This document shows positions 1 through 64,000 of a DNA stretch of 64,000 bases, one piece after another. A program made the translations under genes and the position numbers. Under the pieces are notes generated by a model that worked only from the letters and a program-made list of their open reading frames with translations, was not told where the DNA came from and did no database searches. Origin of the DNA: Brachionus manjavacas (Eukaryota > Rotifera > Eurotatoria > Ploima > Brachionidae); NCBI GenBank assembly GCA_019054805.1, contig JAHQIY010000007.1, positions 5,957,501 to 6,021,500 on the forward strand, in the 5' to 3' direction. Positions within the stretch are counted from its first letter, which is position 1. Each line of letters begins with the position of its first letter.

Positions 1-360
1 AGACAATATCATAATTATTATAATTGTCTCATGGGGTTATACTGAAAATCTGTTAGTATTATTATAAGAATTTTAACTAATTTTTTAATACAACCCCAGT
101 GTAATACAGAATTATTTTTTTAAACCCATGGGGTTATATCATATATTATGGTGGGGGGGCTATAGCAAATTACACACTATAACCCCGGGGTAGTTTGCAA
201 GGTTTTACGGTAATGGAATTTTAACAAGTTAGAATTTAAATTAGAATTTTTCTTATAAGTTTGAGCTTCTAAAAATTACTAAGATGCTACAAAATCTTTT
301 TTAATATATGATATCTTTCTTAGCTACTGTTCTTATTTTTATTACTATTTTATACTAATT
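1..360. other. AT-rich lead-in with a repeated GGGGTTAT motif
   Basis: No gene is visible. The motif ATGGGGTTAT occurs near 31-40 and again near 128-137, and its inverse (ATAACCCC) near 178-186 next to a CCCCGGGG palindrome. This could be the terminal part of the transposase-like element that follows, but no matching right end was found. Confidence 0.3.
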
Positions 361-787
361 TAACTATGACTGAATCATTAACAATTTACGAGTTTGTTTC
401 TCCAAACAACCAAAATATCAACCAAACTATTGAAAAGATGATCCAAAGAAAGGTCAATACACTTTAATTTTACAATTGATATTAATCTTCGTACATGGAC
501 TAGAGCATGGCATTGGCAATGTGAAAACAATAATGTTAACATTCCAAAGAAAAGCGATCAGTCAAGTTTAACATATTTTATTGTTTCAAAGTTTTCAAAA
601 AAACAACAACTCGTAAAAGAAGATCTCAGAAACCTTAAAAAAAAAGAAAATCTTTAAATCATGATGTTAAGAACTATTCAAAGTGGCTTAAATCTGTGTC
701 TCAAAAATGGTCGGTCAAAATTGATTTACGTTAATGGAAAAATAGTAACTGTACATGCCCATTTTGGAAAAAAAATACATATGTAAA
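361..787 (+). pseudogene. SWIM zinc-finger transposase-like gene, left half (broken by a LINE)
   Basis: Decayed coding sequence read on the plus strand with several stops and frameshifts. The last 100 bp encode a tract resembling WLKSVSQKWSVKI, then the first half of a SWIM zinc finger (CTCPFWKKN, about 748-778). The C-K-H half of the finger is missing here and resumes at about 1767, after a LINE. SWIM fingers (CxCx(n)CxH) followed by an AT-hook tail are typical of MULE-type transposases and their relatives. The same family recurs at 12037-12370 (minus), 26880-27300 (plus) and, as a tail only, 33361-33480 (minus). Family assignment rests on the SWIM and AT-hook motifs only. Confidence 0.6.
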
Positions 788-1766
788 GCTAAGATATACG
801 GGGCTATTCTATTCCAGACTTTGTTCTATGATGTTCCTAAGGGTAAATATCTGGTCTATGCATCCTCTATCTCGTCTAAATTCTGGTTGTTCTTCTCTAA
901 GTATTCCAAGGAGTTCCTGATTCTTTCCAGTATTATGCAGCAGAACGCCTAGCTTGCTATTGGTAACAGTGTTATTCCTCGCCAATTGTCACAAATCATT
1001 TTGTTACCTTTCTTAGGGAGCTTGACTATTAGGCCTTTTGACCAATCCTCTGGTGTGATTTCTTACCGCCATATCTTGCTGAAGAGGTCTTGTAATATCC
1101 CTATTGTGAGCCTACTGTCAGCTTCATTGACTTCAACTTTGAAAGCCTACACAGAGAAACCTTGTGGGCCATATTAAGATCCATTGGCCTGCCACAGAAG
1201 ATAGTTAACTTGATAAAACTCTTCTATGAGAAATTCGAGTGTAGCGTGATTCTGGAAAGAGGACAATCTGAGAGCTTCAAAGTGTGTACATAAGTCAGAC
1301 AACGTTGCGTTCTATCTCCGACACTATTCCTAATACTGATTGACTATGTCATGAAGAAAACAACTGCCAGTGCAAGGAAAACAACTGTCTTAACACCTTC
1401 CACACGGGAAGCCTGTGGAGGATTCTCGGGATACACTGGTCTGAGACATTGTCGAATGCTGACCTATACAGAAGAACAAATTCAGAGCCATTAAGTCAAT
1501 TCATCAAGAACAAAAGACTGCAATGGCTCGGGCATGTACTTAGAATGAAAGAAACACGGATAACAAAAAGAGCCCTTCAATGGACAGCTAAATGGCGACG
1601 TAAGATAGGAAGACCAGCAGTAGCATGGAGGTCAACAATCACGAAAGAGCTCATCGAAATGGGAATGACATTGGGAGAAGCAAGGGTAAAGGCAAAAGAT
1701 CGACTTGAGTGGGAATCAAAAGTAATGACCCTTTGCTCCACAAGGAGTGAATAAGGAAAAAAAAAA
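788..1766 (+). mobile_element. LINE (non-LTR retrotransposon) fragment with inverted 5' half
   Basis: The right part (about 1120-1754, plus strand) encodes reverse transcriptase motif A (FIDFNFESLHRETLW), then VRQRCVLSPTLFL with one stop before it, then, after an internal deletion that removes the catalytic YADD block, the C-terminal tract RLQWLGHVLRM...GRPAVAWR ending at a TAA at 1752-1754, and an A-rich tail at 1757-1766. The left part (788-1117) encodes the preceding RT segment on the minus strand: EITPEDWSKGLIVKLPKKG, NWRGITLL and, in another frame, CIDQIFTLRNIIEQ. The inverted half ends at the residue block where the sense half begins (both contain a -SF- step with shared AGCTT). This is the structure left by twin priming. 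The insertion lies inside a SWIM zinc finger. The copy is dead. Confidence 0.8.
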
Positions 1767-2135
1767 CATGCTTTAGCCTTAATTTGTCGCTTTCATGACC
1801 TTGATTGGCATTCTAACGCTAAAAATGTGCCTTTGGGAGCAAATAGAGAGAAATGAAGGCCTGGAAAAAATAAGAGTGCAATAGTGGTTCAACCTTCTAA
1901 ACTTCAAGATACAGACAAAAGTGAAGATGAAATGGATGATTCATTTGAAATATTTTTTAGTGAAGAAACTGTTGAAATAGCTAACAATGTTTTGGTTGAA
2001 CAAACAAATAATATTGAGGACATTAGCTTAAGTATTTGAGATAATGTTGTATCAATTGTTTCGGCTAATACTGAAAATATTGAGCCGACTGTATATTGAA
2101 AAAGAGAGGCAGATCGGCTGGCTCAAAAAATACCT
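1767..2135 (+). pseudogene. SWIM zinc-finger transposase-like gene, right half with AT-hook tail
   Basis: Continuation of the gene cut at 787. It opens with the missing SWIM half (KHALALIC, about 1765-1788), followed by DLDWHSNAKNVPLGANR, closely matching KDLAWYSNAKDVPLSQNR at 27010-27065. An acidic linker (DKSEDEMDDSFE) leads, through a frameshift, to an AT-hook-like tail, KKRGRSAGSKN, near 2097-2130. Stops and frameshifts make it non-functional. Confidence 0.6.
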
Positions 2136-2659
2136 AAACGAAAAAATTTGGCTAATTTTTTTTTTCCTTTTTTTGTATTATCTTGCTTTATATCATTTTC
2201 TCATTACTTATATCGAAAAAATTATTTTCTATCTTTAATTTTTTATATTAGAAATATGAATTTTTATTGCAGAAAATAATAAGATAAAAATAATATTCTT
2301 TTAGCATTTTTTTTATTATAGCACGAAAAAAAACACCCTTAATAAATTAACACAAGAAAAAAGCTGGTGTTTTATAAATTTTTTTATTTAAAATTTCTAA
2401 TTTTTAAATCTATTGAACAAAAACTAATAGCATTCGTTGCATGAAAATTAAAAAAATATTCTTTAATCAAATTCAAATTATAAAAAATAAATATTCGATT
2501 TGAACTACTTTAATTTTAGTGTTACTTGAACCCTTTGACAAAAAAATAGAAATTAACCATTACAAAAATTCGATTAAAAAGAAAAAATAGAAAAAAATCG
2601 GATTTGAAACTGTTCATTACTTTTCCAAACAAAAAACAAAAACTGCTAAAAAGCTGCCA
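2136..2659. other. AT-rich sequence downstream of kinase gene 1
   Basis: No coding potential or structured repeat was recognised. The part next to 2660 should contain the 3' UTR of the SLK-like gene, which is read leftwards. I could not pick a single polyadenylation signal with confidence. Confidence 0.4.
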
Positions 2660-3793
2660 TCAGTGATTATTGGCCGTTTGACCGTGGTTACCCGGCTGGT
2701 GATACTGCTGATACATATGGTGCTGGTGTGAGCTGTACACAAACCCCTCGGGCACATTGAATGAATATATGGATTCTGTTGGCTGAACATTTGAATGTGA
2801 CGAAGAGGAGGATGTAGTGGTACATGGATTGATGGTGCTGTAGTAGCCAGGTTTTTGGTTCGAATTCGGATTGGAAATGTAGCTGGATGTACTTGCTGGC
2901 GAAAATTGGCTGTTTGAACCACCATTTGAGTGCTGAGGAGAACCACTGGAAATCGTTCGTTGAAAAGTTGGATAATTGTGAGCCAAAGAATTTGGTGTTT
3001 GTAAGTTATTACTAAAATTTTGATAAAAAAGTGATCTTTCAGATTCCTCGCGTTTAAAATCATCCTCTAGTTTTTGCTTTCTTGATCTCAGTCGATTTTG
3101 CCAATAAGCATATTCCTGGTTGTAGCGTTCATCCACATCTCGAAGACATTTGGTCTCCGCATCGACTAGCTGCTTTCTTTTTAATCTCTGTTCATCGTCC
3201 AAATCTTTCATTATGTTATCAGCTTTGACTCGGTACTCTTCCAGTTGTTTTACATGGCGTATGTTTAGACGCTGAAGCTCATTTTCGAATCTCTCTTTTT
3301 CTCTTTCTTCGAATTCCTTTAGCTTTCGCTTTTCCTCATCGGAGCTTAGTTTGTAGCTTTCTACCAAAGAAGACTGGGCTGTTGCGGTAGGAATGATGTA
3401 CAGCGATCGCCGATACATTTCGCGTCGGCTTCGCTGTTCTTGTCGAAGCGATTTGAGGAATAGTCGCTTTTCTTCGTTTTGGCGCCGGATTAAATCTTCT
3501 TCAAGCTTGGTATTAAGCTGGCGCAAATGCTCCAAGTCTTTTTCTTGCTTAGACAGCATCAAATGACGCTGTAAATAGAAAAAATCTCGCACATGCTTAC
3601 GCACTACATTGTAGCGTTGTTCCATTTGAAGGCGTTCAAGCTCCCAAATGGCGGCTTCTTTGGTCCTGGTCAAATTTTGCTTCTCCAATAGAGATGTTGA
3701 TTCTAAATGAATCAATTGCTGTCGGTGAAGTTTTATAATTCTTTTTTCCTCTTCGGTAAGCTCGGCAATTTGACTCAATTGATACTCTTCCTC
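2660..3793 (-). CDS. SLK: SLK/STK10-like kinase (gene 1), exon 3: C-terminal coiled coil
   Basis: Last exon, 377 codons plus a TGA at 2660-2662. The acceptor is TTTAG|GAGGAAGAG at 3794/3793, phase 0, joining ...KELIKR to EEEYQLSQIAELTEEEK. Most of the exon encodes a charged coiled coil of the PKK type found at the C-terminus of SLK and LOK. Recognisable family blocks are RDFFYLQRHLMLSKQEKDLE, EEDLIRRQNEEKRL, RYNQEYAYWQNRLRSRKQKL and SLFYQ. A low-complexity Ser/Asn/His/Gln-rich tail follows. In the family this region mediates dimerisation and membrane or cytoskeletal targeting. Other-frame ORFs over this exon are shadows. The next exon upstream is 6098-7888. Confidence 0.93.
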   Translation of the reverse strand, partial: EEEYQLSQIAELTEEEKRIIKLHRQQLIHLESTSLLEKQNLTRTKEAAIWELERLQMEQRYNVVRKHVRDFFYLQRHLMLSKQEKDLEHLRQLNTKLEEDLIRRQNEEKRLFLKSLRQEQRSRREMYRRSLYIIPTATAQSSLVESYKLSSDEEKRKLKEFEEREKERFENELQRLNIRHVKQLEEYRVKADNIMKDLDDEQRLKRKQLVDAETKCLRDVDERYNQEYAYWQNRLRSRKQKLEDDFKREESERSLFYQNFSNNLQTPNSLAHNYPTFQRTISSGSPQHSNGGSNSQFSPASTSSYISNPNSNQKPGYYSTINPCTTTSSSSSHSNVQPTESIYSFNVPEGFVYSSHQHHMYQQYHQPGNHGQTANNH

Positions 3794-4214
3794 CTAAATT
3801 ACGAACAATTAAAATTTATTTTCTTTGAAGAGAAAAAATTTTGATTTTTTTTACCAACAATTCTTTTGCTCTCCTATGACAATAAAAAAACAATGTTTTT
3901 TTTGGATTTTATTTCTTTAGTTTTAATCTTTATATTAACTTTAATTGAAACCCAAATCAAAAGAGATGCTTTTTAATTCACAAATTATTGAAAAAGAATA
4001 ATTATAACTACATTTATTTATATTTAAAGAAAAAAAAGCTTTCATTTTTCCTATTAACTTTCAACTGTGTATGCCTCATGTAATTTTCTATTTCAATTAG
4101 AGTTGCTTTTAAGTCCCAGAATAAAGAACAAGTCAAAAAATACAAGTCTTTGACATGGATTTCTGGAAAAAAAAGGTCCCGACTTGTACTTGGCTTGAAA
4201 TCTGTGACTTTTAA

Positions 4215-5456
4215 CATTAGAAGGACCGGGTAGTCAAAATGTCGTTTTTTGTTAGATTTTTGAATATTTCTTCACTAAATTTTTTTCCTGGCGAATTTTT
4301 AGGGGCAGGCTTGAGAATTGCTTGTAATCAAACTAAGAGAATTGCTTGTAATCAAATAGATAAAACTTCATCAACAATTCAAGTAGAACCATCTACTTCT
4401 GGTAACGCACTAGAGTCTTAAGTCACTCAGCCAATTGTTAAAAAAAGACCAGGTAGACCAAAAGGTTCGAAAAATAAAAATAATTAATTTATTCAGATAT
4501 TAATTTTGTATTTTTTTTCTATTTTAATTTCAATAAATAATAAAACTTTTATTTTTTAACAAATCATTTAATTTATTTAATAGTATACAATGAAATTTTT
4601 TAAGATATAAAAACATTATTTTCGGTTATCATAAATATTTTTTATGTTAATCAAAAAAATATTCATAACAAAGAAAAATTTTAAATTAATAAATAAAAAT
4701 TAAAAAATAATTGTCTCTTATTGAAATTTTTAAAAGACCAAATAAGCAAAATATACTAAAAGATCAAAATGAACTAACTTAATAAAATCAGCAAACTGAA
4801 TAATTTGAACGATTTATGTGTTAAGCCTTTTTCAATTGATTTAGCAATCTGAATGTACTAAAGACAGAACGTTGGATTAAAGGACCGTCGTCATTACCTC
4901 AAATAAATGCTAAAAAAAAATCACTGCCTTTGAGATTTGATCCCACGCCGTTAAAACATGCCGATTTAGTTGAAGAGATCAAAGAAATGAGCAAAAGTAC
5001 CTATCTCCTTCAATAAAGAGAAGACCATCAGCTCAAGATACTACTCCAGAAGCAAAAACATCGAATTGAGAGGAATTTTCAAGCATTCGTAAACAGTGCC
5101 AGATAAGTATGTGTAATGGAAACAAAAGTTGTGATATATGTCCAATGTGTAAGCGTTATACTTACGTGTCTTGCACATCAGAAAAGTCTGTGAAAAAATT
5201 AAAATGTGAAAAAATTTTAAAAAAAGCCAATTTTTTTTCACCTCTTCTTCTTTTTAATTTAATTAGTAAATTTTTTTTTGAAAGCAATGAAATAAATTTA
5301 AAACAATAATAATCAATTTTTTCTCCTTTTTAATTTGACTTTCTGAAATTTGACTACCTGTTCAGTAGTACATGGGAAAAAAGCATTTAAAAAGGAGCGG
5401 TCAAAATGACCGCTTTCGGTCCTTTTAGTAGTATTTAAAATCCGGTCCTTCTAGTG
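4215..5456 (+). mobile_element. piggyBac-like element, decayed, with TTAA flanks
   Basis: Flanked by TTAA at 4211-4214 and 5457-5460. The left end reads CATTAGAAGGACCGG and the inverted right end CACTAGAAGGACCGG, 14 of 15 matching, which is the layout of piggyBac-type ends. Inside, at 5100-5210, a Cys-containing tract (QCQISMCNG...CDICPMCKRYTYVSC) recalls the Cys-rich C-terminal domain of piggyBac transposases. At 4240-4490 a separate plus-strand tract ends in an AT-hook (KKRPGRPKGSKNK). Frames are broken, so it cannot move by itself. It sits in intron 2 of the SLK-like gene. Confidence 0.7.
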
Positions 5457-5544
5457 TTAAACAACTCTGATTTCAGTAAATTTCTTTTTGATTTTTTTTA
5501 ACTTATTCAACTTTATTTTGATTTTGAATTATTTTTTTTAATTT

Positions 5545-5592
5545 GGAGAAGCTTTAGCTTGGTACAGTAAACAAATAAATAAATAAAGGGTC
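5545..5592 (+). repeat. SINE/LINE-tail-like short repeat with (AAAT)n end
   Basis: GAGAAGCTTTAGCTTGGTAC followed by AAATAAATAAATAAA. The same consensus (GGAGCWTTAGCTC, then an AAAT-rich tail) occurs at 34478-34530 and inverted at 50510-50575 and 56138-56190. It is probably the 3' tail of a retroposon family. No internal promoter boxes were recognised. Confidence 0.45.
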
Positions 5593-5977
5593 AATTTGAT
5601 TTTATTAAATTTATATTTTTTTTTGATGACATTTTTAAAAAATTTCATTCTTAAGGCCACACAAAAAAGGAATGAAGTAAAGAAAAATGGAATAAGAAAA
5701 ATATTGCAGAATGATTTAAAATTTGTTATCAAGGTGTTTAAAACAAAAACCACAGGCTTCACGCCTTGGACTCCACACTGAAAAAATTTAATCCAAAAAG
5801 ATCACCACAGAGATTTTTTTCTTATTTTTTAATAAAGTATAAAAAAAGACATTTGTTGACAATTTTTTTTTGTTTTATTTGTCTATAATTTTTTTTTTGA
5901 ATATTTTTGAAATCCATTATTTAAATTAATCTATTTATTCTCTTTATGATGGAGAGAAATCTTTGCCTTTTAATTTA

Positions 5978-7945
<1,968 letters not shown>

Positions 7946-9920
7946 TTAAAATCAAACCAATTGATTGTTGAAATTTAATTTTTTTTATAGTTTTTAAATT
8001 AAAGCCATTTGGCTCTTCAATAAATTTTTTTTTAAATAATCATTTAAAAGACTAATTAATTAAATTAGTTTTCATGGGAAAAGTTAAGTAAAGAGCAATG
8101 AAGCAGTAGCAATTTGTAGTATTATTAAAAATTTTTTCAAATCAATAAAGTTAAAATTGTTTAAGCTGAAACAAAGATTTTTAAATCTGCTACCTTCCTG
8201 AAATTTGCAAGCCAAAATAAAAAATCATAGTTTAAAGTATGGTAACACAGCCTAAATGTATTTAATGTAAATTCGGTGACGTAATTTGAAAAATCGAAAT
8301 ATATCAGTCGTTTTATTTTCTTTTTTTTAAACAACCCACATATTCTTGTAAATCTTGAAGAGAGGAATCCAAATATATATATGAAATATTTTTAAAAATT
8401 TTTTAAACCTTTTTTTTCTCAATTCAAAGTTTTTTTTCGGCTAATTCGGTAGAATTTTTCAAATTAGTAATTATGCTTGACAATTTTTGATCCGATGACG
8501 GAACAAGTTTGAATTGACCTTATTTGCTTATCGTTTTCAGCGGGTCTTAATTAATAGAAAATAATTTTACTAGAATTTTAAGATAGATGATGGGTCCGTT
8601 GTCTAATGTTGTTATTTTTTATGGGTTAAGAGGTTAATGAGGTATCACCTCAATACCCAAAAATCCCACCCATTTACCCCTAAAAATAAAATATTATACA
8701 TAATTAGACTGAATGGACAAAAATGATCACAATGATGTCATTTTTTATGAAAAATTTTAAATTTTGTTTCTCCTTTTTTTACAAAAATAATTTAATTTTA
8801 TTTGATAAAAATATTCATTCTGGATTATCAAAAATCGTCAATATATTATAAAAATGAATCAGAACAAGCAAAAAGAAGTTAAAAAAAATATTCGATGGAA
8901 GATCTTGATAACGCAAAAAAAGATGTTTTTGAAAAAAAATTGAACACTACTCAAGCTTCAAATTTATACAACATAACGAGACATATCTTTTTAACTAAAA
9001 AAACCAAACATAAAATTAATTTTGAATTCGTTAATAATTCGTTTAAATTTTTTTCTAAATAGTTATGTTGTATCGTATATTTAAAGGAATATTAATAAAG
9101 AATATTTTAAATATTTATATTTTTAAAAATAACATTTAAAATCCTTTTTTTAATTTTTATTGGGCTAATTGCGTGAATTCGGTGAATATCCTGAAAAAGA
9201 GGTTAGTTCTCGGGCTAAATATTTACAAAATCAGGGATAACTGGGTGAATCTAATTCACTCAATAAGGCCTCATCCAATTAACCGCAGGAGGTAAAGGGG
9301 TAAACTCGTGTTGAAGACTCTAAGAGTAAAGCCCATATCCAAACTTTTTAAATTAGAGTTAATTACATAGTTCATATGTTATGACATTTAAATTAAATTA
9401 GCTAGAAAATACCTTGAATATGGGATATTTTTCAAAAATAAAGTAGGAGTATTAGTAGTAGTAGTTTTGAGACTGGGATATAGCTATGCTATACTAACGC
9501 TTGTCAGCATTTAGCCCCTGCAGGGCTTTGACAGTCTTTCTTCTCTTGTTTTGCCCATTGCCAAACTATTCATTGTCTATTTTTGATTTGAAACTGTTGA
9601 TTTATTTAGAACTGACTATGTCCTATGACAGGTCGTTCCATTTTGACACTCGATTTTTAAGGAAATTGAATCAGTATGAGCCGCGTTTGGTCAATTCTCT
9701 TGTAAGCATCATATTATTCTCCCTTCTTAAATTTAGTGCCAAAATTTTAGCATTCAAGCTATCAATTTATAATAATATCAATTTGATCTTTATTGCCTTT
9801 GTAAAAAAAATTTAAAAAAATTGATATGAATTTATCAATGTTTATTTTTTTGTTTTCAAAATAACAGTTAATTTTTATAAAAATTGTAATTTTAATTATT
9901 AAAAAAAATAAATTATTAGA

Positions 9921-9990
9921 TTAAATAAATGAAGTGTTAATCAGTCGACTATGATAAGGGCACTAGCCTGCTGATTAACCTTAAAAATGA
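9921..9990 (+). repeat. 70-bp dispersed repeat, copy 1
   Basis: Near-copy, in reverse orientation, of 27704-27776. Shared core: AAATGAAGTGTTAATC, GGGCACTAGCCTG, TGATTAACCTT. The TTAATCAG and CTGATTAA blocks inside it are mutually inverted, so the unit can form a hairpin. Confidence 0.65.
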
Positions 9991-10151
9991 ATTATTCTCC
10001 CTTCTTAAATTTAGTATCAAAATTTTAGCAGAATTAATACCATTCACTAGATTAATTTTCTCAAAGCCATTGATTATTTTGTATAAAGCCCAAATTTAAA
10101 TCTTACTTAAACAAAAAAGGCGTCTTTACACTCATAATAAAAAAAGTTTAA

Positions 10152-10595
10152 CACAAAAAGCACCGGCGAAGTTATTTGGGCACATTTTGAATTTTGATTT
10201 TTTTTAGGACTGAAAATTTGTAATTAAGGTATTTTGGTGTTATTTACCAAAATTAAAGCCTATTTTTTTCAGATATTTTATTTCAAGATAAATTGACCAA
10301 TTTACTGAAAAGAATCAGTTGATGTCATTTTGACATCAATTAAAAATTTAAAGAAATGTTATGTTTTTTTTAAAATTCTTCATTTTAAATTTGAATTAAT
10401 TTCTTTCAATATTTTTAAATTATTCATCCAATTTTTAAGATAACTTAAATCTTTGAAAAAGTTCATTTTAGCATAAAAATTTAAATTTTAAATAAACAAA
10501 ATAAAATAACCCGCAATTTAATAGATAGCATTGAAGATGTGTCAAAATGGCATCGCCGATGCTTTAAAGTATACAAAATTTCGGTGCTTCTAGTG
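10152..10595. mobile_element. piggyBac-like MITE with TTAA flanks
   Basis: TTAA at 10148-10151 and 10596-10599. Left end CACAAAAAGCACCGG, inverted right end CACTAGAAGCACCGA. These ends are the same type as those of the element at 4215-5456. A subterminal inverted pair (CGGCGAAG / CATCGCCGATG) is also present. No coding sequence. Confidence 0.65.
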
Positions 10596-11483
10596 TTAAA
10601 TTTGACTTATTTTCTTTATTGAAATTAACTCCGCTATTTTTTTTATTTTTATTTTATTTATGAGAGTATAGGCAGTTTTTTTGTTAAAGTAAAAGTTAAA
10701 TTTGGGCTTTACTCTTAGAGTCCTCAACACGAGTTTACGGTATTAAAGTTCATTTAATTCCAATTAAGCTCCATTAGTTTAAAATTGGCTTAAATTTTTC
10801 TTTTTGAATCAGTTAAAAAAATTTAAAAATATGTCCTGTCATTTAACTAAATGCTCACCGATTTTAGTTTCACTCTTTCAATTTAAAGAATATTTAATTC
10901 TATTTTATTTACTTTTTAATATGCTAATGGAAACTGTCATTAATAGAATATTTTTTTGAATAAATACTCAAAAGAGTGGCTTTTAAAATTTAAAAAGCAT
11001 AAAATTTTTTATAAAAATTACAAGTTTTGAAAGGGATTTAAACCGAAAAATGAAGTTTAAGGTCAATTATTAAAAGTCATAATTAATAATATTTTTAGGG
11101 TACGAATAAAAAAAATTATTTTTTTAATTCAGCTTACAATGCTGAAAATTTTTGTGCATTGTTGTACTCAAAATGAAAATTTACTTGATCATTTTATTTT
11201 ATTAACTTAAAACTATACCATCATCAAAGAACAATCAATTTCTCTGACAGTTGATCTCATGAATGATCCTTCAGTCAATATTTTTGAAGCTAGTTTGATT
11301 GATAAATGAGAAGTACTCTATGAAATCGACTATCATTCAGTGTTTGTAAACAATTCACTAATTTTTGGCCAGAGTAACTACAAAAATACTGTATCTAAAG
11401 AGGTATGGACAATATTTTTTTAAATACAATTATTCAACAATTCAAATATTATTAATTTCAAGTAATTTATCAACTGAATGACT

Positions 11484-11727
11484 ATTCGATTATTCGATTA
11501 TTCAGCTTTTCGGAAAAATAATTCAGAATAAATATATTAAGATCTCTCTTTGCGTCTAATTAACCGGATTCCCTAAACCGGGGCTGCGCCCCAGACCCCA
11601 TTCAATCCCCAGTTTGTTCAAACAAAATTCTACCGTAAATTATTTGAAAATTTAACAATCATTTAATAGTTGAATAATCGAATAATCGAATTATTGGTAA
11701 ATATCGAATTTTGTCCATGACTGAAGA
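11484..11727. mobile_element. MITE with ATTCGATTATTCG terminal repeats, copy 1
   Basis: ATTCGATTATTCGATTATTC at 11484-11503 is inverted near 11671-11691. The interior (11521-11640) carries an unusually GC-rich palindrome, GGGGCTGCGCCCC, flanked by ACCGGATTCCCTAAACC and CAGACCCCATTCAATCCCC. The same interior recurs at 23968-24272, where it is interrupted by another insertion. Confidence 0.65.
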
Positions 11728-12036
11728 ATCGCTGATAAATAATATCCTAAAAATGGTATTTTAAACACACGCTATTTAATAATTTCGTAGAATAATAAAA
11801 TCACTTAAAAAAATAATTAATTTTAATTTTTCTTTAGGAGGTATTTAATCGATCACTAATATTTTTCTATCTCTTATTTTACTAAATACCTTTAACTTAT
11901 ATTTATTAATCTGTCTCCTAAATTAAATAAAACAGCAACTAATTTTACTTAAAGTATCTCTTATTTTTATTTATTAAATTGATTTAAAAAAAAAGAATTA
12001 TAAAAAATTTCAAATAATTTCAATAAAAATAATATC

Positions 12037-12370
12037 TTATAAGTTTTTTCTTGGTCTACCTCTACCTCTCTTTAGTGGAGCTTCTACTTTCTTACTTATA
12101 TCACTGCTGGTTGATGCTTGCACTACTTTTTCAGCTTCCTTATCAATTGTTTTTTTGTTCTTTTTTGTTGGTATAACTGTTTGTTGTGGAATTTCTTCCT
12201 CTACTTCTGTTATCTTTCGCTTTAGAACTTTGATTGAGCTGACAACTCTCTCTTCTTTATCTGCTTCTGATTGATACTCAAGCCAACAAGATGCTTACAA
12301 ATATGATCTTTAAAGAAGGAAGGACAGGAACAACTAGCTAGTCATATGTCTTGGTAAAGAGTTGAGTATC
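12037..12370 (-). pseudogene. SWIM zinc finger plus AT-hook tail, decayed transposase-like gene
   Basis: The minus strand encodes an intact SWIM finger, SCSCPSFFKDHICKHLVGL (about 12284-12338). After a frameshift there is a continuous tail, SSIKVLKRKITEVEEE..., ending in the AT-hook APLKRGRGRPRKNL and a stop at 12037-12039. Same family as the split gene at 361-2135. It is the best-preserved tail of the family in the window, but only the C-terminal part is present. Confidence 0.6.
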
Positions 12371-13933
12371 AATTGTTGGTTAGACATTTTTGAAAAATTT
12401 TTGAATTTTTGAAATTTTGAAAAAAAGTATCCACAAAAAAAAACTCTCACAAGAGATAATTAAATTAAATCAAGAGATAATTTCAACTGTTCATTAATTA
12501 AGTAAAGAGCTATATTCATCATAATCATACTCATCATCAGTAAATTTAGTGACAAAAAAACTCAGGATACATAAATATTTATTATTAGAGACAGTTGATT
12601 AATCAAATTAATCGAATAAATAATATTATAAACAGAAAAAATAAAATAATATATTTTATTAAGTGATCGTTTAAGTAATGTAAGAGATCGATTAATAATA
12701 CCCCTTTTTCTTTTAACGTAAAATTATACTCATCTTTATTAAAAAATCAAAATTTCTCTGGAAAATAAACATAAAAGTTACGAAAAAGTATAATAAAGCT
12801 AATCAATATTGTCTTAGTGTTTATTAATAGCCAAATTTATTTATTTTTTAAGTATAAAATTATTGATATTGAAATAAAAACAGTTGATTTAAAAAATAGA
12901 AGATTTGTGAGAGTTGTGTCATTTTTGAATATTAATTTTATTTAAATCAATATTTTGAAAGTTTATGCATTTTTTTTAATTTTTACTAAATCTGTTGTTT
13001 AAAAAATCTTTCGCGAATGACCCAAATCACTTAAAAAAATAAAGCAAAAATAATTTCTAAGGTGACTACGGAGTTGACTATAACTTTAATTTATTGAACA
13101 ATAAAAAGAAATTTCACTGAAACTTATTTTAAAACTGAACTCTTTTCTACTTTTCTTAGGAATAAATCAACTTCAAGTTTATTTATTTTTGAGTTAATTC
13201 AATCTTATGTGTAAGCTTAAATTTAGCCAGCCTTTTATCAATTTTAGCCAAAAATTAATCTCAACTCCAAAATAATTTAATTTTTATAAATTATTCAAAA
13301 ATTTTAATAAAAATTTAATAATTAGAATTGATTTTTCTTTTTCGTTTTTGTCTAGAATAAAGACTAAAATTGATGAAAGCATAGCAAAATTTATTGCTAA
13401 AAAAAATTTAAATTTTTAACTTTTTTAAGTAAATAACTCGAAAAGAGTAGCATGAGCAATGGGTTATTCAAAAGCTTTCATTTATTTCCCATCTAAAATT
13501 TTTTACTGATTAATATCTTTATTTTTTTTTTTTTTAATAAAATTGATCTTTAATTATTAAAAATCTCTGTTTGAAAATCCGCCTAAAGGTAGCAAAATTA
13601 TTTTTTGTAAAAGTTCAAGGTATTGATTCGGATTTTATTTTTACTTCAGAAAAAAGTCTTTCTAGTTAAAGATTAAACAAATCATGTTTATAAAATTTAG
13701 TCATCTATTTTTAAAATATTGATAAGAATTATTTTTTTCTTAAATATAAAACTAAAAATTATGAAATTTACATTTGATCATGGACTTAAAAAGATCAAAT
13801 AAAAGCTTAAAAAATATTTTTAAAAATTAAAATTTTTTTGAATGTTTTTCATTTTTTTTTAAATTAAACTCAGCCTTCAATTTACAGCAATAGCAGGACT
13901 TTTTTGTGGTGCAAGAAAAAAAAAAAAACTCAC

Positions 13934-14305
13934 CCATAATTTTGTGTCGAAAAAATAAGCCTCGTAAAATTTGAGAATATTTTTGTGATTGCATTCTGAT
14001 AAGATATCAATTTCGATCATATAATCATCTAGCTCTTCTTCTGTACATTTCTCTACAATTTTGGCTGCAGCCGATACACCAGATTGCTTGTTGCGGACCT
14101 TGTACACTTTTCCGAACGCTCCGTCACCTATTTCGTTCACAATTTCCCAAGTAAGGGTAGGATCTTTGTCGGTGACTAAGTTTGCGTGTTTTTTCTTGGA
14201 CGATTGACTGTTTTTTGAGTTGATGAACGGCGACAAAAAACTCGACGTATTGCCGTTGCCGTTGGCGAACGGAAATTTTTTTTTCAATTTGTCCAAAAAT
14301 GCCAT
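13934..14305 (-). CDS. SLK: SLK/STK10-like kinase (gene 1), exon 1: kinase N-lobe
   Basis: First coding exon, 124 codons from the ATG at 14305. It opens with MAFLDKLKKKF, resembling the basic N-terminus of SLK/LOK proteins, then a Ser/Asn-rich stretch. The N-lobe follows: WEIVNEIGDGAFGKVYK (Gly-rich loop 60-67), AAAKIVEK (Lys82), and EELDDYMIEIDIL (alpha-C, Glu98), which is nearly identical to the family consensus. The exon ends after KLW at a consensus donor, TGG|GTGAGT (13934/13933), phase 0. The same intron position occurs in gene 2. The ORF reading on past the donor is intronic. Confidence 0.94.
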
Positions 14306-17300
14306 TTTTAATCAAAGACCATTTTGTTCGCCTACACGGATCGGATTTAGGAAACTATTTCGAACAAACTCTCTCTTAATAGAAATAAAAATTTTAAAAT
14401 ATTTGATTGACCTGTATTCTAAATAAATTTAAAGAGACAGGCCAACGAAGAGTAAGTTTAAATTATTTTAATTTATCATCTCCAAAAATGATAAATAGAA
14501 AAAAAATACTAAGCAAAAATGTAACAAAATATAGGTGATTTATGAGTTTTTTTTTAGATACAATGTTTGATATTCTACGTGCAACATTAATTGGATTTCT
14601 TGCTCTCAAGCTCTCTTTATCTCGGTGTGCACAGACGACCACCACAACTAGGATATGAGCTTGACCTAAATAGCTCTAGAACATCTTCGAGTTTTTTGTT
14701 GCGATTCTAGAGTTAAAACAATTAATTAATAAAATTGAAATTTTGCAATTAGAATCTCTTTTAAATTTATTTTTTCTCAACAAAATTTTAATAAACCGGT
14801 AATTTTTTATGATCATCCAGAGCTCTTTTCATTATTAAAAAAAAAAAAACATTATTCTAAATCGAAGTTGTTCTCCCTCCTCACGCTCTATTGTGTCGAT
14901 TTTGTGAATGCAATTACCTTCAGTTTTTTTATTTCAAAATTTAAAATTAGACTTAAAAATCAGATATAACTTTACAATCATAATTTCAATTGAATCTGTA
15001 GCTTGCTAATTCGGAGGGTTTTAAGTCCTGAAAGAAAAAAAATTTTAATTTCGAAATTATGAATTAAAAAAATCATTTTTCAAGATTTTTGTCATCAAAA
15101 AAATTTAAGAAATTTTTCAGTTTATTTAGAGACAATTTATTTTTAAAAAATTTTTTCGACAAAGTCTTTCTGAATCTACAACCTCATAGCTCTTAAATTT
15201 ATTTTAATAGTCCTTTTTTAAGTTGTTTTTATTTTATTAAAACAAAAAATTTGGTTTGTATGTATTCCAACATTTAAGGAGAAGAAAAATTAAGAAATGA
15301 TAAATTGATTGAAAAATTTTAAAAATCCCTAAATTTATAAACATTTGTTCAAATTTAGGCTGAAAAATAAGCCCCGGGCTACTGCCTAAAAAATTTTTTA
15401 AATAAATAAATTTGAAAAGAATATCAATTTTTTTTCCCAAAAGACCCTCTCTTATTTTCAAACAGTCTTTAAAAAATTAAAATAACGCGAAGTTTGGAGC
15501 AAAATATTTAGAAGGATAGATCGAATATTGAAAGAAAAAAAATTAATTTTTTTACTTTTTTTTTTGATTTTTACTTTTTATTAAAAATTTAAAAATTATC
15601 AATTCATTTTCTAATTTTTTAATTATTTTTCTTTGCTTTAATTTTTTTGCTCCAAAATTCACCACCGTATGATTTTATGGATTCATTTATAAATTAATTT
15701 TCATTATTAACAGTAAGTGATCAAACAGAATAAGATCCTTAACACTTTCTTTCCGAATGCAATGCCGGAATCTATAATCGCTTCAGATCCGGCATTTTTC
15801 AATATTTTAAAAAATTCTTTTTCTGTGAATTTGAAAAAAAAATAGCCAACTTTTTTAAATTAATAAAACAATATTAAATATATGATAATCATGATTTTTT
15901 AAAACGGATGATTAGCACGATTTTAGTCTTTTTATTTAATTGAATTAGTCGATTCTGAAGATGTAATAAAAAAAACTCTGATAAGATAAACTTTAATTTT
16001 TTAATCTTAAGATCATAAGATTAAATTTAAATATTGCCTAATTTTAATTTTTTTTTAGTATCTTTTAATTCTTTTTTCACCGTTTAACTTATAGTTTTAT
16101 TTTATAAACTTATAGAATTAGTTAATTTTTATTTCTTAGAGTAAAAAAAGAATAGGGCAGTAAATATAGACAAAACATAATATGAAAATAAAAAAATAAA
16201 AAAAAACACAGCAAATAATTAAAAAACTTAAAATAAAAAAAACTTAAAAATACCTACCTATTTAACCATATAGACAAAAAAAAGTGATTTTTAAGCGATT
16301 TTTGTTTTTTTTAAGTAAATTTTTTTTACTTTTGAATTATATAAATATTGAAAATTTACGTTCAGAAATTTCCCAAATTTGGTCAATTTATTTTTCTAGT
16401 ATTTTTCGATATTTAATTAAAAATCTAATTCTATAACACGTCTTTCTGTATTTTGCTCGCTTCCTAAGAACAAAAATGTTTTTAATAAATTTATTTTTAA
16501 TGATATTATAATCGAAAAAAGTGAGTTTCATGTAATTACTGTTATAATTCTATAAAGCAGAACCTGGATAAAGTTAGTTTTTAAGGCTCAAGCATTAAAA
16601 GGTACTTTTAAAAAAATTTGATAAAATGAGTTCAACTTGTCTAAATAATGGCTAAAAATTACCATTAAAATAGTTTATTATGCTTAAACTTAAAATTTAT
16701 TTTTTAAATCATATTAATTTATTTTTTTAAACAAAATTTTTTCTTACATTTTTTCATTATATTCTATTTAGAGGATAGTCAATTAAATAAAATAATAGGA
16801 GATAGTGAAACAAGTTTAGTAGAGACAAAAAATTTATTTACGTAAAAAATTAAAAAAATACCAAAAATAAGTTAGTTTTCGTTATTTACTGAATTGAACG
16901 TAATTAATAAAAGTAACTAGGAAATTTTGGAAATTAATTTTTTTTATCATAATTTACTAAGCTTACGGTAAATTTGGAAAATTGAAGCCTATGATCAAAT
17001 CCTCATGATCATGCTCAACGATTATCTTAAAAAAAGATTCTTAAAGAATTTTAAATTTAAAAATTTAAATACACAGATGCACTTTCATGTGTTACAAACT
17101 ATGCATAACCATATCATGGCATCGTGCATAATTCTGCATGCATAAAATTTTCGCAGAGATTATAATTTTAAAACTGCATATTTACTTTAAAATTTGCTTC
17201 TGCAGTAAAATTTAAGAACGAAAATATTCAATTAACCTTTTTTGTGATAATTTTGAGCATTATCATGAAAATTTGATCATAAACTTCAATTTGCCGTTCT

Positions 17301-17619
17301 GACAATTTGTAAAATGACAACAAGGCAACAAAATTACTTGGCAAATACAAAAATTATCTTTAATTGCCAAAAATAAGAATGTTGGTATTTGTCTTGCCAA
17401 ATGTTTATGTGCCAAAGTTCAATTTTTTTTATTTAATTATTGATTTTTTTAGAATTTATTTTTTTCTAAATATTAAGCAAAAAAATTTTTAATAATTTAA
17501 TAATTTTTTAATTACAATTTTACATTGAAAAATCTTACGGTATTACACTCAGTTGTACACTCGCCAACAAAAAAGAATTTAAGAAATTTACTGTGTCCAA
17601 CATGATGCACTCGGACTGC
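14306..17619. other. Intergenic AT-rich region upstream of kinase gene 1
   Basis: Should include the promoter and 5' UTR of gene 1, although no TATA box can be told apart in this base composition. Short ORFs here have no recognisable motifs. A TTAACACTTTCTTTCCGAAT tract at 15740-15760 resembles a lone piggyBac-type end, but no partner was found. Confidence 0.4.
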
Positions 17620-18060
17620 TTTATTATTATTATTTTTATTATTATTATTGTTGAGCTACGGTAAGTTGAATTACTTACTGAGCGTATTTTAGAGGAATAA
17701 GTTTATTCCTTTCGCTATGGTTGCTTTTTGTGCTGTAGTAAACTTATCGTACCGCTCTTTAAAACCATTTACAGTTTTACATTTTAATTATTTCGTTACT
17801 TAGCTTGTTCCGTCTGTAACTCTGTTCGCAAAGAATGTTTCGCGCTTCTTGAAATTTCTAACAAACTCTTTTTCTAAACGTATACTCACTCTTCTCCTCT
17901 GTAATACTGCATTTACTGGTCCCAAATTTTGCACGTCATTCCTATTACATCTTATGCTCATTGAAGATAGGTCATTTTTATTAAAATTTTTATAAATTTT
18001 AAACATTTGAATCATATCTCCTCTTTTTCTTCTTTCTTCCAGAAAACTGAGACCTAAAGA
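17620..18060 (-). mobile_element. CR1/jockey-like LINE 3' end
   Basis: The minus strand encodes LGLSFLEERRKRGDMIQMFKI (with GDMIQMFK near 18000-18025) and RLEKEFVRNFKKRETFFANR, followed past a stop by NGFKERYDK. This is the usual C-terminus of CR1/jockey-type polymerases (compare RLRGDLIQMYKLVN at 57377-57802). The 3' end at 17625-17655 is a TAA/TTA microsatellite, typical of these LINEs. 5'-truncated, non-functional. Confidence 0.75.
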
Positions 18061-20329
18061 CCTAAATTTATTTAGACCTAAATTAAATGGGTCTATTGCG
18101 TTATGTGATCACTGGTTCACATAAAAGGTGAACCAACTTACCCAACCTAAATAGGTGATCAGTTGTGTTCACTTTTTAGGTGAACCAAAAATATGTGTAC
18201 TAATTAATTAAATTTTTTTTTCAAAATGATCACCTAAATTAAATTGTGTCCACCTAAAATGATACTTACCAAAAAAATTATGACAAAGTAAATAAAAATT
18301 TGATTTTTCAAAATTTTAGCTTTAATAAATAGTCATCTTATTTTAAAAAAATTCCAAAACTTTAGATGAAAGTTTGAAAAATGTCAAAATATCTGATGTT
18401 AAGCGTCAGGCTTTAACTATTGAAAAAAAATTTTCTTCATCTACAGAAGAAATTGTAAAAATGACTTTAAATAACAAAAAAGAACCTACAAAATGTGATT
18501 TTTGTGGAAATTATTTTGAAAAAAATGGTCTCAAGAGACCCGGTTTTAACACCAAACCTATTAATTATGTATGATAAAAGTATGTGAAGTCTCAAATAGT
18601 AAAAGACTGGATCATTTGAATACTGTGGTATTTGAGAGCTTATTTTTGGTCAATATATTAAAAAAATTTACCTCAAGCAAAAAAGCTTGTCATAACACTG
18701 ATCTATTTAAACAAACAATTTATTTTTTAATTTTTATGATCACAAACGTGACCAAGTCAACTGAAGCTGAGAAATATTTTCTCAATTTGCTATTAATTTA
18801 TGGGTGTCATGTGCTTTTAGTCAAGATAAAAAAAATAGACAAATTATTTAGTTTGTGATTAGTATTTAATGAATACTGGGAAAAAAAAGATAAAAATGAA
18901 TGTTTACTTAATTTTTTCTTAGTTTTGACATTAGAAATGTATTTCATACCAATTGCTTTGTTAAAGCTTTTGATTCGAAATAAATATTCACACTAAAATT
19001 GGATCTGAGTAAAAAAATATTTTTTTTAGAATAAAGAACGATCAGTGAAACAACGAACTATTTGAAAAAGTAGAGTAAGACCTAAAGCATTGAATAAAAG
19101 GAAAAGACTCAAGTAAAACTTTAGGAAAATATTTAACCTTATTTTTGTTGAATGAAAAATGCATAATAGAAAAAAAAATTTTTAGAATATTTTGGCCAAA
19201 TATCATTTTGGGCCTTTATCAAAACTAGCTTAAGAGGAAACTGAAAATAAAAGAAATTAGAGATTAACTTTAGTTAAACCTCTTTATTTAAGAAGCTTTT
19301 TATATTTTTATTTTATTGACATTTTGAAGATAAAACAAAATTTTTAAAATTCCAATTTTTCAAATTGTCTTAATGATCAAACGGGGATTAGTTTAATAGA
19401 AAATTTTGGATAAAAAATTATCGCAAAACTAAATAATCTTTTATAAGTTATGTGACATTGAACAAAAGTGATTAAGTTTAGTTACCTATTGCCCTAATTT
19501 GGGTTTATTTACCTTAATCTTTAAAAACGAAAAGATTAAGCCAACTTTAAAAATTACAAACACAGCTAAAGTAGAAAAATTTTAATTCAATTAAATGCCT
19601 TAGAAAATAATTTAGAAATTTCTTTTTCGAAAATTTTGAAATTATACACTTGTAATTATGTTCTAATTTCAATTAGCTAAAAACTTAGTTGTTTTGAAAT
19701 CATTTTATGAATTGAGCTTTTAAATCATTTAAAATTAGATTGCCTAAATGAGTTAAACAAAATTAAACAAGTATTATATGGACTAATTTGTATACAATTT
19801 GAGGCTTTAAATAAATAAAAGAACAACTTTATTGTTTTTTTTGTGTTTAAAAATTTTAATGTAAATAAAAAGTGATTCTTTTTTTGTAAAGATTTTTTCT
19901 TTCAATTTAACTTTAATTTAAGTGCTTTAAACTCTTAAAAAATTGAACAGCATTTTTTTGGGAACGACTAGGAAGACTTTTTTTGTGTCATCAAAATAAT
20001 TTATTGTGATTGAATCATAAACAATGTAGACAAAAAATTTGAAAAAAAGTCATGGAAAATAATTTCAAAATATTGTCAAAATTGGCACAAATATTAAATA
20101 CAAAAAAATGAATATTTTTAATACATTTTTAATTATATTATTGATTTAAAATGTGTTCTGCAGATGCGGCAAGTATTGTTCTAGATGAGTCCGCAGAATG
20201 CACTTTGTTTGAAAATTTTCAGACTCGAGATTAAATTGCACTCATTTTGCATTTGAATGAAAAATTTTAGATTACCAGAAAAATATTTATAAAATTTTTT
20301 TATTTTTTTTGCATTTTTGCGCCAAATTT
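18061..20329. other. Intergenic AT-rich region between kinase genes 1 and 2
   Basis: At 18070-18260 GGTGAACC and GATCACC motifs recur several times in both orientations. At 18374-18574 a 66-codon plus-strand ORF contains KCDFCGNYFEKNGLK, a zinc-finger-like C-x2-C tract; the sequence after it is full of stops, so it is probably a dead element. Nothing else was recognised. Confidence 0.35.
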
Positions 20330-20704
20330 TCATTCGGAAAATAAATCTTTGAAAACACTGAGAATAATTTCCGGTATAGATGGCGATTCGTAATCGGAAT
20401 TTAAAACCTGATCCAAAATTTCTAAGTATACATTTTCACTTAATTCATTTACATCAATTTTCCAGTTGGCCTTAGCTATTTCATTGTCAACCAGATTGTC
20501 ATTTGTATTTTCATTCTTTTCTTTTGTTAAATTATCATCTTTCTCCGTTTGTTCATTTGAAATCAGTGCCTGTTTAGCTGAAAGGTATCCTTTCTCTGAT
20601 TCACTCGATGACTTAATCGAATCATCATCCAATTTTAGTTTATGTTCCTTAATCAAAGTTAATAATTCAGATTTGCACAATTCGTGATCTTGAAGAAAGC
20701 TATG
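20330..20704 (-). CDS. SLK-like kinase paralogue (gene 2), exon 3: C-terminal tail
   Basis: Last exon, 124 codons and a TGA at 20330-20332. Acceptor TTTAG|CATAGC at 20705/20704, phase 0, giving LLK|HSFLQDHELCKSELL, equivalent to LLKHPF in gene 1. The tail is acidic and polar. It ends with ENVYLEILDQVLNSDYES, then PSIPEIILSVFKDLFSE, and a stop. This resembles a linker patch of gene 1 (EEICDEV...[16 protein letters not shown]), so the protein stops just after that patch and has no coiled coil. Confidence 0.85.
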   Translation of the reverse strand, partial: HSFLQDHELCKSELLTLIKEHKLKLDDDSIKSSSESEKGYLSAKQALISNEQTEKDDNLTKEKNENTNDNLVDNEIAKANWKIDVNELSENVYLEILDQVLNSDYESPSIPEIILSVFKDLFSE

Positions 20705-20754
20705 CTAAATAAAAAAAATAATAAAACTAAAAAAATTTGAACAGAAAAATTTAC

Positions 20755-21306
20755 TTTTAACAATTCTTTGGCACATGGCCGCTTATTGGGATCCTTTTCC
20801 AAACATTTTTGAACAAAATCCTTAAAGTCGGGACTCCATCTGCCGCTTGATTTTAGACTCGGAGGTTCTGATTTTAGAATTTTAATCAGCACTCTATTGG
20901 GACTGATTAAATTATTTGGAGGTTCTTTCTCGGCCAATTCTATGCATGTTATACCCAAGGCCCAAATATCAATCTTGTAATCATAAGATAACTGCTGATC
21001 GGTTTCGCATCGAATAAGTTCTGGTGACATCCAAAATGTAGTGCCAATAAAAGTATTTCTGCGCTCTAATTTGTTTTTATTCTTGGCAGAGACACCAAAA
21101 TCTGCCAATTTGACGTCCCCATTTTCGCTTAAAAGAATGTTTCCGGCTTTCATGTCCCGGTGAATGACAAAACAATTTTCGTGCAAATAGGCAAGACCCT
21201 CGACAGTTTCTTTTATTACATATTTTATCATTTTTTCATTTAAACTTTTGTCCAGATTACACATCATAAGATCTATAGCACCAACTGAACAGAATTCCAA
21301 TAAAAT
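20755..21306 (-). CDS. SLK-like kinase paralogue (gene 2), exon 2: kinase C-lobe
   Basis: 184 codons, phase 0 at both ends. Acceptor CTAAG|ATTTTATTGGAA (21307/21306) gives KLW|ILLEFCSVGAID. Motifs: [12 protein letters not shown] (Asp193 of the full protein), DFGVSAKN (Asp211), [28 protein letters not shown]. The exon ends at KELLK before GTAAAT (20755/20754); the following intron is only 50 bp. All catalytic residues are present, so an active kinase is expected. Total protein about 450 aa against about 1098 aa in gene 1: the long linker and coiled coil are absent. Confidence 0.92.
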
Positions 21307-21793
21307 CTTAGAAAGATTTCAAAATTTAAGATTAAAAATTTTGCAATTTTGTTCCTATTTCTTCAGAAATAGTTCTGTGAATGAAATATTGTGCAACTCA
21401 GCTGAAGCAACTGACAAAGTCTGATACTGATGTTCCAAATCTATGCAAAACGCACTACACTCGAAGCCATTTAAATAATAAAAGTGTACCAGATTTGAAA
21501 ATTAATGCAGCTAAGTCCGTTGCACCATGCTTCATTTACAGAACTAAATTTGAACCTATTCTTATGTATCGAATTTCTCACAATCAGATTAAATATTTTT
21601 AGTTTTAAATGAAACAAGGTTTTACCTGATGCTCCGCTGCCAGAATAAAAAAAATAAAAGAAAAAGAAATTGGTGTTGTTTATTTAATTGATTGATATAT
21701 TTTTATTTATTATTTTGAAAAATTTTTATTAAAAATTGATTTTTAAAATTTTTTCATAAGTGTTGATCAAATGATTTAATAAATATTTCTGTA

Positions 21794-22102
21794 CAGTATG
21801 TCACAAAAAGTTAGAATCAAACTTTTTTTTCTATTTGATTATTTTTTTGTTCATTATTTCATTAACTCGGCTATTTCTCTTTCAGTCTTTGTCTGATTTT
21901 TGAAAAAAAAAGGAATTTGCCATCTCTGTTGATCAGTTATTTTATTTTTACCCATTTTTTCTCTATTTTGTCAGATTTTTAGGTAGTCTTACTTTAAAAA
22001 AGCTATTATTTGAAAAAAATTCATAGTTAACGATTTTTTTAATTGCAAAGAAACAAAATTTTAATTTTTTTCAACTTGATTCTAACTTTTTGTGACATAC
22101 TG
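21794..22102. mobile_element. Tc1/mariner-type MITE with perfect TIRs
   Basis: 309 bp flanked by TA at 21792-21793 and 22103-22104. The first 27 bases, beginning CAGTATGTCACAAAAAGTTA, are repeated exactly and inverted at the right end. CAGT starts and TA target duplication are the Tc1/mariner signature. There is no coding sequence. Perfect TIRs suggest it is recent compared with its neighbours. Confidence 0.85.
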
Positions 22103-23076
22103 TACAAACAACATTTCCTGTACGAAAAACTTGAATTAATGAATTTCAATGAATTTAATTGTTTTTTTCTTTTCTTAATTTTTTAATTAAAATTTATTTT
22201 TAAGTTGTAAAAAAATTAATATATATATATTATGTAATCTAAAAAAATGGATTAAGGCAATTTTAAAAGCACTATATTCAAATATTAAAGTTAGTTATCG
22301 TAAGTAAATGCATGTAAATTTTACTTTTTTTCACACATTTGGGTTTTAAATATTAAGATTTATAATACAGTCAATTCTCGATTTTGTTACAGCTCTGTGT
22401 AACTATAAAAAAATGTCAAAATTTATGTAAAGGAGTTCCACTCTTCAGATGTCTTAGATAAGTTGTACAAACTGTAAATACCATAATCTAGTTTTACCCT
22501 TTAATATTATTACCAAGCTAATCCACACTAAAAAAAATAAAATAATAAAAAAAAATGATAAAAGACAAAACTCAGAAAAAATAATTAAATTATTTTTTCT
22601 CATTACTTATCTCTTTCCCCTCTCCTCTTTGAACCAAAAAATGTAGGTTGTATGAGGCCTCGCTTCGGAACAACCTTGAGAGATCATCTCTCTAAAATTA
22701 TCTATCTATCTCTGAAAGTCACAATTTCAAAAGAAATTTATTTTCAGTCTTTTTACAAAAATCAAATACCTATTGCATTAATTCTAAACAAAAATAAACA
22801 ATTTTCTAATTAAAAACTAATTTTTTTTGAACCATCTTAGTTTTTCAATTAAAAATTCTTCTTGAGAACCACTTTGGGTCGCAAATAATTTTTAAGTATT
22901 TACACATTCAAGGTAATCAAATTTATTTATTAAATATGTCAGCAGAGTCTGTATTAGCTATTAATTCACGTAATTTTACCAGCCAACTTAAGACAACTTC
23001 AGGCTCAAAAGCACCGGCCTCACCGTGAATTGTTTAAAAAAAAAATTTTTTTCGCGTAGCAAAATTAGTCAATAAC

Positions 23077-23561
23077 TAGTGTTGGGATCCTTACAAGCGG
23101 ACACTTAACCGGCCGAAATTTTTAGAAACCTTGATCGTCTCCGCATTAGCCGGACACCCTTTAAGCGGGCGGTCTATTTTTTGGACCGCCAAATTAAACG
23201 GTCTAAAATATACGGGCGGCCAAAAAACCGGCTAACTTTTTGGCGGTCACTAAAATTTTTGTAAAATTTTGAAAAATAAAAAAAATCTTAAAAAACTTTT
23301 TAATTAAAATAAATAAAGAAATTTTTTTTATCATTTTAATTAGTTTTTTTTTTAAATTAAAAACTTTATTTCGAAAAAAATTCAATTTAAGTGGCCAAAA
23401 TTTTGACCGTCCGTATTTTTGGGCGGGTTTTTTGGCCGCCCGTATATTACAGACAGTTTATTTTGTCGGTCCAAAAATTTGACCGCCAAGCTGACCGGCC
23501 AAATGATCGCAAAAAACCGTCCGTGTTTTGGACCGGTTTGTCTTGACCGTATCCAACACTA
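23077..23561. mobile_element. hAT-like non-autonomous element, copy 1
   Basis: 485 bp starting TAGTGTTGGGAT and ending in the inverse of TAGTGTTGGATAC. The 8-bp flanks TCAATAAC and TCAACAGC agree at 6 of 8 positions, compatible with a hAT-type 8-bp duplication. The interior is rich in inverted GGCCGG, GGCGGTC and GACCGCC motifs. A second copy lies at 53661-54037. The short ORF at 23419-23706 is carried by the repeat and is not a gene. Confidence 0.65.
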
Positions 23562-23967
23562 TCAACAGCCATTGCTAGCTGTGAAATTCGTAATACCAGA
23601 CAGTGAAGCTATTTCAATAGCTTTTGCACTGAACAATTCAGTATTTTTAGGAGTACCAGCAATGTTAAAGTTTTGGACGAAATTTTTTAGGCCTTTGTCA
23701 ATTTGACTTAGTTATAAAGTCGTTTTTAAAGTTTTTTTAAAAGAACTATTACTGGCTTTCGAATTATAACTTTCTAAAATATTTTTCCATTTTGATTAAT
23801 ACATACAACATTTGTGTGACTTTTAAGACAAAATTTCAATGCAATCAAATCATAAGATTGACCTTCATCTAATTCGTCTAGTAAATTTTTTTTGGTTAAA
23901 ATGTCATAATTTTAAGATTAAAAATTAAAGTCATAAACATTAAAAAATTACATAATTATCATGTATA

Positions 23968-24272
23968 ATTCAGAATAAATTTATTAAGATCTCTCTTTGC
24001 GTCTAATTAACCGGATTCCCTAAACCGGGGCTGCGCCCCAGACCCCATTCAATCCCCAGTTTGTTCAAACAAAATTAACCCTGAAATTAACCCTAATTTG
24101 ACAAAGCTCAAGACGCTTAGCGTCGCCTTTCGCTTAGTCAAACTATGGTTAATTTAAGGGTTAATTTTCTTTAACTAAAATTCTACCGGAAATTATTTGA
24201 AAATTTAACAATCATTTAATAGTTGAATAATCGAATAATTGGTAAATATCGAATTTTGTTCATGACTGAAGA
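23968..24272. mobile_element. MITE copy 2, carrying a 100-bp fold-back insertion
   Basis: Same sequence as 11521-11727, with the left terminal repeat missing. After CAAACAAAATT it is interrupted at 24077-24176 by a fold-back sequence: AACCCTGAAATTAACCCTAA is inverted as TTAATTTAAGGGTT, with a GACGCTTAGCGTC palindrome between. AAAATT occurs on both sides (24071-24076 and 24177-24182), and the uninterrupted copy at 11.6 kb has it once. Confidence 0.75.
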
Positions 24273-24692
24273 AAAGTTATTCTTTAAAAAATTCTTCAAA
24301 ACTTTAATCAAAAGTTTTAGATAAATCATGTTGTTCAATATTTCAAAAATTTATTTTCTGTCCTAAGGAAAAAAATTATCTCGAATAAAATTTTAAATTA
24401 AAAATTAATATAAATTAAAATATTTACCTTAAAAAATTATGGTTATTTACCCAGCCAAAAAAGATTATAAATTCATTAATTTGGTGCTTTTTAATAGTAA
24501 AATAAAGAATTTTTTGAAAATTTAATAATTGAAATTAGAAAAAAGAAAGACATCGATTTTAAATGCATAAATTTTTAAATACGTAATTATTCGAATTTAG
24601 TGACATGTTACTAAATCAAATAATGACATGTCAATAAGAAATGATCACTAGTTTTTAAAATAGGAATGTTCAATTTTAATGATATGTCTTAA

Positions 24693-25865
24693 CACTCAAA
24701 AACCGGAGGGTTTTTTTCGACCCTTTTTGTTACTTTGCTCGTTGTTCCAAAAATTTAAACTTTTTTGAAACTAAAATCAAAATCTAAAATCAAAAAAATA
24801 TTATAAATAATCAATTTTGATTACAAATTAATTTTATTTTCATGCTAAAAAAAGTATGCGTTAAACTCGGAGAGGGGTTTTTTGAACCCTCCATAAATAT
24901 TGTCTTTTTTTTGTAAAATAAATCAAAGATATGGCTAATTATGCTTTTGATTCCCAACTCTACTGGATTAATAGAATAAATAGTATTTTTTGAACCATGC
25001 CTGGATGAAAAGCTCTTTAACTTCTTGTGAAGATGATACCTAACCTGAAGTTTTTGATGATAATTAAAATGATTATCAGGAAAATGATGCATTTGTTAAT
25101 AATTTCGAATAATAAATGGAAACATCAAATCAACTTTATACTGAATATGACTCAGATAAAGACTCAGATAATAAATATCCTGAATAAGAAGAAACTAATA
25201 ATGAAAAAACTTCGAAAAAGCAACTATATGGATCATAATGAATGACGGAGAAGGGACAAGTCTCAGAGAAAAGATAAATTTATAATGAGAAAGTTAAGTC
25301 AACAAGCTATGCCTAGCATAAAAAAATGAGACCAAACAGTCAGCATTTTGACTTGTCCATGATAAATTTTTATTGAATTGTAACATTGTAACCCGAAGGA
25401 TGTAGATCCTAAACTTTCTTTTAAAAAGGAGATACATCAGCTTTATCGTGTCTATTATGCAAGAGGTGTTTTATGCCAAAATGTTCCTCTCAAAGCCATG
25501 TGGTCAAGCTCGATTTTTTTCCATTACGGAAAAAAGTTTACTTGTGATAAATGTAAACAATTCAATTGTTTTTGAATCGTTCTGTAAAAATTGTTAAGAA
25601 CCACTAATACGAAAATTTTAGCAAAAATTTTTTTCCTGTATTTATATCAAATTTTTTTTAAGCAATTTTTTCTTAAAAATAGTCAATTTTTGTTTTAGAT
25701 CAAAACCAAATAAATAAAAAAACTTTATTTTTACATTCAGTATATTTTCTTTCATATTTTGAGTAATTATGGTAATTTACTCACCCTAAAAAGCATATTA
25801 TATTGAAAGAGTTATTTGGACCCCTTCAGTACTTAACTTATAAAAAAATTTTCGGTGTTTGAGTC
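24693..25865 (+). mobile_element. piggyBac-like element with decayed transposase
   Basis: TTAA at 24689-24692 and 25866-25869. Left end CACTCAAAAACCGG, inverted right end GACTCAAACACCG. Plus-strand remnants run in the expected order: an acidic N-terminal tract (EYDSDKDSDNKYPE, about 25140-25185, broken by stops), then KKEIHQLYRVYYARGVLCQN VPLKAMWSS (about 25415-25510), resembling the start of the DDE_Tnp_1_7 (piggyBac) domain (EI..L.GL.Y.RG....N....LW). Later catalytic blocks are lost. Dead copy inside intron 1 of kinase gene 2. Confidence 0.65.
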
Positions 25866-26794
25866 TTAAAGAATGACCTATGTTAAGAAAATAAATCCTT
25901 CTTTAACAATTCAATTTTTATATTAGCTTTGACAACTGTTAATACTTTTAAGATGTGTTCACTTTTTATTACATGTCACTAAAATAAACTCTTTTTTAAA
26001 GACATATTACTCAACTCAGATGATTACGTTATTATCGATAGACATTAAAGATGCATCTGGTTTCTTATGATTGTTTTCTTATTGACCAATTTTTTTGATT
26101 TTTATCAATATTTTAATATTTTTTTATTATAATTTTATTTATTTATTCTTTTAAATAAAATAATCTAAACAAATCTATAAATGAGATGGGCTTAAATTAT
26201 TAATTTAATGTTTAATTTTCTAAAAATTGATTGCCAAATTAAGTTATCATCGTAGAACAATAATTATCTAGTAAAAAGGAATGTTTGTGATTTATTTACT
26301 GCTAGATAATTATTAAGTGAATTTTTAGCGGTAAATTTCATTTCTAGGAAACGATCAGAGAACAGAAAAAATTCACTATTGTTCTCACAGAACCATCATT
26401 ATTTTCAAAAGAATCTAAAAAACTTTTTTCAATTAGAAGCGAATTGTAAAAATTAGGAAAATCAAAGGCCAAAAATACTTAACTTTTTGGCAAAGAATAA
26501 TTAGAAATATCATCATTAAATAAATAAAAAATTAAAAATAAAAAAATAAGTTAACCCTAAGCCCGTACAGTCCAGAAATACAAAATTTAGTTGATTAAAA
26601 ATTTGGTTTTAGTCCTGGCCGCTAAACAACGGATAACATTTACTACTTTTGTCTGAAAGCAATCGAAGCATTTGATGGCAGTGAAAAACTTTGTGGGGTT
26701 CATATTTGACATAATGAAAACTTTTGTTATTTTTATTTAAAAAAATAATTAAAAATATTTTCTTAAATAATCTCTAAAACTAAATTTCTATCCA

Positions 26795-27690
26795 AGATCA
26801 GAAGCTCAAGTGCTAAAGCAAAACTTATTCTTGGAATGATAAGAAAATCATTCAAATACCCTGCGATGGAAAAGACAAGTAGCCTTATTATGTTACACAA
26901 ATTTGGACAATATTTATGGATCTTGGGGATTGGAAAACAATTTCTTGTACTTGTCCACGCTGGAAAAAAAATTATATTTGAAAACATGTGCTAGCTATAG
27001 CCTGTCCTGATAAAGATCTTGCTTGGTATTCAAATGCTAAAGATGTTCCTTTAAGTCAAAATCGAATAAAAGAGTTAAAAAAATATGAAATTGAGACTAT
27101 TGACAATTTATTCGAATACAATGATGATGATTCATTAGTTATTGAATACGACAGTAATTCTAGCAATGAGTTTATTAATGATGATGCTGAGAATCTGATT
27201 GTTGAGCAACCGGTTGAAACTATTCTACATGAAATCAACTTTAATTTATCAACAGAGAGGTCGACCGCCTAAAAAAACGAAGATCAAACAACTAACATGA
27301 ATAAAAGAGCCAAAAAAAATAATTTTATTTAATTATTTGATTTTTTTAATATTTTTTTTATTTGTTTATTTATATATCAGAGTAAAAAAAATTGTATTAA
27401 ATTTGTAGCTGAAATTTTTTATTTTTGTAGCTGAAAAAATAATTTAAGTAGCACGAAAAATAGTACCCCGATGGAAATTATTATATTGTTCTTTAGTCAA
27501 GCCTCAATTGGAATATGCAATTGCATCATGATGTCCATATCATGAAAAATTTTAACGAACTTGAAAAAGTCCAACTGAGAGCGACTAAGTTAGTCCCGAG
27601 CTTGCAAGATCCTGATTATTCACATCGTTTATTGAAACTCGGTTTAACTTATCTTAAAATAAGATGACTCCGAGGTTTTAGATTTGATTC
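26795..27690 (+). mobile_element. LINE fragment split by a SWIM-transposase remnant
   Basis: The left piece (26795-26873) encodes AKAKLILGMIRKSFKYPAME. The right piece (about 27465-27690) encodes LYCSLVKPQLEYAIAS and, in another frame, NELEKVQLRATKLVPSL and LLKLGLTYLK. These are consecutive blocks of the CR1/jockey-type C-terminus (compare GMIKKDFNFP...LVRPHLEYA at 57410-57500). Between them sits the remnant at 26880-27300. CGATGGAAA is present at both junctions. Confidence 0.7.
26880..27300 (+). pseudogene. SWIM zinc finger / AT-hook transposase-like tail
   Basis: The plus strand encodes MDLGDWKTISCTCPRWKKN, then YI-stop-KHVLAIAC: a SWIM finger in which the third Cys codon reads TGA (near 26980). 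The ORF 26988-27272 continues with KDLAWYSNAKDVPLSQNRIK and an acidic stretch. One frameshift before its end lies the AT-hook QQRGRPPKKTKIKQ (about 27250-27290). Same family and same order as 1765-2135. Confidence 0.65.
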
Positions 27691-27703
27691 AATTTCAATT
27701 TTC

Positions 27704-27776
27704 AATTTCAAGGTTAATCAACAGGCTAGTGCCCATGCCTCATGAGACCGATTAACACTTCATTTATTTAATTGAT
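27704..27776 (-). repeat. 70-bp dispersed repeat, copy 2
   Basis: Inverted near-copy of 9921-9990 (GATTAACACTTCATTTATTTAA end, CAGGCTAGTGCCC core in this orientation). It sits directly after the LINE fragment. Function and family unknown. Confidence 0.6.
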
Positions 27777-28411
27777 TATTAAAAAAAAAATATATATATA
27801 TATTAAAAGTATAAAAAAATAAAAAAAAATTATAGTAATTAAATAGAGTTATTGATTTAATAGTCATTTGAAAAAATTTAACAACAAGCTATTTAAGTTA
27901 AATAATTCAAATTTAGAAACAAAATCTGTGTAAATTAAATTTATGTTATTGAAAATTGAAAGCTTAAACATTGAAAACTTCAACATTGATCTCTTGATCA
28001 CAAATGCAGTTTATTAATCTTGAATAAAAATGTTCAAATGTTTTTTCTCCACTTTTTGACTTGGCCATTGATTCAATAAGTTATAATTGTTCCTTAAAAT
28101 ATAATTCAAATTTCTTGAGTCATTTTTCTTTAATTTTTCTTTTAGAATTTGCGGAGAATTGAAATTGAAATAATAAATGCAAATTGTCTTAACAGTTTCA
28201 AGGCAAAGATTAATGGCAGTCGTTATAATAAACTTCGCTAACCACCCATTATTAAAGCTTCGCTTGGATAATCTCCAAGTTGAAGTTAATTTTTACTACT
28301 GCTATAAATATGAATTTAAAGTTTTTTCTTGGTTTGGGACAAAACTCGAATTTAGGAATGTTTCATGCATACTTAATAATCATTTAATAAATATATTTTT
28401 AATATTATAGA

Positions 28412-28945
28412 CAGAGTTGTTTAAAAGTCACAAGTCTCAAGTCAAGTCCAAGTCAAGACTTTTTCACTTTTTTTTTTTTATTTTTTAATAAAATTTTTTT
28501 TCTTTTTAAATTTTTAAATAAATTTTTTTTTTTCTTTTTTTAATTTTTAAATAAAATTTTTTTTTCTTTTTTTTTTTATTTTTAAATAAAATTTTTTTTT
28601 CTTTTTTTATTTTTAAATATATTTTTTTTTTTCTTTTTTTAATTTTAAATAAAAATTTTTTTTCTTTTTTTATTTTTAAATAAAATTTTTTTTTTCTTTT
28701 TTTTTAACTTTGAAATAAAATTTTTTAAATTTTTTTTTTTTTACTTTCTTAATTTTCAAATAAAATTTTTTTCTTTTTAACTTTAAATTAATTTTTTTTA
28801 ATTAAAAAAATATTTTTTTTAAATAATAAATATATTAAAATGACTTAAATTTTTATTTTTTTACCTTTTTTTTGGCAGCCCGTTTATTTTAGAAAAAAAA
28901 AAAAATGACGACTTAGACTTTTTTTGGGACTTTTAAACAACTCTG
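28412..28945. mobile_element. hAT-like non-autonomous element with T-rich minisatellite core
   Basis: 534 bp with perfect 18-bp TIRs, CAGAGTTGTTTAAAAGTC, at 28412-28429 and inverted at 28928-28945. Flanking 8-mers ATTATAGA and ATTATAAA differ at one position, as expected for a hAT target duplication. Just inside the left end are AAGTC repeats. The core (about 28465-28800) is a degenerate tandem array of a roughly 30-40-bp unit made of TTTTTAAATAAAA plus a long T run with a single C. Related AAGTC-rich ends occur at 33655, 37988 and 62100. Confidence 0.75.
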
Positions 28946-30047
28946 ATTATAAACCAAAAATAAAACAATCTTAACACGAATATGATAAAAATCATATAAA
29001 GTAATTTATTAACTTTACAATTTGAATTAAATAAGTTCCATTTATTATTTATTAAAAAAACTTAAATATCTAAAAGTATAATTTTTAAACCGTAAGATTA
29101 CATCTATTAAACCGGATGCCATATAAAAAGATCTTTACATCATTTAATTTACCGTTGATAATCTATAAAACGATATTAATATCTGAATAAAAATTCAAAA
29201 ACCTTTTTTAACATTGTTTTAGTTTAATAATTGAAAAAACTCATGAAATTTTAATTTGGCAAAATGATGATCTGTTCCTTGAAAGATTTTTTAAAATTTT
29301 TCTAATAGTATATCATTAGACTCATTTAAAACCCCAAGTATCAAAAGTAAAAATTAATTTTTAAATTATAAAAAAAAAAACTCTAGATTAAATTTAATTA
29401 AAATTTAATTTGAGTTGAATTTCGTTAATAAAATATGCCTTGACACAATCAATTCACTAAAATTTATGAAAAATCACATATTTTTATAAAATTTTAAAAA
29501 ATTAATGACAGGCCATTTATAAATTTAATTTTGATAAAAAATATAAAGGTGATTTTTTAAAAATTCGTATGTATATAAAAGGACATAGAAAATTATATTC
29601 TCCAATAAACCACTTGGTCTTATTTTTCTACCAAGTGTTTGTGTTATGTTAATTTAATAAAAATTTTGCTTTTGTTTTTGTTTTTTTTTGATGATCATAA
29701 TTATTTGATTATTTCTTCAAAGAGAATTATATAAATTAATTAATTTTTTGGTAAATAAATCTATCCTGATTATCTTGGACTTAAAAACAAAAGATCAGTG
29801 AGTTTTTTTTCAATAAAAGGCAATTTTTAGTAGTCTTTAATTGAGCATTAGCATTGAGAAAAATTTTTTGGCGATTTATTAATTTAAAACCAATAATTTT
29901 GACAAAAATCACCAAAATTTGGTATTTTTTGAACAAAGGTAATTTTTCATAATTTTAATTTAAAATTATTATTTTTTTTTAAAGAACGTCTATCAATAAC
30001 AGAATCTCAATAAAAATTATAGCATTATAAAGGCAAAGATTACTCAC

Positions 30048-30473
30048 CCATAATTTTTTCCTATAATAGAACGCTTCATAGAATTCAATTATATTGACAT
30101 GTTTTGAATTGCGAAGGATCTCAACTTCAATGACGTGTTCGGGTATTTCATCGGGCTCACATTTGGAAATAATTTTAGCCGCGGCTATCTGGTCTGTTTG
30201 ACGATTTCTGGCTCGATAAACCTTGCTGAACCCTCCATCTCCGATTTCGTTTAGTACTTCCCATCGATCCTCGGGGTTCACATTTTGTATTAGAAATGGA
30301 TATGAAGTTTCTAGGGTTTTTGGTTTGGAAGACGAAGCGTTAAGAGAAGCCGAAGATTCCGAGGACACAGACGAAAGTCTGTCTTGGTTCCACCTGGATA
30401 TAGCGAAATTCGGCTTTTTTGATTTTAGGAAAAACTTAAATTTTTGTCTTATACCCTTAAGAGGATTTTCCAT
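30048..30473 (-). CDS. SLK-like kinase paralogue (gene 2), exon 1: kinase N-lobe
   Basis: 142 codons from the ATG at 30473. A basic, Ser-rich N-terminus (MENPLKGIRQKFKFFLKSKK, then a Ser run) is followed by WEVLNEIGDGGFSKVYRAR. The Gly-rich loop has Ser where gene 1 has its third Gly. AAAKIISK carries Lys100 and EHVIEVEIL the alpha-C Glu. The exon ends after KKLW at TGG|GTGAGT (30048/30047). Two other splice joints follow at 21306 and 20704. Divergence from gene 1 is large, so this is an old duplicate. Confidence 0.92.
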
Positions 30474-31314
30474 GATCAGTCAGACAGATTTTTTCTGGAG
30501 GAAAAAATTTTATGAATTAAAAAATAAATTATCTAAATATCAAGGTTTGTTGAAGCATGCCAGTTCCAAGCTTAAATAAAATTAATTAAATTTTGCAAAA
30601 ATATTTTACAATTTTAGCAAACAAAACAACAAGAACTTGAAAAGATAGTTTATTTACTTTAACTATTTTACATAATTTCAAATTGTTGAATTATGATATG
30701 ATAATTTGAAATTTTTTTATTTTTTTTCAACTCGTTTTTCGAATAGATCCATTTTCGCTTATTGAAAAAAATCTTTTTAAAAGGTTAGAAACAAAATTTC
30801 GCCTTCGATCTGATCCGATATGGCGATTGATAGAAAAAAAAGGTAAATATTTATCGTTAAGCATTCCAGTTGTTCAAAAATTTACTATTTAACTTAGTTT
30901 GGTTATATTTATGTAATATTATAAATAAAGACTTAAATTTCTGTGTTCGACCCCAAATTAATTTGCGAATCTCTAGATTATTTGTGCAATTTAACTTATC
31001 CTTGAAGATTAAGAGCAATTGTTTAGCATTTTTGTTTGTAATGCAACTGACTTTTTAGACTGGGTGTTATTTTTGTATACAAAATTTTTCTTAGTTAATT
31101 AATGAATCTCTTACCATCAAACGATGGCTTTACGATATTAGTTTAAATTATAGTGAATTGAAAAATAATGAATGAAAATGTGGGTTTTTCATAAGTTTTA
31201 TTTAAAAAAATAACGAAGTATTCAATCATTTATTTCATTTGAAATTAGCAAAAAAAAATTATAAAATAAACATTAAATATTCCATTAGTACAATGTATAA
31301 TTTAATTAGTTGAA
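30474..31314. other. Short intergenic gap between kinase genes 3 and 2
   Basis: 841 bp that must hold the 3' end of gene 3 and the promoter of gene 2. A candidate polyadenylation signal for gene 3 (AATAAA on the minus strand) lies near 31228-31234, about 80 bp after its stop. No transposon was recognised. Confidence 0.5.
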
Positions 31315-31470
31315 CTAGCTTTCCAAAAAGTATCTATAAAGAAAAGAATTCCTTTCCGAAATTGAATCTGAAAATTTTGTCAAAAGATTTTTAAATTCAT
31401 CCGTATGACTTGAAGTATCGCAATTTTTCGATACATCATCGCGAATAACAAGATCACTTAAAAATGGATG
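31315..31470 (-). CDS. Short SLK-like kinase (gene 3), terminal exon
   Basis: 51 codons and a TAG at 31315-31317. Acceptor TTTTTAG|CATCCATTT (31471/31470), phase 0, joining ...SQLLL to HPFLSDLVIRDD; HPF is the conserved end of the kinase C-lobe. A 47-bp intron separates it from exon 1. The tail (SKNCDTSSHTDEFKN, ISERNSFLYRYFLES) is unlike that of gene 4 and has no motif I recognise. Too short to appear as an independent ORF; called from splice signals, frame and homology of the HPF joint. Confidence 0.85.
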   Translation of the reverse strand, partial: HPFLSDLVIRDDVSKNCDTSSHTDEFKNLLTKFSDSISERNSFLYRYFLES

Positions 31471-31517
31471 CTAAAAAAAGTTCTTAATTAAAAATAAAAT
31501 TTTTAAAAATAAATTAC

Positions 31518-32471
31518 TAGAAGAAGTTGAGAGGCATTTGGTCGCGCCTTTGGACTCTTAACAAGACATTGGGCTACAAAATCCTGAAAAAATGCGGACC
31601 ATTCATTTGGTTCCTTGAGTTTGGGCGATTTTTCATTTTTAATCATTTTCATGGCATCTTTAGGCTTGAGTGAAGTGTTTGGTGGTTGCTTTTCAGCCAA
31701 TTCAATACATGTAATACCCAGTGACCAAATGTCAGCCTTGTAATTGTATTTGGTGAATTTGTGCGACGAGCAACTGATTACCTCTGGCGAAACCCAATAC
31801 GGCGAGCCTGTAAACGTGGACTTTTTTTGCTCAAGATATTGATTTTTTGTCGAAACTCCAAAATCAGTCAATTTTATGGTGCCATCTTGTGTTACCAGAA
31901 TATTGGCTGCTTTTATGTCCCTGTGAATAACAAACAGATTTTCGTGCAAGTACAATAAGCCTTCCAGTATTTGTTTGACTATGCATTTCAATTCATTTTC
32001 TGTCAAATCTCTGTCCAAGTCATTTATGAGTGTTTCCAAAGAGCCCAAAGCACAATATTCCATAATTAGATAAATTTTTTCATTATGCATGAAAGCGTCA
32101 TAGAATTGAACAATATTTTTGTGGTTACATTTGTTCAATATTTCCAGTTCAATTAGAAGCTGATCAAGAGCCAGGTTCTCGTTCATGTTTAGTATTTTCA
32201 TAGCAGCTGGCTTATCATCTTCAACATTTATGCATTTGAATATTTTGCCAAAAGATCCAACTCCAATTATGTCTGATTTTTTCCAGTGTTTCTCCGGATC
32301 TATGAACTTGATCTTAAACATGCTGAAAACATGCTTGTTTTTTAAAATATTGGTATGAGATTTATTACATCTATTAAAATCACTTTTATTTTTAGACGAA
32401 ATTGCTGATATTTTTATTTCAGGCACAAATTTTTTTACTCGGGACCTTAAATTTTCCATTTTAAAATTCAC
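31518..32471 (-). CDS. Short SLK-like kinase (gene 3), exon 1: whole kinase core
   Basis: 318 codons. ATG at 32471, with a second in-frame Met four codons later. After a basic N-terminus the kinase runs HWKKSDIIGVGSFGKIFKC (Gly-rich loop), AAMKILNM (Lys92), IHRDIKAANILV (Asp185), LTDFGVSTKN (Asp203), [26 protein letters not shown]. The intron at the hinge seen in genes 1 and 2 is absent (KIYLIMEYC is continuous). The exon ends at QLLL before GTAATT (31518/31517). The segment 31514-32300 is 99.5 percent identical to 40218-41004 in gene 4. Mature protein about 369 aa, kinase domain plus short tails. Same general family as SLK, but AAN rather than AGN and a shorter build place it apart. Confidence 0.92.
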
Positions 32472-32676
32472 ATAAAAAAAATATATTTCGACTTGTTTGA
32501 ATTTTAGTTATAGAATTTTCGATTCAAAACATTTGATTTATTCAAGTTCTTCAAACAAAAAATTTACCTTAATATTATTTTGAATCTTTCTAAATGAAAA
32601 GTGAAATTATGATTGATTTTATTCTAAAATTATTATAAAATCATTTTCGTACGACTAACTTTTCGAATTTGATTTC

Positions 32677-33178
32677 TTTGATGCTTAAACGAGGAATGGA
32701 CAATTCATAATTCATTTTTTTCATAGAAAACTTAAGTCATAGAAAAATAATTGATAGAATACCTTTATTAATTATTCATAGAAAAAATATTCGTAGAAAA
32801 GATTGTCATAGAATAAAATTACATAGAATTAAGTCAATTGATTAATTAATAAAAAAATAAAATAAAATGTTATCAATTATCTAATTTTGACAACTAAGCA
32901 ACAATTTTTTTTCTCGACTTATTGATGTTATAGACTTTATCATTGATCAAATTAGCCAATCCACCCAAAAGCAAACTCATATTTTCACTTGCTTGCAATA
33001 TATATTTGAAGTGAGAAAATCATAAAAGAGAAATATTCTATGAAAAAAAATACTACGAGTTTAATCCTATGAGAATTTTTTCGATGAAAACATCATTCTA
33101 TGATTTTTTTCTTCTATGAGTTTACATTCTATGAATATTGTTTTTTATGAGATGTCACTTCATCGCTTAAACGGGCAA
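32677..33178. repeat. Fold-back element built of inward-facing TCATAGAA motifs
   Basis: Both ends carry CGTTTAAGC-type sequence (GCTTAAACG near 32682 and 33163). Inside, TCATAGAA or CGTAGAA-like units recur at short, irregular spacing over the left 150 bp, and their inverse (TTCTATGA) over the right 150 bp. No coding sequence. It lies just upstream of gene 3. The same design with another motif occurs at 41925-42585. Confidence 0.6.
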
Positions 33179-33360
33179 AGTAAAATTTTTGTTCAATTTT
33201 TAATTTGCTCTTTTTGCTCAAAAATTTCAAATGCGCAATTTACACAGTTTTTGACAAAAAAAATATTTATTACGACAAAACTATTCAAAAAATAATAACA
33301 AAGTATAATTTGTGGTGACAAAAAGAAAATTTTAGTAAAAATTAAATAATTAAACAATTT

Positions 33361-33480
33361 TATTTTTTTTCATGGTCTGCCAGATTTTTTTTCGGCGGCT
33401 CTTGAGCTACCATCGATTGATCGGATTGAATTGGAATCGTTACTTGTTCATGGTTGCTTTCTTCAACATCTAGAAAAACA
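33361..33480 (-). pseudogene. Transposase-like tail (AT-hook type), remnant
   Basis: The minus strand reads VFLDVEESNHEQVTIPIQSD and then QEPPKKNLADH; a one-base shift would turn the end into a KKKSGRP-type AT-hook. It resembles the tails of the SWIM family at 12040-12080 and 27250-27290. Only about 120 bp are recognisable. Confidence 0.35.
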
Positions 33481-33515
33481 TCATTAACAATGGTCTTTAT
33501 ACTTGATCAATCCGA

Positions 33516-33863
33516 TTTTGACTTTTAGTTTGTGATATGATGATCCTTTGGATAATATTTGTTCAAAAACTATCTTCGCTCTGTTTTGCAAATTTTATAA
33601 ATTGAGTTTTTGTTAAAATGCATCAAATGAATGTAAATTATCAATTTAGTTAAATTCAGAGTTATTTTTTAAGTCACTTGTCTCAAGTCAAGTCAAGTCA
33701 ATGACTTAAAATTTTTTTTCATTTTTTTTCATGATTTTTTTTGGATTAATTAAAGAATCATATTTATTTTTTAGTTTTAAAATCAGAAAATTACTTGACT
33801 TAACTAAACTTCACTAAAAAAAAAAAATTAAGTCATAACTTTTATTTAAATTTTTGTGACTTG
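33516..33863 (+). repeat. 348-bp duplicated block, copy 1
   Basis: Nearly identical to 37846-38194, with a few substitutions and A-run length changes. The first 130 bp (TTTGTGATATGATGATCCTT...) have no known family. The rest begins CAGAGTTATTTTTTAAGTCA and carries AAGTC repeats, so it belongs to the CAGAGTTG hAT-like family of 28412-28945. Confidence 0.75.
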
Positions 33864-34334
33864 AAACGATTGAATTGAAATGAACTTCACAACCCCAAAA
33901 AGGAGCTTAAATATCTGCTAAAAGAAATGAATATTAGCTGTTTGTTTTATTTCTTTTTGGTACCTTACCCCCTCCTTTTTTTTTCAAAATAATCTTGAAA
34001 ACATGATAAATAAGTATCTTAAAGATGGCTTTTCAAATGGAAAATCAAAATCTATTGAAAAAATATTCTACATGATCTTTGAGAAAAAAACTAAAGTTAA
34101 AATCAATCTTGATCTAAAATTTAATGATTTAAGATCAAGATTGATTTAATTTAATTCTATTTAATGAAAAAATGCTTTCAATGACATTGTTTGACCTAGC
34201 AGCTTGACAAATCTCTATTTTTTTATCACGATTTTTATTACCTTTATTATTATTACTTTATTCTTATTATCTTATTTAAAAAAAAAATACCTTTTTTAAA
34301 TGATTTATGTATGCTTGGCATTACATTAAAATAG

Positions 34335-34425
34335 GTAAAATCTCCTCCAAAGTCACCAGATTAGAATTCTATCGAAATGATTTGGAATGAATTGAAATAA
34401 TTTGTGAGAAAGAGAAATTACGTGA
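34335..34425 (+). pseudogene. Tc1/mariner transposase remnant
   Basis: The plus strand encodes SPPKSPD-stop-NSIEMIWNELK-stop-FVRKR, the block after the last catalytic Asp of Tc1/mariner transposases (W.P.SPDLNPIE..W). The Leu codon is a TAG and a second stop follows. A similar block, less decayed, is at 55690-55848 on the other strand. Confidence 0.7.
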
Positions 34426-34477
34426 AATTACGTAAAATTACGTGAATTTAAATTACGTGACGAATCAGTACTGTATT

Positions 34478-34530
34478 TTTATTCTGAAGGAGCATTAGCT
34501 CAGTACAAATTTACAAATAAAAAATTAAAA
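34478..34530 (+). repeat. SINE/LINE-tail-like short repeat
   Basis: TCTGAAGGAGCATTAGCTCA followed by GTACAAATTTACAAATAAAAAA. Same family as 5545-5592, 50510-50575 (inverted) and 56138-56190 (inverted). Confidence 0.45.
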
Positions 34531-35588
34531 AAACAAAGGAAAATAATATAAAATATCATGTTCAGTCACCATTTTAGAAAACCAATTTACTGATATACCT
34601 AAAGTCGCTTAGCGGTACCAAAAAACAAGAAAAGTATTAGCAAATTATATGAATATCACCAAAAATGTGAGTCATTAAATGAATATTAAAGATTAATTAA
34701 AAACCATCATGAAGAAGAAGAGGAACCAATTTCAAAATGAGCAAGATTGAAGGCAAACAATGAAAATACAAACAAGCAAAATTGTGTGATCATTGAAGCG
34801 CATAAATAAAGAAAAAACGCTACTGGCCTTGTCCGAACAAATGTGGAAAAAATAAAAAAAATTAAGTCTCAGAATTTAAAAAATTTTTTTTCTTTTTATA
34901 ATATTCTAATAAAATATGGGGAATAACTTAAAAAATTTGGTGTGTTTTATTTGTGGTATTCGAACCAAACTTCCCTTTTTTTTACTTTCTTTAAAACAAA
35001 AAAATGTTTTCAAATTTAGCTATAGAAATGGAAGTAGAATAATTAGAGTGGTAGCATTTAGAATAAACTGGTGGTATATTTTAAGAAAAAAGTGACGGTA
35101 AATAAATTAAATTAAAGAAAAGCAAAATAAATTAAAAATAAATTGATATTTTGAAAATTTTTAGGATTAAAATCAAAAAAGGTTTTATTTTATCAGAAAA
35201 AAAATTATTATAAAAACCTATTATTTAGTGCTGCTTCTAACGATATTCGATCTTTTCTCTAAATTTGAAATTTTAATTATTTTATTCCTTTTATTTACGT
35301 ATAAAAAATTTTGTTTCAGAATTTTAAACAGTAATTTTTAAAATAATTGCAAATAATTAATAATCAAATAAAATGAGAATCAATTTAATAAAATAAATTT
35401 TGCCACAATTTTGGCTTTATGCTTCACCGACGCAAAAATAATCTCATTAAAAAAAGTACAAATTAATTAAAAAAATATCTATTTTATAATAAAGATAAAT
35501 ATGAAATAAAAAGTTAAAATGGCAAAGTAAAATTTAAAATTTTCAATTTGCTCTTTTTTCTCAAACCAAGGAACTGTTGTGAAAATAC

Positions 35589-35885
35589 TTGCCCCAGTTC
35601 GCCCAGTTGTCCGACAAATTTCCATTGATCACAGCCTGCATTCGCATATTTCAGCAAAGTTCGAATCAAATGGACCTGAAGCAAAAAGAGTTGGACTTGT
35701 CGCTGAAATTGGAGGCTGGCCAAGCAGCTGGTTACCTTGAGTTTGCGCAGTGTGTCACTGAAATCAAGCGAAGGAATAACTTTGAGATGGTGAGTGACAA
35801 GCTGAGGCCTGTGCTTGTAAGCAACCTTGACCAGTTGATGCCAAGACCGGATTTACTGGCCCGATTGGTGCCTTTTTTCAGCTAG
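35589..35885 (+). CDS. Unrecognised GC-richer ORF, possible exon or retroposed fragment
   Basis: 98-codon ORF (MPQFAQLSDKFPLITACIRI...NLDQLMPRPDLLARLVPFFS). The stretch 35570-35950 is clearly richer in GC than its surroundings and looks coding-like, with helical, Leu/Gln-rich composition. Frame continues upstream without a Met to about 35562. I do not recognise the family. There is no flanking homologous exon, and continuation after 35885 needs a frameshift, so it may be a captured or dead piece of a host gene. The opposite strand is also open over much of it (35514-35723, 35853-36053), so strand is uncertain. Confidence 0.3.
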   Translation: MPQFAQLSDKFPLITACIRIFQQSSNQMDLKQKELDLSLKLEAGQAAGYLEFAQCVTEIKRRNNFEMVSDKLRPVLVSNLDQLMPRPDLLARLVPFFS

Positions 35886-36576
35886 TGCTCGGCTGTAGAG
35901 AAATAGTTCGATGCGGACTTGATGTATTTGTCTTAAGGATGAAGATGGCAGCCACTGGCTTTTTGGAGAATGTTTTGGGTAAAAAAAGTATTGTTTTGTT
36001 GGGTCAGCTTCAAAAAAGGTCAAAAAAGTATTGTTTTGAAAAAAAAGAGACAATTTGAGCTTGATGAGGTCGAATAGGACCGTTTTTAAGCGCTTATAGA
36101 CCCGTCCAGCGATTTAATGTTTTATTCTAGCTTGTTGAATACCAATGTGGACTTAAATCTGTTTGGTACTTGTTTCTTTAGTATTCAAAATTTAAACTGA
36201 TATTCATTTTTCAATTTTCCTCTTCAATTTATTTTATTATAAAAAAACAAATAATAGAATTGAAAACAATTTCTGAGTCATGATGAATTCCCTTGGTCAG
36301 GTAGAAAATATTGAAGGATAAGTGAAATCAAATTTTAAAATTTTATTCATTTAATATAAAACATTTAATTTTTGTCAAAAAATTTCTAAGAGAATCATTA
36401 GTTCTAATTTACGAACTTTATTATTTAGCCTTTTCGAATCTAATCGACATTTTAAATCTTTCTTTTGACTATTTTGTACATATTTTGCAGTTTTTGTCTA
36501 TTTAGTGATAAAAATGAGACAATTTGATCATGAACACTTCTGTTTAAAAATTATAATTTTTAAAGCTTTTTTAAAA

Positions 36577-36795
36577 CTAAAATTGACAGACTTTTAAAAA
36601 ATTCTGTTTTTCCGGTATTTGAGGTAATGTTTTTTTCTTTACATTCAAAAGAATATCTATCGCATGTAATTTTTTTAAATCATTGCAAACATTTGAAAAC
36701 TGTGTATCCGATTCTTTGTTAGTAAATTTATCCATATTGAATAATTGGTTTACCATTTCAAAAATTGTTTTATCAACATTGCCAAGAAATGGGTG
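36577..36795 (-). CDS. Short SLK-like kinase (gene 4), terminal exon
   Basis: 72 codons and a TAG at 36577-36579. Acceptor TTTTTAG|CACCCATTT (36796/36795), phase 0, giving SQLLL|HPFLGNVDKT, the same joint as in genes 2 and 3. The tail (IFEMVNQLFNMDKF, NVCNDLKKLHAID, LPQIPEKQNFLKVCQF) differs from gene 3. The link to exon 1 at 40222 spans 3.4 kb. It is supported by frame, by the conserved HPF start and by the lack of a closer candidate. Alternatively gene 4 reads through its donor and ends at 40156. Confidence 0.75.
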   Translation of the reverse strand, partial: HPFLGNVDKTIFEMVNQLFNMDKFTNKESDTQFSNVCNDLKKLHAIDILLNVKKKTLPQIPEKQNFLKVCQF

Positions 36796-37689
36796 CTAAA
36801 AACAGGCAAAGTTTAGATTAAGAATAATTTTTCGTAAAAACAATTTAATTCATAAAATATAAGTTTATAAATAAGAATAATCAATTTCTTCTATAGAACT
36901 ATTAATTGATAATTCTGCATTCCATAATTACTTTGAGCGAAAAGAGTTGAAAAAACAAATGGCTAAGTAACATTAAAAATTTAAACTTAATTTTTTTATT
37001 ATTTATCTTCTGGTCACATATTACCCCTTCGAAAATTAGGTGACTATAGAACCAAATAATTTAGTTGATTTTTTAATTATTTTCTATCATCAAAATATAA
37101 TTTTTGATTATTTAAAAAAAAATTACAGAGCTAAATATATTTGTTCACTTGAAAAAAAAAATTGATTATTTCTTAAATCAATTAGGTCGAAAGGCTCAAT
37201 GAATTTTTTGTTCATGTAACACAATTTCAAAGCAAAAAAAAATTTCGAAATTGATTTAATCAGAGACTTTGTTATCAGAAGAGAATTGAAAAAAATATGG
37301 AGAAGTAATTATATAATTTAGAACTTATTTTTTTAAATATTAAAATGATTTTTTTTTTGGATTTTTAACAATATTTTTTTTAAAAAGTTCAAAATTTCAA
37401 TCCTAATTTGGATTGCTTTTGCAACCATGTCTCTCAGAAATATTAACCAATTTTTCTAAAATCAGTTCAATGAAATTTGTTTTCGCTCAGTTTTTCGGTC
37501 AGCTCGTTTTATTTAATAGTATCTAATTTTTACTAGGTAAGAATATTGCAGATATTTATTTTTTGTAGTAAAATTAATCGATTAGAAGATAAATTCATTC
37601 TTCAGTAGTTAAATGTTTTAGTTAAAAGTTAACATTTGTTTTTTTTAAAGAAAATTTTTGTAATTAAACCAAACCGTGTAAATTAATTA

Positions 37690-37825
37690 ATATATGGTTT
37701 AATTTTTTGTGTTTGAACTACAAAATGTATTCAATGTTGAAATAACATTGAAAAAGTTCCATGTTTCAGATATTTTTTTCAGTTTCAAAAAAAAAATTTT
37801 AAGTTAAAATTGCAAGCAAAAAAAA
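37690..37825 (+). repeat. Dispersed repeat with CAATGTTGAAATAACATTG, copy A
   Basis: TTTTGTGTTTGAACTACAAA, then the hairpin CAATGTTGAAATAACATTG, ending in AAAATTGCAAGCA. Found inverted at 38975-39115 and again in plus orientation at 55935-56040. The three copies share both ends, which defines a unit of about 110-140 bp. Confidence 0.6.
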
Positions 37826-37845
37826 CTCTGTTTTTTTTTAATAAA

Positions 37846-38194
37846 TTTTGACTTTGAGTTTGTGATATGATGATCCTTTGGATAATATTTGTTCAAAAAC
37901 TATCTTCGCTCTGTTTTGCAAATTTTATAAATTGAGTTTTTGTTAAAATGCATCAAATGAATGTAAATTATCAATTTAGTTAAATTCAGAGTTGTTTTTT
38001 AAGTCACTTGTCTCAAGTCAAGTCAAGTCAATGACTTAAAATTTTTTTTCATTTTTTTTCAAAATTTTTTTTGGATTAATTAAAGAATCATATTTATTTT
38101 TTAGTTTTAAAATCAGAAAATTACTTGACTTAACTAAACTTCACTAAAAAAAAAAAAAATTAAGTCATAACTTTTACTTAAATTTTTGTGACTT
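37846..38194 (+). repeat. 348-bp duplicated block, copy 2
   Basis: Partner of 33516-33863. It lies in the intron of gene 4, while copy 1 lies upstream of gene 3. It could be a dispersed element or a scar of the duplication that produced genes 3 and 4; the distances to the genes do not match, which favours the former. Confidence 0.7.
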
Positions 38195-38974
38195 AGACTT
38201 AAAACTGTGACTTAATAACAAGTCTGGTTAAATTTATAAAGAAAAAAAATGAAGTTTTTCGGGTCTAGTCGGTTAGATGAACTATGTTTCACCTGTTACT
38301 GAAAAAATTCTTGTTCTGAGGTTTTATGAACTATTAGTTCACCAGATCTAAAAATTGTTTTCCTATTTTGAAATTTTTTTATCTATTTAAAAAAAAGCTA
38401 AAAGTAATATTCAAAAATAAAATAGAAAAAAGAATAATTACAAAAAAAATTAAAGTTAGGCAGAGTAGGCAAAATTTGCGAAAAAGATGAATCTGTCATA
38501 CCCTTGGTCATATCTACAACTTCTTTACATAAATATAATATCTTGAAAACAAAGTAACTTAATAATATTTTAAAAGATGTCGTTTTTAAATATTGAAAGT
38601 TGATTGTGAAAACTTTATTTATTTGTTTAATCTTTTATTATCAATAAATGAACAAGCCAGCTACTAAGGAGAGAAGTATATTCTACTTGGACTCACTGGA
38701 AAGTGAAAAAAAATATTCTTTTATTAATCCTTGCTTGTGTCACCCATTTGTTGGCGTGAGAAACTAATTGAAGGGTGAAAAATTAATTTTAATTATCTTT
38801 AATTTTTATGATTTTTGTTTAAAGGCAAAGATTTAAGTAGAGAGCGCATTTGCGTATTTGGAATTGTTGAAAGGCACTTCAGCAATTTCAATTAAAAAAA
38901 GAATTTTCAATTTTTTTTCAAATTCCCAAATAAAAATTAAACTCATTCTATTTTACTTAAAAGTTTAATTTAAA

Positions 38975-39115
38975 AAATGACAATGCTTGCAATATTAACT
39001 TAAAATTATTTTTTTTTTGAAATTGTAAAAAATATTTGAAATATCGCACTTTTTCAATGTTATTTCAACATTGGATACATTTTGTAATTCAAACACAAAA
39101 AATTAAACCATATTC
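38975..39115 (-). repeat. Dispersed repeat with CAATGTTGAAATAACATTG, copy B
   Basis: Inverted relative to copy A at 37690-37825. The two copies, about 1.15 kb apart, could pair in the transcript of gene 4. Confidence 0.6.
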
Positions 39116-39648
39116 ATTCAGAAATTTTTTGTATCCAAAAATAAGATATATAAATCTTTTAGCTTTTTCTATCCATTTGTGAGAAATAAAATTAACAAAG
39201 AACTTTTAATATTTAATTTTAAAATTAAAATTATATCGCCAGAATTTGCGTCAATTGAATAAAAAAAAAAAGAAAAGAAAATTTTACCAATAATTATGAA
39301 ACGTTTATAAACCAGATACGAAATAGTCAGACATAATTCAAGTATACACCAAAAAATTCAAATTAAAAAATATTACGAATGATACTCAAGTTAGGTTGTA
39401 AATTAATTTATGTAATCTAAATTTAAGATAATATTAGAAAATTTACCGAAAGAAATCTTGATTTCCTTTAAAACATTTAATACTAATTTACATGAAAACA
39501 AAACTTTTCAGCATATTCATTTTTCATTCCAGCACATTATACTCATTAGCACATTTGTTGCTGAAAAACATACCAACCTTTTTAAAACAATCAAAAAACT
39601 GTAAAAAATACAGAATTTTTGAAATATTTAGTTTAAATAATAAAAGTA

Positions 39649-39876
39649 TGACTGTGCTGGAAATTAACTTGTTACATCATATCATACGATAAGATTTAAT
39701 ATCAGGAAAAAAAAACTTTCCAAATTTTTTCATTTAGAAATTCAAATTTTAATTCACTTGATATTATCTAATATCAAATGATAAAAGCTGATATCAGCTG
39801 GTATGAAGAAAGCTTAGAAAAATGATATTAAATGATATTAGATGATATGATGTGACAAGTAAATTTCCGGCACTGT
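39649..39876. mobile_element. MITE with about 40-bp imperfect TIRs
   Basis: Left end CTGTGCTGGAAATTAACTTG and inverted right end CAGTGCCGGAAATTTACTTG, both continuing into CATCATATCAT. The interior is rich in GATATTA units. No coding sequence. CAGTGC-type ends suggest a hAT relationship, but no clear 8-bp duplication was seen. Confidence 0.6.
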
Positions 39877-40221
39877 AATTTTAGTCAATTTACAATTAAA
39901 TATTTAATAAAAATTTAAATCAATTTTTTATCAATTCACTCGCTGCTTTTTTTGACCAACGCTGCTTTTTTTCTTATAAAGACAAGGAAGGAATACTCAT
40001 TATTTGGTTTTACAATTCCCATTTACTTCAAATACTCTTTGGCGAATTATTTGCCTTAGGGCAATTATTCAAATGAAAATTCTGGAAGATTTTATAAGTA
40101 AATACTTAAAGCATATTAATTAAATTTTAATGTGTTATTAATGTATTGAGTATGTTTATAAGGCAAACGTTCTACGAATTGATGAATTAAAAGAAAAAAA
40201 GTTGCTTAAAGAAATATTTAC

Positions 40222-41232
40222 TAGAAGAAGTTGAGAGGCATTTGGTCGCGCTTTTGGACTCTTAACAAGACATTGGGCTACAAAATCCTGAAAAAATGCG
40301 GACCATTCATTTGGTTCCTTGAGTTTGGGCGATTTTTCATTTTTAATCATTTTCATGGCATCTTTAGGCTTGAGCGAAGTGTTTGGTGGTTGCTTTTCAG
40401 CCAATTCAATACATGTAATACCCAGTGACCAAATGTCAGCCTTGTAATTGTATTTGGTGAATTTGTGCGACGAGCAACTGATTACCTCTGGCGAAACCCA
40501 ATACGGCGAGCCTGTAAACGTGGACTTTTTTTGCTCAAGATATTGATTTTTTGTCGAAACTCCAAAATCAGTCAATTTGATGGTGCCATCTTGTGTTACC
40601 AGAATATTGGCTGCTTTTATGTCCCTGTGAATAACAAACAGATTTTCGTGCAAGTACAATAAGCCTTCCAGTATTTGTTTGACTATGCATTTCAATTCAT
40701 TTTCTGTCAAATCTCTGTCCAAGTCATTTATGAGTGTTTCCAAAGAGCCCAAAGCACAATATTCCATAATTAGATAAATTTTTTCATTATGCATGAAAGC
40801 GTCATAGAATTGAACAATATTTTTGTGGTTACATTTGTTCAATATTTCCAGTTCAATTAGAAGCTGATCAAGAGCCAGGTTCTCGTTCATGTTTAGTATT
40901 TTCATTGCAGCTGGCTTATCATCTTCAACATTTATGCATTTGAATATTTTGCCAAAAGATCCAACTCCAATTATGTCTGATTTTTTCCAGTGTTTCTCCG
41001 GATCCGTTATCTTGATTTGAAACAAATCAAAACCATGCTCGGGGATGCTTGTTCTTGATATTTTAGATATATTATCTTTTCCAAATCCTTTTTTTTCAGA
41101 TATTTTCTTTTTAATTTGATGATATAATTTGCACATTTTTGCTAAGAATAAATGATTTATAATTTTGTTAAATTTATGAAAATCAACTAGTTTTCTTGAA
41201 TTATTCAAGTGTGTCTTAGCTGTCATATTCAT
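40222..41232 (-). CDS. Short SLK-like kinase (gene 4), exon 1: whole kinase core
   Basis: 337 codons from the ATG at 41232. The basic N-terminus (MNMTAKTHLNNSRK..., KLYHQIKKKISEKK) is unrelated to that of gene 3, up to the common motif F.IK..DPEKHW. From there the kinase is identical in protein sequence to gene 3: GVGSFGKIFKC, AAMKIL (Lys111), IHRDIKAANILV (Asp204), LTDFGVSTKN (Asp222), GSPYWVSPE. The exon ends at QLLL before GTAAAT (40222/40221). The four differences from gene 3 within 787 bp are all synonymous. Catalytically complete. With the exon at 36577-36795 the protein is about 409 aa. Confidence 0.92.
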
Positions 41233-41924
41233 AAATTATTTTAGTAAAGTTTAATTTATCAGAGTTTTAATGGATTTTTTAATTTTAAAATATTTTGACT
41301 CTAAACTTTACCAATACAAAAATTTTTAATTTTCAAAGCGTGATTTTATTAAAGAATTATTCATCTGTTTTTAATTAGAATTTTACTAATTCAAATTTTT
41401 GAATTAAAATCATAAAACTATTCTAATAATACTAAGATTATTGAAAATTAGAAAAGACAGGGTATCCAATTCAACGGGCCGAGACTCCGCCTAAATTATT
41501 TTTTTTAAACCCAATTTTTTTTCAAAATTAAAGAGACTGCATCTAAATTTCATTAATACAATTCTTCGGCGGCAGTCAAGAGAATGGCTTAATTGTTTGA
41601 AAACCGACTTTGTGTGCCGTAACGGGTGAAGACAAAGTTTCAGGATTTTTTTCAAAAGGTCATAATTCTTTCATTTTTAAAGAATGAAAGCTAAGTGATT
41701 TGGAAAGAGAGTTTAAAGCTTTACAAAATTAATTTATAAACTTTTTAATATTAAATTATTTTTTCAATCCGACTTTTGGCACCTTCCATTAGGGTCTGAA
41801 TTAAAATTAGGCTGACATTTTCGTATCCTGAGCTTGCAATTAATGTAGTGTTTTTGCTTCGTAGCCATCCTCTTTGACTTTCATTGGTCTTGAATAGGTC
41901 TAGCTTGAGGAATCTGCTACTTTT
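41233..41924. other. Region upstream of kinase gene 4
   Basis: Promoter region of gene 4, AT-rich. The interval 41560-41920 is somewhat richer in GC and carries a 64-codon minus-strand ORF (41751-41945: FTKSSRFLKLDLFKTNESQR...). I do not recognise it and would not call it a gene. Confidence 0.3.
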
Positions 41925-42585
41925 CGTAAAGGTAAATTTCGACAAGATAAATTAGACAAGATAAATTAGACAAGATTGTTAATTAGACAACTATTTTCGT
42001 AAAATAGTATTTCGACCTTAATTTTTTCGACAAACGTCTTAAAATTGGGAAAATAAAAATTTGACAAAACATTTTTTTAGGAAAAATTAATTATCAAATT
42101 AAAAAATATAAAATAATTATTGATTAGACAAAAATATTTATTAATTGAAAATGAAAAAAATGAAAATATAGAAAAAAATTAATGGTATTGAATTAATTTA
42201 AATAAATTAGTTAAGTATTGATAAATATCTTGATCATCTTAATCATTTATAATTTGATTTATGCGTTTTTCCAAAATAATGTAACAAGACTTAAGTTATC
42301 AATTGAGTTCACTAGATCATCCATAATAAAATAGCGTAATTATCCGAATTTGGTGACATGTCACTATAGAATCATTTACATGTTATAACAGAGTGTCACT
42401 AAAATGGAGTACTCTATTTTAAAGACATGTCACTCAATTCGGATGATTACGCTATAATAAAAAAAACACATGGAAAAAAATCTTGTAAAGTTTTTTCGAA
42501 TAAATATTATTCGAAAATTAATTTGTCGAGTTTTATTTGTCGAAATTAAGTTGTCGAAAATTACCTTTTCCAAATTTACTTGTCG
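41925..42585. repeat. Fold-back element built of inward-facing GACAA motifs
   Basis: Left end AAAGGTAAATTTCGACAAG followed by three tandem GACAAGATAAATTA units (41941-41977) and further GACAA motifs. The right end has the inverse, TTGTCGA units at 42526-42580, ending in AATTACCTTTT. A separate MITE (42332-42454) has inserted in the middle. Same design as 32677-33178 with another motif. Confidence 0.6.
42332..42454. mobile_element. 123-bp MITE with TA flanks
   Basis: TAGCGTAATTATCCGAATTT at the left and inverted TAGCGTAATCATCCGAATTG at the right. Both continue into a GTGACATGTC block. A diverged relative is visible at 25965-26035 (ACATGTCACTAAAATAAACT ... GATGATTACG), and a left-end relative at 24582-24625. 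Confidence 0.65.
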
Positions 42586-42839
42586 AAATGTAAATATGCC
42601 AGCTTGAGTCGACGTAAGTAAGTAAGTGATTAATGAATTTAAAAAATTGTGAACCCGTAATTCACAATTTTTTCATTGTATAACTACACACGAATTATAA
42701 TTGTAGAAGATATTAAGTAAATTTGTTGAGTAAAATAAAATAAAATGTTTAAAAAAAATCCTCATTTTCATCCCCTTATTTGTCTTGGCTATAAGGATAT
42801 CCGACAGCATCAAATTTAGTAAATTTTTAGAATTCATTA

Positions 42840-42990
42840 TTCAAATTTGGTCTTAGCTCGAACACTCATCGTCCTACATTCCTTCTCGCCAAACGCACAA
42901 CCAGTCATCATAGCGATTCAAGTTGTTTTGGATTGCTCGCAGGGTGATTCCCTGCTATGACTCAATTTATTATTATTATTATTATAATTA
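42840..42990 (+). mobile_element. Probable LINE 3' end with (TTA)n tail
   Basis: A GC-richer stretch (AACACTCATCGTCCTACATT ... GCAGGGTGATTCCCTGCTATGA) followed by TTATTATTATTATTATTA at 42968-42986. The shape matches the 3' ends of the LINEs at 17620 and 47464, but no protein motif remains. Confidence 0.4.
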
Positions 42991-43365
42991 AGCTTTTATT
43001 TGAAAAATCGCAACAATAATTTCAATTTGTATTGATGTATTTTGAAACTAGTGTATTAATTGTAAAACTTAATTAAGCAAATGAAATCTTTTTCATTTTA
43101 TTTCTTTTTCCAATTAATTCAAGACATCTTTAAATAATATTAAAAAATGATTTTTTATTTAATAAAAAACTAATTTTTGTTTTTAAAAGTGAGATAAACT
43201 CAAAATTTTTTAAAAACACCCGTTACTAGTCGATCGATTAACTAAAAGCAATACAAAAAAGATCAGTTGTCCACAATCATTCAATTTTAGTAAGTGAATG
43301 TGAGAAACGTTAATTAAAATGCTACTACTGCACCGTTGAATAAAGTAATATAAATTCCAAAATCA

Positions 43366-43510
43366 AAATGCTAGGACATTTGAAAAGAGAGCATGCTTTT
43401 GAATTGGGATATCAGCATAATAAAAATTATGAATTTGGTCATGAAGATACTGAAGGTGATGTACTATTATCTGAACCACATAAAAAAATCAAAGTTTCGC
43501 CAGGTTCGCT
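43366..43510 (+). pseudogene. BED-finger-like fragment, possibly hAT transposase N-terminus
   Basis: The plus strand encodes MLGHLKREHAFELGYQHNKN ... EGDVLLSEPHKKIKVSPGS and then a stop. HLKREH resembles the H-x(n)-H end of a BED zinc finger, and the rest resembles the linker to a hAT transposase. The upstream Cys pair is not visible. Called on a short motif only. Confidence 0.35.
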
Positions 43511-44831
43511 CTATTAAATCTAATGCAGTTTGATGTCTCAGCAACCTTCCCTTTCTCAATTGTTGAAAATAAATATTTTGCTTAGCTCGTGAGTAGCCTT
43601 TTTTAAAATAAATAATTAAAATAACATTTAGACTTTTAAAAGTCTACAATTCTATTTAAATTTTTTTAGTTCAAATTTGAAAACAAATTTTATTTTAAAT
43701 TTAGATCGAAATAAAACAAATAATTTGTTCAAATCGTCAATTTGATTTACAAAACTAATTATTTATAAAATTTTTTAAAAATTTTACGCATTAACACGTA
43801 ATTCTATTAATTTACGTTGTTGTTGTGTAGTCAAGACAATTAGTTGTCCTAGCGGTTGTCAGCTGATTTTAGTTTATTATTCAGGAGACGATCCTTAAAC
43901 ATTAGTTAGCTGTATTTTAGAAACATGTTAGCTAAACCTAATTTTAGACTAACACGAGCTAGTATTTATTCTTCATGGATGTTCTTTTATTCTTGGGGTT
44001 TTTTGGTTATAAAATAAAAACACTTATTCAATTCAAATAAAACTATTTAGCCAACAAGCTTAGTTCTTAATTTATTGGGGAATAAATTAGTTATTGGCTT
44101 AAGCGTAGGGACGCAAGTTGGACGTGTGCAAGATTGAACACGTTGTCTCAAAATTTACTATTAAACACAGACTAAACAAACTCACTTCAAATCTATTTCA
44201 GATTTATAAAAAATTTCAAAATAAACTTTCCAAAAAAATCAGTTAATAAAATTTAAATTTAATCTTTTCATCTTTATTTTATTTTTTTAATCTAGATTAC
44301 ATGCTACATTAAAATTATTTTAAATTAATTCAAAGATTGTACAAAGAGATGGGTAAAACTTGTGATAAATTCTAAAAAACATTTACGATTTTTTACCTCG
44401 AAAAAATAAATCTTTACGTAATTTTACGTAAATTTAAAAATTTATCTTTAATGGAAAAATTAATCAAAAAAATAGGAAAATCAAATTAGGAATGAAAAGT
44501 CTCAAAAAAGAGCCTAAAATCAAGCTAGTTTTTGGCTTTTTTGAAAATTGCTAATTTTTCTTAAATTAACGTTATTAATCGTTATTTATCGTAATTTTAC
44601 TTAAGTCATATTACTAACCTCATATTACGAAATTTATTGTAAAATTCAATAATTATTAAAGTAAATTTTTTAATTAACGTAAACGATATCGTCATATCCT
44701 CGTCAGTGCTATAAATCAATTTCTTTTTATTATCCAATTTTTCTTGTTGATTAAACAAAATAAAAATTTTGCATAAAAAAAATTTCTTTTTAAATTTTAT
44801 TCAGAAAAAATATTAATAAAAAATTTCTTTT
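43511..44831. other. Non-coding stretch downstream of the GPCR gene
   Basis: The GPCR's 3' UTR should start at 44831 and run leftwards. The interval 43810-44150 is richer in GC, with repeated GTTAGCT and TTAGTT motifs, and might be a degraded LTR or promoter-like unit, but no matching partner exists in the window. The interval 44390-44700 has repeated ACGTAA motifs, as do the fold-backs at 48871 and 54734. Confidence 0.3.
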
Positions 44832-46094
44832 CTAATAAATTGGTGAATTGGGCTCGAATTTTTTTCTTTTAAAGTTACCAGATTTTCTTAAACAACTCTT
44901 CATGAGACCCTTGTGCAGATACTCCTTGAAGTTATAGGTAAAAAGCATGTACAAAGCTGGATTGGTAACTGTGTTGGAATACGACAATGTGCTCACAATC
45001 ATATTTATGATTTGGATATTTTCGTAGGACGTTGTCGAAAACAAAACAAATGCTTGAAAAATCCAAAACGGAGACCACTGTAACAAAAACAAAAATATGA
45101 TTGCTAGAACCAAAACTATAGCTTTACGACGAACACTGTTCACAAATTTTCCACTTGATTTTATTGACACACTTCTTCCATTTTTGCAGTAGAAAATTTT
45201 TCTGCAACACATGATAATACAACATGGACCCGAGCTGGAACTCGTTGAGCTAATTTCATCTTTAAAATCTTTAAGTCCCATTTCTAGGCTCATATTCATG
45301 GCTGGCAATGACTTGGACAGCTTCAATTTTGATTCATCAATAACACTCTTGAACATGACAGGCCGATTTTTTAATCTCAATGCATGCCGCTTTTGTTCTC
45401 CAAATACTTCCCTTTTCTGGCTTGATTCATTGAATTTTCTCTTCCATCTGTTCAAAAAAAGCAGCAATTTAAGAGAACTGACAATAATTATAAAATAGGG
45501 AACTATGAATATAACGACCAGCTTGCTTATGAAAAATAATCTAATGGTCGAATCGCTCCACTCACTTTGGCAAACATTTTTTATTTTTTTTATACTAAAA
45601 ATTAGAGGAAACGACAAGGCAAATGAGAATAGCCAAATGGTTACACAGTACAAAATTATGACCAGCAGCTTGAACTTATTACTAAATGAATCCAGTATTT
45701 TTTTCTTGTCTGTCACATCGAGAAACCTCTCGACACTGAGCGCTGCTACAGTAAAAATGCCCACTATGACTCCATTGAATTCAGTGAATAAGAACAGTCT
45801 GCATCCGTACAGGCCAAGAGATTGGCGATAATTAAGAATTTGGCTGACAAAAAATGGAATTCCCAGTGAATAAGTCAGATCGGCAAAACCAAGGTTAATT
45901 ATTAAAATATTAATTGGGGTGTATGCTTTGGCAGTGAGGATGCTCGTGATTGATATGCTGTTAAAGGTTATAGCCAGAGTGAAGATTAGAATTAAAACAG
46001 CAGTGAATATGAACAAAGATTCGAATGCTGGTTGACTAGTGTATATTATTTCTTCGTCATTTTCAATGCTTGAGTTAAAATTTTCGACATTCAT
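44832..46094 (-). CDS. Class A (rhodopsin-like) G-protein-coupled receptor, peptide-receptor type
   Basis: Single-exon gene, 420 codons from the ATG at 46094. Seven membrane segments are visible: about 26-52, 60-83, 102-124, 141-166, 185-214, 323-352 and 362-387. Signatures: LGFADL in TM2 (the conserved Asp), Cys98 at the top of TM3 pairing with Cys175 in loop 2, SVERFLDV in place of DRY at the end of TM3, FLLQWSPFW in TM6 and NTVTNPALY (NPxxY) in TM7. The short N-terminus has a possible glycosylation site (NSS, 7-9). The third intracellular loop is long (about 215-322), Ser/Lys-rich, with a CC...CC cluster. The pattern suggests a neuropeptide receptor of the somatostatin/galanin/allatostatin kind; the ligand cannot be told. 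A plasma-membrane, G-protein-coupled role is inferred. Confidence 0.9.
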   Translation of the reverse strand: MNVENFNSSIENDEEIIYTSQPAFESLFIFTAVLILIFTLAITFNSISITSILTAKAYTPINILIINLGFADLTYSLGIPFFVSQILNYRQSLGLYGCRLFLFTEFNGVIVGIFTVAALSVERFLDVTDKKKILDSFSNKFKLLVIILYCVTIWLFSFALSFPLIFSIKKIKNVCQSEWSDSTIRLFFISKLVVIFIVPYFIIIVSSLKLLLFLNRWKRKFNESSQKREVFGEQKRHALRLKNRPVMFKSVIDESKLKLSKSLPAMNMSLEMGLKDFKDEISSTSSSSGPCCIIMCCRKIFYCKNGRSVSIKSSGKFVNSVRRKAIVLVLAIIFLFLLQWSPFWIFQAFVLFSTTSYENIQIINMIVSTLSYSNTVTNPALYMLFTYNFKEYLHKGLMKSCLRKSGNFKRKKFEPNSPIY

Positions 46095-47289
46095 TGTCTT
46101 TAAAATAGTTAATTAGTTCTGTTAATAAATGCCTGCTTCATTTTAATTAGAAAATGTCTAATCTAAATGAAGAAAAATTAAGAGATTAAAGATCTTTTTT
46201 TGTTTTTTAATTTTTCCAAAGGTGGCTTTAATCCTTGGGATAAATGGTAAATCTAATTAAATTCAAAACTTGTTCATTTAGTAGTTTTCGCACATGAATC
46301 CAAATCTAAATCTAAATTTCGCTCGATTTTAATCTCTTCTTTTATTTTTAAATCTTTTTGCCGTAAAAATGAAATAATGTTAAAAAAATTATTATTTTTT
46401 CTTTATTGTTAGACAAATTTTATAAATTTTTAATCATACAAAAGATTATTTTAATTAGATGTATATAAAATTTTAAAAAAAGTCAGATTATTTTTATTCC
46501 AGTATATTATTTTTTTATGTTAACTAATAAAAAGGGCTTGTTCTAATCAATGAGAAATCAAAATTATTTGATATCTAAAAAAAAAAAATATCTTAGAAAA
46601 ATTAAAGAGTCTCTTTAACCACCACGCACTCGACTATGGCCAATATGCATTCAATTTTGGTTTTTAAAAAAAAAAGCCTCATTCACTTGAAGACTCTACA
46701 AATTTTCAATAAAAAAAAAATTAAATTGATAATATCAATTCTGTTATAAAAATAAATTTAGAAAAAGAATGGAATTCTAAAAGAAAGAAAAAAAAGTAAT
46801 TTTTGTCTGACCATAATTTTTTGAATTTTATATTTAAATTTCTCAAACGGAAACTAAATTTTCTAGATGAAAAGTTTTTGTTCGTCCCCTGACTTTGCTT
46901 GTACCTAAAGCTCTATTGAGTCGTTTAAGCTGTCAATTAAACGCGATTTTACAAAAAGAAGATAGCTTAGCATATTAAAATTTTAAGATCGATTACGAGA
47001 TCTAGTCAAATACTATTAAACTAATCTGGACGAATTAATGCAGCTTTGTTAAAATTTATTAATATTTTTTAAAAATTAATGAATTTATAATAGTTGAGCG
47101 TAAATTGTAAAATTAAAATGGCAAATAATGTATTACCTCGTTCGATTATGCTGCACTACAAACTAATGCACGCTTTTGGACCAAGAACCAAAGCAAATCT
47201 CGCTCATGCTAAAACATTTTGATTTAGAACACATGGTCTAATAGTGTTATCACGGGCTTAGGGCCGCATTAAACTCTGAAATTTTTAAT
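46095..47289. other. Region upstream of the GPCR gene
   Basis: AT-rich, containing the GPCR promoter. At 47225-47280 a short plus-strand stretch (ATTATCACGGGCTTAGGGCC-like) matches, in opposite orientation, the LINE coding block at 48040-48085, so it is a LINE scrap. The GC-richer 47110-47220 before it is unassigned. Confidence 0.35.
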
Positions 47290-47293
47290 TTAA

Positions 47294-47455
47294 TGCGTCA
47301 TCAAGACGTGAGTTTAAGACAATATATAAAAGGAATTTTTTTACAATGCACTTAGTGCAGCACCAAGAATTAATATAATATTATATTAGAAAATTTAATT
47401 TTTTATCATTTCGATATTTTATTTTTTTGTTTTAAACTCAAATCTTGATGACGCA
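47294..47455. mobile_element. MITE with TTAA flanks and TGCGTCATCAAGA ends
   Basis: TTAA at 47290-47293 and 47456-47459. TGCGTCATCAAGACGTGAGT at the left, inverted TGCGTCATCAAGATTTGAGT at the right. TTAA duplication points to a piggyBac-mobilised MITE. It adjoins the TAA-repeat tail of the LINE at 47464-48196. Confidence 0.7.
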
Positions 47456-47463
47456 TTAATAAT

Positions 47464-48196
47464 AATAAGCTAAAGTAGACTAACTGCGGAGAAAGGCAAT
47501 AAGTAGCCTCGCTATGGTAGCTGTGTGGTTTTAACATAAAATCTTATATTGATAAAATTATGTAAATAGAAAAAATTAATTAGATTCAAATATTTATCAA
47601 ATTTGTTTTTAAATTCATTTTTGGATTTTGCATTAACACCTTCAACTGGCAATTTGTTCCACTCTTTTACCACTCGATTTGTCATAAAGCTATCTCTATT
47701 TTTAATTCTTGTCAATTGTTTAGTAAATCTTCTTGGATGTCCAGCTGGAACATTAAATGAGAGTGCATGACTTTTAATGTGCAGATTCTGTAACTTAACT
47801 TGACTTAGACCGTTCATTATCTTGAAGGTCTCGATTTAGTCTCCACGTTCACCTTTTGCTTAAGTGTCGTTAGTCCCAATCTTGTGAGTCTTTCTTCATA
47901 TTCTATATTTTTTAAACTCAATACTAATTTTGAACCTCTTCTTTGTACTTGTTCCAGAATGTTTGAGTCCCTTTTGGTATAGGGGCTCCAGCTGATGCTG
48001 CATACTCTAGATGTGGTCTAACAAACGAAATTAAGAATTTGAGTTTGATGCGGCCCTGAACCCGTGATAATACTGTTTGACCAATTTTATTGACAGAATG
48101 TTTAAAAGAGGGTAAAAGATGGAAGAAATAATTAAGAAAAGTCTCATTGAGCATCACCATATTAAAAATTTTAAAGTAAGGAACAAAAAATGACAT
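47464..48196 (-). mobile_element. CR1/jockey-like LINE 3' end
   Basis: The minus strand encodes VNKIGQTVLSRVQGRIKLKF, FVRPHLEYA, and, in a second frame, SPYTKRDSNILEQVQRR...RLTRLGLTTLK. In a third frame (ORF 47512-47817) it encodes MNGLSQVKLQNLHIK...LTRIKNRDSFMTNRVVKEWN KLP. The order is that of the thumb and C-terminus of CR1/jockey polymerases, broken by two or more frameshifts. The 3' UTR ends in a TAA microsatellite at 47456-47472. Dead and 5'-truncated. Confidence 0.8.
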
Positions 48197-48870
48197 AAAA
48201 TCGAAAGGTAAAAATATCTAACAACTAAAATTTCGAAAGAAAAGTAATCATGCTTATTTATCAACCGGAGCTATTTTATCTAGTAAAAGTCTTAAAATAA
48301 GAAGAAAAAAAAAATTAAGCTATTAGTCAACCAATACAATATTATAAAATTAATTATATTTCATTAATTGCAAAATAATGGTTTATATTTTTTTATTTTT
48401 TTCAATAAAAATTTCTTTCGAAGTTTTTTTTCGATATTACTAAAAATTGAAAAATTTGATATAATTTATTTCAATATTTTACCTTTCAATATTATGTTAG
48501 TTCCCCATAAAAAATATTTGGATCTATTTGTTGAAAAATCTGTTTACACTGAAATGGAAAATGGAGATAAAGTCAGAACCAACTTTGTTTAAAGATAAGT
48601 TTGCAACTTCTCTATCTAGTCATAAAGTACAGAAAAGGGTAAACAAATTATCGATTCCGTCGATAGAAAGGAGAATTTTTGAGACGATTTTATGTATAAA
48701 AAGCTTGCGAAAAAATTATTCAATAAAATGAGACTTTAGGAAAAAATTTGGAAAAAAAAGAGAATTTTCCAATATTTATTATTAAACGATATTTTCTTGT
48801 AAGTTTAAAAAAAATTTCAACAAAACTATTTTTTTTGATTTATTTTGAGAATATTTTGATAATTAACTTC
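48197..48870. other. AT-rich stretch with short ORFs
   Basis: Two overlapping plus-strand ORFs (48368-48592, 48528-48731) contain KVQKRVNKLSIPSIERRIFE and similar, without a recognised family. No evidence that either is expressed. Confidence 0.3.
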
Positions 48871-49400
48871 CAGTGCTGATTTAATACAAGGGTTTTGCTA
48901 ATTTTACGTAATTTTTCGAAAAATTACATATCAAAGAAATAGTTATATTACGAAAAATTTCGAAAAATTACGTAAAAACAATAAAATGCAATTTTTTTGG
49001 GCATTTTAAACTGGGTCCTACTAAAATACTGACCCCCAATTTTTTAAAAATTTTCTGACCCCCATTTATTTTGCAAAGCAAAAATATTTTTAAAAGTTTT
49101 AATTTATCATTTAGTTTGAATTTTTCTCTATTTTTTGAAAATTAAACTAGTTTGTCTCCAAAATTTTTATTTCTTGTGAAAATCGAATATTTTTATACTT
49201 TTAAAAACCTGACCCCCTACTGACCTCCAATTTTATACGACTGACCCATAACTGACCCCCATTTTTCTTGAAGAGAATTTAACGAGCTTTCTAAAAATGA
49301 GACTAGTTTTTCTCCGGGATGTATAGTTTTCGAGAATTTCAAAAGATTTCATAATAATTGAGAAAAATTCAATTTATAATTGTAATATTTGATATTTTTT

Positions 49401-50111
49401 GTTTTATTAATTTAGTTTTTATAATTTTTTAATAAAAGTTACAATTAATTTTAACAACAATTAATTTAATAAAAAAATAAAGTCTTTGTCTTAAATTTTT
49501 AACCATGTAAAAATAAAAATATAAACTTAAATGAGGCGAAATTTTTTATTTTTTCTATGGCAATCTTTTGCCTCTTTTTTCTGATTTTCGTAAAGGCAAG
49601 TTACATTTCTTTTTATTTTAATTTGATCTTTTGGTGGTGGAATCATTTTTAAAAATTTTCTAAATTTTAAAAATTTTAAAACTAAAATAAACTATATTTA
49701 TTAATGCAATTTTCAAATAAAAGAATATAAAAAAAATTTCATTTTTATTTTTTTTAATAAAATTTCTTAATTATCCCAAAAATGAATAAAAATATTGGCT
49801 CTAATGATTCACAGATTAGAAAAAATTTTGAAAAGAATTTTATGACATTTATTATCCAAGGAAACTCTTAAAAAAACTCTAAAGATCAAATTAAAATAAA
49901 AAGAAATGTAACTTGCCTTTACGAAAATCAGAAAAAAGAGGCAAAAGATTGCAATAGAAAAAATAAAAAATTTCGCCTCATTTAAGTTTATATTTTTATT
50001 TTTACATGGTTAAAAATTTTAGACAAAGACTTTATTTTTTTATTAAATTAATTGTTATTAAAATTAATTGTAACTTTTATTAAAAAATTATAAAAACTAA
50101 ATTAATAAAAC
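49401..50111. repeat. Long inverted repeat, 231-bp arms
   Basis: Arms 49401-49631 and 49881-50111 have equal length. By eye they differ at only a few positions (for example TAACAACA against TAATAACA), with a 249-bp spacer. A transcript through it would form a hairpin of more than 200 bp. Confidence 0.85.
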
Positions 50112-50119
50112 CCTTTAAA

Positions 50120-50400
50120 CTTTTTTCATTAAATTAAACAAATTAAAAAGACTGAGAAAAAAAATTTACCGATTTTTACGTAAATTTAGATAATTTCACG
50201 AATTTTTTATTTCATTAAACCAATTATTAAAAATTAAGCATTAAAAACAATTGAACTTTATTTTTTTGATAAATTTTCACAAAAATTTTATAAATTTTAC
50301 TGAATTTTACCTTTTAAAAATTCGTAAAACCATGTAAATTTACGTAAAAATCGGTTAATCTTTCTCAGTTTTTTTAATTTGTTTAATTTATTGAAAAAAG
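50120..50400. repeat. Nested fold-back, about 67-bp arms
   Basis: Arms 50120-50188 and 50334-50400, both reading CTTTTTTCAWTAAATTAAAC inward to ACCGATTTTTACGTAAATTT, with small differences. It sits inside the element 48871-50504. Confidence 0.75.
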
Positions 50401-50504
50401 TATAATAAAGCCTAAAAATGATATTATTTTGGTTTTTTTTACTTAATTTACATTAATTGCGTAATCGAAAAATTACCAAAAACCCTAGTTTCAAATCAGC
50501 ACTG

Positions 50505-53500
50505 TTATTTATTTATTTATTTGTATATCTGAATCGAGCTAAAGCTCCTTCAGATTAAATAAAAAATTAAAATTAAAATAAAGTTAAATGAATAAAATAA
50601 AAAATTAAAAACTAAAAAGTAATGTAAAATAAATTCAAGAAATATAAATATGAAAAAAATTTGTGAGAGCTAAATTCGATACGTGTTTGCAAAATTGAAA
50701 CTTAAGGAAAGCAAGACAAAAAAAAAAGAAAAGATTAAAAGTAAAACCAAATAAGACAAAATTAATGCAATAGAATTTTTTTTTTTCCTTTTTAAATCTC
50801 CTTTAAAATGTTATTTTTTTAATTTCAATAATTATTATTTCAAATTGTTCTTTATCTTTTTTTTTTTTTTTAAACTCAAATAGACACCAACCGATTCAAG
50901 CCGACTCAAGCCAAACTAATAGAAGGAATCAGCAGTTCAACAGCACTGTTGATTCCTTTTCATATATAAAATATAAAACTCAGAAGGTAAAAATTTTATT
51001 TAATTAGTATGGATGAGATTGTAATTAAGCCTTCAAAGGTTGCTACTAATAACTAATCACCTGGTTAATTAAAAAACTAACCAGGTGATACATTCTATAT
51101 AGAGGATTATTTTATTTTTTATCCTTGCTCTAGAAATCTCATTAACACTTTCTTTTGTAATAAAAATTAATCTGAAAAATTGAATTATTCTTGTTTAAAA
51201 AAAATGCCATTAATTTTAACTACAAAAAATAAATCTTCATTTAGATGTAAAAACTTTATAAATAAGATATTGGCCTTAAAAGATATATTACTATCAATGA
51301 AATTTTAAATTGATTTAAAAAAATAAAAAATTTGCTAATAAACATTTAATTCAGAAACTAAACTTTAAAGGGAAAAACGAAAAATTGCTGGTCTCTAAAT
51401 CAAAATTTAAAATGAATCAAAAATTTCTAATTTCAAAATAAAAAATTTAAATTTATTTTTTTACAATTAAAAATATTAACAAAAAATTCATTTTTAAATT
51501 CTTCAAAAGCAGCTTTTTAATTAAGCTTAATACTTAATTTTTTTAGTGAAATAAAGCTTCTTCAAAAAAGGAGATTTTTTGAACTAGAAAAAGGAGATTT
51601 AGAGATTTAATGATGATTAAATGTAAAAATAAAAAAAAATTGACAATTTTCAGCAAACTATTATGTTATACATCGAAATTTACACAAACCTTTTTCGGAT
51701 TTAAAGGCTTACCATCATAAAATATCTAAGCTTCTAAGACTTTTTAATTCAAAGTATGTGTAAAATTTTTAAACTAGAAAATTCTAAAAATGGCTTAATT
51801 GAATTTTAAAGTTTTAATATTGTTGTTGTTTTAATTAGTTATTATAACAAATTTTATATTTAAGAGGTAATTTTTAAAATTTGATTTATGAGAATTTTAA
51901 AGTTCGAAAAAAAAACACCAAATTTAGAGAAAATATATAAGTTTTTTTATCAATATTAAAGCAGAATAATTTAACAAAAATAAATATTGATTTTAGTATT
52001 ATAAAAATTGTCCTACCTTGAAATTATTTTGATTATATACTTTATATGGATATAATTACAAGTTAAATTAATCTTATTTTAAAATGCTTTGCTATTTTAA
52101 TATAAAAATATTTTTCCTAATTTATTCACAAATTTATTTTTAAATAAAAACAAAATTTCTTAGTTTTATTAAAAAATTGCTAAAATGAATAGTCAACAAA
52201 AAAAGCATAAAATTATTTTATTCAATGTCATTATTAATTAATATTCAAAAAATAAGCCAAATAATCAAAATCAGTTGAGGCTTCTTATTTTGCTGAATTA
52301 TTTTAATGAAAATTTATTTTAATCCTTTAGTTAAAAACATTTAATATTAAAAAAATCTGAAATGTTGATTAAAATGTTTTACAAATCTTATAAAATTAAC
52401 CTTTTTATTTGATCAGATTATGACTAGTATTTTAAAGTAAAGACATTTTTAAGCTAAATCAGAAAAAATTATGATTTATTATTTTCATTTTTACTTCAAT
52501 TAAGTTGGCCATTTTTCTCGACTTTTAATTTTCAAACTGTGAAGTTCACAACCAAAAATGCAGTTTAAATAACATTAAATGATTAATTGATTTAAATAAT
52601 TGACTAAACGTCAACATCTTTCAATAATCTTTGTTTCATTTTGATTAATCTATTTAAAAAATAAAATATTATTTGTATCATTTTTGAAATTTAAAAATTA
52701 AGTTTTATAAAAAATTCAAAGCTTGTACTCAATTTGCTACACCTTATCCAGTACTCAACTTCACAAAGCTTTTTTCCAGAATCAGCCTTGTTATAAGACT
52801 TTTTAATGATCTAAATTTTAGGTATTTGATACCAAACCTAAAAAATTCAAATGAAAATTTTTTACGAATTTTCAGTCACTGATATCTTAGGAAATAAATA
52901 AAGCGGATTAAAATTAGTTTCATTAGAAAATTGGAATTTATTAATGAATTTCTTGTTTCTAATTAAAATCTTAAACCAAGAAAATCTTTTATAAGATAGC
53001 TGAATTTCCTAGTATGAATATTAAGGAAATAAAATTTTTAGCTAATTAATTAATTCAATAACGAATTAGTAGAACATATTCAGACAGAATTAAAACATTT
53101 AGTTTTTACACGTCGAAAATTTAGAGAGATCATTTGAAAAATCATTTGAACACAGTTTTGTTTAAATAAGACTTTATTTTTTTTTAACTGCTGACTTTGC
53201 CAATTAATCAAATAAAAAAAACGAGGGAAAATTCTTAATTTTTTTGAAATCGGCATGACAAACTAAAAAAAAATTCATATAATATTACTTTATTAAAAGA
53301 TAGTAAAATAACATTGAAAAAGCCAACTAATCAGTCAAAATAAATAAAAAAAAATCATTGAGATTTTTCAAATTATATGAATACTTTTAATTTAAATTTA
53401 TCATTTTTAAGTAAATTTAGTGGCTTGTATTTTTTTCTCACTTATCTGACTTCACCCTTAAAAATTTACTTGTATCTATATTAAATACATTTTTATGCTT

Positions 53501-53660
53501 AAACTATTTTATTTAGATAACAATATGTTTTATAAATAAATAATTTTTGAATGTAAAAATATTTTTTTTCAGTCTGATAAAAAATTTAAAACGAAGTCCA
53601 AAATACTCGACGCCCTTTTCTTTCTTTTCGGTCCTTATCTTTATTTAGCAATTACTTGAG
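50505..53660. other. Long AT-rich gene-free region
   Basis: Only an inverted SINE-like tail (50510-50575, AGCTAAAGCTCCTTCAGA) and, at 50880-51090, a slightly GC-richer stretch with ACCAACCGATTCAAGCCGAC and a CACCTGGTTA/TAACCAGGTG hairpin (51058-51088) stand out. From 51100 to 53650 there is no coding potential and no repeat I could pair. Confidence 0.45.
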
Positions 53661-54037
53661 TATTGTTGGGATCCGTACAAGCGGACACATAACCGGGCAA
53701 AATTTTCAGAATCCGTGACCGTGTCCGCATTGGCCGGACAACCTTTAAGCGGGTGGTCACTAAATTTTTGTAAAATTTTGAAAAATAAAAAAAAAATTTA
53801 AAAACTTTTTAATTAAAATAAATAAAAAAATTTTTTTTATTTTTTTTATCATTTTAATTAGTTTTTTTATAGAAATTAAAAATATTGTTTCGAAAAAATT
53901 TCAATTTAAGTGGCTAACCGCCAAAAATTTGGCCGTATATTTTGGACCGTTTATTTGACCGCCTAGCTGACCGGCCAAATGACCGCAAAAAACCGTCAGT
54001 GTATTTGACCGGTTTGCCTTGACCGTATCCATCACTA
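53661..54037. mobile_element. hAT-like non-autonomous element, copy 2
   Basis: Shorter relative of 23077-23561: TATTGTTGGGATCCGTACAA at the left, GACCGTATCCATCACTA at the right, with the same GGCCGG/GACCG motif set. The flanks share TTGAG (53656-53660 and 54041-54045). An internal part present in copy 1 (about 23165-23240) is missing here. Confidence 0.65.
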
Positions 54038-54733
54038 GTATTGAGTGCCTTTTATCTCCATTCTTTCAATAAAACTAATGATGCCAAATCAATCATTTTA
54101 AAATTTGGTGAAAAAATCTATAAAAGATTGAATACAAAATATTTTTTTTTCTCACGTAAAATCAAATAAAAACTTGAAAAAAAAATACTTTTCAATTTTT
54201 CTATTTTTGAAATAAGAAAAAATTTCACTATTGAATTAATTTTAAATTTTCATCAAAAAAAAAAAACGATGGTATTTTTTCTTTATTTTTTTTAGCCAAA
54301 ATTCGTACTCTAATATTAGTTTTTAATTTTTATTTATTTATTTGTAACAATAATAGTTATTAATAAAACATGTTTAACATATTCCAGTAAAATAAGCATT
54401 AAAGCCCCGGCATTAAATTTAATTTTTATCTTGAATATCATATAATTTTCTTAAGACATGGTTTTAGAAATTACAGAAGCTCTCTTTAAAATGTCTTTTT
54501 TTCCAGGGATTTTATCTAGAAAAACAAAATTTTTTTAATTGAAGTTATTAAAACCTAAATTTTCTCTTTAAATCAAAACTCATTTAAAACTTTTGTAAAT
54601 TTATATTAAATTTTTGTTTATTATAGTAATAGTAATTAAAACTGCGGTTAAAGCTCTACTAATACAATGGATAAAGTTAAGCTGAAAAACAAAATTTTAG
54701 TGGTAAAATTGGAAAATTACTGAAAAATTTGAA
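54038..54733. other. AT-rich stretch
   Basis: No gene or repeat recognised between the hAT-like copy and the fold-back at 54734. Confidence 0.4.
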
Positions 54734-55107
54734 TTTACATTAATTAAAAATATGACAGAAAATAACATATTATTTCATTAAATTGCGTAATTTTACGTAA
54801 AATTGAGTAAAAAAAGGAATAAATTGCAATTATTTTTTTTAAATTGTTTTATATAATTCAAATTCTTCACTAATTTTTTATTTTTTTCCTCTAAAATTCA
54901 TTTTTTTTAGCCGTAAGCGTTTTCGGCCACAATTACTTAAAAAAGAATTTTAGAGGAAAAAAATGAAAAATTAGTGAAGAATTTGAATTAAATAAATAAT
55001 TAAAAAAAAGATTGCAATTTATTCCTTTTTTTACTCAATTTTACGTAAAATTACGCAATTTAATCAAATAATATGTTATTTTCTGTCATATTTTTAATTA
55101 ATGTAAA
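54734..55107. mobile_element. Fold-back (snap-back) element, about 165-bp arms
   Basis: Left arm 54734-54899, right arm 54945-55107. They run from TTTACATTAATTAAAAATAT at the outside to CCTCTAAAATTC at the inside. The loop of about 45 bp contains GCCGTAAGCGTTTTCGGC, itself a small hairpin and the only GC-rich spot. No coding sequence. Confidence 0.8.
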
Positions 55108-55689
55108 TATAAGTAAAGTACCTGTTACTATGATCTACGATCCTCAATCTTGATGTTTAAATTATATTAAATTAATATAAAGTGTAATCGTTATTGCATG
55201 ACCATTGTCTACAATCTTTCTTACTTTTGATATTTTATTATCTTGATTTGTGATTGATGTTTTTTAATTATTTCTTTACTATAAAAATGTAATACTTTAA
55301 TTCATTTATTCGTCTTCTCTAATATTTCAACATCAATATTAAACGTTTGCCTAGGCCTTTTGTCGTATTTGTCATAAGTGTTATTTTATCATTTAATAAA
55401 ATAGAATTTTAAAAAACAAATAAACTGACTTTTATTAAATTAACCTTATCCGAGGGTTAACAAAGCTATATTTTTTTGCCAAAAGATGATTTTAAAAATA
55501 ACACTTTATGCAATTAAAAATGATTCGAAAAGAGTAACAATAAATTTTTTGTATTAATAAATAAACAATTAAAAACAATTTTATTTTTATAATTTAAATT
55601 TAAAAAAAGATTTTTATTTCAAATTTATGAGTTTGGCCAGTCTCAATCATTTTTTACAATCTTAATTACCTGTTTTAACCGTTTTTATA
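55108..55689. other. AT-rich stretch
   Basis: No gene recognised. Confidence 0.4.
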
Positions 55690-55848
55690 TTTCATGCATT
55701 TTTCTTTCGTAAAGAGTTTTCGGAATTCATTAATTTTTGCAGAAACTTCAGACCCGTTTTTACAGCCCGATTTTCTTATAAAGACTTTCATCTCATTCCA
55801 AAGCATTTCAATATGGTTCAGATCGGGTGAACGAGGAGGAGATAACTG
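55690..55848 (-). pseudogene. Tc1/mariner transposase C-terminal remnant
   Basis: The minus strand reads LSPPRSPDLNHIEMLWNEMK, then VFIRKSGCKNGSEVSAKINEF RKLFTKEK. This is the conserved block just after the final catalytic residue of Tc1/mariner transposases (SPDLNPIE..W..MK). About 50 residues are open; upstream sequence is not recognisable. A relative with stops is at 34335-34425. Confidence 0.75.
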
Positions 55849-55934
55849 AAAAAATCAGCTTAAAAAAAATGAATTGATTTTTAAATTACTTATTATTTTC
55901 AAAATAAAAGTTTAAAAATAAAATTTAATAATAA

Positions 55935-56040
55935 ATTTAATTTTATGTGTTTTAATTACAAAATTTATCCAATGTTGAAAAAACATTGAAAAATTTTTTC
56001 AAAAAAAAAAAAATTTTATGTTAAAATTGCAAGCATTTTC
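55935..56040 (+). repeat. Dispersed repeat with CAATGTTGAAAAAACATTG, copy C
   Basis: Third copy of the family at 37690 and 38975: TTTATGTGTTTTAATTACAA, hairpin, then TTAAAATTGCAAGCA. Confidence 0.6.
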
Positions 56041-56137
56041 ATATCTAAAGTTAAATTCTTTGGCGAAAAAGAATGAATGTAATTTTTATTAGGAAATTTG
56101 AAAAAAAAATTGAAAATTCTTTTTTAATTTTTAAACA

Positions 56138-56190
56138 ATTCATTTATTTATTTTTTACTGAGCAAATGCTCCTTATTATTAAATAATTAA
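56138..56190 (-). repeat. SINE/LINE-tail-like short repeat
   Basis: TTTATTTATTTTTTACTGAG then CAAATGCTCCTTATTATTAA, the inverse of the 34478-34530 unit. It is followed at 56230-56280 by GTCGGTTAGGTGAACCATAT, which also occurs near 38265-38290. Confidence 0.4.
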
Positions 56191-57140
56191 GTTAAATAAT
56201 ATAAAAAAAAAAAAAAAAATTCATTCAGTTGAAAAACTGAGTCTAGTCGGTTAGGTGAACCATATTCACTAATTATTCGAAAAATTCACATGATATAAAA
56301 AAGTGCTGATTCACATGCTGAGAAATCATTGAGAAGAGTTGACATAAGCGGATTTATATATGTTCTGAATAGGTAAATTTTCTTAAAAGAATTTTCAAAA
56401 TCAGAAAATGCAATAAAGATGATTCGAAGGGAAAAGTATAGGGACTCAAAATCGGGATCAGTATTAGAGTGCCAAGATCCCATCTAAAAATTAGGAAGAA
56501 CGGTTCAAATCGAATTTAATTTTATTCTAGAGCAAATAAGTTCGAATGATCTAAGTGATCTTATTTTTGTAGAGAATTTCCCGGGCTTTCAAAAATGTGT
56601 CTAATTTTTGTTCATGAACAAAAGTTCATTTATCAAATTACATGCTACATAGATGAAAAAAAAAGAGGTAAAATAAAGCATAAAATTGAGGGTTAGTAGC
56701 AGCGAGTTTTTTTAAAATATGAAAAAATTCAATTTTCAAAAAAATTAAAATATTGGAAAAAAATAATTTAATTTTCAAAAATTTCAGAAAGTTCAAAACT
56801 ATATGACACTTAAAAATTTTAAAAACTATTTCGGCTATGTAAAATTTTGATAATTAGTAGGAACCTAATATAAACTAAAAACAAATGTTTATAATAAAAC
56901 GACATTTCAAATATTAATAATAAAAAAAAAAAATAAAAACAAACAAAAAAAACAGTTTTATAAATCTGGACTAATTTCATAGACAAAAATGGAAATTCGA
57001 TCGAATGGGTTATTTTTCGGGTAAACCGGGTGAATTTTTGGAAACCCTATTTACTATTAGGGGTGAAACCCTATGTACCCCTTTACCCCAGTTATTCATC
57101 CTCGTAAAGATCACCTTTTTGAAAAAAAGTTTAAAATTAA
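56191..57140. other. AT-rich stretch with a GGGTAA/TTACCC-rich end
   Basis: No gene recognised. At 57005-57100, GGGTTATTTTTCGGGTAAACC and CCCTATGTACCCCTTTACCCC form an imperfect inverted region resembling 8625-8690. Confidence 0.35.
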
Positions 57141-57144
57141 TTAA

Positions 57145-58020
57145 GTGAATGCAGAATGGTGCAACTTTCAAAGTTGCATTGACTGATAATTTAATACTTA
57201 TAAACGAAATACGACTTAATACTGATAAATGTAAAGTTGTGCACTTTGGTTATTCAAACACAAGGTTTGACTATGAAATTAAGTCAGAGAGTTTGGGTGG
57301 ACAACCCTTGGCAAAGCCGATTTGTGAGAAAGACCTCGGTATTTATATCCAAAACTACTAAAAGTGGGACGTACAAGTGAAAAATTGTACTGCTAAAGCA
57401 AACAGAGTTTTAGGAATGATCAAGAAAGATTTTAATTTTCCTAACCAAGAAAACATCAGATTACTATACACATCATTGGTCAGACCTCATCTGGAATATG
57501 CTATCAGTTCGTGGTGCCCGTTTTTTGAAAAGAATACCGCGGAGCTTGAAAAAGTACAGAGAAGAGCGACGAAGCTTGTTCCGGAACTCAAACATCTCGA
57601 ATACCCGCAACAACTTATGAGACTAGGCCTAAGTGACCTGAAGACGCGAAGGTTGAGAGGTGATTTGATCCAAATGTACAAATTAGTAAATAAAATGGAG
57701 AAAGTGAATTTTGTAAACGACATAAATTTTCGATCTGGGCTGACTCAAGCTGCGCTTTCAATCTTAGAAGGCACAAAAAAACGATTCATAGAGAAAAAGT
57801 AAAAAATTGTCTTCCAAGATTTAACTTTTTTGTTAACAGAGTTGTGAACGATTGGAATAAATTTCTGGAAGAGGTTATTGAAGCAAGAAGCCTGAACAGT
57901 TTTAAGTCGAAGCTTGATGACTGGTTGGCGAAAAAATGTGTAATGACTGCTATAGCTCTATGAGCTCACTTAAACTGGTTTCAAGTTGCAGTTTATTTTA
58001 CTACTACTACTACTACTAAC
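57145..58020 (+). mobile_element. CR1/jockey-like LINE 3' end, best-preserved copy
   Basis: The plus strand encodes NEIRLNTDKCKVVHFGYSN and CEKDLGIYIQNY (57149-57361, then one stop). Next come KANRVLGMIKKDFNFPNQEN, LVRPHLEYAISSWCPFFEKN, ELEKVQRRATKLVP and RRLRGDLIQMYKLVNKM (57377-57802). After a frameshift come VKNCLPRFNFFVNRVVNDWN, FLEEVIEARSLNSFKSKLDD and W, ending at a TGA near 57961. This is the palm/thumb to C-terminus of a CR1/jockey reverse transcriptase. The 3' UTR ends in a TAC/ACT microsatellite at 58000-58019, the usual tail of this clade. 5'-truncated, with few disruptions, so relatively young. Confidence 0.88.
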
Positions 58021-58061
58021 TGTAAAAGTTTGCTAATGATGTGCAAAATCTTTGCAAAATG

Positions 58062-58414
58062 GGCAATGTGAAATATTAGTACAAAAATTACAGTTCAAAA
58101 AGTAAAAACTTTATAATTTTTTTACTAATTGTGCAAAAATGGTTCTGTAAACAGTACAATATTGTACAAATTTTTTGGAAACGAATATCAAGCTCTGCAA
58201 AAACTCTGCATTTTTCTGTAAAATGCACACCATCAAAATATATATGATTAATATCTGCAATAAATTGCAGAGTTTTCGCAGAGCTTGAAATTCGTTTCTA
58301 AAAATTTTTTTCAATATTGTACTGTTTACAGAACCATTTTTGCACAATTAGTAAAAAAATTATAAAGTTTTTACTTTTTGAACTGTAATTTTTGTACTAA
58401 TATTCCACATTGCC
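58062..58414. mobile_element. Fold-back element, 149-bp arms
   Basis: Arms 58062-58210 and 58266-58414 are of equal length and highly similar, outer end GGCAATGTG, inner end CTCTGCA, with a 55-bp loop. Motifs such as GTTCTGTAAACAGTACAATA occur in both arms. No coding sequence. It lies 40 bp beyond the LINE 3' tail. Confidence 0.82.
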
Positions 58415-59027
58415 GCAAAATGCTCGATTATATTGAAATTTAATTCCTGCTAAACTCTGCAAATTTAGCAGACCTTGATATTTGATGCAACTTTGAATGT
58501 AGCACTAAGTTGCATTTACAGAATTAAGTTAAAAAATTTAGAAAAAAAGTTATACAATTTTTTACATTTTTTTCTGTTCTTTTTATCATTTTGTGCTGAA
58601 TTTCACAAAACCAATAATTTATTTATTTATTTATTTCATAAAATTACGTCTGTCTTGGCGATGTTTAAAAAAAAAAAATTTTATAAAAGTTTAAATGACA
58701 TTTGTTAACTAATATTTGTTTCAAGTTTCAAAAAAGATGAAATATATATGTACAAAGTAGTTATAAAATAAATTATTAAAATAAAATTTAGTTTTTTTTT
58801 TTTTTTTTTTTACAAAATATACAGAATTTTTTTTTCATAACTTAAATTTTTTATTCAAAAAAATCGTTATTTCAGTTGTTTGTTCTGTTGTTTTTTTTTC
58901 TTTTTTTTTTTTTTTTCTAATTACGTAGCATTTTAAATCGTGGTAAAAATCTTGTCAATTTCAAGGTATGTACGCTTTAATAATATATGATGCTAATAAG
59001 AAAAAAAATACACTTTTCAAAATTTGC
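58415..59027. other. AT-rich stretch with long T runs
   Basis: A plus-strand ORF at 58475-58708 lacks any recognised motif. TTTATTTATTTATTTATTTC at 58619-58640 and poly-T runs at 58795 and 58895 are simple sequence. Confidence 0.35.
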
Positions 59028-59116
59028 CACCCGGTTCACACATTAAATAACTTACAATATGGTATATTACATAAATTATCACAAAATTTGATATAATCCT
59101 ATTGACAAAAAAAAAC
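59028..59116 (+). repeat. Direct repeat, copy 1 (near the dynein 3' end)
   Basis: CACCCGGTTCACACATTAAA through ATCCTATTGACAAAA. Repeated almost base for base at 59313-59402, 285 bp away, with ACCACATTAAAT following both copies at different distances. It is a local tandem duplication whose second unit has lost about 60 bp. Confidence 0.85.
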
Positions 59117-59312
59117 CTTAAAGATTAAAAAAAAGAAAAAAATATTAAAAAATAAAGATCCAAAACCACATTAAATAAATTTCTGGCTTTCTTGATTTTC
59201 TTTTTTCTTCCAAGATGTAAAATAAAAAAACAATTTTTTTTTAAATGCTTATTCAAGACAATTTTGTAAAAATTAAAAAAATCCTGAAGTTAAAACAAAC
59301 GGCTTAATTATT

Positions 59313-59402
59313 CACCCGGTTCACACATTAAATAACTTACAATATGGTATATTACATAAATTATCACAAAATTTGATATAATCCTATTGACAAAAAAAAA
59401 AC
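59313..59402 (+). repeat. Direct repeat, copy 2 (near the dynein 3' end)
   Basis: See copy 1. It ends about 40 bp beyond the likely polyadenylation signal of the dynein gene, so it may lie at or just past the transcript end. Confidence 0.85.
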
Positions 59403-59440
59403 CACATTAAATTTAAATTTTTAAAAATTTAAATTTAAAT

Positions 59441-59446
59441 TTTATT
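59441..59446 (-). promoter_or_regulatory. Candidate polyadenylation signal of the dynein gene
   Basis: AATAAA on the minus strand, about 60 bp past the TAA stop. In such AT-rich sequence the hexamer is common by chance, so support is modest. Confidence 0.4.
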
Positions 59447-59506
59447 TAACAAAAAATATAATTTATAAAACTAATTAAAAAAAATTAAATAAAATGAAAT
59501 TCAAAT

Positions 59507-61554
59507 TTAATCATCTAATTGACACAAAGCTGCGACGCCTCTGTTTATCCAGTGGCTTTCCTCTTTATCTGATGGTATTTCAATATAAAGAACAAAATTG
59601 GTTGAATGGCCTGTTGTTGACAAGATCCCTCGTCTCGCGCTCGTCTTATAGACAGGACAAGTGTATGATGCTTCCTTGTTGATAAGATCCTGTTGTTCTG
59701 GCTTCAATAAAATAATTGGCAGCGAATCGAACAAAATTTTCGGTTGTGACTCGCCAAGAAACATCCTTGACATGTCCCATTTGGCTCCTTCAATAAAAAG
59801 ACCCTTGACGTAGGCACCATCTTCTGGTTTGGACAGATCAGCCTCATTTTCTTTCAAAAATTCAAACTTAAATCCCAGCTGATCTATCGGTATCTTGTAT
59901 TTTCTGGCATAATTTTGAGAAACGCCTGTCAAAAACGACTGCGTAAAATAAAACCCACTCAGCCAAAAAACAATTGGAGGTCCTTCTTCGATCCAAGTCT
60001 GAAAAAATTTTAGTCTTATTATCAAGTCTGTGAGATAGCTTCCCAGAGGTTTTAGGGACGGATACGATTTGGACGCCCACATATTAGGCACTTTTCCATT
60101 TAGCATACTATTGAAAACTTCCTCCAATTCCGAGGACATTACCACCAAGCCTTTGATTGCTTTGCGTAAATCAACAAGTGACCTTCTCACCACTGAAGTC
60201 AGACGATTGTAGCGGATCAGTTCTTGTCTCAGGACTGTGTTCATTGACTCAGTGTAGACCACTGGATATTTGCTCATGATTACTTCTAGATTGAAATCTG
60301 GCGGAAGTTTGGACAAAATGTCGGCAGCCAACTCCTCTATGATTTGAGACGAGTTCGCCCCGCTTCCCGAAGATGACTGTCTTGGCAATGTTGACAAGAT
60401 GCTACTGAATAGCAGATTGGTTTCTTGATTGTCCTTTGTGATGTCGGCGTTGTCGTGCAGGCCGTACACTTCGGGCCTAGGATTTAAAGGAAGAGATTTG
60501 ACATAGTCCAAATAGCCTTGTTGGGTGTTACTAAATGCCGGCGCAAAATACAAACCACTTTCCGAAAATTTATAATTTTCATCCACGACCACTTCTTTGT
60601 TTATAAATTGGGAGAGAAGAGACATGAGCAGTCTTCGGTCCTTGTCGTCAGTAACTCTTCCGCCGTAATTGCATTCACCAAAGAGATAGGTGAGAGCGGC
60701 CAGTGGAAGCTCATCGTACTCATTCAGAAACATTTGAAGCTGCCTCAAGCTTATTCTCAAGTCTGATTCATTGAACTCGTAGGGTATGTTCCATCCGAGT
60801 GGACCAAATTTTCGTCTCTCCTGGACCAGAGCGTGGAAAAAGCAAAGACCGAACAAAAGCTTTCTCCACTCGTGAGGCTTGTTGCAATCATTGAAAAAAT
60901 TGGCGTCCGATATCGGATCATTTAGATAAGATCTGGTCAAGTTTGATCTCAGGCCCTTGGGAGCTTCATTGGTCATTTTAACTCCATTCTGTAAGATTGA
61001 CACCGGAAAGCTTTCCGATGGATAGCTGGTCAGCCAAAGTCTGAAATTTTCATGTGTATTTTCTGGTATGATGACCTCTTCGCAGATTTTTTCCAACTTG
61101 GACATCCACGACGGTGCCAAATGACAATTTTGGAGCACCACCCAACTTCCATCTTTCAAGGCAGCGTTTATCATGTTAATTGCAATGGGTCCTTGGCCCT
61201 GGCCAAGAGAAATAGTCTGAATTTTGTCCCCCGTATAGCCCATGTCTTCGCCGAATTTTAACAAGCCAGCCATTGGATCAGCTCCAGGACTCAGCACAAA
61301 TATGAGCGGAATGCAGCAATTTGAGTCCGAATAAGAGCCAGCCAGATCAAATGGAGGAGGCTCCACATAATTAGAGCCGAGGTTTTTGACGATGTATTCT
61401 TGAACTGCCGGAACCATTTTGTCCGGTCGAAAGCATCTTAGTACAACTAGCTGGTCCAGATCGACCAATTTACTCCATTGATCCGGATACACTTGTTCAT
61501 GTGGTGACGTAGAGTCGTAGATTTGTTTCCACTTGTCAATATTTTTAATCACAT
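59507..61554 (-). CDS. Axonemal dynein heavy chain, last exon (C-terminal domain)
   Basis: 682 codons including a TAA at 59507-59509, preceded by two bases of a split codon. Acceptor TTTAAG|ATGTGATT (61555/61554). Joined to the previous exon it reads [19 protein letters not shown]. Visible blocks of the AAA6 and C-terminal regions: [150 protein letters not shown], and end [10 protein letters not shown]. Dynein heavy chains are about 4000-4600 aa; this is the final 15 percent. Sequence style suggests the DNAH3/7/12 inner-arm group. It drives ciliary beating. The small ORFs on the opposite strand are shadows. Confidence 0.93.
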
Positions 61555-61612
61555 CTTAAAATTTAAAGTTAGTTTTATTGATAAAATTGATTAGGAATTT
61601 TTGTTCGCATAC

Positions 61613-61773
61613 GGTCATGAATTCCTTTAAGATTTTTAAGTGTGGTTGATGCGCGAACAATTTCAGACCATGATTTATCCGAGAGCCATTGAGGTGCCGG
61701 GTTGGGATAGGGATTTTCCAAGCCGACACCGCCAGTAAGCAAAAATCGCCATACACTATCATCAATTTGGCCC
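61613..61773 (-). CDS. Axonemal dynein heavy chain, penultimate exon
   Basis: 161 bp encoding GQIDDSVWRFLLTGGVGLEN, then PYPNPAPQWLSDKSWSEIVR, then ASTTLKNLKGIHD. This is the conserved region ahead of AAA6 (WRFLLTGG...NPAP.WLS...W.EI). Acceptor TTTTAAG|G at 61774/61773 leaves the third base of a split codon. Donor GACC|GTATGC (61613/61612) leaves one base. The 58-bp intron (61555-61612) brings the frames together. The next upstream exon was not found before 64000, so the intron there exceeds 2.2 kb or carries an unseen exon. Confidence 0.9.
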
Positions 61774-62097
61774 CTTAAAAATTTGACAATTAACAAAAAT
61801 ATTTTAAAACAATGGAGTTGAGTTTCGAAGGGAATTTTTCAATTTTGTTTTGATTCTAAAAGGAATCTAAAAGCAATAGTTTAAGAGCAATTTTTAAGCT
61901 GAGGCTTTTTAAGCACAATACCTGTCATCATACATGGCAACTTGAGCATTTTTTTCACGTCTTTACAAAGAAAATTTCAAAATTATCAAAAAAAGTTAGT
62001 TATAAATCTTGTGCAAAGGGATTTTCAAAAGTTAATAATCTGCTTCAAATATATCCACGTATTTTTTACAATCAATTAAATATTAAATAAATTTTTA

Positions 62098-62195
62098 CAA
62101 AAAAACTTAAGTCAAGTCCAAGTCTGAACTTAAAAATAAAAAAAAATTTCAAGTCCGAACTTGGACTTGACCTAAGACTTAAGCAACTCTGAAGG
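62098..62195 (-). repeat. CAGAGTTG-family (hAT-like) fragment
   Basis: Inverted AAGTCCAAGTC and GGACTTGACC arms with the end AAGCAACTCTG, matching the right end of 28412-28945 in its CAGAGTTG terminus. The left terminus is missing. Confidence 0.55.
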
Positions 62196-62899
62196 ATACT
62201 TAACTCTCAAAAACTGAGCTTTAAAAATATCCAACAAGATAATGGTCCTATGCTTCAAATAACAAAAACCCTTTAAGTATGGGCAAATTGAAGTTTAGGA
62301 TCAAATTTTAATGTTCGAGATAAAAAAAATTATAAATAAAAAAAAAGGATTAAATAAATTTTTTTGTTAAGCAAACTATAACCAAATGCTATGCCCAATT
62401 CACAATTTTCAAAGAGTTTTTAAAAATTAATTAAAAATAACCTAAGCCTTTTTTTAATAATAATTTTTGATCAAGATTATTAATTTTATTTTACTCTAGG
62501 TATCATTCACTTTTTATCATTACTAAATAAAATATTTGATTCATTCAATATTTAATAAACATTTTTTAAAATTTAAATTGATAAATTTTTTATTTTTAAT
62601 TTTAAAGTATACTAATGTTAAAGTTTTAAGTTAAAGTTTTAATTTAGAATTTTTAAGATTTAGAAATTCTAAATTTATTCTTCCAAATTTGCTTTATATT
62701 CGACAAAAAATCCAATACAAAAAAAAATGAAAACATAAATTTCGTACAAGTTGATAAACAACCCTCTCCCTAAAAAAACAATAAAAAAAATGGTTAAAAA
62801 ATTTAAAATTTTATTCTACGAACAGTTCCTTTACAAAGAAAAGAGAGTTTTTGAAAATCTTAAATTAAAAATAATGTTTTCTATTCTCTCCGTCTAAAA

Positions 62900-63510
62900 A
62901 GCCATGTGAAGAGACTGGTAGTGTATTTAACTGTTCTGTTAGATCCCTAAAGATGACTTTTAAGGACGGAAATTAAATTTTTAGAGAAACAAGAAAACAC
63001 CCTATGTCTTCTATACTTATTTTCAGTGACGACTCTATTTTGGGGTCTTAAATCGTAAATAAAAAGCAACTTTTAAGAGATTTTAGAACGAAAAGCTTTA
63101 TCCGAAGTTTTTATAGTAAGGTTACATAATTTTGAAGTATCTGGGGATGGATTTCTTACAAAGACACGGGCAAATTTTGACTACATCAACACCTTGACAA
63201 ACAATGTTTTACCATCTGTTGAACCCCTATTTGAGTTAAATGGTTCTTGGATTGCCCAACAAGATGGTACATTGGCATAAACAGATCACTCAGTAATCGA
63301 CTGGTTCAAGGAGCAGAACTCAAAATTTTTTTAATGGGGTGTTCTCTCACGATATCTCATACCAAACGATGATAGATGCCAAACTTGTACAAAAATAATA
63401 AAACCTCAATTGAATACTCAAAAGAGGCTTTACTTTAAGAGCTGTAAAAGATTACGACTGATCACAGAAACTCCTGAATGAATCTTACTAAAAGCGGACA
63501 TTGAAAAAGC
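62900..63510 (+). pseudogene. Tc1/mariner transposase, decayed, nearly full catalytic core
   Basis: Plus-strand pieces in the expected order: CEETGSVFNC (linker-like, about 62908), ILIFSDDSIL (second-Asp block region, 63018), VSGDGFLTKTRANFDYINTL...VLPSVEPLF, then WIAQQDGTLA-stop-TDHSVIDWFKEQN (catalytic QQD..AH-like block, about 63249-63318), and after further stops a C-terminal stretch near 63420-63500. Stops and frameshifts throughout. It lies in antisense orientation in the dynein intron. Confidence 0.75.
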
Positions 63511-64000
63511 GATTTTTTTTAAATTTAATTGCACACATTTTTTCTTTAAAAATTTTTTTTGGTATTTTTTTTTGATTATGGATTGATGAAAAGTCAAAAA
63601 TTAAAAAAAAAATTACCGACTATTATTTAGGTAAAATTAATTATTTTACAACATACTTCTTAAGTTTTTAGAATTTTTTTGAAATTTCAAACATTGAAAC
63701 AGACAATAGTTATTAATTTTCAATTAAATAAAATTAAATTTTAATAAATGGTATTTAACTCTGTCTTTGAGTTTGGTCTTTGAGTTCAAAAAAATTATGA
63801 TATCCAAACAATTATCGTTTGCATTTTAATGGGCCTATTGCATTATGTTACCAGGAATAGTCACTAATTACGTTATTAATTTAAGAGAGACCAAAATTTT
63901 ATAAATAATTGAAAATGAAAGAATTTATTTGATAGTGACCAAATTCAATTAAGTAAATTCCTTGTAATTTAAGATTTTGGACCTATATCTTTTCATTATA

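Follow-up and report, generated by a model that had tools for sequence, protein, structure and literature searches.

The window, a 64,000-nucleotide stretch of a contig from the rotifer Brachionus manjavacas, contains two SLK/LOK-like kinase genes, genes 3 and 4, each with one copy of a nearly identical tract on the minus strand. The copies lie at 31514–32300 in gene 3 and at 40218–41004 in gene 4 (window positions throughout), 8.7 kb apart, and comprise 783 coding bases followed by the intron bases GTAA. A first-pass annotation of the sequence had claimed equal length, no indels and four differences, all synonymous and in third positions. Direct alignment gave the same picture: 787 bases each, 0 indels and four mismatches (31548/40252, 31671/40375, 31875/40579 and 32202/40906), which are the codon pairs GCT/GCA, ATA/ATC, TCA/TCG and AAG/AAA. 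The protein sequence of the tract is therefore identical in both genes. In a search of the 114-Mb home genome, full-length copies of the tract were found in two places, both within the window. The next-best match, 69% identical over 533 bases, lies on the same contig and belongs to a third paralogue, gene 5 (L007), which shares 59% amino-acid identity with the gene 3 kinase.

Exon 1 of gene 3 (31518–32459, 314 codons) encodes an N-terminal extension and a kinase domain (Pfam PF00069). It is followed by an intron of 47 bp (31471–31517, GTAA...TTTAG) and by exon 2 (31318–31470), which reads HPFLSDL... and runs to a stop. Gene 4 has the same layout, with exon 1 at 40222–41136 (305 codons; the start was set at MCKLY, although an ATG further upstream could serve instead), an intron of about 3.4 kb (36796–40221) and exon 2 at 36580–36795, which reads HPFLGNV... 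before its stop. All of these features are on the minus strand. The models were read from the sequence with splicing taken from GT-AG ends, and we infer that both genes are transcribed and spliced in this form. Within the gene 4 intron, at about 37692–39113, lies a dispersed element bounded by terminal inverted repeats. Pieces of it recur widely: scoring 40 of 2898 candidates gave at least 223 matches. Scans for tRNAs and Rfam families across the window gave no matches.

A phase-0 intron precedes exon 2 in both genes, and the exon opens with HPFL, the motif with which kinase domains usually end. As read from its sequence, gene 5 carries its intron at the same phase-0 position, and HLFI comes next. 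In the kinase domain of gene 3, the glycine loop, AAMK, HRD and DFG are intact by eye, and the nearest solved structures are SLK (E 5.8e-74) and then STK10, with the next group at 6.7e-57. Neither second exon gave any Pfam match at E up to 0.1, so that the C-terminal PKK region (PF12474) was not seen there; a PKK region is present in two open frames of gene 1. Genes 3 and 4 are thus classed as putative SLK/LOK-like genes by their kinase domain only, and the models could have further exons. An intron within the kinase domain is apparent in the open frames of genes 1 and 2 and absent from those of genes 3, 4 and 5.

Edges and divergence of the tract

At both edges, identity drops from about 100% to background within roughly 20–40 bases (20-base bins). 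The exon-side edge lies at the GAT of DPEKHW, and beyond it an old but recognisable homology continues in frame with the pattern HxFxxFxIKxxDPEKHW; continued homology there (F.IK..DPEKHW) had been proposed from the sequence. Here, 21 of 33 bases are the same, which 2 of 20,000 codon shuffles equalled; 33 nt is the best of seven lengths tried, across which the count ranged from 2 to 609. For 15, 24, 45, 60, 90 and 120 bases, it was 609, 125, 18, 160, 404 and 329 of 20,000, the 45-base comparison being that of 32301–32345 in gene 3 with 41005–41049 in gene 4, both on the minus strand (25/45 nt). Free local alignment of the N-termini was weaker (protein, 60 of 2000 shuffles; coding DNA, 4 of 500; its last 60 bases, 5 of 500). 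Taken together, these alignments indicate that the upstream edge falls within aligned, old homology.

The intron-side edge is located at the splice donor, beyond which the introns measure 47 bp in gene 3 and 3.4 kb in gene 4. An edge just after the intron bases GTAA had been claimed, and the near-identical stretch does include them; since GTAA is the splice-donor consensus, however, the tract may in fact end with the exon. Local alignments of genes 3 and 4 were no better than shuffles for exon 2 (471 of 2000), for the intron starts (51 of 500) and for 600 bp of 5′ noncoding sequence (209 of 500). The same held for the N-terminus and exon 2 of gene 5 against genes 3 and 4 (399, 1851, 1870 and 1640 of 2000). 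Because the 3′ alignments fail against shuffles, homology of the 3′ flanks is suggested by architecture, that is the HPFL motif and the intron position, and not by alignment. The flanks thus proved as diverged as the first-pass annotation had held, with introns of very different length, last exons little alike beyond HPFL and strong synonymous divergence upstream.

This divergence contrasts with that of the tract itself. Within the tract, four synonymous changes at 159 sites correspond to a corrected value of 0.026 (Nei–Gojobori; interval of the raw rate 0.007–0.064) and dN is 0, whereas the 44 aligned codons of the N-terminal part of this exon have a dS of about 1.2, near saturation, and a dN of about 0.69. 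Third positions differ at 4 of 261 sites in the tract versus 21 of 42 aligned sites in the N-terminal part. The probability that four of four changes would be synonymous without selection is about 0.0017. Between gene 5 and genes 3 and 4, synonymous sites within the tract are saturated. In a GENECONV-style permutation of the 367 variable columns of genes 3, 4 and 5, with gene 5 as the sole outgroup, 0 of 20,000 permutations reached the observed tract over all sites with either mismatch penalty, and a test of third positions alone likewise gave 0 of 20,000. Chance as the source of the near-identity is ruled out. Had the genes arisen by a duplication as young as the tract, their neutral flanks should show a dS of about 0.026; the flanks are far more diverged, which argues against such a duplication and agrees with the initial preference for conversion, or a recombined duplicate, over a simple recent duplication.

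Gene 5 allows two of the four differing sites to be polarised; at each of them gene 4 carries the change, which dates the mutations, not the copying. In gene 3, GC at third positions is higher in the tract (97/261) than in the rest of the gene (25/104, p = 0.019); the values for gene 4 are 98/261 versus 27/116 (p = 0.0065). The gene 3 tract also exceeds the kinase domain of gene 5 (66/263, p = 0.0034). We did not take GC-biased conversion as independent support, as values of 0.32–0.42 also occur in four stretches picked roughly from genes 1 and 2.

Other near-identical pairs

Between genes 3 and 4 we detected a second near-identical pair, 33515–33862 and 37845–38194, with 343 of 350 aligned columns identical. 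It spans a junction of two repeats that the genome contains only at these two places (at most 3 mismatches). With a divergence of 5/348 (interval 0.005–0.034), this pair could be as old as the tract. A single tandem duplication was considered for both the tract (A) and the second pair (B) and rejected, since the order in the same orientation is A-B-B-A and not A-B-A-B. In a search for an empty site, the repeat adjoining 33515–33862 ended at about 33517 in all three copies inspected.

We then compared kinase loci across the genome. Scoring 126 of 252 candidates against the gene 3 kinase gave at least 35 matches with E no higher than 1e-20, of which 30 were taken. Together with three neighbouring 10-kb stretches around gene 5, these 30 loci (L022 and L031 being one gene) made up the 33 loci (L005–L037) of an all-versus-all comparison, in which matches of at least 85% and at least 100 bases were kept. 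One further close tandem pair was found, L017 (C2:4588022) and L025 (C2:4583031), 5 kb apart on the same strand. MEK1-type kinases are nearest to both among solved structures, and L025 is degenerate, with HNN in place of HRD and DIE in place of DFG. Their exons share identical runs of 110 and 137 bases, whereas no run exceeded 68 in 5000 codon-column shuffles. A third identical run, of 32 bases, was ordinary (565 of 5000 shuffles). In the catalytic and activation-loop part, which separates the long runs, identity is 22–67% (12-codon bins), and the second tract reaches into the intron, the first part of which differs, and into the next exon. Other long matches, at 87–88%, connect L026 with L028 (inverted, 48 kb apart) and L014 with L021 (on different contigs). 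Two tandem kinase pairs of the B. manjavacas genome thus carry conversion-like tracts.

Probable conversion and its alternatives

The demonstrated tract, with its edges and its age contrast, and the shared architecture read from the sequence are best explained by recent ectopic (interlocus) gene conversion between old tandem kinase paralogues, a reading that we consider highly probable. Genes 3 and 4 would be old tandem paralogues encoding SLK/LOK-like kinases of the Ste20 group, one of which recently suffered a break or lesion that was repaired by copying about 783–787 bases from the other. The copied part would start shortly ahead of the glycine loop and take in the kinase domain as far as exon 1 extends. 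Copying would have halted where likeness ends, towards the N-terminus in variable coding sequence and towards exon 2 at introns that do not resemble each other, and would have left a catalytic domain common to both genes on different tails. Synthesis-dependent strand annealing would be the likely route. DNA-templated repair that halts where the genes cease to match is the simplest mechanism. The conversion reading gains support from the MEK pair, a second tandem kinase pair of this genome with sharp tracts of a similar kind.

A recombined or partial duplicate would instead have arisen by insertion of a kinase-exon copy beside unrelated sequence, forming a chimeric gene where no kinase existed before. 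The exon 2 and noncoding flank alignments, which do not rise above shuffles, would fit such an insertion, and the nearby stretch of about 350 bp (33515–33862 and 37845–38194) resembles a local copy of this kind. Yet homology runs on upstream in frame, and both genes continue with an HPFL exon after a phase-0 intron at the same place, as does the outgroup with HLF; an inserted fragment would need luck to recreate both the N-terminal similarity and the HPFL exon. Since each gene, as modelled, has its own N-terminus, its own intron at the same place and its own HPFL exon, both loci probably already held kinase genes when the copying took place, which favours conversion over the insertion of an exon copy and makes the latter unlikely. 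A cDNA template, with a reverse transcript of the spliced message used to overwrite the exon, would account for a tract that ends at the splice donor, at most 4 bases from the exon end, those bases being the donor consensus GTAA. Genes 3, 4 and 5 also have no counterpart of the apparent kinase-domain intron of genes 1 and 2, possibly through past intron loss. However, exon 2 was left unrewritten, the dissimilarity of the introns would by itself bring a DNA-templated tract to a halt there, and the intron between the homogenised exon parts of the MEK pair is near-identical in about its latter half. We regard rewriting from cDNA as very unlikely.

Near-identical repeats can also be homogenised by short-read polishing, and a collapsed, chimeric or over-polished repeat in the assembly might mimic conversion. 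But the two copies retain four differences and distinct flanks, and polishing is not expected to rewrite sequence that is half different. The contig measures 6.4 Mb in an assembly of 61 contigs, which suggests long reads. For the 3′ flank of gene 3 (30480–31513), one match was found in the genome and no second haplotype copy was seen. For the other two flanks searched, the full match was only at home among the matches listed, and further matches were partial and many-copy (40 of 171 and 40 of 150 candidates scored), lying more than 380 and more than 600 bases from the tract edge. The flank searches speak against a second haplotype copy, and an assembly artefact seems the least probable of these alternatives.

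Beyond the single event, ectopic conversion might act repeatedly and domain-wise on tandem kinases, keeping the scaffold identical while selection guards the parts that differ, a generalisation that we offer only tentatively. For the SLK/LOK-like pair the guarded parts could perhaps be the tails; for the MEK/degenerate-MEK pair they could be the catalytic and activation loops, a degenerate HRD-DFG segment left untouched between the two homogenised stretches. We are doubtful of this assignment as well.

Comparison with known systems

The locus is a clean, fresh example of a known process with unusually clear edges; its kind is already known. Conversion gives old paralogues a young look, and gene trees built from the kinase domain would misdate the duplication. 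Expression or knock-down probes placed within the tract would leave genes 3 and 4 indistinguishable. The clear edges, together with the degenerate MEK loop between homogenised stretches, offer a way to test whether conversion borders are set by selection.

Among known kinases, the pair resembles SLK and STK10 (LOK), which have the nearest solved kinase domains to gene 3, but genes 3 and 4 as modelled are without the long C-terminal PKK part, which gene 1 has. In titles and the openings of abstracts among the matches listed, we found no literature on this locus or on conversion between such kinase paralogues. Partial conversion of tandem paralogues in diverged surroundings is documented, most directly in PMC6389941 and PMC8476164 and also in PMC4467073, PMC8423806 and PMC3464624. 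The tandem LWS opsin genes of medaka are described as having undergone non-allelic gene conversion, with a tract from exon 2 to exon 6 including introns (PMC6389941). As in our case, an old tandem pair shares a near-identical coding part, and the medaka first intron and most intergenic DNA are unalignable; unlike the medaka study, which used a sister species, our tract is part of one exon and our outgroup a paralogue. In newts, conversion is reported between sodium-channel paralogues and between duplicate exons (PMC8476164). The likeness lies in conversion confined to parts of exons, in tandem copies and in the use of GENECONV permutations, whereas some of the newt events described involve resistance changes and the kinase tract is without amino-acid difference. 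Bdelloid rotifers have homogenised alpha-tubulin copies that the authors regard as consistent with conversion (PMC3464624). There too, copy pairs within a species are far closer than expected; that account compares the tubulin copies with collinear gene pairs, while the kinase genes are tandem paralogues.

A probable local copy from the gene 4 intron to the region upstream of gene 3

Genes 3 and 4, the tandem SLK/LOK-like kinase genes of the minus strand, are linked by a second pair of similar segments. Window positions 33515-33862 and 37845-38194 are same-strand copies with 98% identity. Both contain a repeat-in-repeat junction, which a genome search allowing up to 3 mismatches located in these two places only. 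The segment at 33515-33862 is probably a local copy, with the gene 4 intron as source and the region upstream of gene 3 as target. Within this intron lies a dispersed element with terminal inverted repeats (37692-39113), pieces of which have matches at many places in the genome, among the matches listed. Adjoining the 33515-33862 copy is a dispersed repeat of about 266 bases (33252-33517) with at least 12 relatives of 80-90% identity among the matches listed.

Kinase pairs outside the window

A MEK-like kinase (L017 1562-2442, at C2:4588022) and a degenerate MEK copy (L025 1601-2475, at C2:4583031), in which HRD is changed to HNN and DFG to DIE, have two homogenised tracts in common. Between both tracts, the catalytic and activation-loop segment is strongly diverged. 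The kinase loci L026 (C3:236744) and L028 (C3:188834), 48 kb apart and in opposite orientation, match over 1344 bases with 87% identity.

Other features of the window

Two longer SLK/LOK-like kinase genes occupy 2660-14311 and 20330-30479 on the same strand, with about 6 and 9 kb from first exon to C-lobe exons; gene 1, one of the two, has a PKK region. A 231-base inverted repeat (49401-49631 and 49881-50111, 98.7% identity) lies between a single-frame rhodopsin-family receptor (44832-46112, PF00001) and a dynein heavy chain, represented by its C-terminal part (59507-61555; PF03028, PF18198 and PF18199).
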